Program-made: the position numbers and the translations under genes
Shown: in pieces, positions 1-64,000 of the stretch
Numbering within the stretch: the first letter of the stretch is position 1
How the letters are laid out: each line of letters starts with the position of its first letter
Origin: Natronobacterium gregoryi SP2
GTDB lineage: Archaea > Halobacteriota > Halobacteria > Halobacteriales > Natrialbaceae
Length of the DNA stretch: 64,000 bases
Assembly (NCBI RefSeq): GCF_000230715.2
Contig: NC_019792.1
Coordinates: forward strand, 2,976,001-3,040,000
Direction of reading: 5' to 3'
Notes under the pieces: generated by a model
Databases searched by the model: none
Seen by the model: the letters and a program-made list of their open reading frames with translations, nothing else
Told to the model about the DNA's origin: nothing

Positions 1-47
1 GTCGCTCCTCGAACGGTCGTCGGTGCCTGCACGACCCGCAAGTGGGA

Positions 48-66
48 TTGTACAATACTCACACAA
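48..66 (+). promoter_or_regulatory. Operator-like palindrome upstream of the first TrmB-like regulator
   Basis: A perfect 10-bp palindrome, ATTGTACAAT, is followed by ACTCACACAA about 35-50 bases before the ATG at 100. The same layout (ATTGTGCAATAC then ACACAAA) precedes the paralogous regulator at 2893. A site shared only by the two paralogs suggests auto- or cross-regulation; that part is inference. Confidence 0.5.
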
Positions 67-99
67 TCCTTTTACGGGTGCACCTCTTATCTCGACGTA

Positions 100-504
100 A
101 TGGCTAATTCGATGGCAGAGCAACTCCAGCAAGACATGAAGTGTGAAGGGCTGCTGGAGTGTATTCACGGTCTCAAGCAACTCGACAAGGAGTGTTTCCG
201 GGCGATGGTCGAGGCCGACGAACCGTTGACGATCGACGACGTCGCCGAACGCGTCGACCGCGAACGGTCGACGGCCTACCGCTCGATCCAACGCCTCCTT
301 CAGAGCGGGTTCATCCAGAAAGAGCAGATCAACTACGATCAGGGTGGCTACTACCACGTCTACTACCCGACCGATCCCGAACAGATCGCCGACGACATGC
401 AGCGGATGCTCAACGACTGGTACGCCAAGATGGGCCAGCTCATCCAGGAGTTCGAGGACAAGTACGAGGGTGTCGAAGAGACCACGGTCTCTGCCGAGCG
501 TTGA
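100..504 (+). CDS. TrmB-like winged-helix transcriptional regulator
   Basis: A 134-residue basic/acidic mixed protein with a winged helix-turn-helix at about residues 40-75 (TIDDVAERVDRERSTAYRSI), followed by a wing and a Tyr-rich strand (GGYYHVYYPTD) and a C-terminal helix that probably dimerises. This is the small haloarchaeal TrmB/MarR-like type. A paralog at 2893-3291 is very similar along its whole length. The ATG at 100 follows a palindromic operator-like site. No ligand-binding domain is present, so the signal sensed is unknown. A DNA-binding role is well supported; the target genes are not. Confidence 0.85.
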   Translation: MANSMAEQLQQDMKCEGLLECIHGLKQLDKECFRAMVEADEPLTIDDVAERVDRERSTAYRSIQRLLQSGFIQKEQINYDQGGYYHVYYPTDPEQIADDMQRMLNDWYAKMGQLIQEFEDKYEGVEETTVSAER

Positions 505-732
505 CGGCTCGCCGAACTCGTTTGTGAAGGCCGGCTGTGTACCAGTGTACCGATACAGGTGCCGGGCAGGTCGTGGCGACACCGGAGACGACGAATGACA
601 GCCAGTACGAGCCCGGATTTGTGAACCGTCTCGAGGCCAATCCCCGAGGCACTCGCCTTGCTTATCTGTAGATGGGGTGCAACGGACGGGGTGGGTATTA
701 TACGCTCGAGCGTGGAGAGGGTAACTTGAGCC

Positions 733-1155
733 ATGCCAGTCGAAAACCTCGCGCGAAGCGATATCGTCACGGCAACGACCGACGAATCGATTCAAGAGAT
801 TGCAGCGACGATGGCGGCAGAAAACGTCGGCAGTGTCGTGATCACTGACGGCGACGAGCCAGCCGGCATCGTGACCGACCGCGATCTCACACTCCAGGTG
901 ATCGCCGAAGGCGAGAGTGCCGACGGGATGACCGCAGAAGACGTCATGTCGACGGATCTGTGTACGATCGAACACGATGGCGGATTCTACGAGGCGACCG
1001 AACTGATGAGCGAACACGGCGTTCGTCGGCTCCCGGTCGTCGACTCCGACGGCGAGTTGACCGGTATCATCACGGTCGACGATCTGCACGAACTGCTGGC
1101 AGACGAACACCAGCAACTCGCAGCGGTCGTACAGGCACAGCGACCCCCCTACTGA
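733..1155 (+). CDS. Two-CBS-domain protein
   Basis: 140 residues made almost entirely of two tandem CBS domains (about residues 8-60 and 75-130), each with the typical IVTDRDL or IITVDDL ending. Such stand-alone CBS pairs bind adenine nucleotides (AMP, ATP or SAM) and act as cytoplasmic energy sensors or regulators of partner proteins. The gene stands alone on the plus strand, 230 bases after the TrmB-like gene, so no partner is indicated. The ATG at 733 gives a full first CBS domain. Confidence 0.85.
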   Translation: MPVENLARSDIVTATTDESIQEIAATMAAENVGSVVITDGDEPAGIVTDRDLTLQVIAEGESADGMTAEDVMSTDLCTIEHDGGFYEATELMSEHGVRRLPVVDSDGELTGIITVDDLHELLADEHQQLAAVVQAQRPPY

Positions 1156-1269
1156 GCTTCGGCACCAGCCACCGTCTTCCCTGCAGTTACGAGGCGACGA
1201 GCCGGCCGTTCCGTTGCTTTCGTCCATTTTACCGGACTCGAGTCCGAACCGTCGGTATCTCCCCCCACC

Positions 1270-1800
1270 TTACTTCGGGCTGAGCCCCACCCCAAGAGTC
1301 AGCGTGGGAACTGACTTCTCCCACGACTGATGTCGTGGGGTTGTACTGGCCACAGACCAGCGCCCGTCACAGACGAGCATCCCCACGTGGGAGTTCGCCG
1401 GTCGGCTGTCGGCGTCTTGAGCCAAGTCAGTGTGGCTCCTGAGCGGGACAGCGGCTTTGGTGGGCTTGCCCCAGCCTCGGCAGGCCACCCTACGGGCAGC
1501 CTGCCACTCGAGCTTACACGCTTCATCACGAGTGAACTCGTGGGCGTTCGTGCTGTTCTCGCTGTACCGGCGCGTGTTCACGGTGTCGACCGCCTCGGGG
1601 TCAAGTCTCGTGGCATTCGCCCCGATTCGTCTGTGGACATCGTGGTCTTGCACCGCTTGGTATATGAACGGGGAGCGAGACTCCGGACACACCACGGGTT
1701 CGTCAGTGACGGTGCCTCGGAGACCGCCGTCGTTCACCACCGGTAATCGATACAGTCTGCCGTCGCCGATTACTGCCGATCGCCAGCCTGGTGTCGGCAA
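1270..1800 (-). mobile_element. IS200/IS605-type (TnpB) right-end remnant with an open frame
   Basis: A 176-codon minus-strand frame has no recognised domain. It contains isolated Cys motifs (VVCPES, MLVCDG) and ends near two stacked hairpins at 1302-1342. Such hairpins lie at the 3' end of haloarchaeal tnpB genes, where the guide RNA originates. I read the stretch as a decayed IS200/IS605 right end. The frame could also be a real unknown gene, since its protein reads without a stop, but no family is recognised. Confidence 0.35.
1302..1342 (-). repeat. Two overlapping hairpins (IS605 right-end-like)
   Basis: CGTGGGA pairs with TCCCACG, and the next stem CCCACGAC-TGAT-GTCGTGGG is perfect over 8 bp. 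The two stems overlap by sharing the CCCACG arm, so they are alternative folds. This resembles subterminal palindromes of IS200/IS605 ends and the 3' part of TnpB-associated RNA. Confidence 0.45.
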
Positions 1801-1850
1801 TCGGGGTGGCAGGACAGCAAACCGGCCGAGTTACGGTTCGTAGCCGCTTC

Positions 1851-2543
1851 TCAGTCGCGTGGCGGAGCCTCTGGATCTTCGTCTGCCAGGAGTGTGTGCT
1901 CGATGAGGCTCGCGGTGGCCCGGCGAATCCGCTTCGACAGCGCACTATCGCTTACGTTCTCCTTCGCAGCGAGGTCGGCGAGCTGGCACTCGCGTGGCGT
2001 GTCGTAGTAGCCGCTATGGTAGGCCAGCAACAGCGTCTCCCGATGGTTCGGCGGCAGCGACCGGTCTCCCGCTTCGTCGACGGCGTCGCGCTGGATCGTC
2101 GAACTCGAGAGTCGCCGCAGGGTGACGGGGATTCCGTTTCCTGTGACCGCCATGTTGAACTCCGAGAGCGACACGTGCGAGTCGAAAAGCAGTCGGAACG
2201 TCCAGTGGTCGACCGTCCCTCTGGCGGTGAGAATCCGACCACCGGTATCGAGAAGCGGTTGTACGATCCCGTCGAGTTCGTCCGACCACTCGAGTTCGAA
2301 CAGCGTCTTCTCGCCGTCGGTTGCGAGGCGTGCGACGACGTCGATGCCGTCGATTTCAGTCAGGGCCGAGAGAACTGCGTCGGGTTCGACGCCACCGATC
2401 CAGACGAGCGGAAGGTTCGTCTCTCGGTCGCTCTGTAACGGGACTAGAGGTTCGAACTCGACGACTACGTCCGGATACGTCTGGAAGAGGCTGCCGAGAG
2501 CGAACGTGTCGGCTGGGACCGTGATTTCGGCTGTTACTACCAT
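1851..2543 (-). CDS. HTH_10 (Bat-type) transcriptional regulator
   Basis: 230 residues: an N-terminal alpha/beta ligand- or partner-binding region (about 1-150) and a C-terminal HTH_10 domain (about 165-220) with the characteristic LPPNHRETLLLAYHSGYYDTP, then LADLAAKENVSDSALSKRIR. This family is named after the bacterioopsin activator and is strongly expanded in Halobacteria. I chose the ATG at 2543 because the family begins with a short beta strand (MVVTAEI); the longer upstream frame reads as non-coding. It is a single gene and its targets cannot be inferred from neighbours. Confidence 0.85.
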   Translation of the reverse strand: MVVTAEITVPADTFALGSLFQTYPDVVVEFEPLVPLQSDRETNLPLVWIGGVEPDAVLSALTEIDGIDVVARLATDGEKTLFELEWSDELDGIVQPLLDTGGRILTARGTVDHWTFRLLFDSHVSLSEFNMAVTGNGIPVTLRRLSSSTIQRDAVDEAGDRSLPPNHRETLLLAYHSGYYDTPRECQLADLAAKENVSDSALSKRIRRATASLIEHTLLADEDPEAPPRD

Positions 2544-2840
2544 GGTCGAGTCGTCCTCGAGGCGAGCAGGAGTCGATCCGACGTGAGCCGTCGGGAGGCT
2601 CACCGCTCGGGTCTCTCCGCGGTTCGTGCAGGGTTCACCACGACACAGTGGTCTGGCCGCCTTCGGCGTCGTGGCCGTCGAGAGGCAGGTGGCTCGTTCA
2701 CTCCACGTACCGTTAACGGTTGGCATCGGACATACCACTAACAGAAAGAGCGAGTGATCCGCCGGGCCATCCCGTCGAAACATTCACACCGACGACGAGG
2801 CGGTCGCGATCGATCCCCGTCCGATGCAGCCTTGTATTAC
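2544..2840. other. Intergenic stretch without a recognisable gene
   Basis: About 300 bases between the start of the HTH_10 gene and the operator of the second TrmB-like gene. I see no coding pattern, tRNA or repeat here; it presumably holds the HTH_10 promoter. Confidence 0.4.
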
Positions 2841-2841
2841 T

Positions 2842-2865
2842 GTATTGTGCAATACACACAAATAT
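2842..2865 (+). promoter_or_regulatory. Operator palindrome and TATA box of the second TrmB-like regulator
   Basis: GTATTG-TG-CAATAC is a 6+6 dyad immediately followed by ACACA and an AT-rich box (AAATATTT at 2858-2865). The box lies about 28-35 bases before the ATG at 2893, the spacing expected of a leaderless archaeal promoter. The dyad therefore abuts the BRE/TATA, where a bound repressor would block TBP/TFB. It matches the site upstream of the paralog at 100. Confidence 0.6.
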
Positions 2866-2892
2866 TTCACGGTGTGGCACCAACGTCCCAGT

Positions 2893-3291
2893 ATGGACGA
2901 CTCGATGGCTGAACAGCTCCAACAAGAGATGACGTGTGATGGGCTGCTGGAGTGTATCCACGGCCTCAAACGACTCGACAGGGAGTGTTTCCACGCAGTG
3001 GTCGAGAGTGAGGAGCCGTCGACGATCGACGAGGTCGCCGAACGCGTCGACCGCGAACGGTCGACGGTCTACCGCTCGATCCAGCGACTCCTCCAACGTG
3101 GCGTCGTCCAGAAGACACAGGTCAACTACGAGGAAGGTGGCTACTACCACGTCTACTACCCGACCGATCCCTCGCGGATCACGAGCGACATGCGACGCCG
3201 GCTCAACGACTGGTACGCGAAGATGAGCCACCTCATCCGGGAGTTCGAGGACGAACACGGGGACACGACCGAAACGGTGGAGCGACGATGA
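2893..3291 (+). CDS. TrmB-like winged-helix regulator (paralog of the gene at 100)
   Basis: 132 residues, nearly colinear with the regulator at 100-504 (same MAEQLQQ start region, same GLLECIHGLK, the HTH at about 38-73, same YYHVYYPTDP). I chose the ATG at 2893 because it aligns with the paralog and follows a promoter with leaderless spacing. The last codons overlap the start of the M20 peptidase (ATGA), so the two are translationally coupled and the peptidase is probably regulated by this protein or with it. Confidence 0.85.
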   Translation: MDDSMAEQLQQEMTCDGLLECIHGLKRLDRECFHAVVESEEPSTIDEVAERVDRERSTVYRSIQRLLQRGVVQKTQVNYEEGGYYHVYYPTDPSRITSDMRRRLNDWYAKMSHLIREFEDEHGDTTETVERR

Positions 3292-4529
3292 CCACGACAC
3301 TCGCGTCTCTCGTCCGAGAGCGCCACGCCGAACTCGCCGAGACCACTCTCGAACTCGTCGGGCACGAAACGACGAACCCGCCTGGCGATACACGCGAGGT
3401 CGTCGCCTGGCTCGAGTCACAGTTTACTGACTTCGGGATCGAGACCGAACGAGTCGTGGCCAATCCGGAGAAACCGAACCTTCTCGCGACGGTCGCCGGC
3501 GAGCGCGATCGGACGCTGCTTTTCGCCGGCCACCTCGATACCGTCCCCTACGACGCCGACGGCTGGTCGTACGACCCGCTCGGCGAACGTGTCGGCGACC
3601 AACTCTACGGCCGTGGGACGAGCGACATGAAGGGGGCGCTCGCCGCTATGCTCGCGGTCGCTCGCGCCGCCGCCGAGTCCGAGACGTCGCCGCCGGTGAC
3701 GCTCTCGTTTGCCTTCGTCAGCGACGAGGAGGTCGCCGGCGAGGCGGGACTGCCCGCCGTCCTCAAGGACGGACGGCTCGCGGCCGACGCATGCGTGATC
3801 GGTGAGCCGACCTGCGACGACGAGCGAGCGTCGCTCACGGTCGCCGACAGGGGAAGCATCTGGCTCACGTTCGAGGCGACCGGCAAAGCCGCTCACGGCT
3901 CGCGACCGATGCTCGGCGAGAACGCGATCGATCGGCTCTGGCGTGCACTCGAGGACGTCCGGACCCGTCTCGAAGACCGTACACTGTCGATCCCGCCGAC
4001 CGTCGAGCCCGTCCTCGAGGAGTCGGTCGACTACTACGCGCAAGCAATGGGGGCCGACACAGCACGGCGACTGTTCGATCGACCGACGGTCAACCTGGGA
4101 ACGCTCGAGGGTGGCAAAGCCGTAAACAGCGTCCCGCGCGAGGCACGCGCTCGACTCGACGTTCGACTCGCGCCGGGCGTCGAAACGCCTGCAGTACTCG
4201 CGTCGATCCGCGACTGGCTCGAGACTCACCGAGCGGTCTCGATCGCGGACGTCAGCTACAGCGTCGGGAGCTACGAGGACCTCGCGGAGCCGATCGTCGA
4301 CGCAACCCACGCCGTCGCCAGCGACATCCTCGAAGACCGAGTTTACCGCCGGAGCGCGACCGGTGGCGGCGACGCGAAACAGTTTCGCAACGCCGATGTT
4401 CCGACCGTCGAGTTCGCCGTCGCGACGAACACGGCCCACGCCTGTGACGAGTACACGACGGTCGACGCTCTCGCCGAGACAGCCGAGGTGTACGCGCGGT
4501 TGCCGGAGGCGTTCGCGTCGGCGGTATGA
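3288..4529 (+). CDS. M20 family metallopeptidase/deacylase (ArgE/DapE type)
   Basis: 413 residues with the full M20 zinc site: AGHLDTVP (metal His and Asp), GRGTSDMKG (bridging Asp), VSDEE (catalytic Glu pair), the dimerisation-domain HGSRP, and GGGDAKQF near the C terminus. Family members hydrolyse N-acylated amino acids or dipeptides in the cytoplasm (acetylornithine, succinyl-diaminopimelate, carnosine and similar). The substrate cannot be assigned: there are no arginine or lysine biosynthesis genes nearby. The ATG overlaps the stop of the TrmB-like regulator, indicating one operon. Confidence 0.85.
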   Translation: MTTTLASLVRERHAELAETTLELVGHETTNPPGDTREVVAWLESQFTDFGIETERVVANPEKPNLLATVAGERDRTLLFAGHLDTVPYDADGWSYDPLGERVGDQLYGRGTSDMKGALAAMLAVARAAAESETSPPVTLSFAFVSDEEVAGEAGLPAVLKDGRLAADACVIGEPTCDDERASLTVADRGSIWLTFEATGKAAHGSRPMLGENAIDRLWRALEDVRTRLEDRTLSIPPTVEPVLEESVDYYAQAMGADTARRLFDRPTVNLGTLEGGKAVNSVPREARARLDVRLAPGVETPAVLASIRDWLETHRAVSIADVSYSVGSYEDLAEPIVDATHAVASDILEDRVYRRSATGGGDAKQFRNADVPTVEFAVATNTAHACDEYTTVDALAETAEVYARLPEAFASAV

Positions 4530-4554
4530 TACGGTTTATCTCAAACGGCGTGCT

Positions 4555-4607
4555 GTAGCTAGTTACCGCCGATCGCCGACCTCATTCCGTCGATCGGCGG
4601 TAATTAA
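4555..4607. repeat. Inverted repeat R2, copy 1
   Basis: TTACCGCCGATCG (4563-4575) and CGATCGGCGGTAA (4591-4603) are a perfect 13-bp inverted repeat with a 15-base spacer. A second copy lies at 21613-21667. The element sits directly after the M20 peptidase and could act as a terminator or be a mobile palindrome remnant. Confidence 0.6.
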
Positions 4608-4771
4608 CTCCAGTAAACTGCATGGTACCGAAGTCGGTTTTCTCGTCGCCGGGTTCGGTTTCGGTCCCGACGCCGCGAACGCGGCCAGTCGGCCGCTTCG
4701 CTTCTATCACCAGACCGGACGTTCCACAATTTACCGTAAATAGATTTACACCAGTGCGACGAAGCTCCCCC

Positions 4772-5860
4772 ATGGAGCGCAACCGTTCCAGGGTCACCGT
4801 CCTGGCACTCGTCGGGCTTCTGGCCCTCTCGGCCGGGACGGGTATCGTCGCCGCACAGTCCGCCGACGGAATCTTCGGCTCGGTAGTCGTCGAAGCAGAC
4901 GAGACCTACGACAGCGTCGACGGAGTCGCGGGCTCTATCGTCGTCCACGGGACCGTTACGGGCGACATCGCTGGAGTCGCCGGAAGCGTCCACGTCACCG
5001 AAGGAGCCACCGTCGACGGCTCTCTCGAGGGTGCCGCCGGAACCGTCCGTATCGACGGAGCCGTCGACGGAGACGTCGCCGTCGGCGCTGGCCACGTCGA
5101 GGTGAGCGAGTCGGCCCAGATCGGTGGCGGCCTCGACGCCGGTGCGGGCGCTCTCACGATCGACGGCGCGGTCGGCGGCGACGTTCGTGCCGGTGCCGAG
5201 ACGATCGCCCTGGGACCGAACGCAGACGTCGACGGCGAGTTCCGCTACGACGCCGAGAGCTTCGAGGAAGACCCTAACGCGACCGTCACGGATGGCGTCG
5301 TCCACGACCCGAGCGTCGGCAGTACCGTCGACGACCTCGTCGACGCGTTCACCGTTCCCACCTGGCTGTCGGTAATGTACGGAGTCCTGGCCAACCTCCT
5401 GCTTGGAATCGTGTTGTTGGCCGTCTTCCCGTCGTTTTCTCGAGGTGTTGCTTCCCGCGTCGCCGTCGATCCACTCGTTTCGGGCGGCGTCGGTTTCCTG
5501 ACGTTGATCGCCGTTCCGATCGCGGTTGCTCTCGTCGCCGTCACGATCGTCGGCATTCCACTCGCCATTGCCCTCGCACTCGCGTTCGCTCTCGTAATCT
5601 GGATCGGCATCGTCTACGGACAGTACGCCGTCGGCGCGTGGGTGCTCGGACTCGTGGGCGTCGAGAACCGCTGGCTCGCGCTCGTGGTCGGCCTCGCCGG
5701 TTTCGCACTTCTGGGTCTGCTCCCGTTCGTCGGTAGTCTACTCGAGTTGATCGCGTTCCTACTCGGGATTGGAGCGCTCGTGCTCGGACTCTACGGCCGC
5801 TACACGCGCCACAGTGGCCGGGGACGCCAGACCACGTTCGGTGAACTCCCCCGCAGCTAA
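4772..5860 (+). CDS. Bactofilin/polymer-forming membrane protein
   Basis: 362 residues. An N-terminal signal-like hydrophobic segment (about 10-30) is followed by a repeated short-strand region (about 35-170) with regular GSIVVHG, GSVHVTE, GTVRIDG and GHVEVSE units. These units are typical of a polymer-forming bactofilin-like beta-helix. Four or more transmembrane segments follow (about 215-350). In this family the beta-helix forms membrane-associated scaffolds; here it is probably on the outer face. I chose the ATG at 4772 because it gives a normal signal region; the upstream frame to 4622 lacks coding character. Confidence 0.75.
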   Translation: MERNRSRVTVLALVGLLALSAGTGIVAAQSADGIFGSVVVEADETYDSVDGVAGSIVVHGTVTGDIAGVAGSVHVTEGATVDGSLEGAAGTVRIDGAVDGDVAVGAGHVEVSESAQIGGGLDAGAGALTIDGAVGGDVRAGAETIALGPNADVDGEFRYDAESFEEDPNATVTDGVVHDPSVGSTVDDLVDAFTVPTWLSVMYGVLANLLLGIVLLAVFPSFSRGVASRVAVDPLVSGGVGFLTLIAVPIAVALVAVTIVGIPLAIALALAFALVIWIGIVYGQYAVGAWVLGLVGVENRWLALVVGLAGFALLGLLPFVGSLLELIAFLLGIGALVLGLYGRYTRHSGRGRQTTFGELPRS

Positions 5861-5885
5861 CTCTCGTACTGTCTCACCTGTCGAC

Positions 5886-5971
5886 TGATACGGTTTGCTG
5901 TCAGTCAGTTCCGGTGCGACCGCGAGTCTGCCTGCGGTCGCGCCGGGACATCGGGACAGCATTCCGTATGA
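5886..5971. repeat. Palindromic repeat R1, copy 1
   Basis: An ~85-bp imperfect palindrome: outer arms ATACGG..GCTGTC and GACAGC..CCGTAT, inner arms CCGGTGCGACCGC and GCGGTCGCGCCGG. It lies between the bactofilin-like gene and the FNT gene. Further copies are at 8885/10233 (split), 16386, 32302 and 40719. Confidence 0.7.
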
Positions 5972-6039
5972 CGAGTCGACCCGGCCCGCACGAGCGGGTT
6001 CGACTCAACAGATCGGGTCTGGATCATTAGTCTACTGTA

Positions 6040-7044
6040 ATGGATAGTCTTACACGCGGGCAGGAGAGACGGGAAACCAGACTGTCGATGAGTGAAACGA
6101 GCCAGGACGAACGTGTCTCCGCTGACGATGACGACGTTGTAGGCGGGTCTCTCGGCGACACAACGGCGGAGACATCTGACCTCTTTCGAAACCGGCTTTC
6201 GACAGACGAAATCTACGAGCGCGCACTCATCGAGGCAGACGAAGAGATCGGCCGTGGCACACGAGAGTTGTTTTTCAGCGGACTCGCAGCGGGATTTGCA
6301 ATCACGATTACAGTACTGCTCTATGCATCGATGACGAACGCAGCGGATGGGGTTCCGATCGTAGGGGCGCTTCTCTATCCAATCGGGTTCCTGTATATCG
6401 TTCTCGGGAACTATCAACTGTACACCGAAAACACGCTCCCACCGGTAGCCCTCGTACTGGACCGGTTAGCCAGCGTCCCGGCGATGCTTGGAATGTGGGC
6501 GACCGTCTTGGCAGGAAATCTGGTCGGCGGAAGCGTCGGTGCCCTCCTGCTGGCACATGGTGGCGTCGTGTCGTCCGAAGTGGCAACAACGTTGACCGGG
6601 ATTGCAATGACTGGCATCGAGACCGCATGGTTCGACCTCTTCTTCAAGGGCGTGTTCGCGGGCCTAATCGTTGCAGGCGTCGTCTGGGTTGACTTCGGTG
6701 TTCGAGACTCGACGACTCGATTCCTGCTCGTCTATATCGCGTTCCTCGCGATTCCACTCGGTGGGCTCTTCCACGTCGTCGTCGCGAGTACCGAACTGCT
6801 GTACCTCGTGTTCCTCGGCGAAATCGGGCTACTGTATGGAACAACCCATTTCGCACTCCCTGTTCTACTCGGCAACACACTCGGGGGCATCGTGCTCGTG
6901 ACCACTATCAACTACTACCAAACGTCAGACGAGGTCCACGAACTCTCAGGGACGCTCTCAACATCCGAATGGCTGTTCACCAACGAGACAGCGCTAGACC
7001 CGGAGAAACTCAAAGAAAAACTAGAGTCGAAACTATCCCACTGA
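6040..7044 (+). CDS. Formate/nitrite transporter (FNT) family channel
   Basis: 334 residues. A polar N-terminal tail (about 1-75) is followed by six predicted membrane segments (about 80-305). FNT-like features include LIEADEEIGRGTRELFFSGL before the first helix, GNYQLYTENT after the second, and AGNLVGG. FNT proteins are pentameric channels for formate, nitrite, hydrosulfide or related monovalent anions. Haloarchaeal members with this longer acidic tail have no proven substrate. The ATG at 6040 is listed; the ATG at 6088 (MSETSQDER) is an equally plausible start. It stands alone, between repeat R1 and a MITE. Confidence 0.8.
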   Translation: MDSLTRGQERRETRLSMSETSQDERVSADDDDVVGGSLGDTTAETSDLFRNRLSTDEIYERALIEADEEIGRGTRELFFSGLAAGFAITITVLLYASMTNAADGVPIVGALLYPIGFLYIVLGNYQLYTENTLPPVALVLDRLASVPAMLGMWATVLAGNLVGGSVGALLLAHGGVVSSEVATTLTGIAMTGIETAWFDLFFKGVFAGLIVAGVVWVDFGVRDSTTRFLLVYIAFLAIPLGGLFHVVVASTELLYLVFLGEIGLLYGTTHFALPVLLGNTLGGIVLVTTINYYQTSDEVHELSGTLSTSEWLFTNETALDPEKLKEKLESKLSH

Positions 7045-7054
7045 CCCAATGTTG

Positions 7055-7164
7055 CTAGTACCGTCCCAACCGTGGATCGACTAGTTGAGAGTTGGTCAAA
7101 ACCGATCACGATTCTCGATCAGAAGTACAGCGCACTAGCCAGAGTAGACTTGGCCCGCCACTAG
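7055..7164. repeat. CTAG-ended MITE-like repeat M1, copy 1
   Basis: A 110-bp element running from CTAGTACCGTCCCAA to TTGGCCCGCCACTAG. Near-identical copies lie at 56669-56778 and, reversed, at 58289-58400. It has no coding capacity and is found only between genes. The related 88-bp form M2 occurs at 46683 and 56775. Confidence 0.7.
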
Positions 7165-7184
7165 TGCTTTGACAAGCCTGAACG

Positions 7185-7224
7185 GATGAGTGAAACCGAA
7201 TGCGGTCGTCTGGTTTCACTCATC
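7185..7224. terminator. Perfect 13-bp inverted repeat downstream of the FNT gene
   Basis: GATGAGTGAAACC and GGTTTCACTCATC form a perfect 13-bp stem with a 14-base loop. It may be a transcription terminator or the ends of a lost mobile element; the sequence alone does not decide. Confidence 0.4.
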
Positions 7225-7515
7225 AGTCGACGATTGAGACGGTGCTAGCACACACCGACGGACGACCTCTACCACAGCAGCGTGACGCCGACGGCCAGAC
7301 TCGATGACAGTTCCCCAGTACGTAACCTACTTCCACGAGTAGCGAAAACCCGCTACTCAACGTGGCATTCTTCGCATTGCATCATCAGGGTCGGTCGGTA
7401 GGCCACTGTTACGACCCATGAGTAGCGGGTGTGGGTCGACAGTGACGACGAAAAGACCTCTTACTCGGACCGACAGTCACCGGTTGTTTTGATCGACTTC
7501 GTAGACAACGTATTT
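7225..7515. other. Intergenic stretch before the NSS symporter
   Basis: About 290 bases with no convincing gene. A small hairpin, GAGTAGCG (7337-7344) and CGCTACTC (7351-7358), is present, and GAGTAGCGGGT recurs at about 7421, so the arm is found three times. This may be a regulatory site for the symporter gene. Confidence 0.35.
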
Positions 7516-8883
7516 ATGAGTGATATTGACATTCAACGTGAAACGTGGGCGACGCGAGCCGGGTTCATTCTCGCAGCAGTCGGGAGTGCGGTCGGTCTCG
7601 GAAACATCTGGCGGTTCCCCTTCCAAGTCGGCCAGGAAGGAGGTGCCGCGTTCCTGCTGGCCTATCTACTGTTTATCGTACTCGTCGGATTTCCAGCGAT
7701 GCTCGTCGAGTTCGTCGTTGGGCGACACACCGAACTGAACCCTGTCGGCGCATTACGTGCCGTCGGTGGCGGCACCTGGACGTACGTCGGCTGGATCTTC
7801 ATCGCAACCGGGTTCGTCGTTCTCTCCTACTATAGCGTCGTCGCCGGCTGGACTGTTCGGTATGCCTTCCTTGGACTCCAGGACGGCTACCTCGCCGACG
7901 CCGCCGAAGCAGAAGCACAGTTCGTCTCGCTCGCGAGCGGTCTCGACGCAATCTTCTTCCACGCACTTTTTATGGCGGTCGTGATCGTGATCGTCGCACT
8001 CGGCATTCAACAGGGAATCGAACTCGCAGTGAGGCTGATGGTTCCCGCAATCGTCGTCATCACGCTCGGGATGGCCGCCTACGCGTTCACACTCGAGGGA
8101 GCCGGCGAAGCATACAGCTACTACCTCTCGCCCGAGTGGGGACTGTTTCTCACCGAGTGGCAAAGCATTCTCCCGGCCGCCGCAGGCCAGGCCTTCTTTA
8201 CGCTCTCGCTTGGGATGGGCGCGATGATCACCTACGCCTCCTATCTCGGTGAAGACCAAAACCTCGCCGAAGACGGTGCCATTATCATCGGTTTCGACAC
8301 CGGAATCGCGTTCATCATGGGACTTGTCGTCTTCCCGATCCTCTTTACCGCGGGAATCGACCCCGCCGATCCCGGTGCCGGCGCAATCTTCGTCTCGCTT
8401 GCGGCCGCGTTCGGCGACCTCGCGCTTGGCTGGCTCGTCGGGTTCGTCTTCTTCACGACCGTTGCCATCGCCGCACTCTCGAGTGCGATCAGCCTAATGG
8501 AGGTCGTCGTCTCGTACGTGATTGACGAGCGAAACGTCGATCGCAAGATCGCTGCCTCTGTCGTCGGCGCTGCGATGTTCGTGCTCGGAATCCCGTCGGC
8601 GTACGACCTCGTCTTGCTCGACCTGATCGACCTGTTCGCCGACCAGATCCTGCTGGTGCTCGGCGGACTGCTCCTGATGATCCTCGTTGGCTGGGTCTTG
8701 CCGGATCTCGCGGTCGACGAACTCTCGCGTGGCATCGGCGACCTCGGCGCACTCGCACCCGCCTGGATCTGGGCCGTCCGTATCCCAGTCGTCGTCGTCC
8801 TGATCGTCGCACTCGCACTCGGTATCCTCGAGTACTACGAGTTCTTGACCGGCGAGTTTGCGGAGTGGATTGCCGACCAGTAA
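7516..8883 (+). CDS. Sodium:neurotransmitter symporter family (NSS/SNF) transporter
   Basis: 455 residues with 11-12 membrane segments. Helix 1 has the diagnostic unwound motif GSAVGLGNIWRFPF, followed by EGGAAFLLAY, and helix 6 has the FFTLSLGMGAM region. Family members (LeuT, TnaT, MhsT) couple Na+ entry to uptake of amino acids or similar small molecules; the substrate is not readable here. I chose the ATG at 7516 (MSDIDIQRETW) because the preceding frame from 7429 is not transporter-like and would place a polar tail before helix 1. Confidence 0.9.
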   Translation: MSDIDIQRETWATRAGFILAAVGSAVGLGNIWRFPFQVGQEGGAAFLLAYLLFIVLVGFPAMLVEFVVGRHTELNPVGALRAVGGGTWTYVGWIFIATGFVVLSYYSVVAGWTVRYAFLGLQDGYLADAAEAEAQFVSLASGLDAIFFHALFMAVVIVIVALGIQQGIELAVRLMVPAIVVITLGMAAYAFTLEGAGEAYSYYLSPEWGLFLTEWQSILPAAAGQAFFTLSLGMGAMITYASYLGEDQNLAEDGAIIIGFDTGIAFIMGLVVFPILFTAGIDPADPGAGAIFVSLAAAFGDLALGWLVGFVFFTTVAIAALSSAISLMEVVVSYVIDERNVDRKIAASVVGAAMFVLGIPSAYDLVLLDLIDLFADQILLVLGGLLLMILVGWVLPDLAVDELSRGIGDLGALAPAWIWAVRIPVVVVLIVALALGILEYYEFLTGEFAEWIADQ

Positions 8884-8884
8884 C

Positions 8885-8956
8885 CGCTCGTACGGTTTCC
8901 TGTCTGTCAGTTTCTGGCCACCTGCGACCAAGTGGTTGCACCGGCAAATCGATACA
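8885..8956. repeat. Palindromic repeat R1, copy 2, left part (split)
   Basis: TACGGTTTCCTGTCTGTCAG and the following TGCGACC..GGTTGCACCGG match the first two-thirds of R1. The match breaks at 8956, where a mobile element begins, and resumes at 10233 (CGATACAGCA, like CGGGACAGCA in intact copies). The repeat therefore records the pre-insertion site. Confidence 0.55.
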
Positions 8957-9081
8957 AGGGTGTCATAGAACGGTCCCCACACCCGATTCGTCACTACTCT
9001 CCGCCAGTCAGTATAGGTGTAGCACGAGAGATCGAAATGTACTCGGAACCTGTCAGAACTGGCGTGCTGAATACAGGGCGC
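8957..9081. repeat. 126-bp element left-end block, copy 1
   Basis: This block is repeated at 21669-21794 with a single base difference. Copy 1 (8956-9081) starts with the GGGTGTCATAGAAC end and finishes with CGTGCTGAATACAGGGC and two further bases. After it the two loci diverge completely. Confidence 0.8.
9063..9079. repeat. Inner inverted repeat, left arm
   Basis: CGTGCTGAATACAGGGC pairs with GCTCTGTATTCAGCACG at 10093-10109, with one mismatch in 17. No target duplication is visible immediately outside this pair. Confidence 0.7.
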
Positions 9082-9156
9082 GAATGTGGCACGGACTGAG
9101 GAGCTATCAACATGGAAGTCGAACGCTCATCAGTAGTTGCTTGATTTGATAAGTGC

Positions 9157-9169
9157 AAAACTATATTGG
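9157..9169 (+). promoter_or_regulatory. TATA box for the element-borne membrane proteins
   Basis: AAAACTATATTGG lies 27-39 bases before the ATG at 9196, the spacing of a leaderless haloarchaeal promoter. The cargo thus brings its own promoter. Confidence 0.5.
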
Positions 9170-9195
9170 TTTGGCATAAAACAATTCTGTCATAC

Positions 9196-9555
9196 ATGAG
9201 TGAACAGGAAATCGATCAAACCGAACAGCTCCAGCGGGTAGGAATTGGACTGGTACTGGGTGGGATCGTCTTCGGTGGCCTGTCGTTCGGTGTCGATGCA
9301 TTGGTGGGCGGTATCGTACTGCTGGTCGCTGGCGTAGCCGTCTGGTGGAGAGAGTATCGACGGGAACTGACCATCGGCATTGGTCTTGGAATCGGCGTGG
9401 CCGGAGTGGTAGTCCTAATCGAGACAGGAGCTGATACCGGTTTCAGCAATAACTTCTTGGCTGCAGCGCTTGTCGTGGGCGGCGTCGTAGATTACCTGCT
9501 CGCGCCCGCCTACGGCAGATTACAAGATGCAGGCGAACGAACTGTTGGAAGGTAA
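9196..9555 (+). CDS. Small membrane protein, element cargo 1
   Basis: 119 residues with four predicted membrane helices (about 17-33, 36-52, 65-80, 90-108) and an Arg-rich loop (WWREYRREL). No family recognised. I chose the ATG at 9196 (MSEQEIDQTEQ) because it sits about 30 bases after a TATA-like box. It lies inside the transposase-less element and is followed four bases later by a second membrane-protein gene, so the two form an operon. Confidence 0.65.
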   Translation: MSEQEIDQTEQLQRVGIGLVLGGIVFGGLSFGVDALVGGIVLLVAGVAVWWREYRRELTIGIGLGIGVAGVVVLIETGADTGFSNNFLAAALVVGGVVDYLLAPAYGRLQDAGERTVGR

Positions 9556-9559
9556 CCGT

Positions 9560-9943
9560 ATGAAAATATCTACATCTGGTGAGACGAGCGAGCGTTCACC
9601 GGCGGAAACAGCTTGGTTCGCACTCTTGGGCATCGCGTTCGTGCTCGCCGGTTTGGGATTGTTCTACGGACTTGCAGTCGACTCAATGCAGATGATCAGC
9701 GTTGCACTGATCACTATCTTCGTACTGTTTGCTGTATCGATGGGAATCCTCATCCGGAGCGAGCCGATCCGTTCCAGAGAGAACGCCGTAATTGCGATCT
9801 GCGTGTTTGTTGCGATGGCACTCTACCTTGGATTGAGTGTATTCACTGCTCTTCCGTTCGCCGTGCTTGTTGGCGTCCTCTTCGTCGTTGGTGTAATCGT
9901 CCCGGGATTAGTCCTTCAGTATGGAGTGACGAACGCCGAGTAA
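9560..9943 (+). CDS. Small membrane protein, element cargo 2
   Basis: 127 residues with four predicted membrane helices (about 20-40, 47-66, 78-95, 97-118) after a polar N terminus (MKISTSGETSERS). No family recognised. The ATG at 9560 follows a GGAAGG ribosome-binding site and comes right after the stop of cargo 1; the upstream in-frame start at 9527 would overlap cargo 1. The two proteins probably act together in the membrane. Their role is unknown. Confidence 0.6.
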   Translation: MKISTSGETSERSPAETAWFALLGIAFVLAGLGLFYGLAVDSMQMISVALITIFVLFAVSMGILIRSEPIRSRENAVIAICVFVAMALYLGLSVFTALPFAVLVGVLFVVGVIVPGLVLQYGVTNAE

Positions 9944-10092
9944 GAGCACTGAATGTCTCAAAGACGCGACAAAAATCAAATAAATGATATTGTTGGTGGG
10001 TATTAGCACGTACGGTAATTTAGCAGCCAGTTCGTATGCCCAGTTTTCACCTAATCCTCATGGGAACAAACACCGCCGGCTGATGAATACAT

Positions 10093-10109
10093 GCTCTGTA
10101 TTCAGCACG
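10093..10109. repeat. Inner inverted repeat, right arm
   Basis: GCTCTGTATTCAGCACG is the partner of 9063-9079. The core GCTCTGTATTCAGC recurs at 22132-22145, after the cargo of the related element at 21669. Confidence 0.7.
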
Positions 10110-10260
10110 TTGCTAAGAACATCTATCGGAACTGGCAGAATCGCTGGCAGTTGATACCCACGCGAGACCGAACGGTTATTTGATACTATTCAGCGCGAGA
10201 ATGGCCCTTGTGAAGAGTTCTATGACAGTCTCCGATACAGCAATCGGTACACCCTCTGTG

Positions 10261-10581
10261 TCAGTTCTCTACCGTCCAGACATCGAGCAACACGCCGTAC
10301 CGCCCCCCGAGCAACAGCATCGTCCCCAGTACGCCCGTCCCGACGAACGCGACCACGAACGTCGCCGTCGGCAACTCGAGGACGACCGTGACGGCGGTCC
10401 AGACCCAGACGAACCAGCCGAGTGCCTCCCAGGGCCGGCCGCCGTACAGCCGCCAGACCGACAGCGACAGCAGGAAGCCGGCGAACGCGGCCGCGAGGAC
10501 GCCAGTCTCGAGTGGGAGTTGCCACGTCGCGCCGACGAGTACGACACAGCCCAGGGCAGCGACGACGTCAAGCCGGTCCAT
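10261..10581 (-). CDS. Small hypothetical membrane protein
   Basis: 106 residues, three to four hydrophobic helices (about 5-20, 24-38, 45-62, 65-85), starting MDRLDVVAALGCVV and ending in a short polar tail. I chose the ATG at 10581 because the upstream frame is in a different coding register and has no coding character. No family recognised. The gene is followed by the right end of the mobile element, and a DUF2892-like frame lies upstream on the same strand. Confidence 0.6.
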   Translation of the reverse strand: MDRLDVVAALGCVVLVGATWQLPLETGVLAAAFAGFLLSLSVWRLYGGRPWEALGWFVWVWTAVTVVLELPTATFVVAFVGTGVLGTMLLLGGRYGVLLDVWTVEN

Positions 10582-10630
10582 TGTCGGTAGTTCGCCGGCG
10601 CGATGAAAAACCTGTGTCGGTTCGACACGT

Positions 10631-10864
10631 TCATCCGCAGGTGTCGATCCCCAGGAGACTGTACAGCGGACACAGTTGGACGACTCCCGTACCGAGCAAG
10701 ACGAGTCCAACGGCGAGTGCGACGACGCCGAAGGTGCCGAACGCAGCCACGCCAGCCAGGGAGGCGATCCCCGCGACTGCGAGGACTGTCCCGAGAACGA
10801 CTCGTACCGTTCGGTCGATCGAACAGACGGTAGTCTCCAGACGCCACTTTCCACGACGGTCGAC
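10631..10864 (-). pseudogene. DUF2892 (YgaP-like) membrane protein without a start codon
   Basis: Reading the minus strand to the TGA at 10631 gives DRTVRVVLGTVLAVAGI, then a Gly/Val-rich second helix, then QLCPLYSLLGIDTCG. This is the DUF2892 fold: two helices and a CPLY motif, as in the YgaP rhodanese membrane tail. Upstream the frame runs to a TAG at 10865 without any ATG, GTG or TTG. A GTG in the neighbouring frame (10854) suggests a one-base shift near the 5' end. Either the gene is broken or it uses an unusual start. Confidence 0.55.
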
Positions 10865-10902
10865 CTAACGACTCTGGTTCGATTCCCGAAGGCCGCCCGC
10901 AG

Positions 10903-11991
10903 TCACTCGCTCGCGCCAGCAACCTCGAGTCCGACCCGTGTCTCGAGTCGATCCACGTCGGCGACGAACGACTCGAGGCCGTCGCGGGTGACGTGAGGCA
11001 TACAGACGACCCGGAGTTCGCCGTCGCCGGTTCGCGAGAGACGCCACCCCTCGTCGCGCAACGCCTCGAACAGCGGCGTCGGAACGGACGCCGCCACGAG
11101 CGGCAGGGCGGGCTCGACGACGTCGTAGCCCCGGGACTCGAGTTTGCTGGCGAGCCACTTTGCGTTGTTCTGCGAACGGACGTACTGGTCGCGGTAGCCG
11201 TCGGGCCAGAGTTCTTCTATCGCGGCGACGGCGCTCGCGACGCCTGCACCCGACCGGGTCCCCGTCAACGTCGCCTGCGAGGTCGACTCGAGGTACGGCG
11301 TCTCGACGGCGAGCTCGTCGAGCAGGTCCGACGAGCGGGCGAGCAGTCCGCCCGCCGGAACCGCAGCCTGGCCCATCTTGTGAGGATCGATCGCCATCGT
11401 GTCGACCGGTGCGTGGCCGAAGTGCCACTCGTAGTCGGTAAACGGGAGGACGAACCCGCCCCAGGCGGCGTCGACGTGCAACAGGGCGTCGACCGAGTCG
11501 GCGATCTCGCCCAGTTCCGGAATCGGATCGACTCGGCCGTACTCGGTCGAACCGGCGACGCCGACCACCGCGGCGGTGTCCTCGTTGACGCAGGCACGAA
11601 CCGCCTCGAGGTCGGCGCGTCCGTCGTCGGTGGTCGGGACGACCCGTAACTCGACATCGAGGAGGTCGGCTGCCTTCTGGAAACTGAAGTGCGCCGATTC
11701 GGGGAGCACAACGGTCGGACGACCGTTCTCGGCACGCTCACGTGCGATCCGGACGGCCTGCACGTTCGCTTCCGTTCCGCCGCTTGCGACGTAGCCTGCC
11801 GGCTCATCGAGACCAGCGATCTCGCCCAGCAACGAGACGGCGTCGTCTTCGAGGTCGGCAACGGTTGGATACGTACCGGGGTCGCCGGGGTTTGTCGCGA
11901 GGAACCGCTCGGCGGCCTCGCGGGCTGCCGGGTGTGGCTCGGTGCACATCGAGGACAGCACCCGGTCGAACGACTGTGGCTCGGCGCGCAT
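10903..11991 (-). CDS. mfnA: MfnA-type L-tyrosine/L-aspartate decarboxylase
   Basis: 362 residues, a full-length group II PLP decarboxylase. The PLP Lys is in [14 protein letters not shown], the cofactor-binding His/Asp region includes HVDAAWGGF, and the substrate region [17 protein letters not shown] is intact. In archaea MfnA makes tyramine (methanofuran) or beta-alanine from aspartate; Halobacteria lack methanofuran, so beta-alanine for coenzyme A is the likelier product (inference). I chose the ATG at 11991 (MRAEPQSF), matching the family length. It is a single gene with no pathway partner beside it. Confidence 0.85.
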
Positions 11992-12107
11992 ATCACGGAC
12001 GTAGGGAATGATGCGGTTAGTTGTTACGTTTAGTCTCCGCTCGGGTGACTGGGTCGACCGCCGTTCGGACCGGTAGATTGATAGGAGACAAATCGGAATA
12101 GTTCGAT

Positions 12108-12212
12108 ATGAAGTCGATACTCGATCGGCTGTTTGGATCGAATGGCGGCGAAGAAGATGGTAACGACTGCTGCTGTGAGATGGAAATCGAAGAAGTAGAA
12201 TCCGACAACTGA
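12108..12212 (+). CDS. Tiny Cys-rich protein upstream of the ArsR/permease genes
   Basis: 34 residues, [10 protein letters not shown] followed by an acidic region with three consecutive cysteines ([13 protein letters not shown]). The coding pattern is clean and the stop lies six bases before the ArsR start. Adjacent cysteines with an acidic tail are a plausible soft-metal or metalloid site, which fits the ArsR regulator and ArsP-type permease that follow. It is too short for most gene finders. Confidence 0.6.
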
Positions 12213-12218
12213 TCGAAT

Positions 12219-12608
12219 ATGGTCGATCAATCCTCCGCCGACCGAGCCGAATCGGCAAGCGCGACGATACAGCGCATCGGCGGCGAGCACTGCTCCGAAA
12301 CGGAGCCGCTGCAGCGCCGCCGGGTAGCCGACGAGACCGTCGACGACGAGTTGGCGGTCTTCAAAGCGCTGGCGAACGAGAACCGGCTCCGGATCGTCGA
12401 GGCATTGCGTGAGGGCGAACTCTGCGTCTGCGAACTGGAAACGGTACTCGACGCACCACAGTCGACAGTTGCCTCACATCTCTCGCAGCTTCGGGAAGCC
12501 GGAATCGTTCGCGCCCGCAAGCAAGGGAAGTGGACCTACTACCGGATCGCGGACACGGCGAGCGTTCAGCTGGTGGATCTCGCTCGCGCGCTCGGTGAAG
12601 ACGAATGA
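12219..12608 (+). CDS. ArsR/SmtB family metal-responsive repressor
   Basis: 129 residues. A winged helix at about 45-120 includes [16 protein letters not shown], then [11 protein letters not shown] (the Cys-x-Cys of the alpha-3 metal/metalloid site) and the recognition helix [19 protein letters not shown]. ArsR proteins with a CVC motif in this position release DNA on binding As(III) or Sb(III). The stop overlaps the permease start, so the repressor and permease are one operon and it probably represses it. Confidence 0.85.
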
Positions 12609-13567
12609 TTCCCGCCGGGTACGAGGCTGCGCTCGTCGATTCGGCCGAGTACTTCGTCCATCTGGCGGTCGTCCTCGCTCCGCTTTTCGTCGGTGCCTCC
12701 TTTCTCGTCGGACTCGCTCAGGAGTATCTCCCGCCAGAGCGCGTCGAGGCGATGTTGCGGTCACGAGACCACGGCAGCGGAAACGTCCTCGCGGCCGGCC
12801 TCGGTGCTGCGACTCCGTTCTGCTCGTGTTCGACGGTGCCGATCCTCGCCGGCCTATTGGGTGCCGGTGCACCGATCGGGTTGGCGTTTTCGTTCCTGCT
12901 CGCGTCGCCGATCGTCAACTGGATCGCCGTCTTGCTCTTGCTGGGGCTGTTCGGGGCTAGCGTCACCGTCGCGTACGTCGTTACGGCGTTGGTCGCGGCG
13001 ATCGTCGGGGGAATCGTCATCGGGATGCTCGACCTCGATCGCTACGTCAAGAACGTCCGGATTACGGCGGGTGGCCGAGAGGTCACTACGGACGGTGGCT
13101 CGGAAACAAGTTGTGCTTGCAACGTGACGCCGACGCGGACACATCGGGACCGGTTCGCTGCCGCAGGCCAGGGCGCACTTTCGTTCTTCTGGGACACGCT
13201 GCCCTACATCGTCGCCGGCATCACGATCGGTGCGCTCATCCACGGCGCGGTACCGGCAGACTTGCTCCAGCGACTCGCTGGACCGGACAACCCGCTTGCC
13301 ACGCCGCTTGCGGCGCTTGCCGGCGCGCCGGTCTACGTCAGCATCAGCGGCATGCTGCCGATCGCCCACTCGCTGGCCGAGCAAGGAGTTCCGATCGGGA
13401 CGGTACTGGCGTTCGTCATCGGCGGTGCCGGGATCAGCATTCCGAACCTGATCCTGCTGAACAAACTCTTCGACCGTCGGCTGCTCGTCATCTACGCAGG
13501 CACCGTCGTCGCCGTCGGAATTACAGTCGGCGTGCTGTTCAACACCGTCTTCGCCACCCTGCTCTAA
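12605..13567 (+). CDS. Permease of the DUF318/ArsP family
   Basis: 320 residues with eight predicted membrane helices in two repeats, separated by a cytosolic loop (about 145-185) that carries a CAC pair. The diagnostic TPFCSCSTVPILAGLL occurs near residue 75, and the second repeat has SISGMLPIAHSL. The family includes ArsP, which exports trivalent organoarsenicals, and related permeases of unknown substrate. Coupling to an ArsR with a CVC motif supports metalloid efflux; the substrate is inferred from context. Confidence 0.8.
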   Translation: MIPAGYEAALVDSAEYFVHLAVVLAPLFVGASFLVGLAQEYLPPERVEAMLRSRDHGSGNVLAAGLGAATPFCSCSTVPILAGLLGAGAPIGLAFSFLLASPIVNWIAVLLLLGLFGASVTVAYVVTALVAAIVGGIVIGMLDLDRYVKNVRITAGGREVTTDGGSETSCACNVTPTRTHRDRFAAAGQGALSFFWDTLPYIVAGITIGALIHGAVPADLLQRLAGPDNPLATPLAALAGAPVYVSISGMLPIAHSLAEQGVPIGTVLAFVIGGAGISIPNLILLNKLFDRRLLVIYAGTVVAVGITVGVLFNTVFATLL

Positions 13568-13629
13568 TCGTCACGAGCGAGAGCGTTTTCGTCTCTCTAC
13601 CACTCGAGTGATCTCGGCGTTACAGCGGT

Positions 13630-13690
13630 AGCGAGGCGAACGCCCACCCCTTCAGGGTGAGCGGAAGTCAACGAGGTGACGTTCGTTCCG
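13630..13690. mobile_element. Solo IS200/IS605 right-end-like hairpin
   Basis: CGCCCACCCCTTCAGGGTGAGCGG is a strong hairpin followed by AAGTCA. This arrangement is familiar from the 3' end of haloarchaeal tnpB elements, but no tnpB is present here. I read it as a relic end. Confidence 0.4.
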
Positions 13691-13696
13691 ATCGAC

Positions 13697-13891
13697 AGTT
13701 TCATCACTCTTCTAACAGGGTCGGAAACACGCTCGACGCTATCCTCGGACTGGTACTCCTGTTTGGCATTCTGTGGGCAGCAGTGTACTCTGGCACGAAA
13801 GCACCACTGCACGAGTTTTATCGGCAGCCAAGGCGAATACCCCGAGGCGATTCACCGGGAAATAGAGGACGACATCGGTCCGAACGAGTAA
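13697..13891 (+). pseudogene. Remnant of a small one-helix membrane protein (frameshifted)
   Basis: One frame reads a hydrophobic helix (TLDAILGLVLLFGILWAAVY) followed by SGTKAPLHE. The next frame then reads FIGSQGEYPEAIHREIEDD with strongly haloarchaeal codon use and ends at 13891. The switch is near 13817. It is most simply a decayed small gene; no start could be assigned and no family is recognised. Confidence 0.35.
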
Positions 13892-13921
13892 CGACGAACC
13901 GACGTCCGACTCCGCTGGCGA

Positions 13922-16264
13922 TCAGCGCACCGAATCGAGCAACAACTTCTGCTCGACCCGCTTTACTTCGTGCTGGACATCACGGACAGCGTCGATGTTC
14001 GCGGAGATCGAACTGATCCCCTCATTGACGAGGAACCGGACCATCTCCGGCTTGGAACCGGCCTGGCCACAGATGCTCGTATCGACGTCGTGTTCGCGGC
14101 AGGTCTCGATGACGTCACCGATCAGTCGCAGGACGGCAGGATGAAGTTCGTCGAACCGGTCAGCGACGTGTTCGTTGTTCCGGTCGACCGCGAGCGTGTA
14201 CTGGGTCAGGTCGTTCGTGCCGAAAGAGGCAAAGTCGATGCCGGCTGCCGCCATCTCCTCGACGGCCAGCGCCGAGGCGGGCGTCTCGATCATCACACCC
14301 CACTTGCGCTTGTCGGGATCGATCCCGGCATCACGCATCAGGCTCTTGGCCGCGTAGACGTCTTCAGCGTCGTTGACCAGTGGGAGCATGATCTCGACGT
14401 TGTCGTAGCCCATCTCGTAGAGCCGGCGAAACGCCTCGAGTTCGTGAGCAAAGACGTCCGGGCGATCCAGCGAACGCCGGATGCCACGGTAGCCAAGCAT
14501 CGGATTGTGCTCGTCGGGTTCGTCCTCGCCGCCCTCGAGTTGGCGGAACTCGTCGGTCGGGGCGTCGAGCGTGCGCACGCGAACGGGACGCGGGTAGAAC
14601 TCGTCGGCGACGCCGCGGATGCCATCGACGAGTTGTGTGACGTACTCGTCCTCGCCGTTTTCCCGGATGAACTTCTCCGGAGTCTGGTTCAGCGAGAGGA
14701 TCATGTGCTCGGTTCGCAAGAGCCCAACGCCGTCGGCACCCGTCGCAGCCGCGCGTTCGGCCGCCTCGGGGATCGAGACGTTGACTTTCACCTCGGTCGC
14801 GGTCATCGGCTTGACCGGCGACTGTGGCCGCACCTCTTCGACGGGTTCGGTCTCTTCCTCTGGCTCGAGTGTCTTCCCTTCGATGACGTGGCCTTTCTCA
14901 CCGTCGAGGGTAATGACCTGTCCGTCCTCCAGGACGGACGTGGCGTTGGTCGTGCCGACGACCGCTGGGACGCCGAGTTCGCGGGAGACGATCGCGGCGT
15001 GGCTGGTCATTCCGCCTTCGTCGGTAACGATTCCCGAAGCGCGTTTCATCGCAGGCACCATATCGGGCATCGTCATCTCGGTGACGATAACGTCGCCTTC
15101 GCCGACCTTCGCGAGGTCGTCGAGTTTGGAGACGATTTTGGCGGCACCGCTTGCGGTCCCAGGACTCGAGCCGAGACCGTCGACGATGACTTCGTCGGAG
15201 GCCGTCGTGTCGGCACTCTCGGTGCTACTCGTTGTTGCCGTGCCGCTGCCGTCGGTGACTCCTTTCGTCGGATCGGCCAGTCCTTCGGTCAGGTCCGCTT
15301 TCGCGCTTGCGGACGCGTCTTCGTCGATCGTCGTGATCGGCCGGGACTGGAGCATGTAGACGTCTCCGTCGACGATCGCCCACTCGACATCCTGTGGCTG
15401 GTCGTAGTGGTCCTCGACACGCTCGCCGAGGTCGACGAGCGCCTCGATTTCCTCGTCTTCGAGCACTCGTCGATCGCGCTTTTCCTCGGGAACCTCGCGT
15501 TCGACCGTCTCACCGGTCGCTTCGTCTTTGACGTGCATCACCTTCTTCTCGGCGACGGTCACGTCTACCTCGTCGTCGCTCTCGCGAGGAATGACGTAGT
15601 TGTCCGGGGAGACTGCACCGGAGACGACGGCTTCCCCCAAGCCCCAAGCGGCCTCGACGATCATCGTCGGCTCACCGGTCGATGGGTGGCTGGTAAACAT
15701 CACACCGGACTTGTCGGCGTCGACCATCTGTTGGACGACGACGGCGATGTTGACTGCCGAGTGGTCGAACCCCTGCTCCTGGCGGTAGTAGATCGCCCGC
15801 TGAGTGAACAGCGAAGCCCAACACTCTCGGACGCGTTCTAGGAGCCTCCCCTCCGTGACGTTCAGAAACGTCTCCTGTTGGCCGGCGAAAGAGGCGTCGG
15901 GCAGGTCCTCGGCCGTCGCCGACGAACGAACGGCGACGAAAGCGTCTCCGTCGCCGACCTCACGGTAGGCCTCGAGGACTTCCTCTCGCAGGTCGTCGGG
16001 GAACGGCGTCTCGGTGATCAACTCCTGCGCACGATCCGCGGCGTCGGCGAGAGCATTCGAGTCCTCGACGTCGACGTCGACGGCCTCGAACAGTTCCTCG
16101 TCGATTCCCGCTTCTTCGATGAACGATCGGTAGGTCCCGGCAGTGACAACGAAGCCTGGGGGCACGGGCAGCCCAGCACCCGTGAGTTCGCCCAGGGAGG
16201 CACCTTTTCCGCCGACCTGCTCGAGGTCGTCGGCACTGATTTCGTCCAGCCAGAGTACAGCCAT
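13922..16264 (-). CDS. ppsA: Phosphoenolpyruvate synthase
   Basis: 780 residues with the three PPS domains in order. The N-terminal ATP-grasp part begins GGKGASLGEL and includes GVMFTSHPSTGEP. The swivelling phosphohistidine domain has GGMTSHAAIVSRELG. The C-terminal PEP/pyruvate barrel includes GTNDLTQYTLAVDR and SICGQAGS. It converts pyruvate and ATP to PEP, AMP and phosphate for gluconeogenesis. An acidic, Ser/Thr-rich linker (about 375-420) is longer than in bacterial enzymes. I chose the ATG at 16264 (MAVLWLDEI), giving the normal family start. Confidence 0.95.
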   Translation of the reverse strand: MAVLWLDEISADDLEQVGGKGASLGELTGAGLPVPPGFVVTAGTYRSFIEEAGIDEELFEAVDVDVEDSNALADAADRAQELITETPFPDDLREEVLEAYREVGDGDAFVAVRSSATAEDLPDASFAGQQETFLNVTEGRLLERVRECWASLFTQRAIYYRQEQGFDHSAVNIAVVVQQMVDADKSGVMFTSHPSTGEPTMIVEAAWGLGEAVVSGAVSPDNYVIPRESDDEVDVTVAEKKVMHVKDEATGETVEREVPEEKRDRRVLEDEEIEALVDLGERVEDHYDQPQDVEWAIVDGDVYMLQSRPITTIDEDASASAKADLTEGLADPTKGVTDGSGTATTSSTESADTTASDEVIVDGLGSSPGTASGAAKIVSKLDDLAKVGEGDVIVTEMTMPDMVPAMKRASGIVTDEGGMTSHAAIVSRELGVPAVVGTTNATSVLEDGQVITLDGEKGHVIEGKTLEPEEETEPVEEVRPQSPVKPMTATEVKVNVSIPEAAERAAATGADGVGLLRTEHMILSLNQTPEKFIRENGEDEYVTQLVDGIRGVADEFYPRPVRVRTLDAPTDEFRQLEGGEDEPDEHNPMLGYRGIRRSLDRPDVFAHELEAFRRLYEMGYDNVEIMLPLVNDAEDVYAAKSLMRDAGIDPDKRKWGVMIETPASALAVEEMAAAGIDFASFGTNDLTQYTLAVDRNNEHVADRFDELHPAVLRLIGDVIETCREHDVDTSICGQAGSKPEMVRFLVNEGISSISANIDAVRDVQHEVKRVEQKLLLDSVR

Positions 16265-16385
16265 CTCTATATGGGAGGTCAGGAGAACGGATAAAGAAGG
16301 TTGCGAACGTCTCCCGCAATTCGCAACTCGCAACCGAATGAGTTTCTTCGACGGCTGGCGACTTTCGCCGCTCGAGCGACGACGA

Positions 16386-16473
16386 AGACGGACTGCTGTC
16401 CCGATGTCCCGGCGCGACCGCAGGAGCGCGGTCGCGCCGGAACTGACTGACAGCAAACCGTCTGAACCGGTCG
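16386..16473. repeat. Palindromic repeat R1, copy 3 (reverse)
   Basis: Inner arms CCGGCGCGACCGC and GCGGTCGCGCCGG are identical to other copies; outer parts GCTGTCCCGATGTCC and ACTGACTGACAGCAAACCGT also match. It lies between ppsA and the PhzF gene, which are both on the minus strand. Confidence 0.75.
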
Positions 16474-16474
16474 G

Positions 16475-17377
16475 TCAGGCCTCGAGAATCTCGTCTTCCG
16501 CTGTCGGCGGAACGACCATCGCCCCCTCGAGTACGACGACGCCACGGCCGCCGACTTGCACCTCGTCTCCAACCCGAACGCGGACGACGCCCGGTCGATC
16601 GACGTAGTGGCCCTGCTCGAGTCTGAGTTCGTCAGGGAAGTCGTCGTCGAACGCGCCGAAGCGATCGAGGTACGCGCCGACGGCACCGCTTGCCGTTCCC
16701 GTGACGGGGTCCTCGGTGACTCCCGCGCCGGGCGCAAACATCCGCCCGTGCAGCGACGACTCGCCCGCGAGCGTATCGAAACTAAAGACGTAGACGCCTG
16801 CGGCGTCGACTGACTCGGCCAGTGACTCGATCGCGGTCGTGTCCGGCTCGGCCGCACCGAGATCCGAGAGATACGTGATCGGGACGATCAGGAACGCCAG
16901 CCCGGTCGAGGAGACTGCGAGCGGGATATCGTCGCTTGCCCCTTCGAGTGCCGCTTCGTCGACACCCAACGCGTCCGCGACGCGATCGTAGCCGACATCG
17001 ACCTCCCGGACCTGTGGCGCGTCCTGGGTCAGCCAGACCGTACCGTCCTCCTCGACGTCGACCTTGAGGACGCCGACGTTCGTCTCGAGTGTGATCGTGC
17101 CGGGTTCGAGGCCCTCTCGGTCGTGAAGGTAGGTGAACGACCCGATCGTAGCGTGTCCACAGAGATCGACCTCCTGTGTGGGAGTGAAATAGCGGATTCG
17201 ATAGTCGGCGTCGTCGCTCGAGCGGAGGAAGGCGGTCTCGCTGACCGCCATCTCGTCGGCGATCGCCTGCATCTGGTCGTCGGTGAGGCCGTCCGCGTCC
17301 GGGACGACGCCGGCGGGGTTGCCCGCAAGCGGATCGTCGGTGAACGCGTCGACCTGAAAGAGCCGGATCGTCTCCAT
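16475..17377 (-). CDS. PhzF family isomerase/epimerase
   Basis: 300 residues with the two-lobed PhzF fold. The catalytic Glu is in AVSETAFL (about residue 47), the GHATIGS loop is at about 75, and the second-half DPVTGTASGAVGAYL loop is present. Members include diaminopimelate-epimerase-like enzymes and PhzF itself; most microbial ones have unknown substrates. The gene is monocistronic, its stop abutting repeat R1, so context gives no function. Confidence 0.85.
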   Translation of the reverse strand: METIRLFQVDAFTDDPLAGNPAGVVPDADGLTDDQMQAIADEMAVSETAFLRSSDDADYRIRYFTPTQEVDLCGHATIGSFTYLHDREGLEPGTITLETNVGVLKVDVEEDGTVWLTQDAPQVREVDVGYDRVADALGVDEAALEGASDDIPLAVSSTGLAFLIVPITYLSDLGAAEPDTTAIESLAESVDAAGVYVFSFDTLAGESSLHGRMFAPGAGVTEDPVTGTASGAVGAYLDRFGAFDDDFPDELRLEQGHYVDRPGVVRVRVGDEVQVGGRGVVVLEGAMVVPPTAEDEILEA

Positions 17378-17414
17378 ATCCGATGGTGTGCCGGCACACT
17401 ATTCGTTCTTTTCT

Positions 17415-17437
17415 CTAGTGGCTTGGGCCGCCACTAG
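17415..17437. repeat. Short CTAG-ended palindrome (possible collapsed MITE)
   Basis: CTAGTGGC-TTGGGCC-GCCACTAG has perfect 8-bp ends identical to the ends of the M1/M2 repeats but almost no interior. It may be an internal deletion derivative. Confidence 0.45.
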
Positions 17438-17635
17438 CCGTCACTCGAGCGGCTGCCGACAGTGCCGACTCGGACAGCGTACCGGAGAGTGTTTCACCAC
17501 GAGTTGTGGCCGCCAAACCAGTGCCCAGACAGTACGTCGTCTCGTTGCAGCGTCTCGGATCGGTTCCTGCCCGTCGGTTCCGGTACGATCACGGCCCGAA
17601 GCAGTCGTCATCGGGTCGTCGGTCCAGCGACCGTA

Positions 17636-19156
17636 TCACTGGTCTTGTTTCGAGAGCACGGACGGGATTATCCACGCTCCCCTGAAGAACCACACAGCGG
17701 CGACCACCGACGCGATCACGTAGGAGAACGCGATCGAATACCACACCCCAGTGACGCCGGCCTCGAGCCAGACGAGCGCTGCGTAACTGAGCGGAATACG
17801 GAACACGAGAAGTTCCAGAGAGGCCATCATCATCGCGAGTTTCGTGTTTCCGCTTCCGCGGAACGCGCCGAGAATCACCTGGAATACGGCAAAGAAGATC
17901 AGTGCCGGTCCAACGACCCGGATGAAGGCGGCACCGCCCTGTACAACAGCATCGGCAGCGACGTCACCTCCTTCCACGGCCAGAAACACGCCGACGATCG
18001 ACTCGGCGAACGGATAGGCACCGGCGACGATACAGGTGAAGAGGGCAACGGCTATCCCACCAGAGAGGTAGACTGCCCGCTTGGCACGAGCCAGTTGGCC
18101 GGCACCGAGATTCTGACCGACAACCGCTTCCACTCCTCGAGCGAGCCCCAGCGAGATGACAAAGAGGATTCCAACGAGGTACTCGGAGATGCCATACGCT
18201 GCGACGGCAGCAGCACCCTCGATTGCTATGATGGCCGTCAGGACTGCGACGCCGCCTGCCCGAACCGTCATCTCGACCACCGTCGGGGAACCGATCTTGA
18301 CGATTTGGGTGACCGTCGAGCGACGCAAGCGCAGCGAACTGGGCGTGATCTCGAACCCGAGTCGGCCGGAAAAGAGGATGTACAGACCGAGTGCAGCGGC
18401 AACCGATCGGGAGAGGACCGTCGCAACTGCAGCACCCTCGATGCCGTAGCCGGCAAACCCAGTCTGGGCATACAGCGACGTTTCTAACGCGGACAAGCCA
18501 GCCCACTCGAAGAGTGGGTTAGCCGAGAATCCATGGATGAGAAACGGGTCGATGACCACGTTGATGGTCGTGCTCACGGCCATCAGCTTGAGCGGCGTTC
18601 TCGTATCACCCCATCCTCGAGACAGGGCATTGAATACGAAAAACCAGAACGTCGGCACCAGGCCGAGGAACGTGATGCGCGCGTACTGGACGGCAAGCGT
18701 GTGGGGGGCCGTTTCGGGGAGTGCTCCGACGAGCGTAAGCAACCACGGCGTGAGGGCGTATCCGGCTATCGCGAGCACGGCGGAGAGAATCGTCACGAAC
18801 GAGATGGTTCCCCCGGCAGCCGAGGGAATAGCCCGGAACCGCCCCGTCCCCTTGTACTGTGCGACGAGTACGGTTCCTGCGGTCACGATACCGAAGCCGA
18901 CGCTCATACCGAGGTAGATGACCGGCCACGCGTAGGACATCGCCGCAATCGCGTCCGTTCCGAGATGGCCGATCCAGTAGAGGTCGACCAGGAAATAGAC
19001 CATGTCGAGCCCTTCGGCGAGAACGATCGGCGCTGAAAGAACTACCAGCGGCTTGAATAGTCGGCCGTCGACGACGTCGACCGATCGACCCTGTGAGGGA
19101 GAACTCTGCGTCGTTGAATCCTGAGAAACCACATCCTTCGTCGTCTCATCAACCAT
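17636..19156 (-). CDS. MATE family multidrug/metabolite exporter
   Basis: 506 residues with twelve predicted membrane helices in two related halves. Typical MATE features are PIVLAEGLDMVYFLVDLYWI in helix 1-2 and GLGRGVEAVVGQNLGAG-like (here GLARGVEAVVGQNLGAG) in the second half. These exporters use Na+ or H+ gradients to expel cationic drugs or metabolites. I chose the ATG at 19156 (MVDETTKDVV); the start at 19189 would add an atypical segment. The HTH_10 regulator gene at 19213 lies just upstream on the same strand, suggesting linked expression. Confidence 0.85.
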   Translation of the reverse strand: MVDETTKDVVSQDSTTQSSPSQGRSVDVVDGRLFKPLVVLSAPIVLAEGLDMVYFLVDLYWIGHLGTDAIAAMSYAWPVIYLGMSVGFGIVTAGTVLVAQYKGTGRFRAIPSAAGGTISFVTILSAVLAIAGYALTPWLLTLVGALPETAPHTLAVQYARITFLGLVPTFWFFVFNALSRGWGDTRTPLKLMAVSTTINVVIDPFLIHGFSANPLFEWAGLSALETSLYAQTGFAGYGIEGAAVATVLSRSVAAALGLYILFSGRLGFEITPSSLRLRRSTVTQIVKIGSPTVVEMTVRAGGVAVLTAIIAIEGAAAVAAYGISEYLVGILFVISLGLARGVEAVVGQNLGAGQLARAKRAVYLSGGIAVALFTCIVAGAYPFAESIVGVFLAVEGGDVAADAVVQGGAAFIRVVGPALIFFAVFQVILGAFRGSGNTKLAMMMASLELLVFRIPLSYAALVWLEAGVTGVWYSIAFSYVIASVVAAVWFFRGAWIIPSVLSKQDQ

Positions 19157-19212
19157 CGTATACTGATATAAGGGCCACACGTGGATCACTGAAGCCCCAC
19201 ACTGTCCGGGGT

Positions 19213-19863
19213 TTAATAAGGTCTGTCGGAGAAGTAGTGTTCGAAGACGTGAGACTGGCCCCGATGTAACCGTTCGGCGAGTGCCGAGCGAGAAATAGCG
19301 AGTACGTCGGCAACGTCTCTGAGCGAGGTTCGTCTCGGCACGTCGAAGTATCCCTCCTCGTAGGCCACCCGCAGTGCTTCGTGTTGTTTCTCCGAGACAC
19401 CGGGAATACGATAATCGTCGGTATTCGACTCGTACAGGCGACGGAGCTGAAAATCCATATTCATCTTTCGGCAGCTATCACGGTAGGAGACGAGTTCCTC
19501 ACGGTTTGCAAACTGCTGTTTGAGGTGCTCTCCTTCGCTTGTAACCCACCACCGTTCGACGAGTGTCTTGTTGAATACGAGTTCGTCGATCTCCTCGGGA
19601 TAGAGATTCTCAACGACCGTGTGGTAGATACGTACCGTCTCTTCGTCGCTGATGAGTGCATACTCCGTAACCGAGTCTTCGTCTTCGAGGGCTGTTTCGA
19701 ACGCCTCGAACGAACCGCAGACGACCCGGAGAACGAATACGATCGGCCCAGCATCAGCTTGATCCTCCTCTTCGATGGTAATCGTACACTCCGGAACTGC
19801 CCGAGCGATAGAAATCAGCGGGTGCTGTTTCGAAAACAGTCTGAACTCTGCCGTCAACACCAT
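19213..19863 (-). CDS. HTH_10 (Bat-type) transcriptional regulator
   Basis: 216 residues: an N-terminal sensing region (about 1-150) and a C-terminal HTH_10 domain (about 158-210) with SEKQHEALRVAYEEGYFDVP and then LRDVADVLAISRSALAERLH. The gene ends 56 bases before the MATE exporter on the same strand, so the two are probably co-transcribed and the regulator may respond to the exporter's substrate (inference). The ATG at 19863 gives the normal MVLTAEF-type beginning of the family. Confidence 0.85.
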   Translation of the reverse strand: MVLTAEFRLFSKQHPLISIARAVPECTITIEEEDQADAGPIVFVLRVVCGSFEAFETALEDEDSVTEYALISDEETVRIYHTVVENLYPEEIDELVFNKTLVERWWVTSEGEHLKQQFANREELVSYRDSCRKMNMDFQLRRLYESNTDDYRIPGVSEKQHEALRVAYEEGYFDVPRRTSLRDVADVLAISRSALAERLHRGQSHVFEHYFSDRPY

Positions 19864-20044
19864 ATCGATCGGATACGGGCGAAAGCACTAACACTCTTGG
19901 ACTCGCCGTGCTGGTAACAGCGGCGGAACGGCCAGACCACCCGCGTGCTCACCGACGGTCCAGCAGCCTTACGCGCAGTCGCCACCGATCGCAGTTGCAC
20001 CGATACGTCGATCCAGCAATCCGGCCCACATTACGGAATGTCGG

Positions 20045-21451
20045 TCACTCGTCGACGTCTCGGCCCGTCGATCGTTCGGCGTCGTGGGTTCCGACCGGTG
20101 GAAGGTTCACTTCCGCTGCCGGCGAAGACTCGAGATCCGTCGTCGCCGCCAACTGGGCCATCTCGCCGTCCGCACGGGCGTCTTGGTCGATTCGCATCGA
20201 ACAGAACTCGACTCCACACATCGAGCAAAAGCGAGCCTCCTTGTAGTTGTCCTCTGGAAGCGTCTGATCGTGGTACTCGCGGGCGCGATCGGGGTCCAAC
20301 GCCAGACTGAACTGTTCGCGCCAGTCGAACTCGTAGCGCGCTTCCGAGAGCGCGTCGTCCCAGTCTCGAGCGCCGGGTAACCCGTTTGCCACGTCACCCG
20401 CGTGGGCAGCGATTCGGTAGGCCGCCAGGCCATCGCGGACGTCTTCGTCGTCGGGCAAGCCGAGATGTTCTTTGGGTGTGACGTAGCACAACATGGCAGC
20501 GCCGGCCTGGGCGGCGATCGCAGCCCCGATGGCGCTCGTGATGTGATCGTAGCCGGGTGCAACGTCCGTCACGAGCGGCCCGAGAACGTAGAACGGCGCG
20601 CCGTCACAGACGTCTTGCTGTCGCCGGACGTTCTCGGCGATCCGGTCCATCGGGACGTGGCCAGGGCCTTCCACCAGCACCTGGACATCGTACTCCCAGG
20701 CCCGGCGAGTGAGCTCGCCGAGCGTGTCCAGTTCGGCGTACTGGGCCTCGTCGCAGGCATCGGCGAGACAGCCGGGCCGGAGGCTGTCACCCAGGCTGAA
20801 CGTGACGTCGTGTTCGGCGAAGACCTCGCAAATCTCGTCGTAGATCTGGAACAGCGGATTCTGTTCGCCGTGTTCCTCCAGCCACCTCGCCACGATCGAG
20901 CCGCCTCGCGAGACGATCCCGGTCTTTCGCCCGTCGGTCAGCGGCAGGTGCTCCGCGAGAACGCCCGCATGGACCGTCATGTAGTCGACACCCTGCTCGG
21001 CTTGCTTCTCGATGATCTCGAGCAGCAGGTCCGTCGTAATCGCCTCGGGACTTCCGGCCTGCTTGACGGCCTCGTACAGCGGAACGGTGCCGATCGGGAC
21101 GGGCGAGTGGTCGACGTGGGCCTCCCGAATCGCATCTAAGTCGCTGCCGGTCCCGAGATCCATCACCGTATCCGCGCCGTAGTGAACCGCGGTGTGGAGT
21201 TTCTCGAGTTCGGTCTCGAGGTCGCTCGTCGTCTCGCTGTTGCCGATGTTGGCGTTGACCTTCGTTGCGAACTCGCGGCCGATGATCATCGGGTCGAGAG
21301 CGTCGTGGTGCCGGTTGGCCGGAATGACGGCCTGACCGTCGGCGATCTGCTGTCGAACGAACGCCGGATCGCGGTTCTCGCGCTTGGCGACGCGTTCCAT
21401 CTCCTCGGTGATCGTTCCGCTTCGGGCGGCTGCAATCTGGGTGTTCGCCAT
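20045..21451 (-). CDS. thiC: Phosphomethylpyrimidine synthase (ThiC)
   Basis: 468 residues, a radical-SAM enzyme that turns aminoimidazole ribotide into hydroxymethylpyrimidine phosphate for thiamine. The C-terminal cluster motif [11 protein letters not shown] (CxxCxxxxC) is intact, as are the barrel motifs [31 protein letters not shown] and [12 protein letters not shown] short acidic tail follows the cluster. I chose the ATG at 21451 because a TATA box lies about 29 bases upstream, giving a leaderless message; there is therefore no room for a TPP riboswitch. Confidence 0.95.
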
Positions 21452-21473
21452 CAATAACTAAGTTGTATCATCG

Positions 21474-21486
21474 AGTTATAAATAGT
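21474..21486 (-). promoter_or_regulatory. thiC promoter (TATA box)
   Basis: On the minus strand, ACTATTTATAACTC is centred about 29 bases before the ATG at 21451. This is classic haloarchaeal leaderless spacing. Confidence 0.6.
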
Positions 21487-21612
21487 TGTCTGGTCGTGGA
21501 AAACAGCACCTCAGCGTCCGATACCCGATATATCGTCGTCAGTATCTCGATTCCAGCGACAAGTGAGGCTGTGGCACACGGCTCGTAACTGACCTCTCAT
21601 ATGGTCTGGGGT

Positions 21613-21667
21613 AGTCAATTACCACCGATCCCCGATTCCTGTCTGGCGATCGGCGGTAACTAGTTAC
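21613..21667. repeat. Inverted repeat R2, copy 2
   Basis: TTACCACCGATC (21619-21630) and GATCGGCGGTAA (21648-21659) form a 12-bp inverted repeat with one mismatch. It resembles the repeat at 4555-4607, and the right arm continues as CTAGTTAC. The left end of a mobile element begins three bases after it. Confidence 0.6.
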
Positions 21668-21668
21668 A

Positions 21669-21794
21669 AAGGGTGTCATAGAACGGTCCCCACACCCGAT
21701 TCGTCACTACTCTCCGCCAGTCAGTATAGGTGTAGCACGAGAGGTCGAAATGTACTCGGAACCTGTCAGAACTGGCGTGCTGAATACAGGGCGC
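21669..21794. mobile_element. 126-bp element left-end block, copy 2, with different cargo
   Basis: This stretch is identical to 8956-9081 except for one base (AGAGGTCG for AGAGATCG). It includes the AGGGTGTCATAGAAC end and the inner repeat CGTGCTGAATACAGGGC (21776-21792). The sequence after it is unrelated to the first copy and encodes a small, probably frameshifted gene. GCTCTGTATTCAGC (22132-22145) closes the cargo. No outer right end (GTTCTATGACA..) was found, so the element is truncated or its right side was lost. Confidence 0.65.
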
Positions 21795-21823
21795 ATATGT
21801 TTATCTCTGGAGAATTCGAGGGG

Positions 21824-22104
21824 ATGGAGAACAGTTGTACAGACAAGCGAGTCAGAGTGTATCTCAATATGGAGCCTTCTGTCGCAAATTTAGTGAGACT
21901 TGTCCGGACGGAAAGGCTCGTGACTTCGAGCGAGCGCTATTCATGTTCGGAGGGTTCATCATGAATCTGCCGCCGAAAGACGCCCCAACACCAATAGAAA
22001 GAATCGATGAGACACTAGAGGCTCAAGAGAAATCGGTCACCAATATGCACGACGAGTATGGGTACGCGATGGTCAACATCAGCGAGATACAAGAGCCTGA
22101 GTGA
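21824..22104 (+). pseudogene. Small element-borne gene, probably frameshifted
   Basis: From the ATG at 21824 the frame reads MENSCTDKRVRVYLNMEPSV and ends after 46 residues. The overlapping frame (formal start 21835) continues with haloarchaeal-looking sequence (TCPDGKARDFERALFMFGG, then IERIDETLEAQEKS) to 22104. Joining the two near 21900 gives an ~92-residue protein whose N terminus looks like a beta strand of a ribbon-helix-helix or small regulator. A TTTATC box lies about 24 bases before the ATG. Family unknown. Confidence 0.45.
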
Positions 22105-22131
22105 AAGTGCAAACTAAAGCGCTGAGCTTAT

Positions 22132-22145
22132 GCTCTGTATTCAGC
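22132..22145. repeat. Cargo-closing repeat of the second element
   Basis: GCTCTGTATTCAGC is the reverse complement of the GCTGAATACAG core at 21779-21789 and equals the core of the right arm at 10093. Confidence 0.6.
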
Positions 22146-22210
22146 GACGATCTTTCTCTCTCATCCTGAGAGTTTCGGCGGAGCCAAAAACAGCTATCGT
22201 AGCGGCGACG

Positions 22211-23671
22211 TTAGGCGACCAGTCCTTCGACCGCGCCGCTGACTGCCTCCTGGATCTCGGCGGAGGCGAAGCCAAGCGTCAGGCCGATGACTGCACCGAT
22301 GACGATTGCGATGAGCATCCCTTTCGTGATCGCGGTTGGATCGACATCCTCCCCGTCGAAGGGATGGAAGTAGATCCGGTTGACGAAGGGCAAGAGATAG
22401 CCCGCCGACAGGAGCGTGCTCCCGAGGACGAGCAGGGAGACGAGCCACATCCCCTCCTCGAACGCGCCGAGTGCGATGTACCACTTGCCGACGAACCCGA
22501 CCGTCGGCGGCAGACCGATCATCGCGACCGCGAGCACGGCGAAGGCACCAGCCATAACGGGCGCGCGTTTCGCGACGCCGGCGTACTCCTCGAGCGTGCG
22601 AATGCCGCCAAACCGGAGCGCGAACATCCCTGCGAGAACGAACAGCGATGCTTTGACGACGCCGTGGCCGAAGATCTGTAGAATCGAGCCGAAGACGGCG
22701 GTCTCGTTGGCGATCGCGATACCAACGAAGATGAGTCCGAACTGTGAGACCGTCGAGTACGCCAGTACGAGTTTGATGTGGTCCTGTAGGAGTGCGAAGA
22801 AGCCACCAGCGAAGAGGCTAAAGAGCGCGGCGACCAGCAGCAGGTTCGAGATCGTCGGGTTCGCCGCCAGGAAGTCCATCGTAAAGACGGTAAACATCAC
22901 GCGAGCGAATGCATACAGCGCGACCGCGGGAACGAGCGCCGAGATGACGGCGCTGATGCCGTCCGGTGCGGAGGCGTGGGCGTCCGCCAGCCAGGTGTGA
23001 ACTGGGAACAACGCGATCTTGATTCCGAGGCCGACCGTGATCAGGACGAACGCGGCGGTCACCACGGGATCGGTGTAGCCGACATCGGCCAGTAGCTCCG
23101 GCAGTCGCCGCATGGTGAGCGTCCCGGTTGAAGCGAGCATCAGTGCGACGCCGAGCAGGTAGAAACCGGCCCCGACCGTGCCCACGAGCAAGTACTTGAA
23201 CGCGGCGTAGGTCGACCACCGGTACTTCGAAGCCGAGACCAGAGCATACGAGGAGATCGCCATGATCTCGAGGAAGACGTACATGTTGAACAGGTCGCCA
23301 GTGAGCAGGATACCGAGCATCCCGCCGACCAGCAGGAGGAAGCCGCCGTAGAAAGCGTTTCCTCGTGGCCCGCCAACGCGCGTGTAGACGAGGACGCCAA
23401 GACAGACGAGTAAGACGAGCAGGATGACGACGATCGAGAACTCGTCGGCGAACAGTTCGATACCGTAGGGGGTTGGAACGCCGCCGAGTTCGTGGCTTTG
23501 CTGGCCGTCTCGTGCGACCATCCAGGTGAGTATCACCGACAGCCCGAACGTCACGGTGACGATCAGGCTGGCGAACGACCAGCCGACGCCTTTCCACCGG
23601 ACGGTCGCAGCGATCGGTACCGTCGCAGAGAGAAGCGGCAGGAGGACGATCACGGCGAGGAGCCAGTCCAT
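22211..23671 (-). CDS. mrpD: Mrp antiporter MrpD-type subunit (third copy)
   Basis: 486 residues with about 14 membrane helices of the proton-channel family shared with complex I NuoL/M/N. Functional residues are visible: GDLFNMYVFLEIMAIS (Glu of helix 5), YLLVGTVGAGFYLLG, GLGIKIALFPVHTWL (Lys of helix 7) and DHIKLVLAYSTVSQFG (helix 8 region). It closes the mrp operon. In Mrp complexes MrpD moves protons or Na+ across the membrane. Its start comes two bases after the stop of a tiny ORF, which suggests translational coupling. Confidence 0.9.
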   Translation of the reverse strand: MDWLLAVIVLLPLLSATVPIAATVRWKGVGWSFASLIVTVTFGLSVILTWMVARDGQQSHELGGVPTPYGIELFADEFSIVVILLVLLVCLGVLVYTRVGGPRGNAFYGGFLLLVGGMLGILLTGDLFNMYVFLEIMAISSYALVSASKYRWSTYAAFKYLLVGTVGAGFYLLGVALMLASTGTLTMRRLPELLADVGYTDPVVTAAFVLITVGLGIKIALFPVHTWLADAHASAPDGISAVISALVPAVALYAFARVMFTVFTMDFLAANPTISNLLLVAALFSLFAGGFFALLQDHIKLVLAYSTVSQFGLIFVGIAIANETAVFGSILQIFGHGVVKASLFVLAGMFALRFGGIRTLEEYAGVAKRAPVMAGAFAVLAVAMIGLPPTVGFVGKWYIALGAFEEGMWLVSLLVLGSTLLSAGYLLPFVNRIYFHPFDGEDVDPTAITKGMLIAIVIGAVIGLTLGFASAEIQEAVSGAVEGLVA

Positions 23672-23673
23672 CG

Positions 23674-23772
23674 TTAGCTCACCCCCCCGACTGCGTCGGT
23701 CGCGTTAGCCGTCGGTGCCGGTTCACGTTCGTTGCCCCGTCGTTTCGTCGTCTCCGTTGGATTCCCCGTCAT
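23674..23772 (-). CDS. Tiny ORF between two MrpD genes
   Basis: 32 residues, MTGNPTETTKRRGNEREPAP and an Ala/Thr/Gly tail. It starts two bases after the stop of the 609-residue MrpD-type gene and ends two bases before the start of the 486-residue one, so it fills the only gap in an otherwise overlapping operon. No hydrophobic segment is present. It may be a real small protein or a linker that keeps ribosomes coupled. Confidence 0.4.
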   Translation of the reverse strand: MTGNPTETTKRRGNEREPAPTANATDAVGGVS

Positions 23773-23774
23773 GA

Positions 23775-25604
23775 TTAGATGAAGAGTGCAATGGCGAGTG
23801 TGATCGTGAGGATGCCAGCCGCGACGTAGATCGTCAGTCCGATCCCGAGTTTGCCACCAGTCTTCCCGGGAGTACTCTCGTACCGTCTGTCGTACGCCTC
23901 CGTCCACTGATCCGGGATGGCTCCGCGGATAGCAGTGTTTGGATCGTGAATTGCACCGACCAGCCGCCAGCCGGTACCGACGACCAGATCGTCGACTCGG
24001 TTGTAGACGGCTCCGAGGCTCCCCGAGACGGCTCGAGTGCCGTAGAACGTCGTCGGGTCGTATATCTGGTCGACGTCGAAACCACCGTGGAGGCGGTCGA
24101 TGATCGGTCTGCCGAGGACGAAAATCGCGATCCCGCCGGCGGCGAGGTAGCCGGCCTTGAACAGATGGGACAGCGAGTAGGGCTCGAGCTCGAGGCCGCC
24201 GGCCATCGGCAGGTACGGGACCAGTGCCTGATAGTAGACGCCGAAGACGACGCAGGCGGCGGCGACGGCCCCGGAGATGACTGCGTGGCCGAGGTTCGCG
24301 TCGGTGGTTTCGATCGGTTCGCCGTCGAGGAAGGCGTAGTAGCCGAACTTGATGAACGACGCGAACGTCCCCATGCTGCCGACGACGATCATCCAGAACA
24401 GGATGTCGATCGAGAAGTCGCCGAAGATGACGACGTTGGAGGGGAAGTCGTAGTCGGCGGCGTCCATCACCATCCCCTTGCTGATGAAGCCGTTGAAGCC
24501 GGGCACGCCGCTAATCGACATGGCACCGACGAGGAACACGACCAGTGCGATCGGTGCGGAGGTGCCGATCGCGCCGAAGTTGTCGAGTCGGTTCTCCTTT
24601 AGCTGGAGGATCAGGATGCCGGCGGCCATGAACAGCAGCCCTTTGTAGAGGATGTGGTTGAACAGGTGGGCGAACGCGCCGGCGATGCCGAGCGCGGAGC
24701 CGACGCCGATCCCGGCGAGCATGATGCCGACCTGTGACTGGATGTGGTAAGACAGCAGTCGTCGCATGTCTTTCTGGGCCAGCGCGAAGCCCGCGCCGTA
24801 GATCGCCATCGCGGCCCCGACGAACGCGAGCACGGCGTTCCCGTCGGGGAACGCGCGGTAGGCCGCGTAGACGGCGGTCTTCGTGGTGTAACAACAGAGG
24901 AAGACCGACGTGGCGACGTGGGGCTGCGGATAGGTGTCCGGCAGCCAGCTATGCAGGCCGATCATCGCCGTGTTGACGCCGATACCGACGCCGGCGAGGA
25001 CGGCGGCAAGCGAGACCGTCGTTCCGGCGACTGGGATCGGGACGCCCCCGATTCCCGTGCCGTCAAAGTGCAGCGCGGTCGCGCTCGGATCGGCTGCGAA
25101 GAGATAGAGCACGACGCCGGCCAGCAAGAGACTCCCGCCGATACCGTGTGCGAGTGCGTAGCGATAGCCTGCTCGTACTGCGGTGCCGCCGGAGAGCCAG
25201 ACGAAGACCGTACTCGCGATGGCCATCACTTCCCAACCGACGACCAGACCGAGCCAGTCACCGACCATGACCGTCCACAGCGACGGTGCGACGTAGGCCA
25301 GTCCCCACAGCAGGTGGCGGTTGTCCGTGTCGGCGAAGTACGCCCACCCGACCGCGGCAGCGCCAAACCCGCCGAAGATGATCGCCATCAGCCTCGAGAA
25401 GTCGTCGACAGCGACGGTGACGATCTCGAGACCCATGAACGTGTATGTCGGACCCACGCCGTCGGGCACGAGCAGTGCCCAGGCGACGACGGCAAGCAGC
25501 GAGAGGACGCTGACGCCGTGGGCGACTCGCCGGGAAGCAAACGGTACGATCAGGGCCGCAGCGGCGACGATCAGCGCCGGTGGGATCGAGAGCAGTTCCT
25601 CCAT
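23775..25604 (-). CDS. Mrp antiporter large MrpD/MrpA-like subunit
   Basis: 609 residues, with a proton-channel core (helix 5 LGLVVGWEVMAIAST, helix 7 AMIGLHSWLPDTYPQPHVATS, helix 8 KDMRRLLSYHIQSQVGIML). A C-terminal extension (about 470-609) has a soluble stretch with DVDQIYDPTTFYG and a last membrane anchor (about 588-608). The length and extension resemble the N-terminal channel part of MrpA or NuoL rather than a plain MrpD. It overlaps the upstream gene by one base. It is probably one of three ion-translocating subunits of the complex. Confidence 0.85.
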   Translation of the reverse strand: MEELLSIPPALIVAAAALIVPFASRRVAHGVSVLSLLAVVAWALLVPDGVGPTYTFMGLEIVTVAVDDFSRLMAIIFGGFGAAAVGWAYFADTDNRHLLWGLAYVAPSLWTVMVGDWLGLVVGWEVMAIASTVFVWLSGGTAVRAGYRYALAHGIGGSLLLAGVVLYLFAADPSATALHFDGTGIGGVPIPVAGTTVSLAAVLAGVGIGVNTAMIGLHSWLPDTYPQPHVATSVFLCCYTTKTAVYAAYRAFPDGNAVLAFVGAAMAIYGAGFALAQKDMRRLLSYHIQSQVGIMLAGIGVGSALGIAGAFAHLFNHILYKGLLFMAAGILILQLKENRLDNFGAIGTSAPIALVVFLVGAMSISGVPGFNGFISKGMVMDAADYDFPSNVVIFGDFSIDILFWMIVVGSMGTFASFIKFGYYAFLDGEPIETTDANLGHAVISGAVAAACVVFGVYYQALVPYLPMAGGLELEPYSLSHLFKAGYLAAGGIAIFVLGRPIIDRLHGGFDVDQIYDPTTFYGTRAVSGSLGAVYNRVDDLVVGTGWRLVGAIHDPNTAIRGAIPDQWTEAYDRRYESTPGKTGGKLGIGLTIYVAAGILTITLAIALFI

Positions 25605-27283
25605 TAGTCAGACACCTCCATTGCACCGTCGACGATTCCTTCGATGAGGTCGAAGAAGACGACGTAGTCCGGAGCGATACCGAACAGGATCATTAGCGTC
25701 GCGGTAGTCATCAGTGGGACGAGCATCAACAGGGTTGTCTCACCGCCGCGCCAGTCGGCGCGGTCCCAGCCGTCCGCCGGCGGGAGGTCGGGGTGACTGT
25801 GGTGGTCGTCTCCTTTTTCGTCTTCCGGCTTCGTTCCACCGTCCGGACGGTACGCCCGTGCGCCGGGCGCGCCGCCGAAGGGGTTGTCGAGCACTGGCTT
25901 CTGGTCGGCGGCGTCTTCGGACTCGAAAAACGCCGTGTAGACGACCGGCCAGAAGTAGCCGATGTTCAGTACGCCCGAGAGGACGAGCAGCGGGACGACG
26001 AGCAGGTACCCTGCTTCGGCACCACCCCAGATGAGGTGCCACTTACTCACGAAGCCGGCCAGCAGCGGAATACCGGCCATGCTGAAGCTGGCGAGGCCGA
26101 ACGCGCTCATCGTGATCGGCATCCGTTTGCCGACGCCAGCCATCTCACTGATGTACTTGACGTCGAGTTGGACGTACAGCGCACCGGCACAGAGGAACAG
26201 CGTCAGCTTCGAGAACGCGTGTGCCGGGATGTGGAGCAACCCGCCCATCAGTCCCATCTGGGACAGCAAGGAGAGTCCGAGCACGATGTAGGATAGCTGG
26301 GCGATCGTCGAGTACGCCAGCCGCGCCTTGAGGTTGTCCTGCCGGAGCGCGAACAGGCTTGCGACGAGGATCGTCGTACCGGCGGCGATCGAAAGCGGCA
26401 GCCCCATGCCGATGTCGGCGACCGTTCCCGGTCCGAAGACGTCGATCACGGTCCGGGCGACGCCGAACGCGCCGGCCTTGACGACCGCGACCGCGTGCAA
26501 CAGTCCCGAGACCGGCGTCGGCGCGACCATCGCACTCGGCAGCCAGGAGTGAAGCGGCATCACGCCCGCCTTCACCGCAAAGCCGCCAGCGAGCAGGGCG
26601 AAGGCCCCGCGTGCGGCCCACGGATCGGACGCAGCGACGTCGGCGAGACCCTCGATGCCACCTCGAGTGAACGTGATCGTGCTCGGATCGGTCAGCCAGA
26701 AGACCGCAATCATCCCGCCAAAGATCGCCAGTCCGCCCGAGAGCGCGTACGCGAGGTACTTGTACCCCGAGACGCGGGCTTCCTCGGACTCGTCGTGAGC
26801 GACGAGTGGATAGGTCGCAAGCGTCAGCACTTCGTAGAAGACGAGCAACACGAACAGGTTCGACGCGAACGCGACGCCGAGTGCCGCACCGACGCTTGCA
26901 CACAGCATCGCGAAAAAGCGCGTCTGGAACGGCTCGTGGTGGCCACGCATGTAGCCGATGCTGTAGATGGCGGTGACGACGTAGAGACCGCTGGCGACGA
27001 GCGCGAACAGCATCCCGAGTTCGTCCGCCCGCAGGGCCAGTTCGATACCCGCGACGAAGAAGCCGAGATCGGTCTCGTACACCTGGCCCTCGAGGACGCC
27101 CGGGACCATGCTGGCGACGATTCCGAACATCGTCACGGCCGCCAGGAGCGACCACGCCTCGCGGACGTTGGGTCGGTTCTTCGAGAGGAAGATCAAGCCA
27201 ATAGTGATGAGCGGGACGAGCAACACCGCCGCGGGTCGGACCGACGGCTCTATCGACGTGCTCGCGACGATCACGTCAGTCAT
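25604..27283 (-). CDS. mrpD: Mrp antiporter MrpD-type subunit (first copy)
   Basis: 559 residues. The channel family motifs are present: LFVLLVFYEVLTLATYPLVAH (helix 5 Glu), AVKAGVMPLHSWLPSAMVAP (helix 7 Lys) and DNLKARLAYSTIAQLSYI (helix 8). A charged, His-rich loop (about 480-515, with GDDHHSHPDLPP) separates the last two helices and is unusual. It follows mrpC with an 8-base overlap. The role is cation/proton exchange as part of the Mrp complex. Confidence 0.9.
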   Translation of the reverse strand: MTDVIVASTSIEPSVRPAAVLLVPLITIGLIFLSKNRPNVREAWSLLAAVTMFGIVASMVPGVLEGQVYETDLGFFVAGIELALRADELGMLFALVASGLYVVTAIYSIGYMRGHHEPFQTRFFAMLCASVGAALGVAFASNLFVLLVFYEVLTLATYPLVAHDESEEARVSGYKYLAYALSGGLAIFGGMIAVFWLTDPSTITFTRGGIEGLADVAASDPWAARGAFALLAGGFAVKAGVMPLHSWLPSAMVAPTPVSGLLHAVAVVKAGAFGVARTVIDVFGPGTVADIGMGLPLSIAAGTTILVASLFALRQDNLKARLAYSTIAQLSYIVLGLSLLSQMGLMGGLLHIPAHAFSKLTLFLCAGALYVQLDVKYISEMAGVGKRMPITMSAFGLASFSMAGIPLLAGFVSKWHLIWGGAEAGYLLVVPLLVLSGVLNIGYFWPVVYTAFFESEDAADQKPVLDNPFGGAPGARAYRPDGGTKPEDEKGDDHHSHPDLPPADGWDRADWRGGETTLLMLVPLMTTATLMILFGIAPDYVVFFDLIEGIVDGAMEVSD

Positions 27284-27665
27284 CGCTTTCCCCTCCCTTG
27301 TCGCCGCCTTCGCTTGCAGCTATCTTCGCCTCGATCTCGCGTGCGTCGACCGTCCCGAACTCCGCGTAGAGCCGAATAACGAGCGCGAGCGCAAGCGCCG
27401 TCACCGCGACACCGACGACAATCGCGGTCAGCACGAGCACGTGGACCAGTGGATTCGCGTGTGGTTCCTCGAGGCCGGCACCGACGATCGGCGGGTTCGA
27501 GTCCTCGACGTAGCCGATCGTCACCAGCATCAGGTACACGGAGATCTGGGCGAAGTTGAGGCCGATGACCTTCTTGATGAGGTTCCGGTTGTCGATCATC
27601 ATGTACAGTCCGACCAGGAACAACACGAACGCCGTCAGGTAGTAGTGGTAGGTTCCGTCGATCAC
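27276..27665 (-). CDS. mrpC: Mrp antiporter subunit C (NuoK-like)
   Basis: 129 residues, three membrane helices (about 8-24, 32-52, 75-97), homologous to NuoK. IGLNFAQISVYLMLVTIGY and the VLVLTAIVVGVAVTALALAL helix with the HANPLVHVLVLTAIV loop are typical. It ends with an acidic tail. It overlaps mrpB by four bases and mrpD by eight. MrpC is a small membrane subunit in the interface with MrpD. Confidence 0.9.
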   Translation of the reverse strand: MIDGTYHYYLTAFVLFLVGLYMMIDNRNLIKKVIGLNFAQISVYLMLVTIGYVEDSNPPIVGAGLEEPHANPLVHVLVLTAIVVGVAVTALALALVIRLYAEFGTVDAREIEAKIAASEGGDKGGESDD

Positions 27666-28279
27666 GCGTCGTCACCTCCGTCGTTGCTGGCTCTTTTCTC
27701 GGCTTTTTCGTAGCCGGCGGCGAGCCAGACCACCAGTCCGATGATCACGCCACTGACGAGTGCGGCGATTGCGACTTCGACGAGTTTGACCATGTTCTCG
27801 ACTGTCAGCGGGTAGACGAAGAGCTCGAGAATTGCCCCGCCGAGCGGGACCGCTGCAATGGCGACGCCACCGAACAGGAACGCGCCGAGAACGAAGAGCC
27901 CGACTAGGCCGCGGGGATCGAGCCAGTTCTGGGTCGGTTCGAACCCAAACGCCAGGCCGATCAGGATAATCGCGGACGCCATCATGACGCCCCCCTGGAA
28001 CGCGCCGCCAGGGAGACTGGTCCCGAACAGCGTCAGGTAGACGCCGAACGCCACGACGAACGGCGTGACGAACCGTGCAACTGTCTTGACGACCGGACTC
28101 TGGGGTCGGACTGGTGGGACGGGCTCTTGGGCTTCGGCGCTCTCTAGGTCGTCGGTCAGCCGTTCGGTTGCGTCTTCGGCTGTGTCCTGTGTGTCGTCGT
28201 ACTCCTCCTCGACGACGTCCCGTTTCTCTTCGGGTTCGTCGTCGGTAACGTAGCCGTGGACCTCGTCATCTCCCGTCAT
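27662..28279 (-). CDS. mrpB: Mrp antiporter subunit B
   Basis: 205 residues. A long acidic N-terminal extension (about 1-65) precedes the MnhB domain (about 66-195) with four helices; the motif GTSLPGGAFQGGVMMASAII is diagnostic. The extension is not present in bacterial MrpB and fits salt-adapted cytoplasmic surface chemistry. It overlaps both neighbours by four bases (ATGA). Confidence 0.9.
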   Translation of the reverse strand: MTGDDEVHGYVTDDEPEEKRDVVEEEYDDTQDTAEDATERLTDDLESAEAQEPVPPVRPQSPVVKTVARFVTPFVVAFGVYLTLFGTSLPGGAFQGGVMMASAIILIGLAFGFEPTQNWLDPRGLVGLFVLGAFLFGGVAIAAVPLGGAILELFVYPLTVENMVKLVEVAIAALVSGVIIGLVVWLAAGYEKAEKRASNDGGDDA

Positions 28280-28881
28280 AGGATGTCCTCCCGTTCGAGT
28301 ACGATGAGAATGCTCACCGCAGCCGCGAAGGCCACGATCAGCTCACCCAGCGTGTCAAGTCCGCGGTAGACGACCAGTACGGCGACGACTGCGTTCGGAA
28401 ACCCGGTGTCGGCGACCGTCTCTTCTATGTAGTAGCCGTACGGCGTCGAGGTACCGTCAGCGTAGGCAGCCGAGACGGCTGGGGCGTCGGGCATACCGAT
28501 CGGCGGCAAAGAGAGAAAGACGTACCCGAGCGGAATCGCAAGCCCGAGCAACATCGCTACTGCGGGCAGGTTCAGCGGTCGGAATCGTTCGTTTTCTCCG
28601 TCAGCGCCCGGGTTCGTCTCTTCGCTGGTGTCGGTCTCGCCAGACATACCCGTCGTCTTCATGACGGCGATCAGGAAGAGGACGGACGTGACGCCAGCGC
28701 CGACGGCGGCTTCGATCAGTGCCACGTCGGGTGCGGCGAGCAGCACCCAGATTACCGCGATGCCAAGCGTGAACGCGGCGAACGCGACGATCGATCCGAC
28801 GACGTCTCGTGCGAACGCGATGAACAGTACGGCACCGATGACGAACGCGATCAACGCGAACTCGAGTGCGAGCCAGATCAT
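28276..28881 (-). CDS. MrpA C-terminal-domain-like subunit (DUF4040/MbhD plus MbhE type)
   Basis: 201 residues that match the C-terminal part of bacterial MrpA: a DUF4040 half (about 1-75, with APDVALIEAAVGAGVTSVLFL) and a second half ending in GLDTLGELIVAFAAAVSILIVL. In bacteria these are fused to the large MrpA channel; here they are separate and the channel part is supplied by one of the MrpD-type proteins. It overlaps mrpG by four bases. Confidence 0.85.
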   Translation of the reverse strand: MIWLALEFALIAFVIGAVLFIAFARDVVGSIVAFAAFTLGIAVIWVLLAAPDVALIEAAVGAGVTSVLFLIAVMKTTGMSGETDTSEETNPGADGENERFRPLNLPAVAMLLGLAIPLGYVFLSLPPIGMPDAPAVSAAYADGTSTPYGYYIEETVADTGFPNAVVAVLVVYRGLDTLGELIVAFAAAVSILIVLEREDIL

Positions 28882-29210
28882 CGTGCTCCCTCCTCGTCGT
28901 TTCCGTCAACTGTCCAGACTTCGATGTCCTGACTGTACGCGGCACGAGTCACTGCGTGTGCTGCCGTCGGGTTCGTGATGTAGATGAACACGAGCAACAG
29001 ACCGGCCCTGAGGAGTTCACCAGCGGTGCCGAAGTAGATGCCGACGGCGAGGATCGAAAAGCCCGCACCGAGCGTGTCCGCTTTCGTGGCCGCGTGCGAG
29101 CGGGTGTAGATGTCGGGAAGTCGGAGCATGCCGACCGCAGCGACCATCGTAAAGAAGACGCCGAGGACGACGAGCAAGACGACGACTGCAGTGACGAACG
29201 TCATCGCCAC
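28878..29210 (-). CDS. mrpG: Mrp antiporter subunit G
   Basis: 110 residues with three helices. LRLPDIYTRSHAATKADTLGAG is the MnhG/PhaG signature. A polar C-terminal tail follows the last helix. It overlaps mrpF by 10 bases and starts after a GGAGGTGG Shine-Dalgarno site. It is a small membrane subunit needed for complex assembly. Confidence 0.9.
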   Translation of the reverse strand: MAMTFVTAVVVLLVVLGVFFTMVAAVGMLRLPDIYTRSHAATKADTLGAGFSILAVGIYFGTAGELLRAGLLLVFIYITNPTAAHAVTRAAYSQDIEVWTVDGNDEEGAR

Positions 29211-29485
29211 TCCACCTCCCCGCTCCGGTAGGAGAATCGACCGACGACAAGGCTCAGGACGAAGTTGAGAATCGCATAGACGATCGCGATGTCGAGATAC
29301 TCCGGCCGATCGAGTCCGGCGGCGACGAGTGCCAGAACGATGACGATGCTCGTGCCGATGACGTTTATCGCGACCACTCGGTCGTGTGTCGTTGGACCGA
29401 CGACGACCCGGTAGAGGACTGCTGTCGCGAGCAGAATGACGACCACTGCGGCAAGCACCAGCACGGCGTTTGCGAGGTCAGTCAT
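29201..29485 (-). CDS. mrpF: Mrp antiporter subunit F
   Basis: 94 residues with three helices; YRVVVGPTTHDRVVAINVIGT is the MnhF/PhaF signature. I chose the ATG at 29485 (MTDLANAVL), which follows a GGAGGTGC Shine-Dalgarno site; the longer frame to 29656 is out-of-frame reading of mrpE. It overlaps mrpE by eight bases. Confidence 0.9.
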   Translation of the reverse strand: MTDLANAVLVLAAVVVILLATAVLYRVVVGPTTHDRVVAINVIGTSIVIVLALVAAGLDRPEYLDIAIVYAILNFVLSLVVGRFSYRSGEVEWR

Positions 29486-30521
29486 CGCTTGCACCTCCGT
29501 CCAGTTCGGCTGGTGGCTCCGACGGTTCGACGATCGATTCGACGTCGTTTCGTTCGTCCGGTCCGGGCAGGTCGAGTCCTTCTCGGCCGTAGAAGAGGAA
29601 CCGGACTGCGCGTTCGTGGACGCCTTCGACGAGGTCGTTGCGTGCCGACGGCGCAAGCGAGTGAACGAGCAGTTCGTTACTAACCGTATCGACGGTCAAC
29701 GTCCCCGGCGTCAGCGTGATGCTGTTTGCGAAGGCCGTCACGGAGAGACCGTCGCCGACCGCTGCATCGACCCGGTCGAGACACGGGTCGATCGGCAACG
29801 AAGGATGCAATACGACATACGCGAACTGGACGTTCGCCTTCGTTATCTCCCAGAACATGTACGGGACGAACAGGACGCCTCGAGCGATGATCGACAGCCC
29901 GGGAACGATGTGTGGAGTCTGTTCGAACGCGACGTTTCGCAACAGCACAGCCACGATGAGCGCGGTGACGGCTCCAGTGGCGAGTGCGAACGGGTAGGTG
30001 GGGCCGCCGAGGGCGGCGTAGAAGACGAACGCGACCACACCGACAACACCCCCGCGAACCAGTTCGTCCCGCGTCGGACGCCACCCTCCCGAGACTGGCG
30101 CGACCTCGTAGTGGACGTCCGCGTCGGCCAGTACCGTCTCGATGGACTGGAGTTCGTGTGCCGTCGCGTCGACGGAGTAGGCTGGGTCGACGATTACGCG
30201 CTCGAGGTCGTGTGCCTCGACGTACTCGAGGAGTAACTCGAAGTGATCGAGCGGGTCGGCGAAGTACTCGTCTTCACCGAGCAGTGCCGTCCGTACCGAG
30301 GTGTCGTCGCTCGCGTCGGTTGCGTGTTTCTCCATCCGCGACAGCAGACTTCTGTCGCGCTCGAGACTGTCGTCTTCGGTGTGGTGGCCGGGCGTGGTGA
30401 GAACGAGGTGGACTGTACTCGCTCCTTCGCGTCTCTCGACGGCGTCGACAGCGTAGACAACCGTCTCCTCGAGCGTCGAAGACGGGCTGATGGGGACGAT
30501 GACGCCGTTTCCGTCTATCAT
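29478..30521 (-). CDS. mrpE: Mrp antiporter subunit E with an N-terminal Usp-like domain
   Basis: 347 residues. The C-terminal half (about 150-300) is MnhE: four short hydrophobic helices and then the LHPSLPIDP, ANSITLTPGTLTVD signature. The N-terminal half (about 1-140) looks like a UspA-type nucleotide-binding domain (VIVPISPSSTLEETVVYAVD, LERVIVDPAYS). Bacterial MrpE lacks this part, so a regulatory input is plausible. It is the first gene of the operon; the ATG at 30521 follows GGAGGTGG by six bases. Confidence 0.85.
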   Translation of the reverse strand: MIDGNGVIVPISPSSTLEETVVYAVDAVERREGASTVHLVLTTPGHHTEDDSLERDRSLLSRMEKHATDASDDTSVRTALLGEDEYFADPLDHFELLLEYVEAHDLERVIVDPAYSVDATAHELQSIETVLADADVHYEVAPVSGGWRPTRDELVRGGVVGVVAFVFYAALGGPTYPFALATGAVTALIVAVLLRNVAFEQTPHIVPGLSIIARGVLFVPYMFWEITKANVQFAYVVLHPSLPIDPCLDRVDAAVGDGLSVTAFANSITLTPGTLTVDTVSNELLVHSLAPSARNDLVEGVHERAVRFLFYGREGLDLPGPDERNDVESIVEPSEPPAELDGGASDD

Positions 30522-31089
30522 ACTGGCCACCTCCGTTCGCGAGTGACTCCGACCGATGCGTCGCGGCTGTCTTTCATGCCGGGCGCGTGCTCGTCGGCCC
30601 GGGGAACGGTCGTCTGTCGGACGGCCACCGTGTCCGACAGCGGTCCGATCAGTCGTTCAGCCGCCACCGCAGATCCCTCCTGGTGACCGTCGTTTGCTAC
30701 TCATATCTCTCTTCGTTAGTCGATTCAAGCGGAACCCGGAGGAAAACCATTTCGTTATCCGCTGGTTAGGGCGGACAATGAATAAACATATTCTCTTACC
30801 GCCGTTATTTTTACAAACTATTTAGTATTTGTGGGATTTGTTCTCGAACATCCGATTCTGAGTGGCCGATCGGGAGAACGGGCTCCGCGGTAGAGGCGGG
30901 ACGATGGTGGTTGCTCTTGAACGAAGTCGCTCCGTCCGTACTCCGATGGTTCGACCCCGACCTGTGAATCGGTGTGGCCCATCAGCCGCCGACTCGTGTC
31001 CTTTGATTTATACTATCTGGGGGTGAGTACAAGACGAGACCACTCGGTGGCTGCAAACGTTCATTTTCTCTGACGATGTAGGCGCAGGT
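30522..31089. other. Divergent intergenic region between the mrp operon and the thiolase
   Basis: About 570 bases without a convincing gene. A Shine-Dalgarno site for mrpE (CCACCTCC on the plus strand, 30527-30534) and an AT-rich patch at about 30775-30835 are present. TTTATACTATC at about 31006-31016 is a likely TATA box for the thiolase, with a leader of about 50 bases. Confidence 0.45.
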
Positions 31090-32268
31090 ATGACACGCTC
31101 CGAAACCGGCGTCGTCCTGGTAGACGGTGCACGAACGCCACACGGAACGTTACTGGGGTCGCTGTCTGACGTCGAGGCTGTGGAGTTGGCACGAACGGCA
31201 CTCGACGGCCTGCTCGAGCGGGTCGAGATCGACGGCGACGACGTCGACTGGGTGAGCCTCGGTAACGCCATCCAGGCTGGAATCGGCCAAGTGCCGGGGC
31301 GGCAGGCAGTCGTCGAGTCCGACCTTCCCAACGAGATGCAGGTCACGACGGTCAACGAAGCCTCCGGCTCCGGACTCCGTGCGATCACACTCGCAGCGGA
31401 CCGTATCGAGGCCGGTCGCGCGGCGTTCGCGATCGGCGGCGGCTTCGAGTCGATGACGAACGCTCCCTGGATTCTGCCGGACTACCGCAAGGGACGTCGC
31501 CACGGCGACGTACGAATCAAAGACTCGATGATCCTCGACTCGCTGTGGGACATCAACCTCGACGTCCACATGGGTGAGATCACCGAGCGCATGGTTGACC
31601 GCGAACGCATCTCTCGGGAGGCGCAAGACGAGTACGCGCTCGAGAGTCACCAGCGGGCCGCCGAGGCCATCGAGTCGGGAGCGTTCGACGAGGAGATCGT
31701 TCCTGTCGAAACCGACGGCAAGGTCGTCGACCGCGACGAAGGCCCCCGCCCTGACTCGACGCTCGAGGATCTAGCCGAGCTGCCGCCCTCGTTCCGCGAA
31801 GACGGAACCATCACCCCCGGGAGCGCGTCGAAACTCAGCGACGGTGCGGGGACAGTGCTGCTGGCCGACGAAGGTGTAGCCGAGGAACGCGGCCTCGAGA
31901 CGATGGCCCGGCTGGTCGACTACGACCTCGTCTACCGCGACCCCGACGAGTTCAACGAGGCCGTCGGCGATGTCGTCGAAACGCTGCTCGAGCGCAACGA
32001 ACTCGCGATCGGAGATGTCGACGCCTTCTGGATCAACGAGGCGTTCGCGGCACAGTCGGTGTACGTGATGGAACGGCTCGGCATCCCACGCGAGAACGTG
32101 AATCCGCTCGGCGGCGCGGTCGCCTTTGGCCACCCGATCGGCGGCTCGGGGGGGATGCTCACGACGAGTCTCGCCTCCCAACTCGAGACCGACGACGTAA
32201 ACAGCGGGATGGTCGGTATGAGCGTCGGCGGCGGCGGTGCGATCATGGCGCTGTTCGAATCGGTCTGA
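31090..32268 (+). CDS. Haloarchaeal-type thiolase (acetyl-CoA C-acyltransferase) with a Ser nucleophile position
   Basis: 392 residues with a complete thiolase fold. The N-terminal nucleophile motif reads VNEASGSGLRA, with Ser92 where bacterial and eukaryotic enzymes have Cys. The NEAFAAQS motif is intact, and the GHPIGGSGG motif carries His348. The C-terminal Cys of the usual CxGGG is also Ser (GMSVGGGG, Ser378). A Ser-His-His set is known from haloarchaeal beta-ketothiolases that supply polyhydroxyalkanoate precursors and work with a separate OB-fold subunit. No such subunit is adjacent. The likely role is acetyl-CoA condensation or beta-oxidation cleavage. Confidence 0.85.
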   Translation: MTRSETGVVLVDGARTPHGTLLGSLSDVEAVELARTALDGLLERVEIDGDDVDWVSLGNAIQAGIGQVPGRQAVVESDLPNEMQVTTVNEASGSGLRAITLAADRIEAGRAAFAIGGGFESMTNAPWILPDYRKGRRHGDVRIKDSMILDSLWDINLDVHMGEITERMVDRERISREAQDEYALESHQRAAEAIESGAFDEEIVPVETDGKVVDRDEGPRPDSTLEDLAELPPSFREDGTITPGSASKLSDGAGTVLLADEGVAEERGLETMARLVDYDLVYRDPDEFNEAVGDVVETLLERNELAIGDVDAFWINEAFAAQSVYVMERLGIPRENVNPLGGAVAFGHPIGGSGGMLTTSLASQLETDDVNSGMVGMSVGGGGAIMALFESV

Positions 32269-32301
32269 TAAGGATACAAGCGCATACTTCTACCTTCTCG
32301 T

Positions 32302-32381
32302 GAGACGGATGCTGTACGTCATTTCCGGCGCGACCGCAGGAGCGCGCGGTCGCACCGATAGTTCGGTACAGCAAACCGTCT
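32302..32381. repeat. Palindromic repeat R1, copy 4
   Basis: GACGGATGCTGTACGTCAT, CCGGCGCGACCGC, GCGGTCGCACCGA and GGTACAGCAAACCGTC match R1. It sits in the convergent gap between the thiolase and the hydrolase and may serve as a two-way terminator. Confidence 0.65.
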
Positions 32382-34099
32382 CAGCCGTCAGACCCTCGAG
32401 TGAGTCGCCACTGGAGGAGATAACCGACTCCCCCAAGCGCGGCGATTCCGCTTGCGAGACCGAACCCGGGTTTTTTATCGGCGGGGTTGGACCCGACGCG
32501 GATCTGTACCACGTCCTCGTAGGTCTCGCCGGCGTCGTCGGTTACGATCAGCCGGACGTTGTGCCCGCCCCGTTTCTCGAACGTGTGTGTCACGAGGTCG
32601 CCGGTCGCCGTCTCGTCGCCAAACTCCCACTCGAACGCGACGAGGTCGCGGTCCCAGACGGCAGACCGGGTCGCGTCGAAAGCGACCTGCTCGCCGACGG
32701 CCGGTTCGCGTGGCTCGTAGTCGACGTAAGCGTGGAGATTCGGGACGTTACCGCCCAGGTCCGCCCGGAGCTCGTCGACGTCGTCTCCCGCCAGACTCCG
32801 CTCGTGGAACTCGACGAGGTCCGCTCTGGCCGGCTGAGGCGTCTGCGCCGTGTCCTCGTAGTTTCGGAAGACGGCGTCGACCCCGACGTCGTCGTAGACG
32901 GCCTTGCAGAACGGGAACCGCTCGCGCTGGGCGTCGTGACCGTAAACCTCGAGCGCGGTCTCACGTCGCTCGTCGTCGGTCCAGGGGCCACTGGACGCGA
33001 TCGCGTCGCTGTCGTCGTGTTTGCCCACGTACAGGAAGCGATCGACCTCGCGAAACGCCTCGAGGTCGAACGCCTCACCCGTCAGTTCTTCGAAGTTGGC
33101 CACGCCGACGGGGTACTTTAGCCGGTGGCCCTTCGCCCCCTCGATCGGGAGGATCACCGTCCCGTCGAGGCCGCCGGCCGTGATCGACTGGACCTCCTCG
33201 GGGTGGAGCGCGGCGAAGCGATCGACGAAAGTGCCCGCAGCCGAGAAGCCGTTCAGTATGATCCTGTCGTCGACGGGATAGCCACGTTCCGCGAGCCGAC
33301 GCCGTGCATCGTCGACCATCGCGAGCAACTGGCGGTCGACCCGCTCGAGGTCGCCGTCGTCGATCGCCATCGTCGCCTCGTCTAACTGATGGACGTGATG
33401 GTCGCTGCCGACGAGGTTCTCCTGCGGTCGCGGGAACACTGGGACGAGAAACGGGCTCGACAGCGCGTCCGCGATCTCGCGGCCGATCCCGTCCTCGAGC
33501 GTTCGCTCGGCTGCCTCGAGATGTCGGTCGAACTCGTCGGTGGCCGTTCCCGTGTCGTTCGGTTCGACGAGCATCGGCGTCGCCTTCGCGTCGGCGAGCC
33601 GAGCCGGTGCGTAGAGATAGTACGGATACTGAAAGCCCGCGTCCGGGTCGGCCGCGACGAGGTGCTCTTCGAGACCGTCGACCACCTCGACGCTGCCGTC
33701 GAACGCGACAGTGCCAGTGTCACGGGCGACGACGGTCCCCGAGTCGCGTTCGTAGACGCTAACCTCGAGGTCCAGTTCCGTGACCACACCGATTGGCTCG
33801 GCGAGCGCTACCTCGAGATCTTCGACGAGCGTGTCCGCGTCGACCACCGTTCGGCCGAGTTCGCCCCGCGACTCGTGACCGACGGTGACGACGACGTCCA
33901 CCTCGGTCACTACCGTCGCGACGGTGACCGCGTCGCCTGCAGATTTCTGGGCCTCGAACGTCACCGATACGCGCTCGCCAGGATCGCCCGCGGCGACGCC
34001 GACGCCTGCCACCCCGACCGTCACGCCGACACTCGCCCCGATCGCTCGCAACAGTCCGCGCCGACCTGGCCCGGCGTCCCCACTCGAGTCGACTACCAT
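32381..34099 (-). CDS. Tat-exported alpha/beta hydrolase with PKD domain and PGF-CTERM anchor
   Basis: 572 residues. A twin-arginine signal (RRGLLRAIGASVGVTVG, about 13-40) is followed by an N-terminal beta domain. An alpha/beta hydrolase (about 160-430) has the nucleophile elbow GFSAAG. A PKD domain (about 455-535) has AFEWEFGDE. The C-terminal PGF-CTERM segment is KPGFGLASGIAALGG plus a helix and basic tail. PGF-CTERM is cut by archaeosortase A and lipid-anchored, so this is a cell-surface esterase, peptidase or depolymerase. The ATG at 34099 places the Arg pair correctly. Confidence 0.75.
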   Translation of the reverse strand: MVVDSSGDAGPGRRGLLRAIGASVGVTVGVAGVGVAAGDPGERVSVTFEAQKSAGDAVTVATVVTEVDVVVTVGHESRGELGRTVVDADTLVEDLEVALAEPIGVVTELDLEVSVYERDSGTVVARDTGTVAFDGSVEVVDGLEEHLVAADPDAGFQYPYYLYAPARLADAKATPMLVEPNDTGTATDEFDRHLEAAERTLEDGIGREIADALSSPFLVPVFPRPQENLVGSDHHVHQLDEATMAIDDGDLERVDRQLLAMVDDARRRLAERGYPVDDRIILNGFSAAGTFVDRFAALHPEEVQSITAGGLDGTVILPIEGAKGHRLKYPVGVANFEELTGEAFDLEAFREVDRFLYVGKHDDSDAIASSGPWTDDERRETALEVYGHDAQRERFPFCKAVYDDVGVDAVFRNYEDTAQTPQPARADLVEFHERSLAGDDVDELRADLGGNVPNLHAYVDYEPREPAVGEQVAFDATRSAVWDRDLVAFEWEFGDETATGDLVTHTFEKRGGHNVRLIVTDDAGETYEDVVQIRVGSNPADKKPGFGLASGIAALGGVGYLLQWRLTRGSDG

Positions 34100-34270
34100 T
34101 CCCCATCACCGGAAGGGGCGTCGCTACGTCGCATATACTGCTACGTGGCCGTCTACCGGCACATTATCATTGTGGCCGATGCCGTCTCCGTGACGACGGA
34201 GCCGTCCCGATGTCTCCCGAGTACTGCACGCGGGCCGTTCGAGTGGCTCGCCACCCGGAATCGACTCCGG

Positions 34271-34675
34271 TCACGCCCGACCGTCCATCGAGAGCCACGC
34301 CTCGAGTACGGCAGTGTGGACCGTCCGCAGGTCTGTTTCTTGGAGCGTCGCAGCGGCTTCGAACCGCTCTCGAGCGCTTGCGACCGTCTCTGGTTCGGCC
34401 GCGAGATGCGTGAGCACGAACGCGTCGTGGTCGACTGCCTCGGCGGCCACAAAGTCGGCCGCGTCGTACAGCGTCGCAAACTCCGAGACGACGGCCGAAA
34501 CGGTCTCGTGTGTCGCTTCAGCACCGGGGTCGCCCGCCGGAATCGCCGATTCGGACGGATCGAAGTACGTCTCGAGATCGACGACACCGGCCTCCTCGTA
34601 GAGCAACGCACCGAGTGCCTCGTGTACTGATTGCGAGAGATAGAGCCCGTACGTCGTGAACCGATCGGCTTTCAT
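34271..34675 (-). CDS. Small soluble hypothetical protein
   Basis: 134 residues, acidic and mostly helical, starting MKADRFTTYGLYLSQSVHEA. No membrane segment, Cys or known motif. I chose the ATG at 34675; the long upstream extension of the frame lacks coding character. The protein ends in AVLEAWLSMDGRA. No family recognised, and the neighbours give no clue. Confidence 0.55.
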   Translation of the reverse strand: MKADRFTTYGLYLSQSVHEALGALLYEEAGVVDLETYFDPSESAIPAGDPGAEATHETVSAVVSEFATLYDAADFVAAEAVDHDAFVLTHLAAEPETVASARERFEAAATLQETDLRTVHTAVLEAWLSMDGRA

Positions 34676-35581
34676 ACTCCTCCGTTCGGCTGGGAACACC
34701 TCAAACGTGTGGCTCGACGCGTTGACGGATTCACACGAGACCGGTCGCTGTGCAAGGGACGAAAACACGAACCGTGGAGCGACTAGTACGCCTGCCGGAG
34801 CGACTGGAGACGGCCGGCACGCAGTTCTGAAACCCGGGCGGGGGCGGGAGCCCGCCCTGGCATGAGAGACATGAGCGTACTCGAAGCGGGGGCGAGTCCA
34901 CTTCCGAGCTCCGGGCACGAACGCACGCAATCGGCTGGTCAGCGCGTCGTGATTGGGCCGAGCGTATACCCGACGGGGCGTTCCATCCCCGCACGCAGAG
35001 CAAGGCAGGCCTCTCCCTTTGTTATGAATTCGGTTGTTCAGCCGTAGTCTCCACACACCCTCGACAGGGTCGGTGTAACCACGATATAGGCCGATGCTAG
35101 CGCCACTGTGGACGCGATCGGCGGAATCCGTACCCGAAACCCCACCTGCACCCACCGATCGGCGCGCCGGTCTGCTCACGAAACCGGCGTGAAAGACAGC
35201 AAGAGTTCGATACAGCCGTCGGTCGGCGGACGAGACCGAACCCGACACGGTCGTGTGTACTTTCGACACGGGGTCGAAAGCGTCGAGTCACGGCCGGCCC
35301 TCGAACCGTCCTGCTCGAAAGCCGATAATACTCCGTTCTCGACTCGGCTGAAACCTGTTTGGTGGTCCGTTATCGACTCGCGGACGAGCGAAAAACGGCC
35401 ACGCTGTCGGGTGGTAGTAAGCTATTACCGCGTCTCGAGACCGAGCCGGATCTGGCACTATCGTGTGACTACGGCACACACATAGTCGCCATCGACGGAA
35501 CCCAGTAATACAGAGGTTGTATCGGTCTACCGGCCGGTTACAAGCCGGATAACTACAACTGGTGCAGTCTACGGATCGGGT
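34676..35581. other. Long stretch without a convincing gene
   Basis: About 900 bases. A strong GC hairpin, GGGCGGG/CCCGCCC (about 34832-34855), is followed 40 bases later by sequence resembling no gene. Reading frames here are open but have non-haloarchaeal composition (Arg/Ser-rich) and contain no known motif. The hairpin and patchwork composition suggest mobile-element debris. A small IR (CCGGCCGG..AAGCCGG, near 35530) lies before the zinc-ribbon gene. Confidence 0.4.
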
Positions 35582-35797
35582 ATGATCACCTGCTCTAACT
35601 GTGAGACGCCCCAGTTCTTGCAGATAACCCAGAGCCGCGTCTACTTCGAGGACGGCGAGATGATAAACGAAATTTCGGAGTCCTACGAGTGTACGCTCTG
35701 TGGATCGACTGGCCAGTACGTTTACGACGAAGACCGCGACGAAGAGACAATCACCGGCGAGGTCGAACGGACGAAAGAACGGCCGAAGTTCGCCTGA
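35582..35797 (+). CDS. Small two-CxxC zinc-ribbon protein
   Basis: 71 residues with two zinc knuckles: CSNCETPQF at the N terminus and CTLCGSTGQY at about residue 38, with a hydrophobic/acidic strand between (FEDGEMINEISESYE). Halobacteria encode many such very small zinc fingers, some shown to affect growth or biofilms. The function here is unknown. It converges on gvpM and is not part of the gas vesicle operon. Confidence 0.8.
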   Translation: MITCSNCETPQFLQITQSRVYFEDGEMINEISESYECTLCGSTGQYVYDEDRDEETITGEVERTKERPKFA

Positions 35798-35898
35798 CAG
35801 CTAGCCCCTGGAATGGGGCGATAGAACTCTCGCAGACACCGTACCGAACAGGAGCTACAGTGGGTTCGTCGCGACAGTTCAGACTGCCAGTTTCGGCC

Positions 35899-36180
35899 CT
35901 ACCTCTGCTCGCCCGACCGTACGTTCGCGTTCTCGAGAGAGTCGGCCGATTCCTCGTCCGCCGAACTGGCCAGTGCAGCCTGCCGACGGCGAGTGTCCCA
36001 CCGCTGGAAGAGTCCGTACTCGGTCATCGTTTCCATCCCCGCGATCGCCGCGGTGAGTTTGATTCCGACCAGCGGGATCTCGGCGATCGAAACGATGATG
36101 TCTGCCCGGAGTACGGCACCGTCTCTCAGCAAGACATCGATCACGTCGACGAGTACCTCGTCGTCTTTTCTCGGCCTCAT
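35899..36180 (-). CDS. gvpM: Gas vesicle protein GvpM (GvpA/J family)
   Basis: 93 residues. The GvpA-like core (about 6-60) reads EVLVDVIDVLLRDGAVLRAD, then IVSIAEIPLVGIKLTAAIAG and METMTEYG, followed by a charged tail. GvpM is a minor component needed for the earliest stage of gas vesicle formation. It overlaps gvpL by four bases and ends the gvpF-M operon. Confidence 0.9.
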   Translation of the reverse strand: MRPRKDDEVLVDVIDVLLRDGAVLRADIIVSIAEIPLVGIKLTAAIAGMETMTEYGLFQRWDTRRRQAALASSADEESADSLENANVRSGEQR

Positions 36181-37079
36181 CGTCGGTCCACTGCCGTGTC
36201 GTCGGGCCGATTCTCTCTCCCGTCACCACCTAATTCCGGCGCGAACGTGTACGGCGGCCACGGCCCCGTAAACCGAACCTCGAGGCCGTCGTGTGTCGCT
36301 ACGTCGTCGAGCACCGACCCAACGGCTTCCTCGTCGTCCTCGTGGGCGAGCAGGGTAAACCGACAGAGTGTCTCCCCGTCGTCGCCGGCGTCGACCACGT
36401 CGTCGTCCAGCGCCGCGGCCGGGGACCGCTCGAGAGCGTGGACCTCCCGTGTCTCCTCGCCGAGACGGTCCTTGAGGTCGGCGGTCAGCGACTCCCGGCG
36501 GGCCGCCTGCAGTTCCGAGAGGCGTTGGTCGAACTGCTTCTCGAGCAGGAACGCCGCTCCCTCTCCGGAGTTATCGATCTTCGCCTCGAGTTCCCGCAGG
36601 CGGTCGTCGCGTTCGATCAACTCTGCCTCGTCGATGGGGTCGATCTCGACGACCTCGACGCGGTACTCCCAGTGGCTCTCGAGTTCCGAGAGGGCGCGCT
36701 CGAGGGTGTCTGCCTCCTCGCGAAGCCACTCGCGGACGCCCTCGTTGTCGCCACGGAGAATGGTGTCGAACTGGAACGGGACCGGCGTCCCGAACGCCTC
36801 GCCGGCCTCGTCGACGACGGTCTGGTGTCGAACGAGCCAGCGCCTGACCTGTGCGAGGTCTGCGGAGTCGTAGATACCGTCGCAGGTGTGGACGACCGCG
36901 CCGATTCCGTCTGCGAGGACGACCGAGACTGGTTCGCCGTCGACACCCGTCGTCTCGAGGGTGACGTCCTCGTCGGCCTGGACGATGCAGTAGAGGTATC
37001 GTCCGTCGTCGATTTCTGGGGGGGCGTCGGGGCCTGGGTCCGCGGTCGGATCGGCATCGCTCGGTTCGTCGGAACTCAC
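36177..37079 (-). CDS. gvpL: Gas vesicle protein GvpL (GvpF/L family)
   Basis: 300 residues. An acidic N terminus (about 1-25) precedes the GvpF/L fold: [13 protein letters not shown] at the first strand, [20 protein letters not shown] in the middle and [11 protein letters not shown] near the C terminus. A helical segment (about 150-215) is rich in Arg and Glu. GvpL is essential in the haloarchaeal accessory assembly set. It overlaps gvpK and gvpM. Confidence 0.9.
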
Positions 37080-37426
37080 TGCTCGTCACCTCCGAACACG
37101 GAGTAACCTGGCTCGTGAGACTGGACGGTTCTGGGTTCGTCGTGGAGTTGCTGGATCGCGTCGTCGACCAGTCCGTCGAGATCGTCTCGCAGGTCTTCGA
37201 CGCCGTCTTCGATCCCTTCGTCGCGTTTAAGTTGCTCGATCTCGGCCTCGATCGTCGCCAGTTGCCCCCCCAGCCGCTCGATCTCTTCGTCGGCGAGGTT
37301 TTCCGACTCCATGCGACGGACTGCTTCGCGCTCCAGAGCGTCGACGAGGAGTTCGACGACGGTGACGACGAGCGTCATCAGTCCCTGGCGGGCGTCCTCT
37401 CCGTCGCCGACATCGATCTGCGTCAC
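37076..37426 (-). CDS. gvpK: Gas vesicle protein GvpK
   Basis: 116 residues, starting at GTG (37426), two bases from the gvpJ stop and after a GGAG site. The family core [21 protein letters not shown] and [17 protein letters not shown] is intact; the tail holds an acidic region. The longer reading to 37531 overlaps gvpJ and is rejected. GvpK is an accessory protein needed in some systems for vesicle enlargement. Confidence 0.85.
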
Positions 37427-37427
37427 G

Positions 37428-38012
37428 TCAGTTCTCCTCCGTTTGCGTGGCCGGCTGTTCGTCGTGCTGTTCTGCTTCGTCGCTCCCGGCGGTCGCCTCG
37501 CCCGCACCGTCCACCTCGCCTTCGTCGTCACTGATCAGGTCGAACCCGCCACTCGTGGGTCGCTCCGGGTCTGGACACGCACCGAGGCGCTCGGTGCCGC
37601 GGTCCGGCGTCGTGACGGTGCCGTCGCCTCCGTCGCCGCCCGTGTTGCTTTCCTCGACCACCTCGCTTTCCTCGTTCTCGAGCCGTTCCTCGTCGACGTA
37701 CCGTTCGTCCGGCGTCACGTTGACTCCTCGCGTCGGATCGATCACGGGATTGGGTCGATCCATCTCCGCCAGTTCGGGCTCGCCGACCGCCTCGGCGACG
37801 CGACGCATGTCGGTTCCCTCGGGGAACTCGAGGCCGTACTTCGCCGCGGTCTCGAAGGAGGCGATGGCTGCTCGAACCTGGACGCCGAGTAGCTGGGTGT
37901 CGCCGATCGAGACGGCGATGTCGGCGTTGATGACGATCCCCTTGTCGAGTAGCATCTCGACGACTTCCGCGAGGTCGGTCTTCTGACGGCTCGGCTGGAA
38001 GTCGTCAGGCAC
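37428..38012 (-). CDS. gvpJ: Gas vesicle protein GvpJ with a long acidic C-terminal extension
   Basis: 194 residues. The GvpA-like core (about 12-75) reads [20 protein letters not shown], then [20 protein letters not shown]. Halobacterium GvpJ is about 114 residues; here an extra ~80 highly acidic residues follow ([18 protein letters not shown] and [19 protein letters not shown]). I chose the GTG at 38012 because GGAGGTGATCC (38015-38025) is a near-perfect Shine-Dalgarno site eight bases before it; the GTG at 38021 would lie inside that site. Confidence 0.85.
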
Positions 38013-38086
38013 GAGGATCACCTCCCTGGCTCGTCGCTGTCGGTGCGTCTGGCTGGCCCACTCCGGCTCGTCGATGGTGTGGTGGA

Positions 38087-39034
38087 TCAGTCATTCTCAC
38101 TCCTCCGTTTTTCCCGTTCGACGTTCTTCCCCCGCCGGTTCTCCCGTTCACGCTCGAACCGCTGGCCGTAGATACGCGTCCGGCTGGGTGCAGTCGAAAG
38201 GTGCACGTCCTGTGGTACCGTCGCGTGTTTGACGCCGCTGCCGACGGCGGCCCGCTCGGTCGGCATCGTCGAGGCCGCCGTCGGATTACGCGAACTCGGA
38301 CTCGTCTCCCGGCATCGCATCCGCTCGCGGTTGTACTCGACGAGACGTTCGAACGTCTCGTGGGTCTCGAGCAACGCCCACCGGAACGCGTCGATGCCCG
38401 CCATCGCCCGCTGCTGGATCGCCACCTGGTAGGCCTCCGGATCTTCCATGACGTCGACGTCGCCAAGAGCCTCGACAGGCTCTGTGTCCTCGAGCATCTC
38501 GCCCTCGCCGCCGAGTAGCCCGTCGTCGCCCCCGATTAGCCCCTCGTCCTCGTCAGCTACCGACGCGGCAGCCTCCTCGAGCACACTCGCGTCCTCGCCC
38601 TCGTCGGCGACGGCATCGACGGCGTCTTCGAGTTCCCGTTTCTCCTCCCAGATCGAGGCCAGGTCCGTCGCATCCCAGGCCTCGAGAAGGTCGATCGCGC
38701 GGAACAGTTGCGTGAAATCGACGAGATCACTGGCACCGGTGTCCTCGTCCGCCAGGACATCCGGAATCTCGCCCACCTCGATCGCCGCGAGCAGTTCGTC
38801 GGCGTCGACCGCCTCCGGGAGTTCGTTCACGTCGAGCGCATCGATCAGCTCCTCGGTCTCGGTAGCGACGGTCGCAAGCGTCTCGAGGTCGCCGCTTACC
38901 GACTCGATCGTCGCCGGTTCGAGGTTGGCGATGTCGTCGACGCCGCCAAGGCAGTCGTCGACGTTCTCGAGGCAGTCTTCTGCTCGGTCGAGCAACTCGC
39001 CGAAGCTCTCGTCGCTCGCTTGCTCGCTACGCAT
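38087..39034 (-). CDS. gvpI: Protein in the gvpI position: acidic helical domain plus basic tail
   Basis: 315 residues between gvpH and gvpJ, the gvpI position in haloarchaea. Classical GvpI is about 144 basic residues. Here an acidic helical region (about 1-220, with repeated LLEAW, LVDFTQLF and Glu/Asp runs) is followed by a conserved-looking segment (QRAMAGIDAFRWALLETHET, about 215-245) and a basic C terminus (about 265-315, RERENRRGKNVEREKRRSE). It overlaps gvpH by eight bases. Identity as GvpI rests on position and the basic tail. Confidence 0.6.
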   Translation of the reverse strand: MRSEQASDESFGELLDRAEDCLENVDDCLGGVDDIANLEPATIESVSGDLETLATVATETEELIDALDVNELPEAVDADELLAAIEVGEIPDVLADEDTGASDLVDFTQLFRAIDLLEAWDATDLASIWEEKRELEDAVDAVADEGEDASVLEEAAASVADEDEGLIGGDDGLLGGEGEMLEDTEPVEALGDVDVMEDPEAYQVAIQQRAMAGIDAFRWALLETHETFERLVEYNRERMRCRETSPSSRNPTAASTMPTERAAVGSGVKHATVPQDVHLSTAPSRTRIYGQRFERERENRRGKNVEREKRRSEND

Positions 39035-39614
39035 CGTCGTCCTCCCACTGGTCGGAAACCGTCTCGCCGTCCGATTCGGGCTCGATCACGACCGTCAGAA
39101 CGCCGTTTTTAACTGTCGCCTCGGCGTCTCGTCGCTCCCAGGGCACCTCGACTCGATCGAGTTCGCGGCCCGAGAGGGCAACGACGAGCGCCGAATCGTC
39201 GAAGCCGACGGTCACGTCGTCGGGGTTGGTCCCCGAGACGTCGGCCGTGACGAGCAACTCGTCGTCGTACTGGCGAGTCGTCACGCGACCGGACCGGGAG
39301 GGATGTGCTGACCGCCGGCGCCGCGGTCTGTCACGGTCGGGAGCCGAATCACCGGATCTGTCGTCGAATCCCCCCGAGAGCGGGTCACCCTCGAACCGCG
39401 AGTCACCGTTCAGATCGTCCTCGCTCGAGCGAACCGAGATGTCGTAATCGAGGACGGTTCTGTCGGTCGCTCGCCGCCCCGAAGCCGACCCTCGTCGTTC
39501 GAGCGTCTCGAGCGCCGACAACAGACTCGAGAGCCAGTCGTGGCGCTCCCCTGGCTCCGTTTCGGGCTGCTCGTCCGGCGGTTCGCCGTCGTCCGGCCTG
39601 TCGTCGTCGATCAT
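39027..39614 (-). CDS. gvpH: Gas vesicle protein GvpH (Hsp20/alpha-crystallin type)
   Basis: 195 residues. An acidic N-terminal region (about 1-105) is followed by an Hsp20 alpha-crystallin-like domain (about 106-190) with RQYDDELLVTADVSGTNPDD, VTVGFDDSALVVALSG and AEVTVKNGVLTVVI-like (here DAEATVKNGVLTVVIEPES). GvpH is a non-essential stabilising protein. The ATG is adjacent to the gvpG stop. Confidence 0.85.
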   Translation of the reverse strand: MIDDDRPDDGEPPDEQPETEPGERHDWLSSLLSALETLERRGSASGRRATDRTVLDYDISVRSSEDDLNGDSRFEGDPLSGGFDDRSGDSAPDRDRPRRRRSAHPSRSGRVTTRQYDDELLVTADVSGTNPDDVTVGFDDSALVVALSGRELDRVEVPWERRDAEATVKNGVLTVVIEPESDGETVSDQWEDDDA

Positions 39615-39869
39615 TTAGGTTTTCACCTCCACGCGTCCGCTCGAGAGTCGCTCGTGGACGTCGCGGGCGACCTCGAGTTCTGCCTCGAGTTCGTCTTTTC
39701 GCTCGCGGTACTCCGCTTCGGAGCGTTCGCCGAGTTCGTACAGCAACTGGTTCTCCTTGAGTTCGTCCTGGAGGGCGTCGACGTCGTACAGTTCGTCGAG
39801 CGCCACCGTGTGTAACGCATCGACGATGCCGACGAACGGCCGAAACAGGAGGTCGTCCAGCACGAACAT
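39615..39869 (-). CDS. gvpG: Gas vesicle protein GvpG
   Basis: 84 residues, helical with a long Glu/Arg coiled-coil (about 30-75, LQDELKENQLLYELGERSEA). The N-terminal LDDLLFRPFVGIVDALHTVA is the family mark. GvpG is a small accessory protein required for vesicle nucleation. It follows gvpF by two bases. Confidence 0.9.
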   Translation of the reverse strand: MFVLDDLLFRPFVGIVDALHTVALDELYDVDALQDELKENQLLYELGERSEAEYRERKDELEAELEVARDVHERLSSGRVEVKT

Positions 39870-39871
39870 GG

Positions 39872-40495
39872 TTAGCGTTGCGCCCCGATTGCGACGTCGA
39901 CGAAACTGTACGGTGCGAACGGTCCCGTGTACCGAAACGTCAGGTCGTCGTACCGTTCTTCGAGATCCGCGACGGCCTCGTCGAACGCCTCGCGGACGTC
40001 GCGGTCGACGAGGTACGAGCGGTTCATCACGAGTCGATCGCTGAACAGGTCGTTCGGGACCGACTGGGCTGCGATCGATTCGAGTGCGTCGGCGACACCT
40101 TTCTCGACCGACTCGGTATCGACGTCGGCGTCTTCGTCGCGGACCACTTTGAGTCCGAGTTCGACTCGACCCTCGATGTCGCTCATCGCACGCCTGAACG
40201 CCGGTCGCGCGCCCCTGAGTACGTTCTTCAGGGTTCGGTCACTCTCGAAGGCCATCCCGAACTGCATCGGGACGATGGCGGTCCCACCATCGTGATCCAT
40301 GATCTCTCGCAACACCTCGTCGTGGCGTTTTGCATCCTCGTCGGTCTCCTCGGGATCGGTCGTGTCGATGTCCGAGACGACGGCTCCGAGCCGCCGGTGA
40401 GAGATCGTGTAGACCCGGTCGGCACCGCCGACGGCGTCGGTCTCGAATTCGATCGGGTCGCCGTCGACGATACCGTAGACGTAGCGGTTGTTCAT
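39872..40495 (-). CDS. gvpF: Gas vesicle protein GvpF (GvpF/L family)
   Basis: 207 residues, starting MNNRYVYGIVDGD with family features VVSDID, PMQFGMAFESD and the C-terminal YTGPFAPYSFVDVAI. I chose the ATG at 40495 because it matches the start and length of other haloarchaeal GvpF (about 210); the upstream frame to 40603 is not similar. It is the first gene of the minus-strand operon and is divergent from gvpA. Confidence 0.9.
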   Translation of the reverse strand: MNNRYVYGIVDGDPIEFETDAVGGADRVYTISHRRLGAVVSDIDTTDPEETDEDAKRHDEVLREIMDHDGGTAIVPMQFGMAFESDRTLKNVLRGARPAFRRAMSDIEGRVELGLKVVRDEDADVDTESVEKGVADALESIAAQSVPNDLFSDRLVMNRSYLVDRDVREAFDEAVADLEERYDDLTFRYTGPFAPYSFVDVAIGAQR

Positions 40496-40661
40496 CGGTG
40501 AATCACGCTCCAGTTCCAGCGACGGCACGACCGTCTCGTTCGAACTCGTGGGAGTGTCATGGGAATCGGTCTCGAGTCTCGACCGTCTGGATGGACGGGT
40601 CACCCGACGGTACTCGGGAACTCGTCAGACGAGATTCGGTTCCGCGACGCGTTATCGTGGT

Positions 40662-40676
40662 GCTTGCAGTCGCAGT
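40662..40676 (+). repeat. 15-bp direct repeat, gvpF side
   Basis: GCTTGCAGTCGCAGT is identical to 41085-41099, which is 41 bases before gvpA. It could be a shared regulator site. Confidence 0.45.
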
Positions 40677-40718
40677 CTCCGCTCTCGAGATCGAAGCGTC
40701 ACTGTTCGTTTACCGCCT

Positions 40719-40802
40719 CATACGGGTTGCTGTCAGTCAGTTCCGGCGCGACCGCAGGAGTACTCGCGGTCGCGCCGGGACATCGGGACAGCCTTCCGTA
40801 TC
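40719..40802. repeat. Palindromic repeat R1, copy 5
   Basis: The best-preserved copy: TACGGGTTGCTGTCAGTCAG, CCGGCGCGACCGC, GCGGTCGCGCCGG, GGGACAGCCTTCCGTAT. It stands in the divergent gas vesicle promoter region. Confidence 0.75.
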
Positions 40803-41084
40803 AGAGCCACGGACGGTCTCGTAGAGCCCGCCGCCGATCGGCTCGCTCGGGATCGGGAGCCAGCCCGGGAGGACGAGCGCAACGAGCGCGATCAGACGGA
40901 TCGGACGGTCTCGAACAGCGCAGTCTCGAACGCGGTTCCGCCGGCCGCCAGTCCACAGTCGCAGCGAAAAGACCGACGAGTCGACCCGGGCGACACGACC
41001 GGGTTCGACACAGCAGTGCAGGCGTGGCCCGCCCTAACGAGCTCTTTACCCGGCGTCGATCCCGCTTTGCCCTCGGCCCAGCAG

Positions 41085-41099
41085 GCTTGCAGTCGCAGT
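41085..41099 (+). repeat. 15-bp direct repeat, gvpA side
   Basis: GCTTGCAGTCGCAGT, same orientation as the copy at 40662-40676. Confidence 0.45.
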
Positions 41100-41140
41100 G
41101 CCAGCCGAATTACGCAGCGGCCCTGAACGCACGCACGTCT

Positions 41141-41428
41141 ATGGCACAACCACAGCGAAGACCCGACTCCTCGAGTCTCGCCGAAGTACTCGACCGGATT
41201 CTCGACAAGGGCGTCGTCATCGACGTCTGGGCACGGGTATCCGTTGTCGGAATCGAGCTCCTGACGATCGAGGCACGCGTCGTCGTCGCGTCCGTCGACA
41301 CCTTCCTGCACTACGCGGAGGAGATCGCAAAAATTGAGCAGGCCACTGCAGAGGGCGATCTCGAGGATCTCGAAGAGCTCGAGGTCGAACCACGACCCGA
41401 ATCGTCGCCACAGTCTGCCACAGAATAG
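41141..41428 (+). CDS. gvpA: Gas vesicle major structural protein GvpA
   Basis: 95 residues. The conserved core (about 10-70) reads [39 protein letters not shown] and [18 protein letters not shown]. It forms the ribs of the gas vesicle wall. Compared with the usual 75-80 residues, it has a longer acidic C-terminal tail ([19 protein letters not shown]). I chose the ATG at 41141, matching the family start. Its stop abuts the gvpN start, so gvpC is missing between them. Confidence 0.95.
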
Positions 41429-42439
41429 ATGGCCGACGACGCCTCGCGAAAGCGCACGGTCCGCGGTCGGAAGATCAGAAGCGACCGCTCTCGCAAGGAG
41501 AGTCGCAAGGCAAAGAAAGCCCTCGCACGCAAAGCCTCGAGTGCAGGCGAGCGAAACGGTGATAGCCCGCTGTCCGACCCGGAAGAGGTCGTCCCGGAGC
41601 CGTTCGTCGAAACCGACGCCGTCCAGTCGCTTCGGGGACGGATTACGGGCTGGCTCGAGGCCGACCAGCCGGTCCACCTGATCGGGCCGACGGGCTGTGG
41701 GAAGACCGCGCTCGCGCTCTCGGCCGCGGCCGAACGCGGCCGACCGGTCGTCTGGCTCAACGGCGACGACGCAGTCGACACTGCGGCACTCGTCGGCGAC
41801 CACGCCGGCGGGGAACGCTACAAGGAGGACGACCGGTTCGTCGGCGGCGTCACCAAACAGACCGAGATCGTCCGCGAGCGATGGGTCGACAATCCACTCT
41901 CGGTCGCGGTCCGCGAGGGTGCAACGCTCGTCTACAACGAGTTCGCTCGGTCCGACCCGGCCGCACACAACGTCTTGCTGTCGGTGTTCGAGGAGGGGGT
42001 CTTAGAGCGGCCGGGCAAGCGCGGCGGGGATCGGACGGTCGATGTCCACCCCGAGTTCCGGGCGATCGTCACTTCGAACGACGTCGAGTACGCTGGCGTC
42101 CACACGCAGCAGGACGCGTTACTCGATCGGTTCGTCGGTGTTCAGGTGGACTACTACGACGAGGAGACCGAATTCGAGATCGTCAAGGCACACGTCGACC
42201 TGCCCGACGAACGGATCGAGAGGGTCGTGGACGCGACGCGTGCATTGCGCGACGAACTCGCGGTCATCGTCGGGACACGGGCAGCGATCACGGCCGCGAA
42301 GGGGGTGGCGGTCTTCGACGGCCAGGACGACGACGAGTTGCTGGCGGCGGTGTTCACTGATGTCCTCGCGCCGAAGATCGCCGGCGAGGGTGCAGACGAC
42401 GTCGACGACCTGCGGGCGGAAATCGACGAATCGATATAG
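41429..42439 (+). CDS. gvpN: Gas vesicle AAA+ ATPase GvpN
   Basis: 336 residues. A basic N-terminal region (about 1-45, RSDRSRKESRKAKKAL) precedes an AAA+ module: Walker A GPTGCGKT (about 87-94), Walker B region ATLVYNEFARSDP, and an Arg-rich sensor stretch. GvpN is a MoxR-like ATPase needed for full-size vesicles. The ATG immediately follows the gvpA stop, and gvpO follows 30 bases after. Confidence 0.95.
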   Translation: MADDASRKRTVRGRKIRSDRSRKESRKAKKALARKASSAGERNGDSPLSDPEEVVPEPFVETDAVQSLRGRITGWLEADQPVHLIGPTGCGKTALALSAAAERGRPVVWLNGDDAVDTAALVGDHAGGERYKEDDRFVGGVTKQTEIVRERWVDNPLSVAVREGATLVYNEFARSDPAAHNVLLSVFEEGVLERPGKRGGDRTVDVHPEFRAIVTSNDVEYAGVHTQQDALLDRFVGVQVDYYDEETEFEIVKAHVDLPDERIERVVDATRALRDELAVIVGTRAAITAAKGVAVFDGQDDDELLAAVFTDVLAPKIAGEGADDVDDLRAEIDESI

Positions 42440-42469
42440 AGTACCAGCGGACACACCGAAGCCGGACCA

Positions 42470-43009
42470 ATGGCCGAAGCCGACACCAGATCGAGCGGGC
42501 AGTGTAAGGCAGTTACTGAGGACGGCGAGCGCTGCTCGCGTCCCGCCGGGGACGACGGTTTTTGCTACCAACACGACGAGAGTGATCCAACCGTGAGCGA
42601 CAGTCAGACAGTCGAAGACGGACAGGAAGAACAGACAGAGCAAAGCACGGAGGAGACCCGAAGTCGCGACCTCGGTGCCGACATGACTGCCGAGAGGAAG
42701 ACAGATCCGGCGTCGATCGACGCCGATGTCGACGTCGAACACGAGGAGATCGAGGGTGTCCTCGCCGTTCGACGGACGGTTCAGTCGACGGCGAGCGATC
42801 TCATCGGTCGGGAGTTCGACGCTGTGAGTGAAATCGCGCCGACCGACGACGGCTGGCGAGCGATCGTCGAGGTCGTCGAACGCCGGGCGGTCCCCGACAC
42901 TCAGGACATTATCGGCCGTTACGAGATCGAACTCGACGAGGACGCGACCGTCCACGGCTACCGGCGACTCGATCGGTACCGTCGCGGCGACACGGCCGCG
43001 TTCGAGTGA
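42470..43009 (+). CDS. gvpO: Gas vesicle protein GvpO with an N-terminal zinc-knuckle
   Basis: 179 residues. The GvpO domain is C-terminal (about 80-175, SDLIGREFDAVSEIAPTDDG, then EVVERRAVPDTQDIIGRYEI and RRLDRYRRGD). The N terminus has CKAVTEDGERCSRPAGDDGF and CYQH, a C12/C22/C32/H35 knuckle of the kind often found in haloarchaeal and phage proteins. An acidic linker follows. GvpO is an essential accessory protein that may influence gvpA expression. The knuckle is not part of the usual GvpO. Confidence 0.9.
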   Translation: MAEADTRSSGQCKAVTEDGERCSRPAGDDGFCYQHDESDPTVSDSQTVEDGQEEQTEQSTEETRSRDLGADMTAERKTDPASIDADVDVEHEEIEGVLAVRRTVQSTASDLIGREFDAVSEIAPTDDGWRAIVEVVERRAVPDTQDIIGRYEIELDEDATVHGYRRLDRYRRGDTAAFE

Positions 43010-43087
43010 CAGGGAGAGTCGTTCGCGGTCGCTCCCGGCCGTAGTGGTCCGCGGTTCCGGCGCGCTCTCTTTTCCGTGGGCTGACGG

Positions 43088-43375
43088 TCACGTCAGCCGA
43101 CGGATACGGACGGTTCCGTCCTGTGAGACGGCGACTCGACGGCCTTCGAACGTAAACTCGATGGTCGTCTCCACGTTCCGCCTCTCCGCACGATCGAGCA
43201 GTTCCACCATCGCTTCCGGATCGATCTGCTCGTACAGCGACGACAACTCGCCGACAGAAACGTTCTTTTCGATGGCTACCGCCCGCAGTATCGTCTGGAG
43301 TCGGGACTCCGACTCGTGTTGCTCGGCGCGAACGACTGCGTCCCCGGGAGTGCCGTTGTGGTCGTGTCTGCCCAT
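43088..43375 (-). CDS. HalOD1 output-domain protein
   Basis: 95 residues that fit the haloarchaeal HalOD1 domain along nearly the whole length: VSVGELSSLYEQIDPEAMVE, then IEFTFEGRRVAVSQDGTVRI. HalOD1 is found alone or at the end of signalling proteins and is of unknown biochemical role. The gene is single and points toward gvpO. The ATG at 43375 follows a clear coding beginning. Confidence 0.75.
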   Translation of the reverse strand: MGRHDHNGTPGDAVVRAEQHESESRLQTILRAVAIEKNVSVGELSSLYEQIDPEAMVELLDRAERRNVETTIEFTFEGRRVAVSQDGTVRIRRLT

Positions 43376-43520
43376 GTCGGGTCGTGTGACTTCCAGATGA
43401 AAATACTAGTCCCAAAGTGTATAGGAAAGTTACTAAAGCACATTAGCAATCGATACGAGACGCCGCATGACGAGTTGTTCGGCTGAGTGATACGCATACG
43501 TCTATTTTGGAGTGAAACCA

Positions 43521-43539
43521 CCGAGTGGTAGCCACTCGG
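43521..43539. promoter_or_regulatory. Perfect 8-bp hairpin
   Basis: CCGAGTGG-TAG-CCACTCGG lies about 75 bases before the CHY zinc-finger gene. It could be an operator or an attenuating stem. Confidence 0.35.
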
Positions 43540-43612
43540 GTGTGGCCGATGGACGCGGTGGTTTCGGACCGATACGTCGAAGGGAGAGCAACGCCTCGGT
43601 CGAAGCGATCCC

Positions 43613-43945
43613 GTGTCCGAGTTCGACCATTCCGTCCGCGGCGTCGACGTCGACCCCGACACCCGGTGTGCTCACTACCACACAGACCGCGACGTCGTTG
43701 CGTTCAAGTTCGCCTGCTGTGAGACGTACTGGCCGTGCTTTCGCTGTCACGAAGAGATCGCCGACCACGACGCCGTACCGTGGCCCAGAGCGCGATTCGA
43801 CGAACCCACAGTGCTCTGTGGTGTCTGCCGGACCGAGCTCACAGTGCCGGCGTACCGCGAAGCTGACTATCGCTGTCCGTCGTGTAACGTGGCGTTCAAT
43901 CCCGGCTGTGCCGCCCACGCCGACCTGTACTTCGAGACGGATTGA
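43613..43945 (+). CDS. CHY zinc-finger protein
   Basis: 110 residues with the CHY-zinc ligands: [31 protein letters not shown] and [15 protein letters not shown]. In eukaryotic Pirh2 and its relatives this module binds several zinc ions; small free-standing prokaryotic forms have unknown roles. The start is the GTG at 43613. Its stop overlaps the region of the first possible mutS start. Confidence 0.85.
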
Positions 43946-43995
43946 TGGGCAACGACCAGCAAGCTATTTCCGCGTTCGGCGGCCGACCCGTAGGT

Positions 43996-46686
43996 ATGGA
44001 CCCGGCGCTTGGCCCTCCCGAAGCGATGGCTGAGAAACGCGACGAGCTGACGCCCATGATGGCTCAGTACCACGACCTCTGTGACCGATACGACGACGCG
44101 CTCGTTCTCTTCCAGGTCGGCGACTTCTACGAGACCTTCTGCGGTGCGGCCGAACGCACCGCGCGACTGCTCGAGGTGACGCTGACCAGCCGCGAGGATT
44201 CGACCGGCGAGTACCCGATGACTGGTATTCCGATCGACAACGCCGAGTCCTACATCGAGGAACTGCTCGAGGCGGGCTACCGGGTCGCGGTCGCCGACCA
44301 GGTCGAGGAGCCCGGCGAGTCGTCGGGCGTCGTCGACCGGGCTGTGACGCGGGTCATCACGCCGGGGACGCTCACCGAGGACGAACTGCTTGCCGGCGAC
44401 GACAACAACTTCGTCGCGGCGGTCGCTTGCAGCGGCGAGGAGGTCGCGCTCGCCTTACTCGATGTCTCGACCGGCGACTTCCTCGCGACGAGTTCGACCT
44501 CGAGCAAGGCCATCGCCGACGAGGTGAGCCGGTTCGACCCTGCAGAGGCAGTCGTCGGCCCCGGCGCACCGACGGGCGTTTTCCCCGACGACTGCATGGA
44601 GACGCCGTTCGACGAGGCCGTCTTCGAGCGCGAGCGAGCGGTTGAGACGGTCTCGGCGTACTTCCGGAATCCCGATGCGTTGCTCGCGACCGACGCCGAA
44701 ATTCGGGCCTGTGGGGCCTTGCTCGAGTACGCCGAGTACGCTCGCGGCAGCGAGAGCGAGGCCGAACTCGAGGCCGACGACGAGAGCGCCCGCCTCGAGT
44801 ACATCACCCACCTCACGCGGTACGATCCACGGGAGTACCTGCTGCTGGACGCCGTCGCCCTCCGGAGTCTCGAACTGTTCGAACCGCGTGCCGTCCACGG
44901 CCGGGACGAAGCGACGCTCGTCGGGGTTCTGGACGAGACCTCGAGCGCGCTGGGCGGTCGAAAACTGCGAGACTGGATTCGCCGACCGCTGCTCGAGCCT
45001 GCCCGGATCGAAGCGCGACTCGACGCGGTCGAAGAACTCCAGCGGTCGGTTCGGGCCCGCGAAAAATTGCAGGACCTCTTGTGGGACGTGTACGACCTCG
45101 AGCGACTGATCGGTCGGATCTCCCGGGAGCGGGCAAATGCCAGGGATCTGTGCTCGCTTCGGGCGACGCTTGCCGTCGTGCCGGACGTGCGGGCTCACCT
45201 CGCGGGCAGCGAGTGCGATCGACTCCAGCAACTCCACGCCGATCTCGATCCGCTCGCGGACATCCGCGAGTTGATCGAGGATTCGATCGTCGAGGACCCG
45301 CCGATCGAGATCACCGAGGGCGGGATCGTCGCCGAGGGGTACGACGAGAATCTGGACGCCCTCCGGCAGACAGCCCGCGATGGGAAACAGTGGATCGACG
45401 ACTTAGAGGAACGGGAACGCGAGCGCACCGGTATCGACTCCCTGAAGGTCGGCTACAACTCGGTGCATGGCTACTACATCGAAGTGACCAATCCGAACCT
45501 CGACTCGGTGCCCGACGACTATCAGCGCCGCCAGACGTTGAAAAACTCCGAGCGGTTCGCCACGCCGGCACTCAAAGAGCGCGAGGACGAGATCGTCGGT
45601 GCCGAAGAGCGCGCGGACGAACTCGAGTACGAACTGTTCCGCGAGGTCCGCAAGACGGTCGCCAACGAGGTCGAACGCGTTCAGGCCCTTGCCGATGCGC
45701 TCGCAACCGTCGATGCGCTCGTCTCGCTTGCCACCGTCGCCGCTCAGTACGACTACTGTCGGCCGGAGTTACTCGAGCGCGGCGACGACCTCGAGGTCGA
45801 GATCGAAGGTGGTCGCCACCCGGTCGTCGAGCGGACTCAGGAGTCGTTCGTTCCCAACGACGCTCGGTTCGCGGGCGACAGACGGCTGGCAGTGATTACA
45901 GGCCCCAACATGTCGGGAAAGTCGACCTACATGCGACAGGTGGCCCAGATCGTCCTGCTGGCACAGGTCGGCAGTTTCGTGCCGGCGAGGTCGGCACGGC
46001 TGACGCCCGTCGATCGCATCTTCACCCGAGTCGGCGCGAGCGACGACATCGCCGGCGGCCGGTCGACGTTCATGGTCGAGATGGACGAACTCGCGACCAT
46101 TCTGCGGGAGGCCGACGACCGCTCGCTGGTCCTGTTAGACGAGGTCGGTCGTGGTACTTCGACCGCGGACGGACTCGCCATCGCCCAGGCGATGACCGAA
46201 CACCTCCACGACGAGGTCGGCGCGACGACGCTGTTTGCGACCCACCACCACCCTCTGACCGAGGTCGCCGAGGACCTCGAGGACGCGTTCACGCTCCACT
46301 TCGAGGTCGACCAGGAAGACGGCGAAGTAGTCTTCCACCACGAGGTCGCACCCGGCGCGGCGACGGGATCATACGGCGTCGAGGTCGCGACGGCCGCGGG
46401 CGTTCCCGAACCGGTAGTCGCCCGCTCGCGGGAACTGGTAGCCGAAACGGCCGACGAACGACCGGACGACTCCGACTCACCAGCGGAGGCGACGCCGAAG
46501 CCCACGACTTCGGCAACCGCAGACGGTGGGGAACAAACTGCGCCTCGACAGTCCACCTCGGACGCACCGGGGCTTTCGTCCGACGTCGCGGCCGAACTCC
46601 AAGCACTCGAGGTCGCCCACATGACACCGGTCGAGGCACTCGCCGAACTCGACCGGTTGAAGCGACTGCTCGAGGACCGGCGTTAG
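43996..46686 (+). CDS. mutS: DNA mismatch repair ATPase MutS
   Basis: 896 residues from the ATG at 43996 ([11 protein letters not shown]). Mismatch-binding domain I has the [10 protein letters not shown] loop (Phe and Glu contacts). The connector, lever and clamp follow, and the C-terminal ABC ATPase has Walker [16 protein letters not shown] and the [18 protein letters not shown] signature region. A variable acidic/Ser-rich linker and an HhH-like tail end the protein. A start at 43945 is also possible. The stop TAG is part of a CTAG-ended repeat. Confidence 0.95.
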
Positions 46687-46770
46687 TGGCGGGCCAAGCC
46701 TGCACTGCGGGGCCGAATCTGGCGGTGTGGCTCGATTCGGCCCGTCAGTCGACGGTTGGGACGGTACTAG
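46683..46770. repeat. CTAG-ended MITE-like repeat M2, copy 1
   Basis: An 88-bp element from TTAGTGGCGGGCCAAGCC to GTTGGGACGGTACTAG; a copy with the same length lies at 56775-56862. The mutS stop codon is within the left end. Confidence 0.65.
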
Positions 46771-47012
46771 ATCGATCGACCGTATCCACACGTGGGACAG
46801 TGCATACGCCCTTGGGAAATAAGCAGATACGACCGATTACACTTGCCACACTCGCCAGCGACCGAGACGCCCTGTTCCTGGGCGACTCCGGACAGCGTGT
46901 TGCGGAGGAGTTGCTGTTCTCGCTCGAGAGTGTCGAGTCGGCGACGGAGCGAGTGTTCCGTCGGCGAGAGGGATCTGCCAGGCCGTTTCCGGGATGGTCT
47001 CGATTGGTACAT
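46767..47012 (-). CDS. Small zinc-ribbon protein with coiled-coil
   Basis: 81 residues. A helical part (about 20-50, RRRLDTLEREQQLLRNTLS) is followed by a zinc ribbon, CGKCNRSYLL and CPTCGYGRSI, at the C terminus. The stop codon lies in the M2 repeat end. A TATATAAG box is present at about 47064-47071 on the minus strand. No named family. Confidence 0.65.
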   Translation of the reverse strand: MYQSRPSRKRPGRSLSPTEHSLRRRLDTLEREQQLLRNTLSGVAQEQGVSVAGECGKCNRSYLLISQGRMHCPTCGYGRSI

Positions 47013-47135
47013 AGGAGGTGTACGGATTCCTGGAACAAAACTCTATAGACCGGGTGACGGATGCTTATATACTTGTGTTTCGACCAGTCGTTGTTCGAGA
47101 AAGTAAACACGACAGTACCGAGGGGCGCGCCGCAT

Positions 47136-47515
47136 TCAGGAACGAATCTGCAGCGGGCGTCCTGTGACGTACCTCGGGGCCAAGTGGCTCGAGACGCGAA
47201 GCGTCTCGTCATCACGGAAGACACGTCTTCCGTCCGACCCCGAGGCACTCGTCATGCTCAACTTGTAGATCCGGGCCAGCGGCGACGCTTCGCCGAGCGA
47301 GTCGTCGTAGGAGTAGTCCTCGGTGACGAACTCGGCGTCGCCACCTCACGCGGCAAACGAGTGCTTGGGGTGACGGCTTCGGTGGACGCCCTGATACGAG
47401 CGGAAGCACTCGGGGATCGCACCCATGTCCCGTGTCGGCGTCAGCGCCGGCCGGTACGGCAGCATCCCCTCGCGGCGGGCGCGATGGGCTTCTGGGTCGG
47501 CGACCGAACCGCGGT
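47136..47515 (-). pseudogene. AAC(3)-type aminoglycoside N-acetyltransferase pseudogene
   Basis: The minus strand encodes ADPEAHRARREGMLPYRPAL then TPTRDMGAIPECFRSYQGVH, RSRHPKHSFAA, a TGA at 47346-47348, and GGDAEFVTEDYSYDDSLGEA, SPLARIYKL. This is the substrate- and acetyl-CoA-binding core of the AAC(3) (Antibiotic_NAT) family; the stop replaces an aromatic or small residue. The frame breaks up on both sides, so no complete enzyme can be made. Confidence 0.7.
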
Positions 47516-47921
47516 TCGGTCGGACTCCGAACGGTCGGCCTCGTCGTTCCCGGCGTCACGGGCCCGCGTGCCTGGGGACCGATCCGTCGCCGACTACCGG
47601 GGCTCCCGCCCGGAGTCACCGGGAGAGGCGAGTAAATCGCGTCACGCTCTCGTTGACCGAATGTTACACGCGTTTTCCGACCCAGAAAATCCCCTCTGAC
47701 CACTAATATGGACCCCGTCGTAACTGAAACCGGGGTGGTCACAGGCCCCGGCTCCCACTCCCGAGTGATCCCCCCGTTTCCCGACCGCCAGTCGATCGGC
47801 GATCGTTCGCGTGACGCCATCTCGCCCTGTGGCGTCACGTTCGCCGTTCGATCCCCCTTCCACGTCGCTTCGGCCCTATCCGCGCCAGCACACGTTTTGA
47901 TCCCCAGAAGCCGCTGTCCGA
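47516..47921. other. Decayed region upstream of the AAC(3) remnant
   Basis: About 400 bases with no coherent gene. Frames are Pro/Arg/Ser-rich and lack motifs. It may contain the lost 5' part of the acetyltransferase gene. Confidence 0.35.
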
Positions 47922-48230
47922 TCAGTGGTGTCCGTACAGCGAGTAGGTGATCGCGACCAGTCCCAACAGACGGCTCACGTTCTCGAAAAAGACCGTCACG
48001 ACCTGTTGTGCGCCGGTAAACGTGTTGATCGTTACGTTCACGAGAAACGGACAGAGCGTGAGCAAAAGCAGTCCGATGGCGAGATAGAACATCGACCGCG
48101 CGTCGTTGCGACGGTAACCGCGATAGGCCTGGTAGGCGATGATCGTCCCGAGAAGTGCAACGAGAAAGAGACTCGCCACAGTCAGCAACTCGAACGGCGA
48201 CGCCTCGCCGATCCTGACGACGTCGCTCAT
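47922..48230 (-). CDS. Small three-helix membrane protein of the winged-helix pair
   Basis: 102 residues with three hydrophobic helices (about 15-35, 46-66, 78-97) and a short polar loop rich in Arg and Tyr (YQAYRGYRRND). It matches the haloarchaeal DUF7521-like type (from memory, not searched). The ATG at 48230 overlaps the stop of the winged-helix gene by four bases. Such regulator/membrane pairs recur in Halobacteria, but their role is unknown. Confidence 0.7.
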   Translation of the reverse strand: MSDVVRIGEASPFELLTVASLFLVALLGTIIAYQAYRGYRRNDARSMFYLAIGLLLLTLCPFLVNVTINTFTGAQQVVTVFFENVSRLLGLVAITYSLYGHH

Positions 48231-48574
48231 CGCATCCCCTCCCACATTCGGGTGAACTTGTCCGCGACGTCTTCCTCGCGATACGAGAGCTCGAGGTCGA
48301 ACGTGCCGTCTTCGAGGGTCAACTCGAGTCGTTCGAGGTTCGCGCTGTAGACGCTGTAGTGGTTGCCGTCGGTGGCGAGTTCCGTCTCTTCTGTGACGAG
48401 GCGACACTCCTCGAGGCGGTCGAGACGGCGATAAATCGTCGGTAAAGACGCGTCACACCGTTCGCTCAGGGTACTGGCAGACATGGGTTCGACGCTCGTA
48501 TAGGTGAGGATCTCCCGGGCGTACTCGTCGTCGAGGACGGCAAGCACCGTCGACAGATCCGTCTCCTCACTCAC
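48227..48574 (-). CDS. ArsR-like winged-helix regulator
   Basis: 115 residues with an ArsR-type winged helix over about 5-75: LDDEYAREILTYTSVEPMSA and CDASLPTIYRRLDRLEECRL. A C-terminal strand and helix follow. It forms an operon with the small membrane protein. There are no metal-site cysteines except one in CDAS, so it is likely not a metal sensor. The signal is unknown. Confidence 0.75.
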   Translation of the reverse strand: MSEETDLSTVLAVLDDEYAREILTYTSVEPMSASTLSERCDASLPTIYRRLDRLEECRLVTEETELATDGNHYSVYSANLERLELTLEDGTFDLELSYREEDVADKFTRMWEGMR

Positions 48575-49170
48575 TGGTACCGGGTCGTTCCGGTAGTAGT
48601 ATCAAAAACGGTCCGGTTTTTCTGGGTGAGAAAACGCCGATTCGGCGGCGACTTCGCACCGCAGCTCCGGTCGTTCACCGGCCAGAAACACCGTTACAGG
48701 CCGCTACCGAACTCGATCTTGCTTCGATCCGTTCGACGGACGGAGAACGGGGATGGTCAACGGACGTTCTGGCGGTTCGCTGGTGAAGCCGTGCCAACGG
48801 CCGAACCGTGGCTTCGGATCGGTCACCCCGCTCGAGTGGTGGATGGCGCGGCGGACTCGTCGGTGAGAACAGGGAGCCTGTGGGATGCGGCTATCCGGCC
48901 CGGAAAGGGGCTCAGAGCGGTAGTCTCACTGCTATGGGGGTTCTAGTGACCGTCGACGAGCCGAAGGTAGGGCATTCGTAACGGCGCGAGAAGTCTGGTA
49001 CAACCCTGGGACGGTGAGTACGGCCTCATTTACTATCCTGTCGCTCCAGATGAGTGTACAGACGAGATGACCGAATCGATTCAACGCCGGTTTCGCTCGA
49101 TTGCGAGGCGGTTGATCGGCCGCGAAAGGACGTATCGCTGCCGCTCCCGTCAGCGACATGGGGGACGACC
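48575..49170. other. Intergenic region before the glycan locus
   Basis: About 600 bases without a convincing gene. No repeat of the R1, R2, M1 or M2 types was found. The promoter of the polysaccharide deacetylase should lie in its last 150 bases. Confidence 0.4.
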
Positions 49171-50217
49171 ATGACTGGTGGCTCCGCCCGCGCCCTCGAG
49201 GCCGACGCCCTCCCCGACGACGCCGAGTTTGCACTCTGTCTCACCCACGACGTCGACCGGCCGTACAAAGGACTTCGTGGGCTGTACTACGCGATCCAGG
49301 AGCGTCCCGCGTACCACCTCCGGACCGTCTTCGGCGACGACAACCCCTACTGGCAGTTCGAGGACATCGTGGCACTCGAGGACGACCTCGGCGTTCGATC
49401 GGCGTTTTACTTCCTGAACGAACAGCATCTGTTCAGCGATCGGCCGCTCCGCGACTGGCTCGATCCGGCCAACTGGGTGCAACACCTCGGTCGGTACGAC
49501 CTTACCGACGACGACCTCGTCGACGTCGTCGAACGGCTTGTGGACGGCGGGTGGGAGGTCGGGTTGCACGGCTCCTATCACACCCGGGACGACCGAACGC
49601 GGCTCCGCGAGGAGAAGCAGGTTCTCGAGCGCGTCACCGGGCAGTCGGTTTCGGGTGGGCGGCAACATCACCTCCGACTGTCGGTGCCCGAGACGTGGCG
49701 ACACTACCGGTCGATCGGACTCGCCTACGACGCGACCCTCGGGTCGACGACTGCGTGTGGGTTCTACCACGGCTACCGGCCGCGAAAGCCGTTCGGAGAC
49801 GAGTTCCTCGTCTTCCCGCTGACGATCATGGACCAGGCGCTACCGGACCCGGGTCGCGAGTTCGCGGCCGCTCGCCGGACCTGCGAGCGATTGCTGACCG
49901 AGGCTGCCGAGAACGACGCCGTGATGACGGTCCTGTGGCATCCGCGCTTTTTCAGTGAACGGGAGTTTCCCGGATACCGACGCCTCTACCGATGGCTCGT
50001 CGAGCGAGCGGAAGAACGGGACGCCTGGATCGGATCGCCGGAAGCGTTCTGCGAGACGCTCGAGTCGGCCGGCGAGGCGTCCGACGGCGAGGGCACAGAG
50101 GGCACTCGAGAGACGCCTGGAGACGAAGCGGCTGAACTGGCGACGTCGACGCCGCCCCGGCGTGATTTGCCGACGGCGAAGGGCAGTGGGAGAGACAGGG
50201 GGAGGGGTGACTCATGA
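49171..50217 (+). CDS. Polysaccharide deacetylase-like protein
   Basis: 348 residues. The NodB-type fold is visible: CLTHDVDRP (metal Asp pair), VGLHGSYHTRDD (the His pair) and MTVLWHPRFFSE near the C terminus. A long acidic tail (about 300-348) is probably disordered. Family members remove N-acetyl groups from surface sugars. I chose the ATG at 49171 (MTGGSARALEAD); the frame to 49054 lacks similarity. It overlaps the next gene by four bases. Confidence 0.8.
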   Translation: MTGGSARALEADALPDDAEFALCLTHDVDRPYKGLRGLYYAIQERPAYHLRTVFGDDNPYWQFEDIVALEDDLGVRSAFYFLNEQHLFSDRPLRDWLDPANWVQHLGRYDLTDDDLVDVVERLVDGGWEVGLHGSYHTRDDRTRLREEKQVLERVTGQSVSGGRQHHLRLSVPETWRHYRSIGLAYDATLGSTTACGFYHGYRPRKPFGDEFLVFPLTIMDQALPDPGREFAAARRTCERLLTEAAENDAVMTVLWHPRFFSEREFPGYRRLYRWLVERAEERDAWIGSPEAFCETLESAGEASDGEGTEGTRETPGDEAAELATSTPPRRDLPTAKGSGRDRGRGDS

Positions 50218-51539
50218 TCGGACGCGAACGGAGACTGGCGGCCGTGGCCGCCGTCATCGCGCTCGTGGTTCTCGGGAGCGTCGGGGGCGTCGCCGGCCAG
50301 GTTATCGCACAGTCCGACGAGAACGCGACGCCAGACGCTTACGTCGTCGAGCAGGGCGACGCCTGCCAGCAGATAGAGCCGCTATCGACGGCTGAATCGG
50401 TCGATTCGTTCTACGACTATCGGAACCACGAGACCCATCCCGAAGGGGTCGACCGGCTGTACAGCTCGTACGGCACCACACACCTTCAGGAGAACAACGC
50501 GAGTCTCCTCTTCCTTCACGAAGGGACAGACGGCATCAGCCTCGTGATGGTCCACGATCGGGTCGACGGGAACACGACCGGCGGCGTCGCGTCGTTCGAC
50601 GTCATCGGACTCCCCCACGAAGCCAAGTGGGAAGTCAAGAACGACGACTACGACGGTCCGACTAACATGGACGAGTTCGACCGCGGCGACGGCTGGGCCA
50701 GCGCCGACTGGATCTGGATCGAGAGTCGAACCGGCGGCGGCGCGATCCAGGGCGGTCTCAACGATCCGTTCGCGGTGACGGTCCACCCAGCGTTCAACGA
50801 GGACGCCGAGTACTACGAGGACGACGACCTCTACGATCCCGACTGGTACGATGGCGGCGAGATCGAGGAGTGGCACGTTCTGTCCGGTGACGCGACCAGC
50901 CCCGTCCGCTCGGAACTCGGATCGCTCTCCGAACCGGTGACGATCCGAACCGGCACGTGTGACGAGCCGACCGTGACCTACGGCTTGACCGACGACGGCA
51001 TCGCCGCGACGGTCGAAGCGCCCTCGCCCGACGACGTCGCCCGACTCCAGCCGACCAACGGCACCACCGACGATGTCCGGTTCGAGCACGTCGACGTGAC
51101 CGACCTCGAGGGGACCGAGACGGTCACTTTCGAGAACGACCAGCCGGACGGCTTCCCCGCCGCTCCCGACGATCGGGAGTCGCTGGGCTCGCTCGCGGCA
51201 GCAACTACCCAGCCCGTCACGGCGACAGTTAGCTTCAGTGTCGACGCCGCCACACTCGAGGACGCGGGACTCGAGCCCGAGCGTGTCGCGCTCTACGAGA
51301 GCGACGGCGGCGAGTGGGAGGAGTCAGAGACGACGCTGACCGACGAGACGGGGGCTGCCTACTACTTTACCGCGGAGGTCTCCTCGCTCGAGAGACTGAC
51401 AGTCGCGGAAAGCGAGGAGGCCGAGGCCACGTCCGAAGGGGACGTTTCTTCTGTGCCTGGGTTCGGATTCGTCGTCACGTTGAGTGTCTTTCTGGCGCTT
51501 GCGCTCACCGCTGCGTGGACGGCGAGGGCGCGCTCGTAG
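50214..51539 (+). CDS. Secreted surface protein with PGF-CTERM
   Basis: 441 residues. A signal peptide (about 1-33) is followed by an extracellular acidic region without a recognised domain (about 34-370), with multiple N-glycosylation sites (NAT, NAS, NTT, NGT). The C terminus is SSVPGFGFVVTLSVFLALAL and a basic tail, a PGF-CTERM sorting signal for archaeosortase A. The protein is therefore lipid-anchored on the cell surface. It is coupled to the deacetylase by a four-base overlap, so both probably act on the same surface glycan. Confidence 0.75.
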   Translation: MIGRERRLAAVAAVIALVVLGSVGGVAGQVIAQSDENATPDAYVVEQGDACQQIEPLSTAESVDSFYDYRNHETHPEGVDRLYSSYGTTHLQENNASLLFLHEGTDGISLVMVHDRVDGNTTGGVASFDVIGLPHEAKWEVKNDDYDGPTNMDEFDRGDGWASADWIWIESRTGGGAIQGGLNDPFAVTVHPAFNEDAEYYEDDDLYDPDWYDGGEIEEWHVLSGDATSPVRSELGSLSEPVTIRTGTCDEPTVTYGLTDDGIAATVEAPSPDDVARLQPTNGTTDDVRFEHVDVTDLEGTETVTFENDQPDGFPAAPDDRESLGSLAAATTQPVTATVSFSVDAATLEDAGLEPERVALYESDGGEWEESETTLTDETGAAYYFTAEVSSLERLTVAESEEAEATSEGDVSSVPGFGFVVTLSVFLALALTAAWTARARS

Positions 51540-51625
51540 TCTTTCGGGCCCCGGGTCGAAACAGGAAACGGACGACGGGCAAGCCAGCCCCTAAGGGCGG
51601 CCAGGGGCGATACCCGCGTAACGCG

Positions 51626-52828
51626 ATGAACGTTCGAACGGCAGTCGGTGACGAGCTGAAGGCGCTGTGGGCTGGCGGCAAAGGGACGTCTCTCGTCGTG
51701 GTTGCGACCGCGTGGGGGCTGTTGGTGGGGGCACGGATGATCTATCCGGTCGTGTTGCCGTACCTGCAGGATACCTACGGACTGAGCCTCTCCGTTGCTG
51801 GCCTGCTCGTGACGGTGCTGTGGCTGTTCGGTTCGCTCGGGCAGCTCCCGGGTGGCCTGCTCGCGGACAGGTACGACGAGCGCCTGCTTCTGACTGCGAG
51901 CACGCTGATCGTCGCCGTCGCACTCGGTGCCGTCGTCACCTCGGCGTCGCCGGTCGTTCTCTTTCTCGCAACTGCCGTCTGGGGGCTTGGCCACTCGCTG
52001 TACCCGATCGCACGGATTACCTTCCTCTCGAATCGCTATGCCGACCGGCTCGGGAGTGCACTCGGCGTGACGATGGCGACCGGGGACGTCGGGCAGACCG
52101 TGTTGCCACCCATCGCCGCTGCTATCGCCGCCGCGGTCGCGTGGCAGGCCGGTCTCGGGTTCGTGGCACCGTTGCTCTTCCTGGGGAGTATCGTCATCTT
52201 CGTCGTGCTCCCGACGACGGGTTCGTCGACGGAGCCGGCAAACAGCACCTCTCTCAGGGACACGCTGGGTATCCTGACGGAACTCCGAAATCCTGCGATG
52301 GGGTTTATGTCGGCGATTCTTTTCCTCTACATCTTCATCTGGCAGTCGTTCACGGCGTTCTACCCGACGTATCTGACGAGCGTCAAAGAGCTCTCGCCGT
52401 CGGTGGCGAGTCTCCTGTTCGGCCTGTTCTTCGCGGTCGGCGTCGTCGTCAAGCCCGTCGCGGGAGCTGCCTACGATCGAATCGGGATGCGTGGCTCGCT
52501 CGTTATCGTTCTCCTGCCGCCGGTCGTGGGGTTCACACTACTGCCTCTCGTCGACAGTGTGTGGGTCCTCGTCGGCGTGACGGCACTGATCAGCACGATG
52601 CTCGGCTCGGGCGCGATCACGCAGTCGTACCTGGCCGACTCGTTCTCCGAGGAAATGCAAGGGACCGGACTCGGCGTGATCCGGACCGCGACGGCGACGC
52701 TCGGTGCCGGCGGACCAGTACTGTTCGGCGTGATAGCGGACTACGGCTTCTTCGATCAAGGATACTTCGCTCTCGCCGGGATCATGGCCGTCGTCATCCT
52801 ACTGACGCTCCGGATGCCGCGATCCTGA
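51626..52828 (+). CDS. Major facilitator superfamily transporter
   Basis: 400 residues with 12 membrane helices. The loop 2-3 signature is GGLLADRYDERLLL, and the second-half motif AGAAYDRIGMRGSL is also present. The pattern (SVAGLLVTVLWLFGSLGQ) fits the organic anion or sugar/drug branch of MFS. I chose the ATG at 51626 (MNVRTAVGDEL). Substrate unknown; it stands among glycan genes and may export a precursor or import a substrate. Confidence 0.8.
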   Translation: MNVRTAVGDELKALWAGGKGTSLVVVATAWGLLVGARMIYPVVLPYLQDTYGLSLSVAGLLVTVLWLFGSLGQLPGGLLADRYDERLLLTASTLIVAVALGAVVTSASPVVLFLATAVWGLGHSLYPIARITFLSNRYADRLGSALGVTMATGDVGQTVLPPIAAAIAAAVAWQAGLGFVAPLLFLGSIVIFVVLPTTGSSTEPANSTSLRDTLGILTELRNPAMGFMSAILFLYIFIWQSFTAFYPTYLTSVKELSPSVASLLFGLFFAVGVVVKPVAGAAYDRIGMRGSLVIVLLPPVVGFTLLPLVDSVWVLVGVTALISTMLGSGAITQSYLADSFSEEMQGTGLGVIRTATATLGAGGPVLFGVIADYGFFDQGYFALAGIMAVVILLTLRMPRS

Positions 52829-52830
52829 AG

Positions 52831-53949
52831 TCAGTCCCCTCCCACGCCGACCGACCGCGCCGACTCGCGTTCCGCCCACCGACCGAACTGCTCGACCGAC
52901 TCGAGAGCGTCGACCTCGCCGCGAGCCGTCGCCACGTCGACGATGAGTTCGGTGAGATTCGCCTTGTCCGTAAGGAACTCGTCACGGCGTCGCCGCCAGG
53001 TTTCGTCGACCGTCTCGTCGCCGAGCAACGCCTCGAGACGCTCGAGAATTGCCTCGGCTTCGGCGACGTTGTGGATGAGTCCCTGGCTCTCGAGGGCGAC
53101 GAAGTTTCCCATGTCGTCGTCGCCGACGAAGGAGTTCGAGCGGATCGCTGGCGTCCCGAGCAGGGCGGCCTCCGTGACCATCGTCTGCGTGTCGGCCACG
53201 AGCAGGTTCGCTTCGGCGAGCGCGTCGTGCATCAGTGCGGGGTGAAGGTCGAACGGTCGGGCCGGCAGCCCCTCGAGGCCGGTCTCGCCGCTCTCGTCCG
53301 AGACGAGGACGGTGACATCTTCGGCGAGTCGCTCGACGATCCGGCGGCGATCCGCCCCTGTCAGGCCGTGCTTGCCGACATCGTGCTGGGAGCCGAAGGC
53401 GTTGAGCCGGAGGATGGCGTAGGGCTCGTCGGCCCCGAGGTCGAGCCGCTCTCGTATCTCGGGGTTGGGATCGTAGATCTCGGGATGGAGGTACGCACAC
53501 TCTTTGAACCCGGGGAAAACGTAGTGGTGGTCGCCCAGATCCTTGCGAAACGTGTCGGGGGTGAGAATTGCTCGAGCGAACGGCGTCGAGACGGTGTGGT
53601 CGAACGACGCGGGCTCGGAATCGATCAGCAACACCGTCGGTGTCCGGACGACGGCACCAGTGTGGGCCGCGTAGCCCCCCATCCCGAAGACCAGGTCGGG
53701 ATCGTAGCGGCGGGCGAGCCGGATCGCCCGCGCGTAGTGGGCTGGTAGCCGACTCAAAAGCGATCCCTTGGAGGTGTCACACGCACCGTAGACCTCGTAG
53801 GGGAGGTCGTACCACTCGAGCAGATCGACCGTGCAGGTGTAATCCCGGGCGAGCACCAGGACCTCGTCCCCACGGTCTGCGAGCCGCTCGATCGCGTGTT
53901 TGTACAGGTGAACGTGGGCCGGCGTGTTCGTGAAAAACAGGTATCTCAT
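52831..53949 (-). CDS. DUF354 glycosyltransferase-like protein
   Basis: 372 residues with a GT-B-like fold typical of DUF354: N-terminal YLFFTNTPAHVHLYKHAIER, LVFGMGGYAAHTGAVVRTP, and the second-domain motifs VSDESGETGLEGLP and VADTQTMVTEAALLGTPAIR. DUF354 proteins resemble UDP-GlcNAc 2-epimerases and glycosyltransferases and recur in archaeal polysaccharide loci. It is on the opposite strand to the neighbours. Confidence 0.8.
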   Translation of the reverse strand: MRYLFFTNTPAHVHLYKHAIERLADRGDEVLVLARDYTCTVDLLEWYDLPYEVYGACDTSKGSLLSRLPAHYARAIRLARRYDPDLVFGMGGYAAHTGAVVRTPTVLLIDSEPASFDHTVSTPFARAILTPDTFRKDLGDHHYVFPGFKECAYLHPEIYDPNPEIRERLDLGADEPYAILRLNAFGSQHDVGKHGLTGADRRRIVERLAEDVTVLVSDESGETGLEGLPARPFDLHPALMHDALAEANLLVADTQTMVTEAALLGTPAIRSNSFVGDDDMGNFVALESQGLIHNVAEAEAILERLEALLGDETVDETWRRRRDEFLTDKANLTELIVDVATARGEVDALESVEQFGRWAERESARSVGVGGD

Positions 53950-54092
53950 GCTGACGGTAACGTCTCCTGATCGAAGGGTGAACCGTCGAGAGGGTTTGTT
54001 ATCAGGCTCGTACCGCTCGTAACGCCGACCGGACGCCGAGAAGTCCGCACCTGCAATCCGGCGACGCGCGGACCGTCTGGCGGTAGCGAGCG

Positions 54093-54100
54093 TATAATAA
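54093..54100 (+). promoter_or_regulatory. TATA box for the toroid/glycosyltransferase operon
   Basis: TATAATAA ends 27 bases before the ATG at 54128, consistent with a leaderless transcript of the two-gene operon. Confidence 0.6.
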
Positions 54101-54127
54101 TAAGAATACGTTGCCAGATATCCGTAG

Positions 54128-55489
54128 ATGCAGTCACAGGGATCACTCGAGAGCGACCCGCAAGCGGGGTCGAACGCGCCCGAGCACGAGCGGTATCTCC
54201 CAGTGCTCGATGCGACGCTCGCGTATGCTCGCCGTCGAGACTACGTCGGGGCGGACTACGGCGACGGGTTGAGCAGTCGGCTCCTGCAGGCGTTGCCGGC
54301 CGAGAACAGGTGGCTCAACCTGGCCGTCCAGGAGACGGTCAAACGTCTGCCGGTCGACATCAGGCCGCTCTTTCTCGTCGACCAGCGGCGAAACTACAAG
54401 GGCGGTGCGCTGTTTGCGATGGCGAACCTGAACTACCACGAGCTGGTCGACGGCCGATCCGAGACGAGTCCCTCTCTCGCCGCGTTCGATCCGCTGCTCG
54501 AGGCCGGCCGGCTCGCCGACTGGCTCGTCGAAGAACGCATCACGGACTACAGCGGATTCTGTGGCGGCCACCGCCATCCGATCCAGCACCTCCACACCAA
54601 GGGGGTGCCGAGCGATCCGGACATCGTCTCGACGGCGTTCGCGGTCAAGGCACTGCTGCAACTGGCTCAGTTCGCCGACCGTGAGGACACCGACTTCGAG
54701 GAAGAGATCCGCGAGACGTACGCCGCATACGCCGATCTCGCCCGAACGGCGACCGACTTCCTCGTCGAGGACCTGAACTATCGTGAGCTCGAGGACGGCG
54801 CGAAGATCGACTACCACATGAACCACCCCGAGGACTCCTACACGATCAACGCCGCCGCGCTCGGTGCGGCGATGCTCGTCGACCTCTACGACTACTTCGG
54901 GGACGCGGAACTTCGCGAGCGGGCGACGAAGATCCTCGATCACGTCGCAGCCTGCCAGACCGACCGCGGCGGCTGGCCCTACCGGCTTCCGGCCGACGCC
55001 TCCCATCTCTCGATGGACAACCACCACAACGGGTTCGTCGTCGAAGCCTTCCAGCGCTACCGCGACGTCGTCGACGCCGACCGGTACGAGGAAACGCTCG
55101 AGAACGCGCTGGCGTTCTACCGCACCGAACTCTTCCAGCTCGACGGCGCGCCGAACTTCGACGAGGGCAACGCCTACCCACGGGACGTTCACGCGAGCAC
55201 GCAGGGAATGCTGGTGTTCACCCGCGAGGGCGACCTCGAGTTCGCCGAGCGAATCCTCCGGTGGACGCTGGCGAACATGCAGGTCGACGGCGAACCGGGG
55301 CGATTCTACTACCGGAAGCACCGCCACCACACGAAACGCGTCACATTGATGCGATGGTGTCAGGGGTGGATGTCGTACGCGACCTCGGAGTTCCTGACGG
55401 CGTGTGCACAGCGAGAGCGGGAGAGCGAACAGGACCAGCGAACGCGAGAACACGGTCGGCAGGAGCGAGCGATCTCGCCCGAGGTATGA
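54128..55489 (+). CDS. Alpha/alpha-toroid glycan-associated protein
   Basis: 453 residues, mostly paired helices of an alpha/alpha barrel as in glycoside hydrolases/terpene cyclases. Recurrent segments include CGGHRHPIQHLHTKGVPSDP, DIVSTAFAVKALLQLA, RGGWPYRLPADASHLSMDNH and HNGFVVEAFQRYRD. The His-rich HHNGF and YRKHRHHTKR patches could bind substrate. Relatives occur in archaeal polysaccharide clusters without an assigned activity; lyase, isomerase or hydrolase roles are possible. It overlaps the GT4 gene by four bases. Confidence 0.7.
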   Translation: MQSQGSLESDPQAGSNAPEHERYLPVLDATLAYARRRDYVGADYGDGLSSRLLQALPAENRWLNLAVQETVKRLPVDIRPLFLVDQRRNYKGGALFAMANLNYHELVDGRSETSPSLAAFDPLLEAGRLADWLVEERITDYSGFCGGHRHPIQHLHTKGVPSDPDIVSTAFAVKALLQLAQFADREDTDFEEEIRETYAAYADLARTATDFLVEDLNYRELEDGAKIDYHMNHPEDSYTINAAALGAAMLVDLYDYFGDAELRERATKILDHVAACQTDRGGWPYRLPADASHLSMDNHHNGFVVEAFQRYRDVVDADRYEETLENALAFYRTELFQLDGAPNFDEGNAYPRDVHASTQGMLVFTREGDLEFAERILRWTLANMQVDGEPGRFYYRKHRHHTKRVTLMRWCQGWMSYATSEFLTACAQRERESEQDQRTREHGRQERAISPEV

Positions 55490-56649
55490 GTCGAACCGCT
55501 CCCGAGACGGCGACGGGGTCGGAGTTCGATTCCGACCGCTCGAGTCCAGCCGACGCCGAGCCAGCACCCGAGGAGATGCGAGTGCTGGTCGTCTCCGGGC
55601 TCGCACACAAAAACGAGCGCCACTACGGCCCGCTCGCGGCGGCCGCCGACGAGACGACGCTCGTCTGTCTCGACCCCCGGTACGCCATCGACGACGCGAC
55701 CTACCTCGAGGTGCCCGCCGTCGGTCCCCGCCCGCTCCGGGTCGTCCTCCTGTTTTTCATCGCGCTGCTCGAGGGCTATCGCAACGAGTACGACGCGGTC
55801 GCCTCGATCTCGCTGTTGCCCTACGGGCTCTACGCGCTCGCACTGACGGCGATCTACGGCTATCCTGCGTCGCTTGGAATCATCGGCATCGACCTCGACC
55901 ATCACGCGAAGCAGTGGTACGGACCGCTGCCCCGCTGGGCGTTCAGGCGCTTCGACGCGGTCTCGGTCCCGGGCCCGTCACACGTCGACGACCTCGAGGC
56001 GTGTGGCGTTCCCCGCAACCGGATCGAGATCCTGGCGAACGCGATCGACGTAGAGCGCTATCGGCCGGACACACTCGAGGAGCAAGACGACCACGAGTAC
56101 GACTTCGTCTGGGTCGGCCGCTTCAGCGAGGAGAAAGACCCCGTGCGGTTCGTCGACGCACTGATCGCACTCGAGAACCGCGGCGAGGACCACGAGTTCC
56201 GGGCGGTCATGGTCGGCGACGGCCCGCTCCGGGCAGCGGTCGAGGAGAAACTCGAGCGCCACGGCCTCCGCGACCGGGTCGACCGCCCCGGCTGGGTCGA
56301 CGATCCGCTCAAGTACTACCAGCGGTCGGCGACGGTCGTCCTCACCTCGAGACGGGACGCCCTGCCGCTGGTGATGCTCGAGGCGATGGCGGTCGGACTG
56401 CCACCGATCGTGCCGCCGGTCGGCTCGGTCCCAGATATCGTCACGGACGGCGAAAACGGGATCGTCGTTTCGGACCGCGATCCCGACGGTTTCGCGACAG
56501 CGATGGCTCGCTGTCTGGACGACTCCGACCGGCGACGAACGCTCGGCGCGAACGCCACGGCGATTCGATCGGCGTTCTCCTACGAGCAGGCCGAACGGGA
56601 CTGGGAACGGATTCTGACGACGGCCGTGGCTGGCGACTCGCGACAGTGA
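55486..56649 (+). CDS. GT4 family glycosyltransferase
   Basis: 387 residues. GT-B fold: N-terminal RVLVVSGLAHKNERHYGPLA and, in the C-terminal nucleotide-sugar domain, FVWVGRFSEEKDPVRFVDAL and LTSRRDALPLVMLEAMAVGL (the E-x7-E motif) with PPIVPPVGSVPDIV. The ATG at 55486 overlaps the preceding stop (ATGA). It probably adds one sugar to a lipid or surface glycan in the cytoplasm. Confidence 0.85.
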   Translation: MSRTAPETATGSEFDSDRSSPADAEPAPEEMRVLVVSGLAHKNERHYGPLAAAADETTLVCLDPRYAIDDATYLEVPAVGPRPLRVVLLFFIALLEGYRNEYDAVASISLLPYGLYALALTAIYGYPASLGIIGIDLDHHAKQWYGPLPRWAFRRFDAVSVPGPSHVDDLEACGVPRNRIEILANAIDVERYRPDTLEEQDDHEYDFVWVGRFSEEKDPVRFVDALIALENRGEDHEFRAVMVGDGPLRAAVEEKLERHGLRDRVDRPGWVDDPLKYYQRSATVVLTSRRDALPLVMLEAMAVGLPPIVPPVGSVPDIVTDGENGIVVSDRDPDGFATAMARCLDDSDRRRTLGANATAIRSAFSYEQAERDWERILTTAVAGDSRQ

Positions 56650-56668
56650 CTCGTCTCCTTTTGTTCGT

Positions 56669-56778
56669 CTAGTACCATCCCAATCGTGGACCGACTAGTT
56701 GAGAGTTGGCCCAAACCAATCACGATTCTCGATCAGGAGTAAAGCGCACTAGTCAGAGTAGACTTGGGACGCTACTAG
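56669..56778. repeat. CTAG-ended MITE-like repeat M1, copy 2
   Basis: A 110-bp element from CTAGTACCATCCCAA (56669-56683) to TTGGGACGCTACTAG (56764-56778); the two ends are inverted repeats at 13 of 15 positions. It begins 20 bases after the GT4 stop and shares its last CTAG with an M2 repeat. Confidence 0.75.
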
Positions 56779-56862
56779 TGGCGGGCCAAGCCTACACTGC
56801 GGGGTCGAATCTGGCGGCGTCGCTCGATTCGACCTGTCAGTCGACGCTTGGCGGAGTACTAG
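56775..56862. repeat. CTAG-ended MITE-like repeat M2, copy 2
   Basis: An 88-bp element from CTAGTGGCGGGCCAAGCC to GCTTGGCGGAGTACTAG. It abuts M1 copy 2, and its right end supplies the stop codon of the small membrane protein gene at 56859. Confidence 0.7.
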
Positions 56863-57095
56863 GCTGGGTACAGAAATCCGAGCCCCGTGCCGAGCACGCC
56901 GAGCAGCGCGACTGCTACGCCGGTCGACGTCGACTCGAGCCTGTGCAACCGGAAGGCGAAGTAGAGCGCGAGCGGTCCGAAGACGATCGGCTGGTAGTAC
57001 ACCGCAGCCACTGCACAGACAAGTCCGAGCACGATGTACACGCGCTCGCTGGGACCCGCGGGGACCTCGGTTCGTACGTTCCCATCGGAAATCAT
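56859..57095 (-). CDS. Small membrane protein in the glycan locus
   Basis: 78 residues with two to three helices (about 20-38, 42-52, 58-76), starting MISDGNVRTEVPAGPSERVY. No family recognised. The TAG stop is made by the right end of the M2 repeat, so the original C terminus may have been altered by the insertion. It is divergent from the GNAT/FemAB-like gene. Confidence 0.6.
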   Translation of the reverse strand: MISDGNVRTEVPAGPSERVYIVLGLVCAVAAVYYQPIVFGPLALYFAFRLHRLESTSTGVAVALLGVLGTGLGFLYPA

Positions 57096-57238
57096 TTTGG
57101 CGATTCGTCAGATAAGTCATCTGACCGACGAGCGGAGGTATCGACTCCGTCGACAGTCGATCGAACTGGAGGAAGGTACTGTGTTATCCCCGGTAGCGAC
57201 GTGATAACAAAACGAACACTCGGTGAACGACGACCTAC

Positions 57239-58264
57239 ATGGACATCGAACGACTGGATCTCGAGGAGTGGGACTCGGCGCTGCCCGCTTCGGGCACGGC
57301 CGTCGAGGCGTTCCACGATCCGGACGCACTCGCAGTGCTCGACGCACACACCGACGCCGAGATGCGGCTGTACGGTGCGTTCAAGGGTCAGCAGGCTGTC
57401 GGTCTCCTCCCCGTCTTCGTCGAGGTCAAGGCCGTCGGACGAACCGTCTTCTCGCCACCCGTCTCGATGGGTGTGCCGCGACTCGGGCCCGTCATCGACC
57501 CGAACAGCCCGAAACGTCGCAAGTGGGAGCGGATCAACGCAGAACTGGCGGCGGGCGTCTTAGCGGACCTCGAGGTCGACCGGCGCTCGACGCTGTTCCG
57601 GATGACCTGCCCCGTCGGCTACGACGATCCGCGACCCTACGGCTGGAACGACCTCTCGGTCGAACCCGAGTTCACGTACGTCGTCGACCTCGAGGGCTGT
57701 GCCGACGTCGAGGACGCGATGGCCGGCTTCAGCAAGAGCCTGCGAAACGAGATGCGACGGTACGACGAACTGGACCTGCGAATCGAGACGGAGGGGATCG
57801 ACGCCGCGCTCCGGATCTACGACGACGTCGTCGACCAGTACGCCGAGTACGACGACGAGGCTCCGATGACGAAGCCGTTCCTCCGGGACCTGCTCGCGAC
57901 GCTCGACGACGATCGATGGCGGGCGTACGTCGCCCGGACGCCCGACGGCGACTACGAGAGCGGTATCCTCACGCTGTTCTCGAACGACCTGGCCTACTAC
58001 TGGCAGGGTGGCGTAGCTTCCTCGTACGAGGGCGTCAGCGTCAACAACCTCCTGCACCACCAGATACTCGACGACATCGTCACCGACTCCGAACTCGAGT
58101 CGATCACGGGATACGACCTCGTCGGCGCGAACACGGAACGGCTCTGTGAGTACAAAGGGAAGTTCAACGGCAAGTTACGGCCCTACTACGTCGTCGAATC
58201 GTCGGGACTCGAGATGCAGATGGCGAAGATGGCTTACCAGCGGGTGAGTGGGTCGCTAAAGTAA
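57239..58264 (+). CDS. FemAB/GNAT-like acyl- or aminoacyltransferase
   Basis: 341 residues with two GNAT-like halves of the Fem type. The C-terminal half includes FSKSLRNEMRRYDEL, then RAYVARTPDGDYESGILTLF and YYWQGGVASSYEGVSVNNLL, followed by GYDLVGANTERLCEYKGKFN, typical of the FemAB-like/BioF2 family. Such enzymes move an amino acid or acyl group onto surface polymers or lipids. It stands alone after the GT4 and small membrane genes. The ATG at 57239 gives the full first half. Confidence 0.75.
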   Translation: MDIERLDLEEWDSALPASGTAVEAFHDPDALAVLDAHTDAEMRLYGAFKGQQAVGLLPVFVEVKAVGRTVFSPPVSMGVPRLGPVIDPNSPKRRKWERINAELAAGVLADLEVDRRSTLFRMTCPVGYDDPRPYGWNDLSVEPEFTYVVDLEGCADVEDAMAGFSKSLRNEMRRYDELDLRIETEGIDAALRIYDDVVDQYAEYDDEAPMTKPFLRDLLATLDDDRWRAYVARTPDGDYESGILTLFSNDLAYYWQGGVASSYEGVSVNNLLHHQILDDIVTDSELESITGYDLVGANTERLCEYKGKFNGKLRPYYVVESSGLEMQMAKMAYQRVSGSLK

Positions 58265-58288
58265 CTGTGATTTAGCTGAATTGAGGCG

Positions 58289-58400
58289 CTAAGTAGCGTC
58301 CCAAGTCTACTCTGACTAGTGCACTCCACTTCCGATCGAGAATCGTGATCGGTTTGGGTCAACTCTCAACTAGTCGGTCTACGCTTGGGACAGTACTGAG
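58289..58400. repeat. CTAG-ended MITE-like repeat M1, copy 3 (reverse)
   Basis: AGTAGCGTCCCAAGTCTACT at the left and AACTAGTCGGTCTACGCTTG then GGACAGTACT at the right are the reverse complement of M1 copies 1 and 2. It is somewhat degraded at its outer CTAG bases. Confidence 0.65.
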
Positions 58401-58554
58401 CCCCCCTTCCTCAGCGAGCGCCGACCGAACGGGAGGCGCGAACAGGGGGGAGATACAGCGCCGCACGGTTCTCATACACAATTCGGTAGCAGGCCCACAG
58501 GACCACGCAGTCACAATGTTTTGCAGTAGGATAGTATAGTATTAACCGAACCCA

Positions 58555-58836
58555 ATGGAATACGACCTCGACTCGGGAGCACACTCGAAGTTTTCCCTGC
58601 ACTATCACCTGGTACTCACCACGAAGTATCGGCGCGGAGTGCTAACCGAGGAGCGAACCCAATTCATTCGCGAGGTTATCAGCGGGTTCACGGACAACTA
58701 CGGTGTCAAATTGACGAACCTCGACGGCGAGGACGACCACGTACACATCCTCTTCCGAGCGAAACCAACCACAGACCTCGTGAAGTTCATCAACACAGTC
58801 AAGGGCGCGACCGCCCGCCGTATTCGCAACGAATAG
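58555..58836 (+). pseudogene. tnpA: IS200/IS605 tnpA, 5' part (split by a transposon)
   Basis: 93 codons encode the start of a Y1 HUH transposase: HYHLVLTTKYRR, then DDHVHILFRAKP with the HUH pair (His-Val-His). The frame is cut at AAC GAA TA, where a 4.1-kb transposon begins. The remaining 43 codons with the catalytic Tyr (LKQYVEDQ) are at 62941-63072. Joining the two across one copy of the duplication restores an uninterrupted protein of about 137 residues. Confidence 0.9.
58828..58835. repeat. Target-site duplication, left copy
   Basis: AACGAATA, identical to 62941-62948 on the other side of the transposon. Confidence 0.9.
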
Positions 58837-59001
58837 AGGGTGTCATAGAACGGTTAACATGGTGTAGATAGTAGCGGAAAAGACTCCTATCATCGGTTCG
58901 CAGTCCCCCAGCAAACCCGGGCTATCAGCTACCGTTTACCCAGCTACTACCGAAAGTATGTGGAGAGTTTTATGGAACCTTCTGCGAGCTATTGAACTGT
59001 T

Positions 59002-59994
59002 TCATACCCTGATGGTCGTGCTTCCCGGAGCATCCCCGCGCTCGTAGTTTGCGATTGCGACGGTCAGCCGGAGACATAGCGCGAGGAAGACTTGAGCTCT
59101 CGCGTGGACGCGGCCTCTGGCGCGCAGCATCCCGAGGCCGCAGTCCTTGCAGGCTCCGAGCGTTCGCTCGGCCTGTGACCGGCGGTTATACGTCTCTTCT
59201 AGAATTGATTGCTTGAGCTGGACACTCTCGCTGTGAATCTCAATGCGGTCTTCGACCCTGTACTCGATGTCGAGCGGGTCATCGGTATTGCGCGGGTTGT
59301 ACGGCGCGACAGGCACCACTCCTGCACTCAGCAAATAGTCGTGCCAGTCGAGGATATCGTAGGCACTGTCGCCGAGCATCCACATCGGCTGCTTGACGGC
59401 GAGCGCGTCACGGGTAACACGCATCGCCGTCTCTTGTGATGCCTGCTTGCTCTGGGTGAACTCCGCCGCAATTGGAATCTTTGCGCCGGTCGAGACTACC
59501 GTGCAGCCGTAGCCGTAGTAGTATTCCTCGGCAGTTGGGTCGTAGTTCTTCGAGGCGTCGGGATCAGTGGGCATAGCCCGGATGTCGGTCGAATCGATAC
59601 AAAATGTCGAGTCGAGCAGGCCCCGTCGAGCGGCCTGCTGGACGAGGTGCTCGAAAACTTCCTCGACGACGTGTTCGAGGTCGGTGAGAAAGCGGTCGAC
59701 CGCGTCTCGTGAGGGTGGTCGGTTGAAACCACATCCGAGCCAAACGAGGTCGTTGTTGAGTTCGCGTGCAACCGGGCGGATACCGTAGATGTCCTTATAG
59801 TAGCAGTGCAGAAAGCCTCGAAACAGCTCCGGCGGGTGGTGTTCCCGTGTTCGCCCTTCGGGAGTGGGGGCGAACACATCGAATTCGGTTAGGAACTCGA
59901 ATTGAAGATGCTCGAACAGCGCGAGCGTCTCCGTCTCTACAACATCGAAAAACGCCTCAATAGAGGGGTCCCCTCGTAGAATAGTGGAAGTCAT
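59002..59994 (-). CDS. DDE transposase (IS4/IS5-like)
   Basis: 330 residues with a DDE_Tnp_1 fold. The catalytic residues appear as FCIDSTDIRAM (first Asp), WMLGDSAYDILDW (second Asp) and YNRRSQAERTLG (Glu). The N-terminal region (about 55-115, ELFRGFLHCYYKDIYGI) resembles the DUF772-type DNA-binding part. It is the only transposase in the element and the likely motor of transposition, also for the element at 8957. The exact haloarchaeal IS group cannot be named without a search. Confidence 0.85.
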   Translation of the reverse strand: MTSTILRGDPSIEAFFDVVETETLALFEHLQFEFLTEFDVFAPTPEGRTREHHPPELFRGFLHCYYKDIYGIRPVARELNNDLVWLGCGFNRPPSRDAVDRFLTDLEHVVEEVFEHLVQQAARRGLLDSTFCIDSTDIRAMPTDPDASKNYDPTAEEYYYGYGCTVVSTGAKIPIAAEFTQSKQASQETAMRVTRDALAVKQPMWMLGDSAYDILDWHDYLLSAGVVPVAPYNPRNTDDPLDIEYRVEDRIEIHSESVQLKQSILEETYNRRSQAERTLGACKDCGLGMLRARGRVHARAQVFLALCLRLTVAIANYERGDAPGSTTIRV

Positions 59995-60071
59995 TCACCT
60001 CAGAACTCACTTCGGTCGTCAATTTTGATATTTCGCTGAGATATACACAGATGATTGAAAAAGGACATAAT

Positions 60072-60989
60072 TTACTGGACTTTGGTTTTGGAAGCTCGGT
60101 TGAGCAAGTAGACGGCAGTCCCTCCGAGAACGACGTTGAAACCGATGAGAACGGCGACAGCAGGAATTACCGTATTCCAGAGACCTGAGAAGGCTGTTAC
60201 ATTGAACACCGTCATCACATCTTGTCCGAGCATGAACGCTCGGACACCGTCAACACCGTAGGTGATGGGGTTGACTACTGCGAGAGACTGGATCCACCCT
60301 GGAAGGACCTCAAGCGGGACAAACGCACTAGAGATGAACAACAACGGGAACGTCAGAAGGGTGGCAATCATGGTCGTCGCCTCCTGATCATGTGTAATGA
60401 GCGCAATGATATTCGAGAACGCCATGAACGCACCACCGAATATTACTGCGACCGCGATGACGCCAACGAATCCCAGCAGTCCCGTCCGGTGATAGCTCCC
60501 AACCGACGCACCTGACTGTAGGTAGAGCATCACGTAACCAAGCAAGAAAATGATCGTAGTCTGAATAGCAATTCGAATCACCTCCGACAGAACCTTGCCG
60601 AGGAGCATTGCACCCCTGTCTATTGGCGAGGCGAGGAGTTTCTCGAACATTCCTGTGTCCATGTCGTTGACTAACCCAATACCGGAAACCGCTGCGGCAG
60701 CGAGTGCAGACTGAATCACGATAGCTGGGGTAAGGAATGTAATGTAGTTGATATTGTCACCAACTGTCTGGGCGAGCAGATCATCGACAATCGCGCCGAG
60801 GACTGCAGCCATCAACACAAAGAAGATGACTGGCTGGATCAGCGACGAGAACGTCACGAAAGGATTTCGGGATGTCTTGATTAGCCATCTTTTTAGACTG
60901 ATTCGCATATCTGACATGGAGCTATTTCCCGGGGCTTTCTGCGCGGTATTATCTCCCGAGATATGGCCCTCATCGGTGATGTCGCTCAT
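60072..60989 (-). CDS. ABC-2 type permease (DrrB-like), transposon cargo
   Basis: 305 residues with six membrane helices (about 45-65, 85-105, 130-155, 170-200, 205-230, 270-295). The ABC-2 signature region is GWIQSLAVVNPITYGVDGVR. It is the membrane half of an exporter for drugs or lipid-like molecules (DrrAB/NodJ type). The start overlaps the ATPase stop by four bases. Confidence 0.85.
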   Translation of the reverse strand: MSDITDEGHISGDNTAQKAPGNSSMSDMRISLKRWLIKTSRNPFVTFSSLIQPVIFFVLMAAVLGAIVDDLLAQTVGDNINYITFLTPAIVIQSALAAAAVSGIGLVNDMDTGMFEKLLASPIDRGAMLLGKVLSEVIRIAIQTTIIFLLGYVMLYLQSGASVGSYHRTGLLGFVGVIAVAVIFGGAFMAFSNIIALITHDQEATTMIATLLTFPLLFISSAFVPLEVLPGWIQSLAVVNPITYGVDGVRAFMLGQDVMTVFNVTAFSGLWNTVIPAVAVLIGFNVVLGGTAVYLLNRASKTKVQ

Positions 60990-62056
60990 TCGGCCACCCC
61001 CTGACCCGAGGCAAGAGCTCCTTGTTCGTTCGTCTCGTCTCCATTAGAGGCCTCCGGGTTCTTGCTAGTGAGCTTGAGGAACACATCATCTAGCGTGGGT
61101 GACCGGACATCGAATCCAGTAACGATAACGTTAGCCTCGTGAAGTGAGACGAAAAGTTCACTCGCGGCCTCCCGAGCATTTTCGGCTGTGATGGTGAACC
61201 CGTCGCTCGTCGTTTCGATACTCGGGGTTTCGAGCGCATCTGATTCCCGCACAACTTCTATTGCTCGTTCTCTCGCCTGTCTAGACGAGTCTTCCAGTGT
61301 TAGATCGAGAATGTCGCCACCGACAGCCGATTTGAGTGCTTCCGGAGTGTCAGTTGCGATGATTTCACCGTCCTGAATCACGGACAGACGGTCACAGAGC
61401 CGGTCCACTTCTTCGAGATACTGTGTTGTGAGAAACACCGTCGTTCCGTGCTCATTGAGTTGCTTAAAGTGATTCCAGAGGTGCATTCTAGCTTCGGGGT
61501 CGAGACCGGTCGTCGGCTCATCAAGGAACACCAGCGGAGGTCGATGCACGAGGACAGTGGCAGCGTCCAGGCGTTTTTTCATTCCACCAGAATAATTCTC
61601 TGCCCGCTTGTCGGCAACATCTGTGAGACCGACTAAATCGAGCAGTTCTTCAATACGTTCGCCTCGTTCGGATGGTGGAACACCATACACGTTGCAAGCA
61701 AACCGGAGGTTCTCACGCGCGGTGAGTTCCTCATCGACACTGGTCTCTTGAGCCATATAGCCGATAGATTCAGACACAGCTTGTGGCTCCGTTTTGACAT
61801 CATATCCGTTAATTGTCACTGAACCCCGATTTGGGTGGAGCAGTGTTACGAAGGTTTTGATAGTGGTCGTCTTTCCGGCACCGTTAGGTCCTAAGAAGCC
61901 AAAGAACTCCCCTTTCTCAACAGAGAGAGTGACATCACGAACGGCTTCGGTGCCATCTGGGTACGTAACATGTATCCCGTCGGCATTGATTGCGAGTTCC
62001 TCATTATTTGACTTGCACGAGCTATCGGTCTCCACTCGGGGTCGTTGTGGCACCAT
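60986..62056 (-). CDS. ABC transporter ATPase (DrrA-like), transposon cargo
   Basis: 356 residues. Walker A GPNGAGKTTT, Q-loop MAQETSVDEELT, signature YSGGMKKRLDAATVL, Walker B LVFLDEPTTGLDP and the switch His in LTTQYLEEVDRLC region are present. A C-terminal DUF4162-like extension (about 240-335) is typical of DrrA-type exporters. It forms one operon with the permease. Confidence 0.9.
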   Translation of the reverse strand: MVPQRPRVETDSSCKSNNEELAINADGIHVTYPDGTEAVRDVTLSVEKGEFFGFLGPNGAGKTTTIKTFVTLLHPNRGSVTINGYDVKTEPQAVSESIGYMAQETSVDEELTARENLRFACNVYGVPPSERGERIEELLDLVGLTDVADKRAENYSGGMKKRLDAATVLVHRPPLVFLDEPTTGLDPEARMHLWNHFKQLNEHGTTVFLTTQYLEEVDRLCDRLSVIQDGEIIATDTPEALKSAVGGDILDLTLEDSSRQARERAIEVVRESDALETPSIETTSDGFTITAENAREAASELFVSLHEANVIVTGFDVRSPTLDDVFLKLTSKNPEASNGDETNEQGALASGQGVAE

Positions 62057-62146
62057 AGTGGGATGTCAAACTAAGGGAGGTTGTCTGGCTAACCCTGTCT
62101 CTCATTTGTACGGCAGTTTATATGCCGTGTTGGAGAAACGGTAATT

Positions 62147-62833
62147 TCACTGGGGTAGCGGTGGCCATGTCGAGGCAACGGTTGTTTCGATGAGGTGGGT
62201 CTGTGCTCGGCGGAGGCGCTCGGAGAGTGACGAGGCAGTAATCCCGAGTTCGGCAGCGACCTCGTCAAGCGTTGCCGTTCGAGGGATGTCGAAGTGGCCC
62301 ATCTCGTAGGCGATTCGGAGTGCCTCGCGCTGGTGGTCAGTGAGTCCGTCTCCCGCTTCTTCAGCCTCTCCATCGTAAGTGAGTCGTCGCAAGGTAAATT
62401 CGCCGTTACGCTGCCAGAACGTACGAAATTCGTCCAACACTGCTCTATCTCTGAACCACCCGCTTTGTATCCAGCCGGTCGGCGTGACGCGGATTCGTTC
62501 AATAATGGAGTCGGTGGTAGCGAGTGCACGGAGCTCTGAGAGGTCCTCGATCTGCTCACCGAGTTGTGCTTCTATCCCCAGAGCTGGCAAAACCTGATAT
62601 TGACACGTTTCACCTGCCTGTCCGACCAGAGTGTGCTCCGCCACGAACGATGACGACTCGAAGGCTTGCTCAATAGACGCGGGTGTTTCATGCGTCGCGT
62701 GAACGATAAACGGTGGATGATTGCCATGATTCGGCTGAAGTTCGATATCCAGCGTTGCTTCCGGAACATCTCCTGCAATCGCCACGAGCGGGAGATGTTC
62801 ACAAGTGATTTCGTATTCAGCGATGAGGCCCAT
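62147..62833 (-). CDS. HTH_10 (Bat-type) regulator, transposon cargo
   Basis: 228 residues. The sensing part (about 1-165) includes TPTGWIQSGWFRD, and the C-terminal HTH_10 domain (about 170-220) has LTDHQREALRIAYEMGHFDI and then LDEVAAELGITASSLSERLR. I chose the ATG at 62833 (MGLIAEYEIT). It lies 90 bases upstream of the ABC exporter operon on the same strand and probably controls it, giving the transposon a self-regulated export module. Confidence 0.85.
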   Translation of the reverse strand: MGLIAEYEITCEHLPLVAIAGDVPEATLDIELQPNHGNHPPFIVHATHETPASIEQAFESSSFVAEHTLVGQAGETCQYQVLPALGIEAQLGEQIEDLSELRALATTDSIIERIRVTPTGWIQSGWFRDRAVLDEFRTFWQRNGEFTLRRLTYDGEAEEAGDGLTDHQREALRIAYEMGHFDIPRTATLDEVAAELGITASSLSERLRRAQTHLIETTVASTWPPLPQ

Positions 62834-62940
62834 ATCTCTCAACACTCACCACTACGGATATACAACTTGGAACGGTTGCCTGATAATCGTTACTCGCTCA
62901 ACTACTGGCGACGGTTTGCGAAGAGTTCTATGACACCCTC

Positions 62941-62948
62941 AACGAATA
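62941..62948. repeat. Target-site duplication, right copy
   Basis: AACGAATA, identical to 58828-58835. Confidence 0.9.
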
Positions 62949-63072
62949 CGCAGACGAACTGAAGACCGAACTGTGGGGCGACTCGTTCTGGAACGATTCG
63001 TACTGCCTCATCTCGACGGGGCAGGTGTCGGTGGATGTACTGAAACAGTACGTAGAGGACCAACGCGAGTAG
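62941..63072 (+). pseudogene. tnpA: IS200/IS605 tnpA, 3' part
   Basis: 43 codons (NEYADELKTELWGDSFWNDS, then CLISTGQVSVDVLKQYVEDQ) carry the catalytic Tyr of the Y1 transposase and end two bases before tnpB. It begins with the second copy of the target duplication. Confidence 0.9.
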
Positions 63073-63073
63073 A

Positions 63074-64000
63074 ATGTACTACGCCTACAAGTACCGTCTC
63101 AAGCCGTCCGACGCCCACCGAGAAGAGTTGGACCGCCACCGAGACATTTGTAGGCAACTATACAACCACACGCTCTACCGCCTCAACGAGTACCAAGACG
63201 AACATGGAGAACTGCCGTCCATGACCGCCCTGCGGTCGGAGCTTCCCGACCTCAAGAAGTGGTGGGACGACCTCTCAGACGTGTACTCGAAGGTTCTCCA
63301 AACCGTCGTGGAACGTCTGTTCGACAACCTCAAAGGACTCTCCAAACTCAAGGAGAACGGCTACGGCGTCGGTCAACTCAAGTGGAAGCCACCACGCGAG
63401 TTCCGCAGTTTCACGTACAGTCAGTCTGGCTTCAAGCTCGACAAGAAGGGCGGTCAGACTGTCCTCTCACTCTCGAAACTCGCGGACATACCAATTCGAC
63501 TCCACCGCGCTATCCCCGACGTTTACGAGAGCGACAGCTCTCGTGCAGCCCATCAAAAATCTCCGATTTCTGAGGACGACGCGAAGCTCAAACAAGTCAC
63601 GATCAAGAAGGAACCGACAGGCGAGTGGTTCGCCACCTTCGGCGTCGAAATGGACCGTGAACCACCCGAACCGCCTGAGAACCCCGAGAAGTGCGTCGGT
63701 ATCGACGTGGGGATTCTCAAGTACGCCCACGACACCGACGGCACGGCGGTCAGGTCGCTCGCCCTCTCGGACGAACGTGAACGCTTGGAACGAGAGCAAC
63801 GGAAACTCTCGCGGAAGCAACACGGGTCGAACAACTATGAGAAGCAACGACGGCGCGTGGCGGAGTGTCATGCCGACCTCCGACGGAAGCGCCGCGACTT
63901 CCTCCACAAACTCTCGAACTACTACGCTCAGGAATACGACTTCGCTGCGGTCGAAGACCTGAACGTCAAGGGGATGATGGAGTCGCCGTCGAACAGCCGC
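63074..64000 (+). CDS. tnpB: TnpB RNA-guided nuclease (runs past the window edge)
   Basis: 309 codons, open to the edge. The N-terminal OrfB helix-turn-helix part is MYYAYKYRLKPSDAHREELD. The middle beta part is present (IPIRLHRAIP, QVTIKKEPTGEWFATF). RuvC-I is KCVGIDVGILKYAH with its catalytic Asp, and RuvC-II is FAAVEDLNVKGM with its Glu. The zinc ribbon and RuvC-III lie beyond the window. In this family the protein cuts DNA guided by an RNA from the element's right end. Because tnpA is disrupted, the element cannot transpose by itself. Confidence 0.9.
   Translation, partial: MYYAYKYRLKPSDAHREELDRHRDICRQLYNHTLYRLNEYQDEHGELPSMTALRSELPDLKKWWDDLSDVYSKVLQTVVERLFDNLKGLSKLKENGYGVGQLKWKPPREFRSFTYSQSGFKLDKKGGQTVLSLSKLADIPIRLHRAIPDVYESDSSRAAHQKSPISEDDAKLKQVTIKKEPTGEWFATFGVEMDREPPEPPENPEKCVGIDVGILKYAHDTDGTAVRSLALSDERERLEREQRKLSRKQHGSNNYEKQRRRVAECHADLRRKRRDFLHKLSNYYAQEYDFAAVEDLNVKGMMESPSNSR

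Follow-up and report, generated by a model that had tools for sequence, protein, structure and literature searches.

The segment from 8957 to 10232 in a 64,000-nucleotide stretch of the Natronobacterium gregoryi SP2 genome (the window, in what follows) is, to judge from its sequence and with a probability of about 0.87, a mobile insertion cassette (MIC), that is, a non-autonomous transposon with the tips of a resident haloarchaeal IS, on which a transposase is inferred to act in trans. Inside these tips lies a module, consisting of a core and two sequences named X and Y, that defines a wider haloarchaeal gene-cassette class, including cassettes with the tips of another IS and head-to-tail arrays; a route of gene acquisition or exchange has not been shown. 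The cassette family is large, carries many different cargo genes across related archaea and is apparently undescribed: a literature search, limited to open-licence papers, found no matching description of haloarchaeal cassettes or of archaeal MICs. Haloarchaea swap genes heavily and single-gene vehicles are poorly known; the cassettes provide a concrete vehicle with defined ends.

Borders of the cassette

The element and its ends are as follows:

8957 to 10232, forward strand: whole element of 1276 bp, read as a single mobile insertion cassette with tip-A ends, from its tips, a 7-bp duplication and a restored R1 palindrome
8950 to 8956 (left) and 10233 to 10239 (right), forward strand: the two copies of the target duplication CGATACA
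8957 to 9062, forward strand: left end (LE), the IS tip followed by about 90 bp conserved among other cassettes; matched by the LE model
10107 to 10232, reverse strand: right end (RE), about 125 bp conserved among other cassettes, including the IS tip; matched by the RE model

With up to one mismatch allowed, GTTCTATGACA occurs five times in the window (at 8961, 10217, 21674, 58841 and 62925) vs. 0.48 times expected, and all five occurrences are exact. Two of these sites bound the cassette and another two a 4.1-kb transposon; the fifth belongs to a decayed copy at 21670, as its left end. An earlier note on this DNA had matched the ends of the element to those of the 4.1-kb transposon and, indeed, the tips are the same in both, with GTTCTATGACA exact at each end. 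The left tip of the cassette, AGGGTGTCATAGAAC, is exact; the right tip, AGACTGTCATAGAAC, has two mismatches, and the cassette may therefore be inactive now. The register set by the IS copies gives the 7-bp CGATACA duplication, which makes 8957-10232 the best reading of its limits. The flank repeat first reported as TCGATACA/CCGATACA is this same duplication, with one mismatch in that version.

The insertion site and its counterparts in relatives

The cassette was also said to split a palindromic repeat of the R1 type, of which the two parts are:

8897 to 8956, forward strand: left part of the split R1 palindrome (limits approximate)
10233 to 10250, forward strand: right part of the split R1 palindrome (limits approximate)

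This claim holds, as R1 is restored in register once the flanks are joined with a single CGATACA. The joined sequence gives the best match to the R1 profile (33.0 bits), compared to 27.0 bits with two copies of CGATACA, 21.9 with none and 23.4 for the left flank alone. Among the 11 complete elements of this genome that were tested, three have R1 targets, namely the cassette and two of the nine intact IS copies described below, vs. 7 matches to R1 in 400 control 300-mers, all drawn from this single window. R1 repeats are thus insertion targets for IS as well as for cassettes, which provides indirect evidence of one transposition machinery.

The NSS symporter gene upstream and the gene downstream of the cassette adjoin elsewhere in the genus and the family, and both flanks match close together in three genomes (G082, G083 and G098). 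On reading the intervals between the same neighbour genes in G082 and G083, we found neither the element nor R1. The intact R1 that the earlier note had expected at the orthologous empty site is therefore missing from these two junctions, so that the cassette entered an R1 copy that these relatives are without. Neither of the two findings that would have refuted the note was made: other genomes do show these boundaries, and the two cargo genes are not conserved downstream of the symporter without the repeat ends, as the relatives lack them there.

A resident IS with the same tips

The genome contains nine intact IS copies of about 1.06 kb, with tips of the type GAGGGTGTCATAGAAC (tip A), whose transposase is 78% identical to the one at 59002 in the 4.1-kb transposon:

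58836 to 62940, reverse strand: 4.1-kb transposon with cassette-type tips and a transposase at 59002-59994; no core, X or Y found

The 59002 transposase matches DDE_Tnp_1 and, weakly, DUF772. We did not retain an assignment to IS1182, its nearest NCBIfam model, at 60.6 bits vs. a cut-off of 270. Seven of the nine IS copies show target duplications, of 6 to 11 bp. Such a variable length in the tip-A IS of this genome (L011, L014-L020 and L022) is unusual for one IS.

In the 4.1-kb transposon, an IS with passenger genes, the inverted ends measure 16 bp and the duplication is CAACGAATA. The transposon shares its tips and duplication range with the cassette; unlike the cassette, it has its own transposase and is missing the core, X and Y. 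Beside the transposase, its cargo (within 59002-62845) consists of a DrrAB-like ABC exporter and an HTH_10 regulator. It appears to split an IS200/IS605-type transposase gene (58555-58836 and 62941 onward; Y1_Tnp, 93 aa before the insertion).

The segment 8957-10232 has IS-family TIRs, an IS-like duplication (7 bp vs. 6-11 bp), passenger genes with no transposase, and a matching IS in the genome, as a MIC should; with 1276 bp and two genes, it does not meet the definition of a MITE as short and non-coding. A transposase supplied in trans would cut at the cassette tips and insert the cassette elsewhere, duplicating about 7 bp, and this copy would have landed in an R1 palindrome.

Cargo genes

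The two small membrane-protein genes attributed to the element are present as adjacent ORFs, 4 bp apart:

9196 to 9555, forward strand: cargo gene 1, encoding a hydrophobic protein of 119 aa for which no family exceeds its cut-off
9560 to 9943, forward strand: cargo gene 2, encoding a hydrophobic protein of 127 aa for which no family exceeds its cut-off

Inside 8957-10232, nothing homologous to the 59002 transposase was found. Compared to their Halostagnicola homologues, the cargo genes have a dN/dS of about 0.2 and are under purifying selection. The Halostagnicola gene pair adjoins an ABC transporter and has no cassette ends. Only one relative was found in a contig scan with cargo gene 2, and plasmids of Haloplanus, Halobacterium and Halorarius hold DNA similar to one or other of the two genes. 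The product might be a small membrane complex, perhaps linked to an ABC exporter; this is a weak inference, and the function is unknown. A defence role was considered and set aside, PADLOC giving no match.

A family of cassettes in the Natrialbaceae

Six left ends could be aligned with 83% mean column identity and five right ends with 84%, over 138-148 columns. LE and RE models (ends of about 130-140 bp) were used to search 125 Natrialbaceae genomes, and yielded 15 convergent LE-RE pairs within 10 kb, in 12 genomes, vs. two other arrangements, one of which is a single site matched by both end models. It should be noted that two of the 15 pairs, both in G072, have equal lengths and could be two copies of the same element. 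The cargo is mostly different from pair to pair, so that the search for the same ends with other cargo, proposed in the earlier note as a check, gave a positive answer. Paired elements carry a PAS histidine kinase (L181), membrane proteins and a cupin-like protein (L184), a cupin (L185), a Cys/Met PLP enzyme and a MOSC protein (L188), a LysE exporter (L189), ferritin-like and CNNM/CBS proteins (L190) and lipoprotein-like proteins (L089 and L091 in G082). Elements recognised by their tips contain EamA (L197), histidine kinases (L198), and a glycosyltransferase with a deacetylase (L199); a further one, with only one tip seen, contains a bPH_2 protein (L192). A 410-bp relative (L180 in G082) would fit a MITE better than 8957-10232 does.

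None of the 18 related elements tested contains a homologue of the 59002 transposase; in L091, L186 and L199 there are transposase genes or fragments of other kinds, apparently nested. A duplication score of at least 7 was obtained for 13 of 26 tip-A elements (IS and cassettes together) vs. 0.75% of mispaired flanks. The duplication is weak or absent in five of the paired tip-A elements listed (L180, L183, L186, L194 and L197). The tip-A IS is present in several cassette-bearing genomes, and its transposase was not found in some (G013 and G047). Taken together, the tips, the duplication, the R1 targets, the lack of a transposase and the relatives with other cargo support the original proposal of a non-autonomous cargo element; its movement in trans remains an inference.

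The window also contains a second cassette:

21670 to 22145, forward strand: decayed cassette with core, part of X, small ORFs and a Y-like sequence; right end missing

Its left end is 98% identical over 131 bp to that of the 8957 element. Elsewhere in the genome (2893644; L003, 1501-1567), an isolated right end of the cassette type, 94% identical over 67 bp, follows an R1-end-like TACGGTTTCCTGTAACTG stretch and is truncated near a further gene for an IS4-like transposase.

A core, X and Y in cassettes with tips of two IS groups

Inside the tips is the core, CGTGCTGAATACAG, followed by the 74-bp X on one side and by Y, an imperfect palindrome of about 27 bp with a short spacer, on the other. 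In the cassette at 8957 these are:

9063 to 9076, forward strand: left copy of the 14-bp core CGTGCTGAATACAG, which is inverted at the other side of the cargo
9063 to 9130, forward strand: X module, a 74-bp cassette sequence whose last bases are degenerate here
10079 to 10109, reverse strand: Y module, an imperfect palindrome that ends with the inverted core (10093-10106)

Core-X on one side and Y-core on the other bound the cargo, and we infer that the core is a site where cassettes get joined or exchanged. X was found in 101 of the 125 Natrialbaceae genomes; across the class it is present in 124 of 391, mostly within Natrialbaceae. A transposase-less cassette class is found in most genomes of this family, and its ends allow many cargo genes to be annotated, mobile accessory genes to be predicted and gene acquisition to be tested. 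Two possible functions of X were rejected. As a structured RNA, it has a consensus fold of only 3 pairs with no covariation, and the window has no Rfam match; as a cargo promoter, it would not be expected to vary in position, lying 5' of the cargo in some cassettes and 3' in others.

A second IS group has tips of the type GGCTCTGTTGAAATCC (tip B) and 8-bp duplications, and cassettes with tip B share the core and X with those bearing tip A. The core is absent from the complete IS copies examined in both groups; one core-like match at L201 is outside the IS. The transposases of the two groups gave no BLASTP alignment (E 0.35), and both match DDE_Tnp_1 and, weakly, DUF772. Since the Pfam domains are the same and the tip at L066 looks intermediate, common descent of tips A and B is possible, and we do not claim that an exchange of tips between IS groups has been shown. 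The inner module, its use by a second IS group and the arrays described below are beyond what the earlier note foresaw.

Head-to-tail arrays

The cassette at 8957-10232 is single; head-to-tail arrays are seen at related loci. In N. magadii, a single pair of degenerate tip-B ends encloses three X...Y units (L260), and its flanks, TTTTTGTT and ATTTTGTT, resemble a duplication in which one base differs. At L296, X alternates with Y along 9 kb; there are four 37-bp junctions, and the genes include TauE, TrmB, an M24 peptidase and an alpha/beta hydrolase. The selected loci gave 33 units, with a median length of 987 bp, and 15 junctions of 35-38 bp. These loci were picked for holding several X, so that the numbers are not a census; they also overlap, and one cassette can be counted twice. 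Neighbouring X less than 4 kb apart, among the 150 matches listed, have the same orientation in 7 of 7 pairs.

No integron integrase scored over the cut-off in 125 genomes; none of 14 control genomes passed either, and the sensitivity of this search is thus not shown. Nine of 10 junctions folded no better than shuffled sequences in the search for attC-like structures, the remaining one having a z of -2.7, and arm matching across junctions was 10.07 vs. 10.33 at random. Integron-like handling of the cassettes is not supported.

Possible origins of the module and arrays

A serious rival to any dedicated cassette system is a plain MIC lineage whose long ends recombine, an explanation to which we give close to even odds. 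Core, X and Y would be parts of long ancestral ends, the cargo would be swapped by ordinary homologous recombination, and the arrays would come from nested or neighbouring insertions. The long conserved ends do give the homology required, and the lack of an integrase over the cut-off, of attC-like folding and of arm matching is consistent with this explanation, as are the Pfam matches common to the transposases of both IS groups. However, the constant junctions of 35-38 bp and the same-direction arrays would be unexpected from random neighbouring insertions, and the failure of the two transposases to align also counts against it.

Tentatively, and as something possible rather than probable, we propose that haloarchaea have an integron-like system of their own, in which X/Y-bounded genes with a common 14-bp core would be joined into head-to-tail arrays, with spacers of about 36 bp, by an unidentified core recombinase, and singles or arrays would then be moved between replicons by borrowed IS tips. 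If it is true that the arrays form by site-specific recombination, the archaea would have an equivalent of the integron.

It is unlikely that core-X-genes-Y-core forms an independent transposon (TIR GTGCTGAATACAG) inserted in a tip-A MITE, the outer ends being incidental. The inversion of the core on the two sides of the cargo and the occurrence of X..Y units beside different tips and within arrays would fit such a nested element, but the spacing between tip and core is regular where the tips are of type A and short (about 36-43 bp) where they are of type B, the junction spacers keep to 35-38 bp, and no IS with core tips was found in the loci read. A single insertion of a nested unit, inherited since with the outer ends, is not excluded.

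We consider it very improbable that the units are those of a canonical integron or CALIN, that is, attC cassettes moved by an integron integrase. They resemble them in being mostly single-gene cassettes, in head-to-tail arrays with a conserved site at each junction. Against this are the absence of an integrase over the cut-off (though no positive control passed), the nine of 10 junction folds no better than shuffles, and the conservation of sequence at both cassette ends; we know of no attC cassettes with this property.

Finally, a fixed genomic gene pair amid IS debris, with no mobile unit at all, is scarcely credible despite the Halostagnicola pair adjoining an ABC transporter without cassette ends, given the duplication, the restored R1, the element-free junction in relatives, the same-ended elements elsewhere and the convergent LE-RE pairs.

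Comparison with known systems

MIC231 of Bacillus cereus, which is related to IS231, has IS-type ends and passenger genes but no transposase. The cassette resembles it in each of these respects and in the expected supply of transposase in trans; it differs in its archaeal host, its IS group, an inner core/X/Y module that is absent from the IS copies examined and common to two IS groups, and the arrays. MICs have been described in Bacillus, and a paper that names MIC231 states that they rely on a transposase (PMC6542083). The MITEs of Haloquadratum walsbyi are transposase-free, have only terminal bases in common with IS and are moved in trans; they are short and mostly non-coding, only the ISH2-type being said to hold a likely protein gene (PMC3119063). 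The cassettes are likewise transposase-free with IS terminal bases, but are 0.5-6 kb long with varied cargo.

The cassette arrays share with integrons and CALINs a head-to-tail order, mostly single genes per unit and constant junctions; in contrast to these, they have modules at both unit ends, IS tips around the array and no attC-like folding. CALINs have, by definition, no integrase nearby. Archaeal integrons have been reported in nine phyla, with no mention of halobacteria (PMC9668308). The pdif modules of Acinetobacter, genes flanked by Xer sites, are not known to carry IS tips. They resemble the cassettes in being gene modules bounded by short sites (PMC12907356).

Other repeats in the window

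Palindromic intergenic repeats of the R1 type also occur near 5882, 16386, 32307 and 40714. A second palindromic repeat, of the TAATTACCGCCGATCG type, is found at 1770-1804, 4539-4606 and 21595-21662, and the decayed cassette at 21670 sits at the edge of one of these copies. A third, of about 87 bp, has three copies (7162-7248, 46684-46770 and 56776-56862), and a related 106-bp repeat is present at 7057, 56671 and 58292. Lastly, a 300-bp direct repeat (100-399 and 2893-3192) is 82% identical between its copies, which are perhaps parts of paralogous genes.

Follow-up and report, generated by a model that had tools for sequence, protein, structure and literature searches.

The window analysed here, a stretch of 64 kb (64,000 nucleotides) of the Natronobacterium gregoryi genome, contains two loci that start with the same 126-bp block and continue with unrelated cargo. 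We lean towards reading both loci as members of a haloarchaeal gene-cassette system in IS-mobilised frames, with exchange at CTGAATACAG by a trans-acting recombinase. One cassette, or several cassettes head to tail, would lie inside outer frames, and the frames would be mobile as transposons that lack a transposase of their own, with resident ISs presumably acting in trans. Recombination at CTGAATACAG and at a 39-bp inverted double junction would replace, add or re-order cassettes; it is probably conservative and site-specific, with the recombinase acting in trans. The broader statement, that Halobacteria own a gene-capture system independent of integrons, with CTGAATACAG-bounded cassettes, arrays of up to roughly 20, a dedicated recombinase at 39-bp inverted double sites and IS-driven frames of several kinds, is put forward tentatively, as a possibility.

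Haloarchaea swap genes readily, and the movement of single accessory genes is largely open. The signal was found in nearly half of the sampled genomes, with cargo including enzymes, transporters, regulators and a defence-like gene. A cassette system, if true, would be a concrete and testable vehicle. It would also mark mobile accessory genes in the genome of any haloarchaeon, and might be the sign of a new recombinase that has a short target.

The two elements of the window and their terminal repeats

The blocks at 8956-9081 and 21669-21794 are identical except for a single mismatch (A at 9031, G at 21744), and the sequence that follows is unrelated in the two copies, as the first-pass annotation had described. 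The sequence GCTGAATACAG occurs at four sites in the window (9066+, 10096-, 21779+, 22135-), where 0.32 are expected, and none of 100 shuffles reaches four. The inverted copies at 10096 and 22135 close the cargo of both elements, which that annotation had also seen correctly. The following features were assigned to the two elements.

8950..8955, no strand: left direct repeat CGATAC (from sequence); the layout recurs at the relative L152 (AGTTAC)
8956..9081, + strand: element 1 left end, AAGGGTGTCATAGAAC and frame, ending in the motif GTGCTGAATACAGGGCGC; 99% identical to 21669-21794, TIR common to ISs of the genome
9065-9079, + strand: 15-base motif core in the element 1 left end (from sequence)
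9066..10106, + strand: element 1 cassette, with L-type inner end, two small membrane-protein genes and R-type inner end
9166..9555, + strand: element 1 cargo gene 1, predicted membrane protein of no family; ATG at 9196 is the likely start
9527..9943, + strand: element 1 cargo gene 2, predicted membrane protein of no family; start at 9560 possible
10096..10232, - strand: element 1 right end, with motif GCTGAATACAGAGC, frame and terminal repeat GAGACTGTCATAGAACTCTTC; 79% over ~170 bp to the L152 right end
10233..10238, no strand: right direct repeat CGATAC (from sequence)
21669..21794, + strand: element 2 left end, frame as in element 1 (block identity)
21779..22145, + strand: element 2 cassette, with L-type end, frame-shifted small gene (21797-21964 and 21835-22104) and R-type end GCTGAATACAGAGCATAAGCTCAGC (rc)
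22132..22185, - strand: element 2 right end, other frame type (A-like), rc GGCTCCGCCGAAACTCTCAGGATGAGAGAGAAAGATCGTCGCTGAATACAGAGC; classified A2|R, TIR variant GGCTCTGCCGAAATCC also in L068

Element 1 (8956-10232) is predicted to be a complete element without a transposase, since it possesses an IS-type TIR at both ends and is flanked by CGATAC (6 bp) on both sides. Its right boundary at 10232 has rc GAGACTGTCATAGAAC, and its right tip, rc GACTGTCATAGAACTCTTC, resembles the right end of a 4.1-kb element at 58836-62940. The two open frames in its cargo (at most 129 and 138 aa) matched no convincing protein family.

The cargo of element 2 is a short frame-shifted gene, and this element has no transposase either. 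The limits 21669-22145 proposed earlier for this element hold on the left; on the right the boundary lies at ~22185, beyond the closing GCTCTGTATTCAGC, in a second end type with rc GGCTCCGCCGAAACTCTC...GTCGCTGAATACAGAGC. The two ends of element 2 belong to different types and no target duplication surrounds it. The fixed closing repeat of the first-pass annotation applies to the motif itself and not to the outer right ends, as the right closing sequences of the two elements have nothing in common past the motif. RNA families gave zero matches in positions 8000-23000 of the window, and no relatives of the window cargo were found among the collected loci.

The flank of element 2 at 21610-21668 and that of L152 present a further likeness. 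These C-frame elements (frame types are given below) come from different species and show no synteny, yet each lies next to a hairpin-like flank with GGTAACTAGTTAC at its end; the flank is perhaps a preferred target or an attached repeat. L152 was rejected as an orthologue of the copy-2 insertion, since the common part is the hairpin-like flank of ~59 bp, with no synteny.

The block starts with AAGGGTGTCATAGAAC, the terminal repeat of nine full IS copies in the genome, and the window harbours a third element with this repeat and a transposase.

58836..62940, no strand: third element, same terminal repeat as the block (GAGGGTGTCATAGAAC); 8-bp target duplication AACGAATA (58828-58835, 62941-62948)
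59002..59994, - strand: DDE transposase, PF01609, IS1182/IS5-like (profile match; nine full relatives)

This third element is inserted within an IS200-like tnpA, which it disrupts, and its cargo comprises the DDE transposase, DrrA/DrrB-like ABC transporter genes and an HTH_10 regulator, without CTGAATACAG cassette signals. The nine full relatives of the transposase in the genome (78% identity) are present as bare 1.06-kb ISs with the TIR RAGGGTGTCATAGAA, several of them with clean 8-bp duplications, such as GATGAAAA at L074, and GCTGAATACAG is absent from these bare ISs. The 59002-59994 transposase is likely the type of enzyme that acts on AGGGTGTCATAGAA ends. An A-type repeat also flanks an IS5-like IS in the N. 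gregoryi genome. IS6-type transposases were rejected as the source of GGCTCTGTTGAAAC ends, given that the IS240-type matches in the same genome have other ends and that the repeat borders the IS5-like IS. Target duplications are of 8 bp in the A-frame relatives and in the ISs with the terminal repeat of the block, and of 6 bp in element 1 and L152. The window copies match mobile insertion cassettes in their predicted structure, apart from the target duplication, for which 8 bp would be expected.

Frames, inner ends and tandem arrays

The architecture was drawn from ~170 loci collected by motif. The motif GTGCTGAATACAGRGC marks a boundary, with the outer frame on one side and the cassette inner end on the other. 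The cargo is enclosed by two inner ends that face each other, L (GTGCTGAATACAGRGCGCGAATGTGGCACGA) and R (GTGCTGAATACAGAGGATGAGTTCAGCACG, fuller form GTGCTGAATACAGAGGATGAGTTCAGCACGACGGCTTCGTTTGTTTC). Outer frames belong to at least two unrelated terminal-repeat types, and the motif was found in these contexts.

Frame A: GGCCTTGTTGAAACCCTCA...GGTTTCAGCGGCC (42 bp) and GGCTCTGTTGAAACCCTCAGAACGTGATAGGATTGTC (37 bp)
Frames B-left and B-right: ~65 bp each, with an A-like or C-like tip farther out
Frame C: the 126-bp window block
Type D: the junction at which one cassette of a tandem adjoins the next

Perfect 8-bp target duplications flank eight A-frame pairs, whose ends lie exactly 37 and 42 bp from the motif; another such duplication was found for a B-frame pair, at 109/111 bp. 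The TIRs and the target duplications at fixed offsets show the frames to be transposon ends. Frames A, B and C are mutually unrelated save for the 12-18-bp motif, and the same inner ends are present in all of them. A second site-like sequence, GATCGCTCAGTACAG, lies ~50 bp inward of the L motif (e.g. L058, L152, L169, L206). The common cargo of one cross-genus pair starts exactly at the inward site-like sequence, so exchange may extend to the L end as a module of its own.

Arrays of many cassettes exist. Two inverted motifs lie exactly 39 bp apart in thirty-six of the forty-three collected junctions, and the tandem units have this 39-bp spacer in common, without TIRs or target duplications. A scan for junctions with up to three mismatches detected them in 42 of the 125 genomes of the family, the reversed control giving none; one genome had 47 and another 18. 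The same scan detected no tandem junction in the N. gregoryi genome.

The orientation of the inner ends was counted with a strict score. At junctions, the L side had 22 L and 0 R ends, and the R side 0 L and 21 R ends. Orientation is also fixed in B frames (16:1 and 1:17) and free in A frames (14:8 and 5:6), so that inversion of cassettes was found in A frames only. When set to score 22, the classifier of inner ends gives ~11% chance matches, judged by unrelated sites in viral contigs (3 of 27), and a recount at score 28 led to the same result. Adjacent sites alternate in direction (134 opposite vs 30 same). Two facing sites should allow a cassette to invert; the restriction of inversion to A frames indicates that motifs do not recombine freely with one another, and the fixed orientation in B frames and arrays likewise argues against unrestricted recombination.

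No covariation was found between the arms of the junction, which carry no compensatory changes. Selection for a hairpin at the junction was rejected on this ground, and the absence of covariation argues for recognition of a duplex over a folded strand. The core CTG-A-AT-A-CAG is nearly palindromic and would suit a dimeric recombinase.

The motif GTGCTGAATACAGRGC is present in 176 of the 391 genomes of the class, representing 56 of the 86 genera, and in 72 of the 125 genomes of the family; the reversed pattern gave zero matches in the same genome sets. Two named carriers of the exact junction are Halomicroarcula rubra and Halorussus salinisoli, which, like the gene content, point to Halobacteria as the class. 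These counts point to a mobile gene-cassette family that would be widespread in haloarchaea. The exact motif is also present in 27 IMG/VR contigs, but without the flanking frame sequence, so these matches were attributed to chance and viral carriage of cassettes was rejected. The literature search covered open-access papers and found no account of a haloarchaeal system of this kind; a prior description in subscription papers is possible.

Cargo genes and their exchange

The cargo is very diverse. Among its seventy-eight proteins are a photolyase, SelO, a racemase, a formate/nitrite transporter and transporters of the CNNM and MgtE types, together with EamA transporters, CAAX proteases, HTH_10/BAT regulators and a ThsB-like protein. 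No recombinase was present among the twenty-five commonest or best families listed for these 78 proteins, and no transposase recurs among the families listed. The direction of cargo genes relative to L-R is random (25:26, with open frames picked by a crude rule). At L010 (in the N. gregoryi genome, ~3197060) a solitary TACTGAATACAGGGCGCGAATTCAGCA signal precedes a gene that, by eye, resembles one for a TATA-binding protein; the cassette cargo at this locus is perhaps the gene of a general transcription factor.

Nine distinct readable copies of the block were found, three in the N. gregoryi genome, five in a second genome of the genus and one in another genus, and the cargo differs in all nine. 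The outcome that the first-pass annotation had named as refuting its reading, identical cargo in every other copy, thus did not occur. An all-against-all comparison of sites (36-bp outer side) revealed 43 pairs with the outer side at least 90% alike and the inner side unrelated. In seven pairs the inner side is common and the outer unrelated, and in three both are common. As the loci were collected by motif and the pair thresholds force any break to fall close to it, part of the sharpness is a product of the method, and the evidence lies in the numbers of pairs. Several apparent pairs of genome G017 with the same inner side were left out, as an IS had landed in the motif.

Whole-cassette alignments, which were not picked by their ends, also place the same cargo in differing frames and genera. 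For one membrane-protein gene (239 and 238 aa), the copies from two genera and two contexts have 93% identity along 853 bp, and the identity starts at CGCTCAGTACAG, a further site-like sequence on the inner border of the L end. The cargo gene MSNETHHTTPE... (318-376 aa) was found in junction/A, B/B and junction/junction contexts, with 72-75% identity. The break can be placed within TGCTGAATA in the pair L106/L111. As far as sequence comparison reaches, modularity, arrays, the transposon nature of the frames and the exchange of cargo between frames and genera are demonstrated. The exchange of passenger genes suggested by the first-pass annotation is thus well supported, both by the nine block copies and by the varied cargo with the same punctuation across the family; the specific reaction is what we infer.

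Alternative explanations and related systems

The main rival is homologous recombination, for which the conserved punctuation (~100-150 bp per junction, tens of bp per end) would be mere homology. Haloarchaea are capable of vigorous homologous recombination. The junction with the inner ends offers ~130 conserved bp, and no recombinase travels with the cassettes among the listed cargo families. However, frames A, B and C have the same inner ends with only the 12-18-bp motif in common, and homologous recombination alone leaves the constant 39-bp spacing and the fixed orientations unexplained; we regard it as unlikely.

It is rather improbable that the loci are only transposase-less transposons (mobile insertion cassettes), with the motif as the transposase-binding part of the long ends of one old superfamily, and with varied captures and side-by-side insertions accounting for the rest. 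The TIRs, the 8-bp duplications and the long, asymmetric and partly conserved ends agree with this explanation, as does the insertion of haloarchaeal mobile elements into one another (PMC3119063). Nevertheless, the motif is missing from bare ISs that carry the TIR of the block and is common to two unrelated TIR types, and A-frame cassettes occur in both orientations. Moreover, the 39-bp spacer of tandem units is devoid of TIRs and target duplications, and 126 bp of end are 99% identical beside fully unrelated cargo. Mobile insertion cassettes and MITEs (PMC2266710, PMC3129680, PMC3119063) similarly lack a transposase and possess TIRs of resident ISs, target duplications and passenger genes, but the loci described here have a second, inner layer of signals across unrelated TIR types and form multi-cassette arrays. 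The MITEs of Haloquadratum (PMC3119063) are short and nearly all non-coding, and no such cargo was described for them.

The L..R unit could also be a transposon in its own right, with TGCTGAATACAG as terminal repeats and a single favoured insertion spot in the frames, and its ends are indeed inverted, asymmetric and conserved. This is very improbable, as no direct repeats were seen flanking the inner unit, no frame without a cassette was seen among the collected loci, no transposase recurs in the listed cargo families, and the same position would need to be hit in several unrelated frames. The repeated insertion at one spot of the outer element that had been considered in the first-pass annotation is likewise not supported, given the same inner ends in several unrelated frames and in the tandem arrays. 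Simple IS relics with local decay, in spite of the frame-shifted gene of copy 2 and the IS terminal repeat inside the block, are hardly credible, since the cargos are unrelated and not decay products of one gene, other block copies hold yet other cargo, and the adjoining 126 bp are 99% identical.

The gene-cassette system with exchange at CTGAATACAG works like integrons and pdif modules but departs from each of them in defining features, and is therefore assigned to neither. Elements of the IS1111-attC group target the attC sites of integrons. Similar to integrons (attC; PMC9668308), it has arrays of unrelated genes in a fixed layout, a conserved and partly palindromic junction of uniform orientation, cassettes common to several arrays and genera, and an IS that lands specifically in the site, here of the IS5 family. 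In contrast to attC, with its GTTRRRY core and single-strand fold, the site here is CTGAATACAG, with arms without compensatory changes. The sites at the two ends of a cassette face each other, and those of a junction stand back to back. Integron cassette genes have one direction relative to the site, whereas the cargo genes here are divided 25 vs 26. IntI is encoded beside the integron array, whereas one sampled array here has a tyrosine recombinase, which is unlinked to junctions across 125 genomes. Halobacteria are not mentioned in the paper on archaeal integrons (PMC9668308).

Acinetobacter pdif modules (XerC-XerD; PMC6160057, PMC12907356) also consist of unrelated genes between inverted short sites that alternate along the DNA (here 134:30), with the enzyme presumably encoded elsewhere. 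Their sites are 28-bp dif-like XerC/XerD sites, whereas the core here is of 12-18 bp and unlike dif by eye. The archaeal loci further differ in the 39-bp spacer, the distinct L and R inner ends and the IS-type frames.

No recombinase for cassette exchange was identified at the sampled arrays or among the listed cargo families. A tyrosine recombinase gene (L210:13836-14771), with a small upstream gene, lies directly outside a large array, the only sampled array with one nearby. This gene was rejected as the cassette enzyme, as it is present in 22 of the 125 genomes and absent from the junction-rich genomes G089, G114, G093 and G094.

The cassette-end motif is also occupied by an IS5-family IS (283-aa transposase MKRAQVDVHSKLARF..., ends GGCCNTGTTTAGACGC), which sits exactly in the motif in about ten out of ten cases. 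The loci are L011, L069, L100-L103, L105, L106, L109, L111 and L117, and both L and R sites are among them. The insertions mostly show a clear 9-bp duplication, and the target is CGCGCCCTG^TATTCAG or GATACTCTG^TATTCAG.
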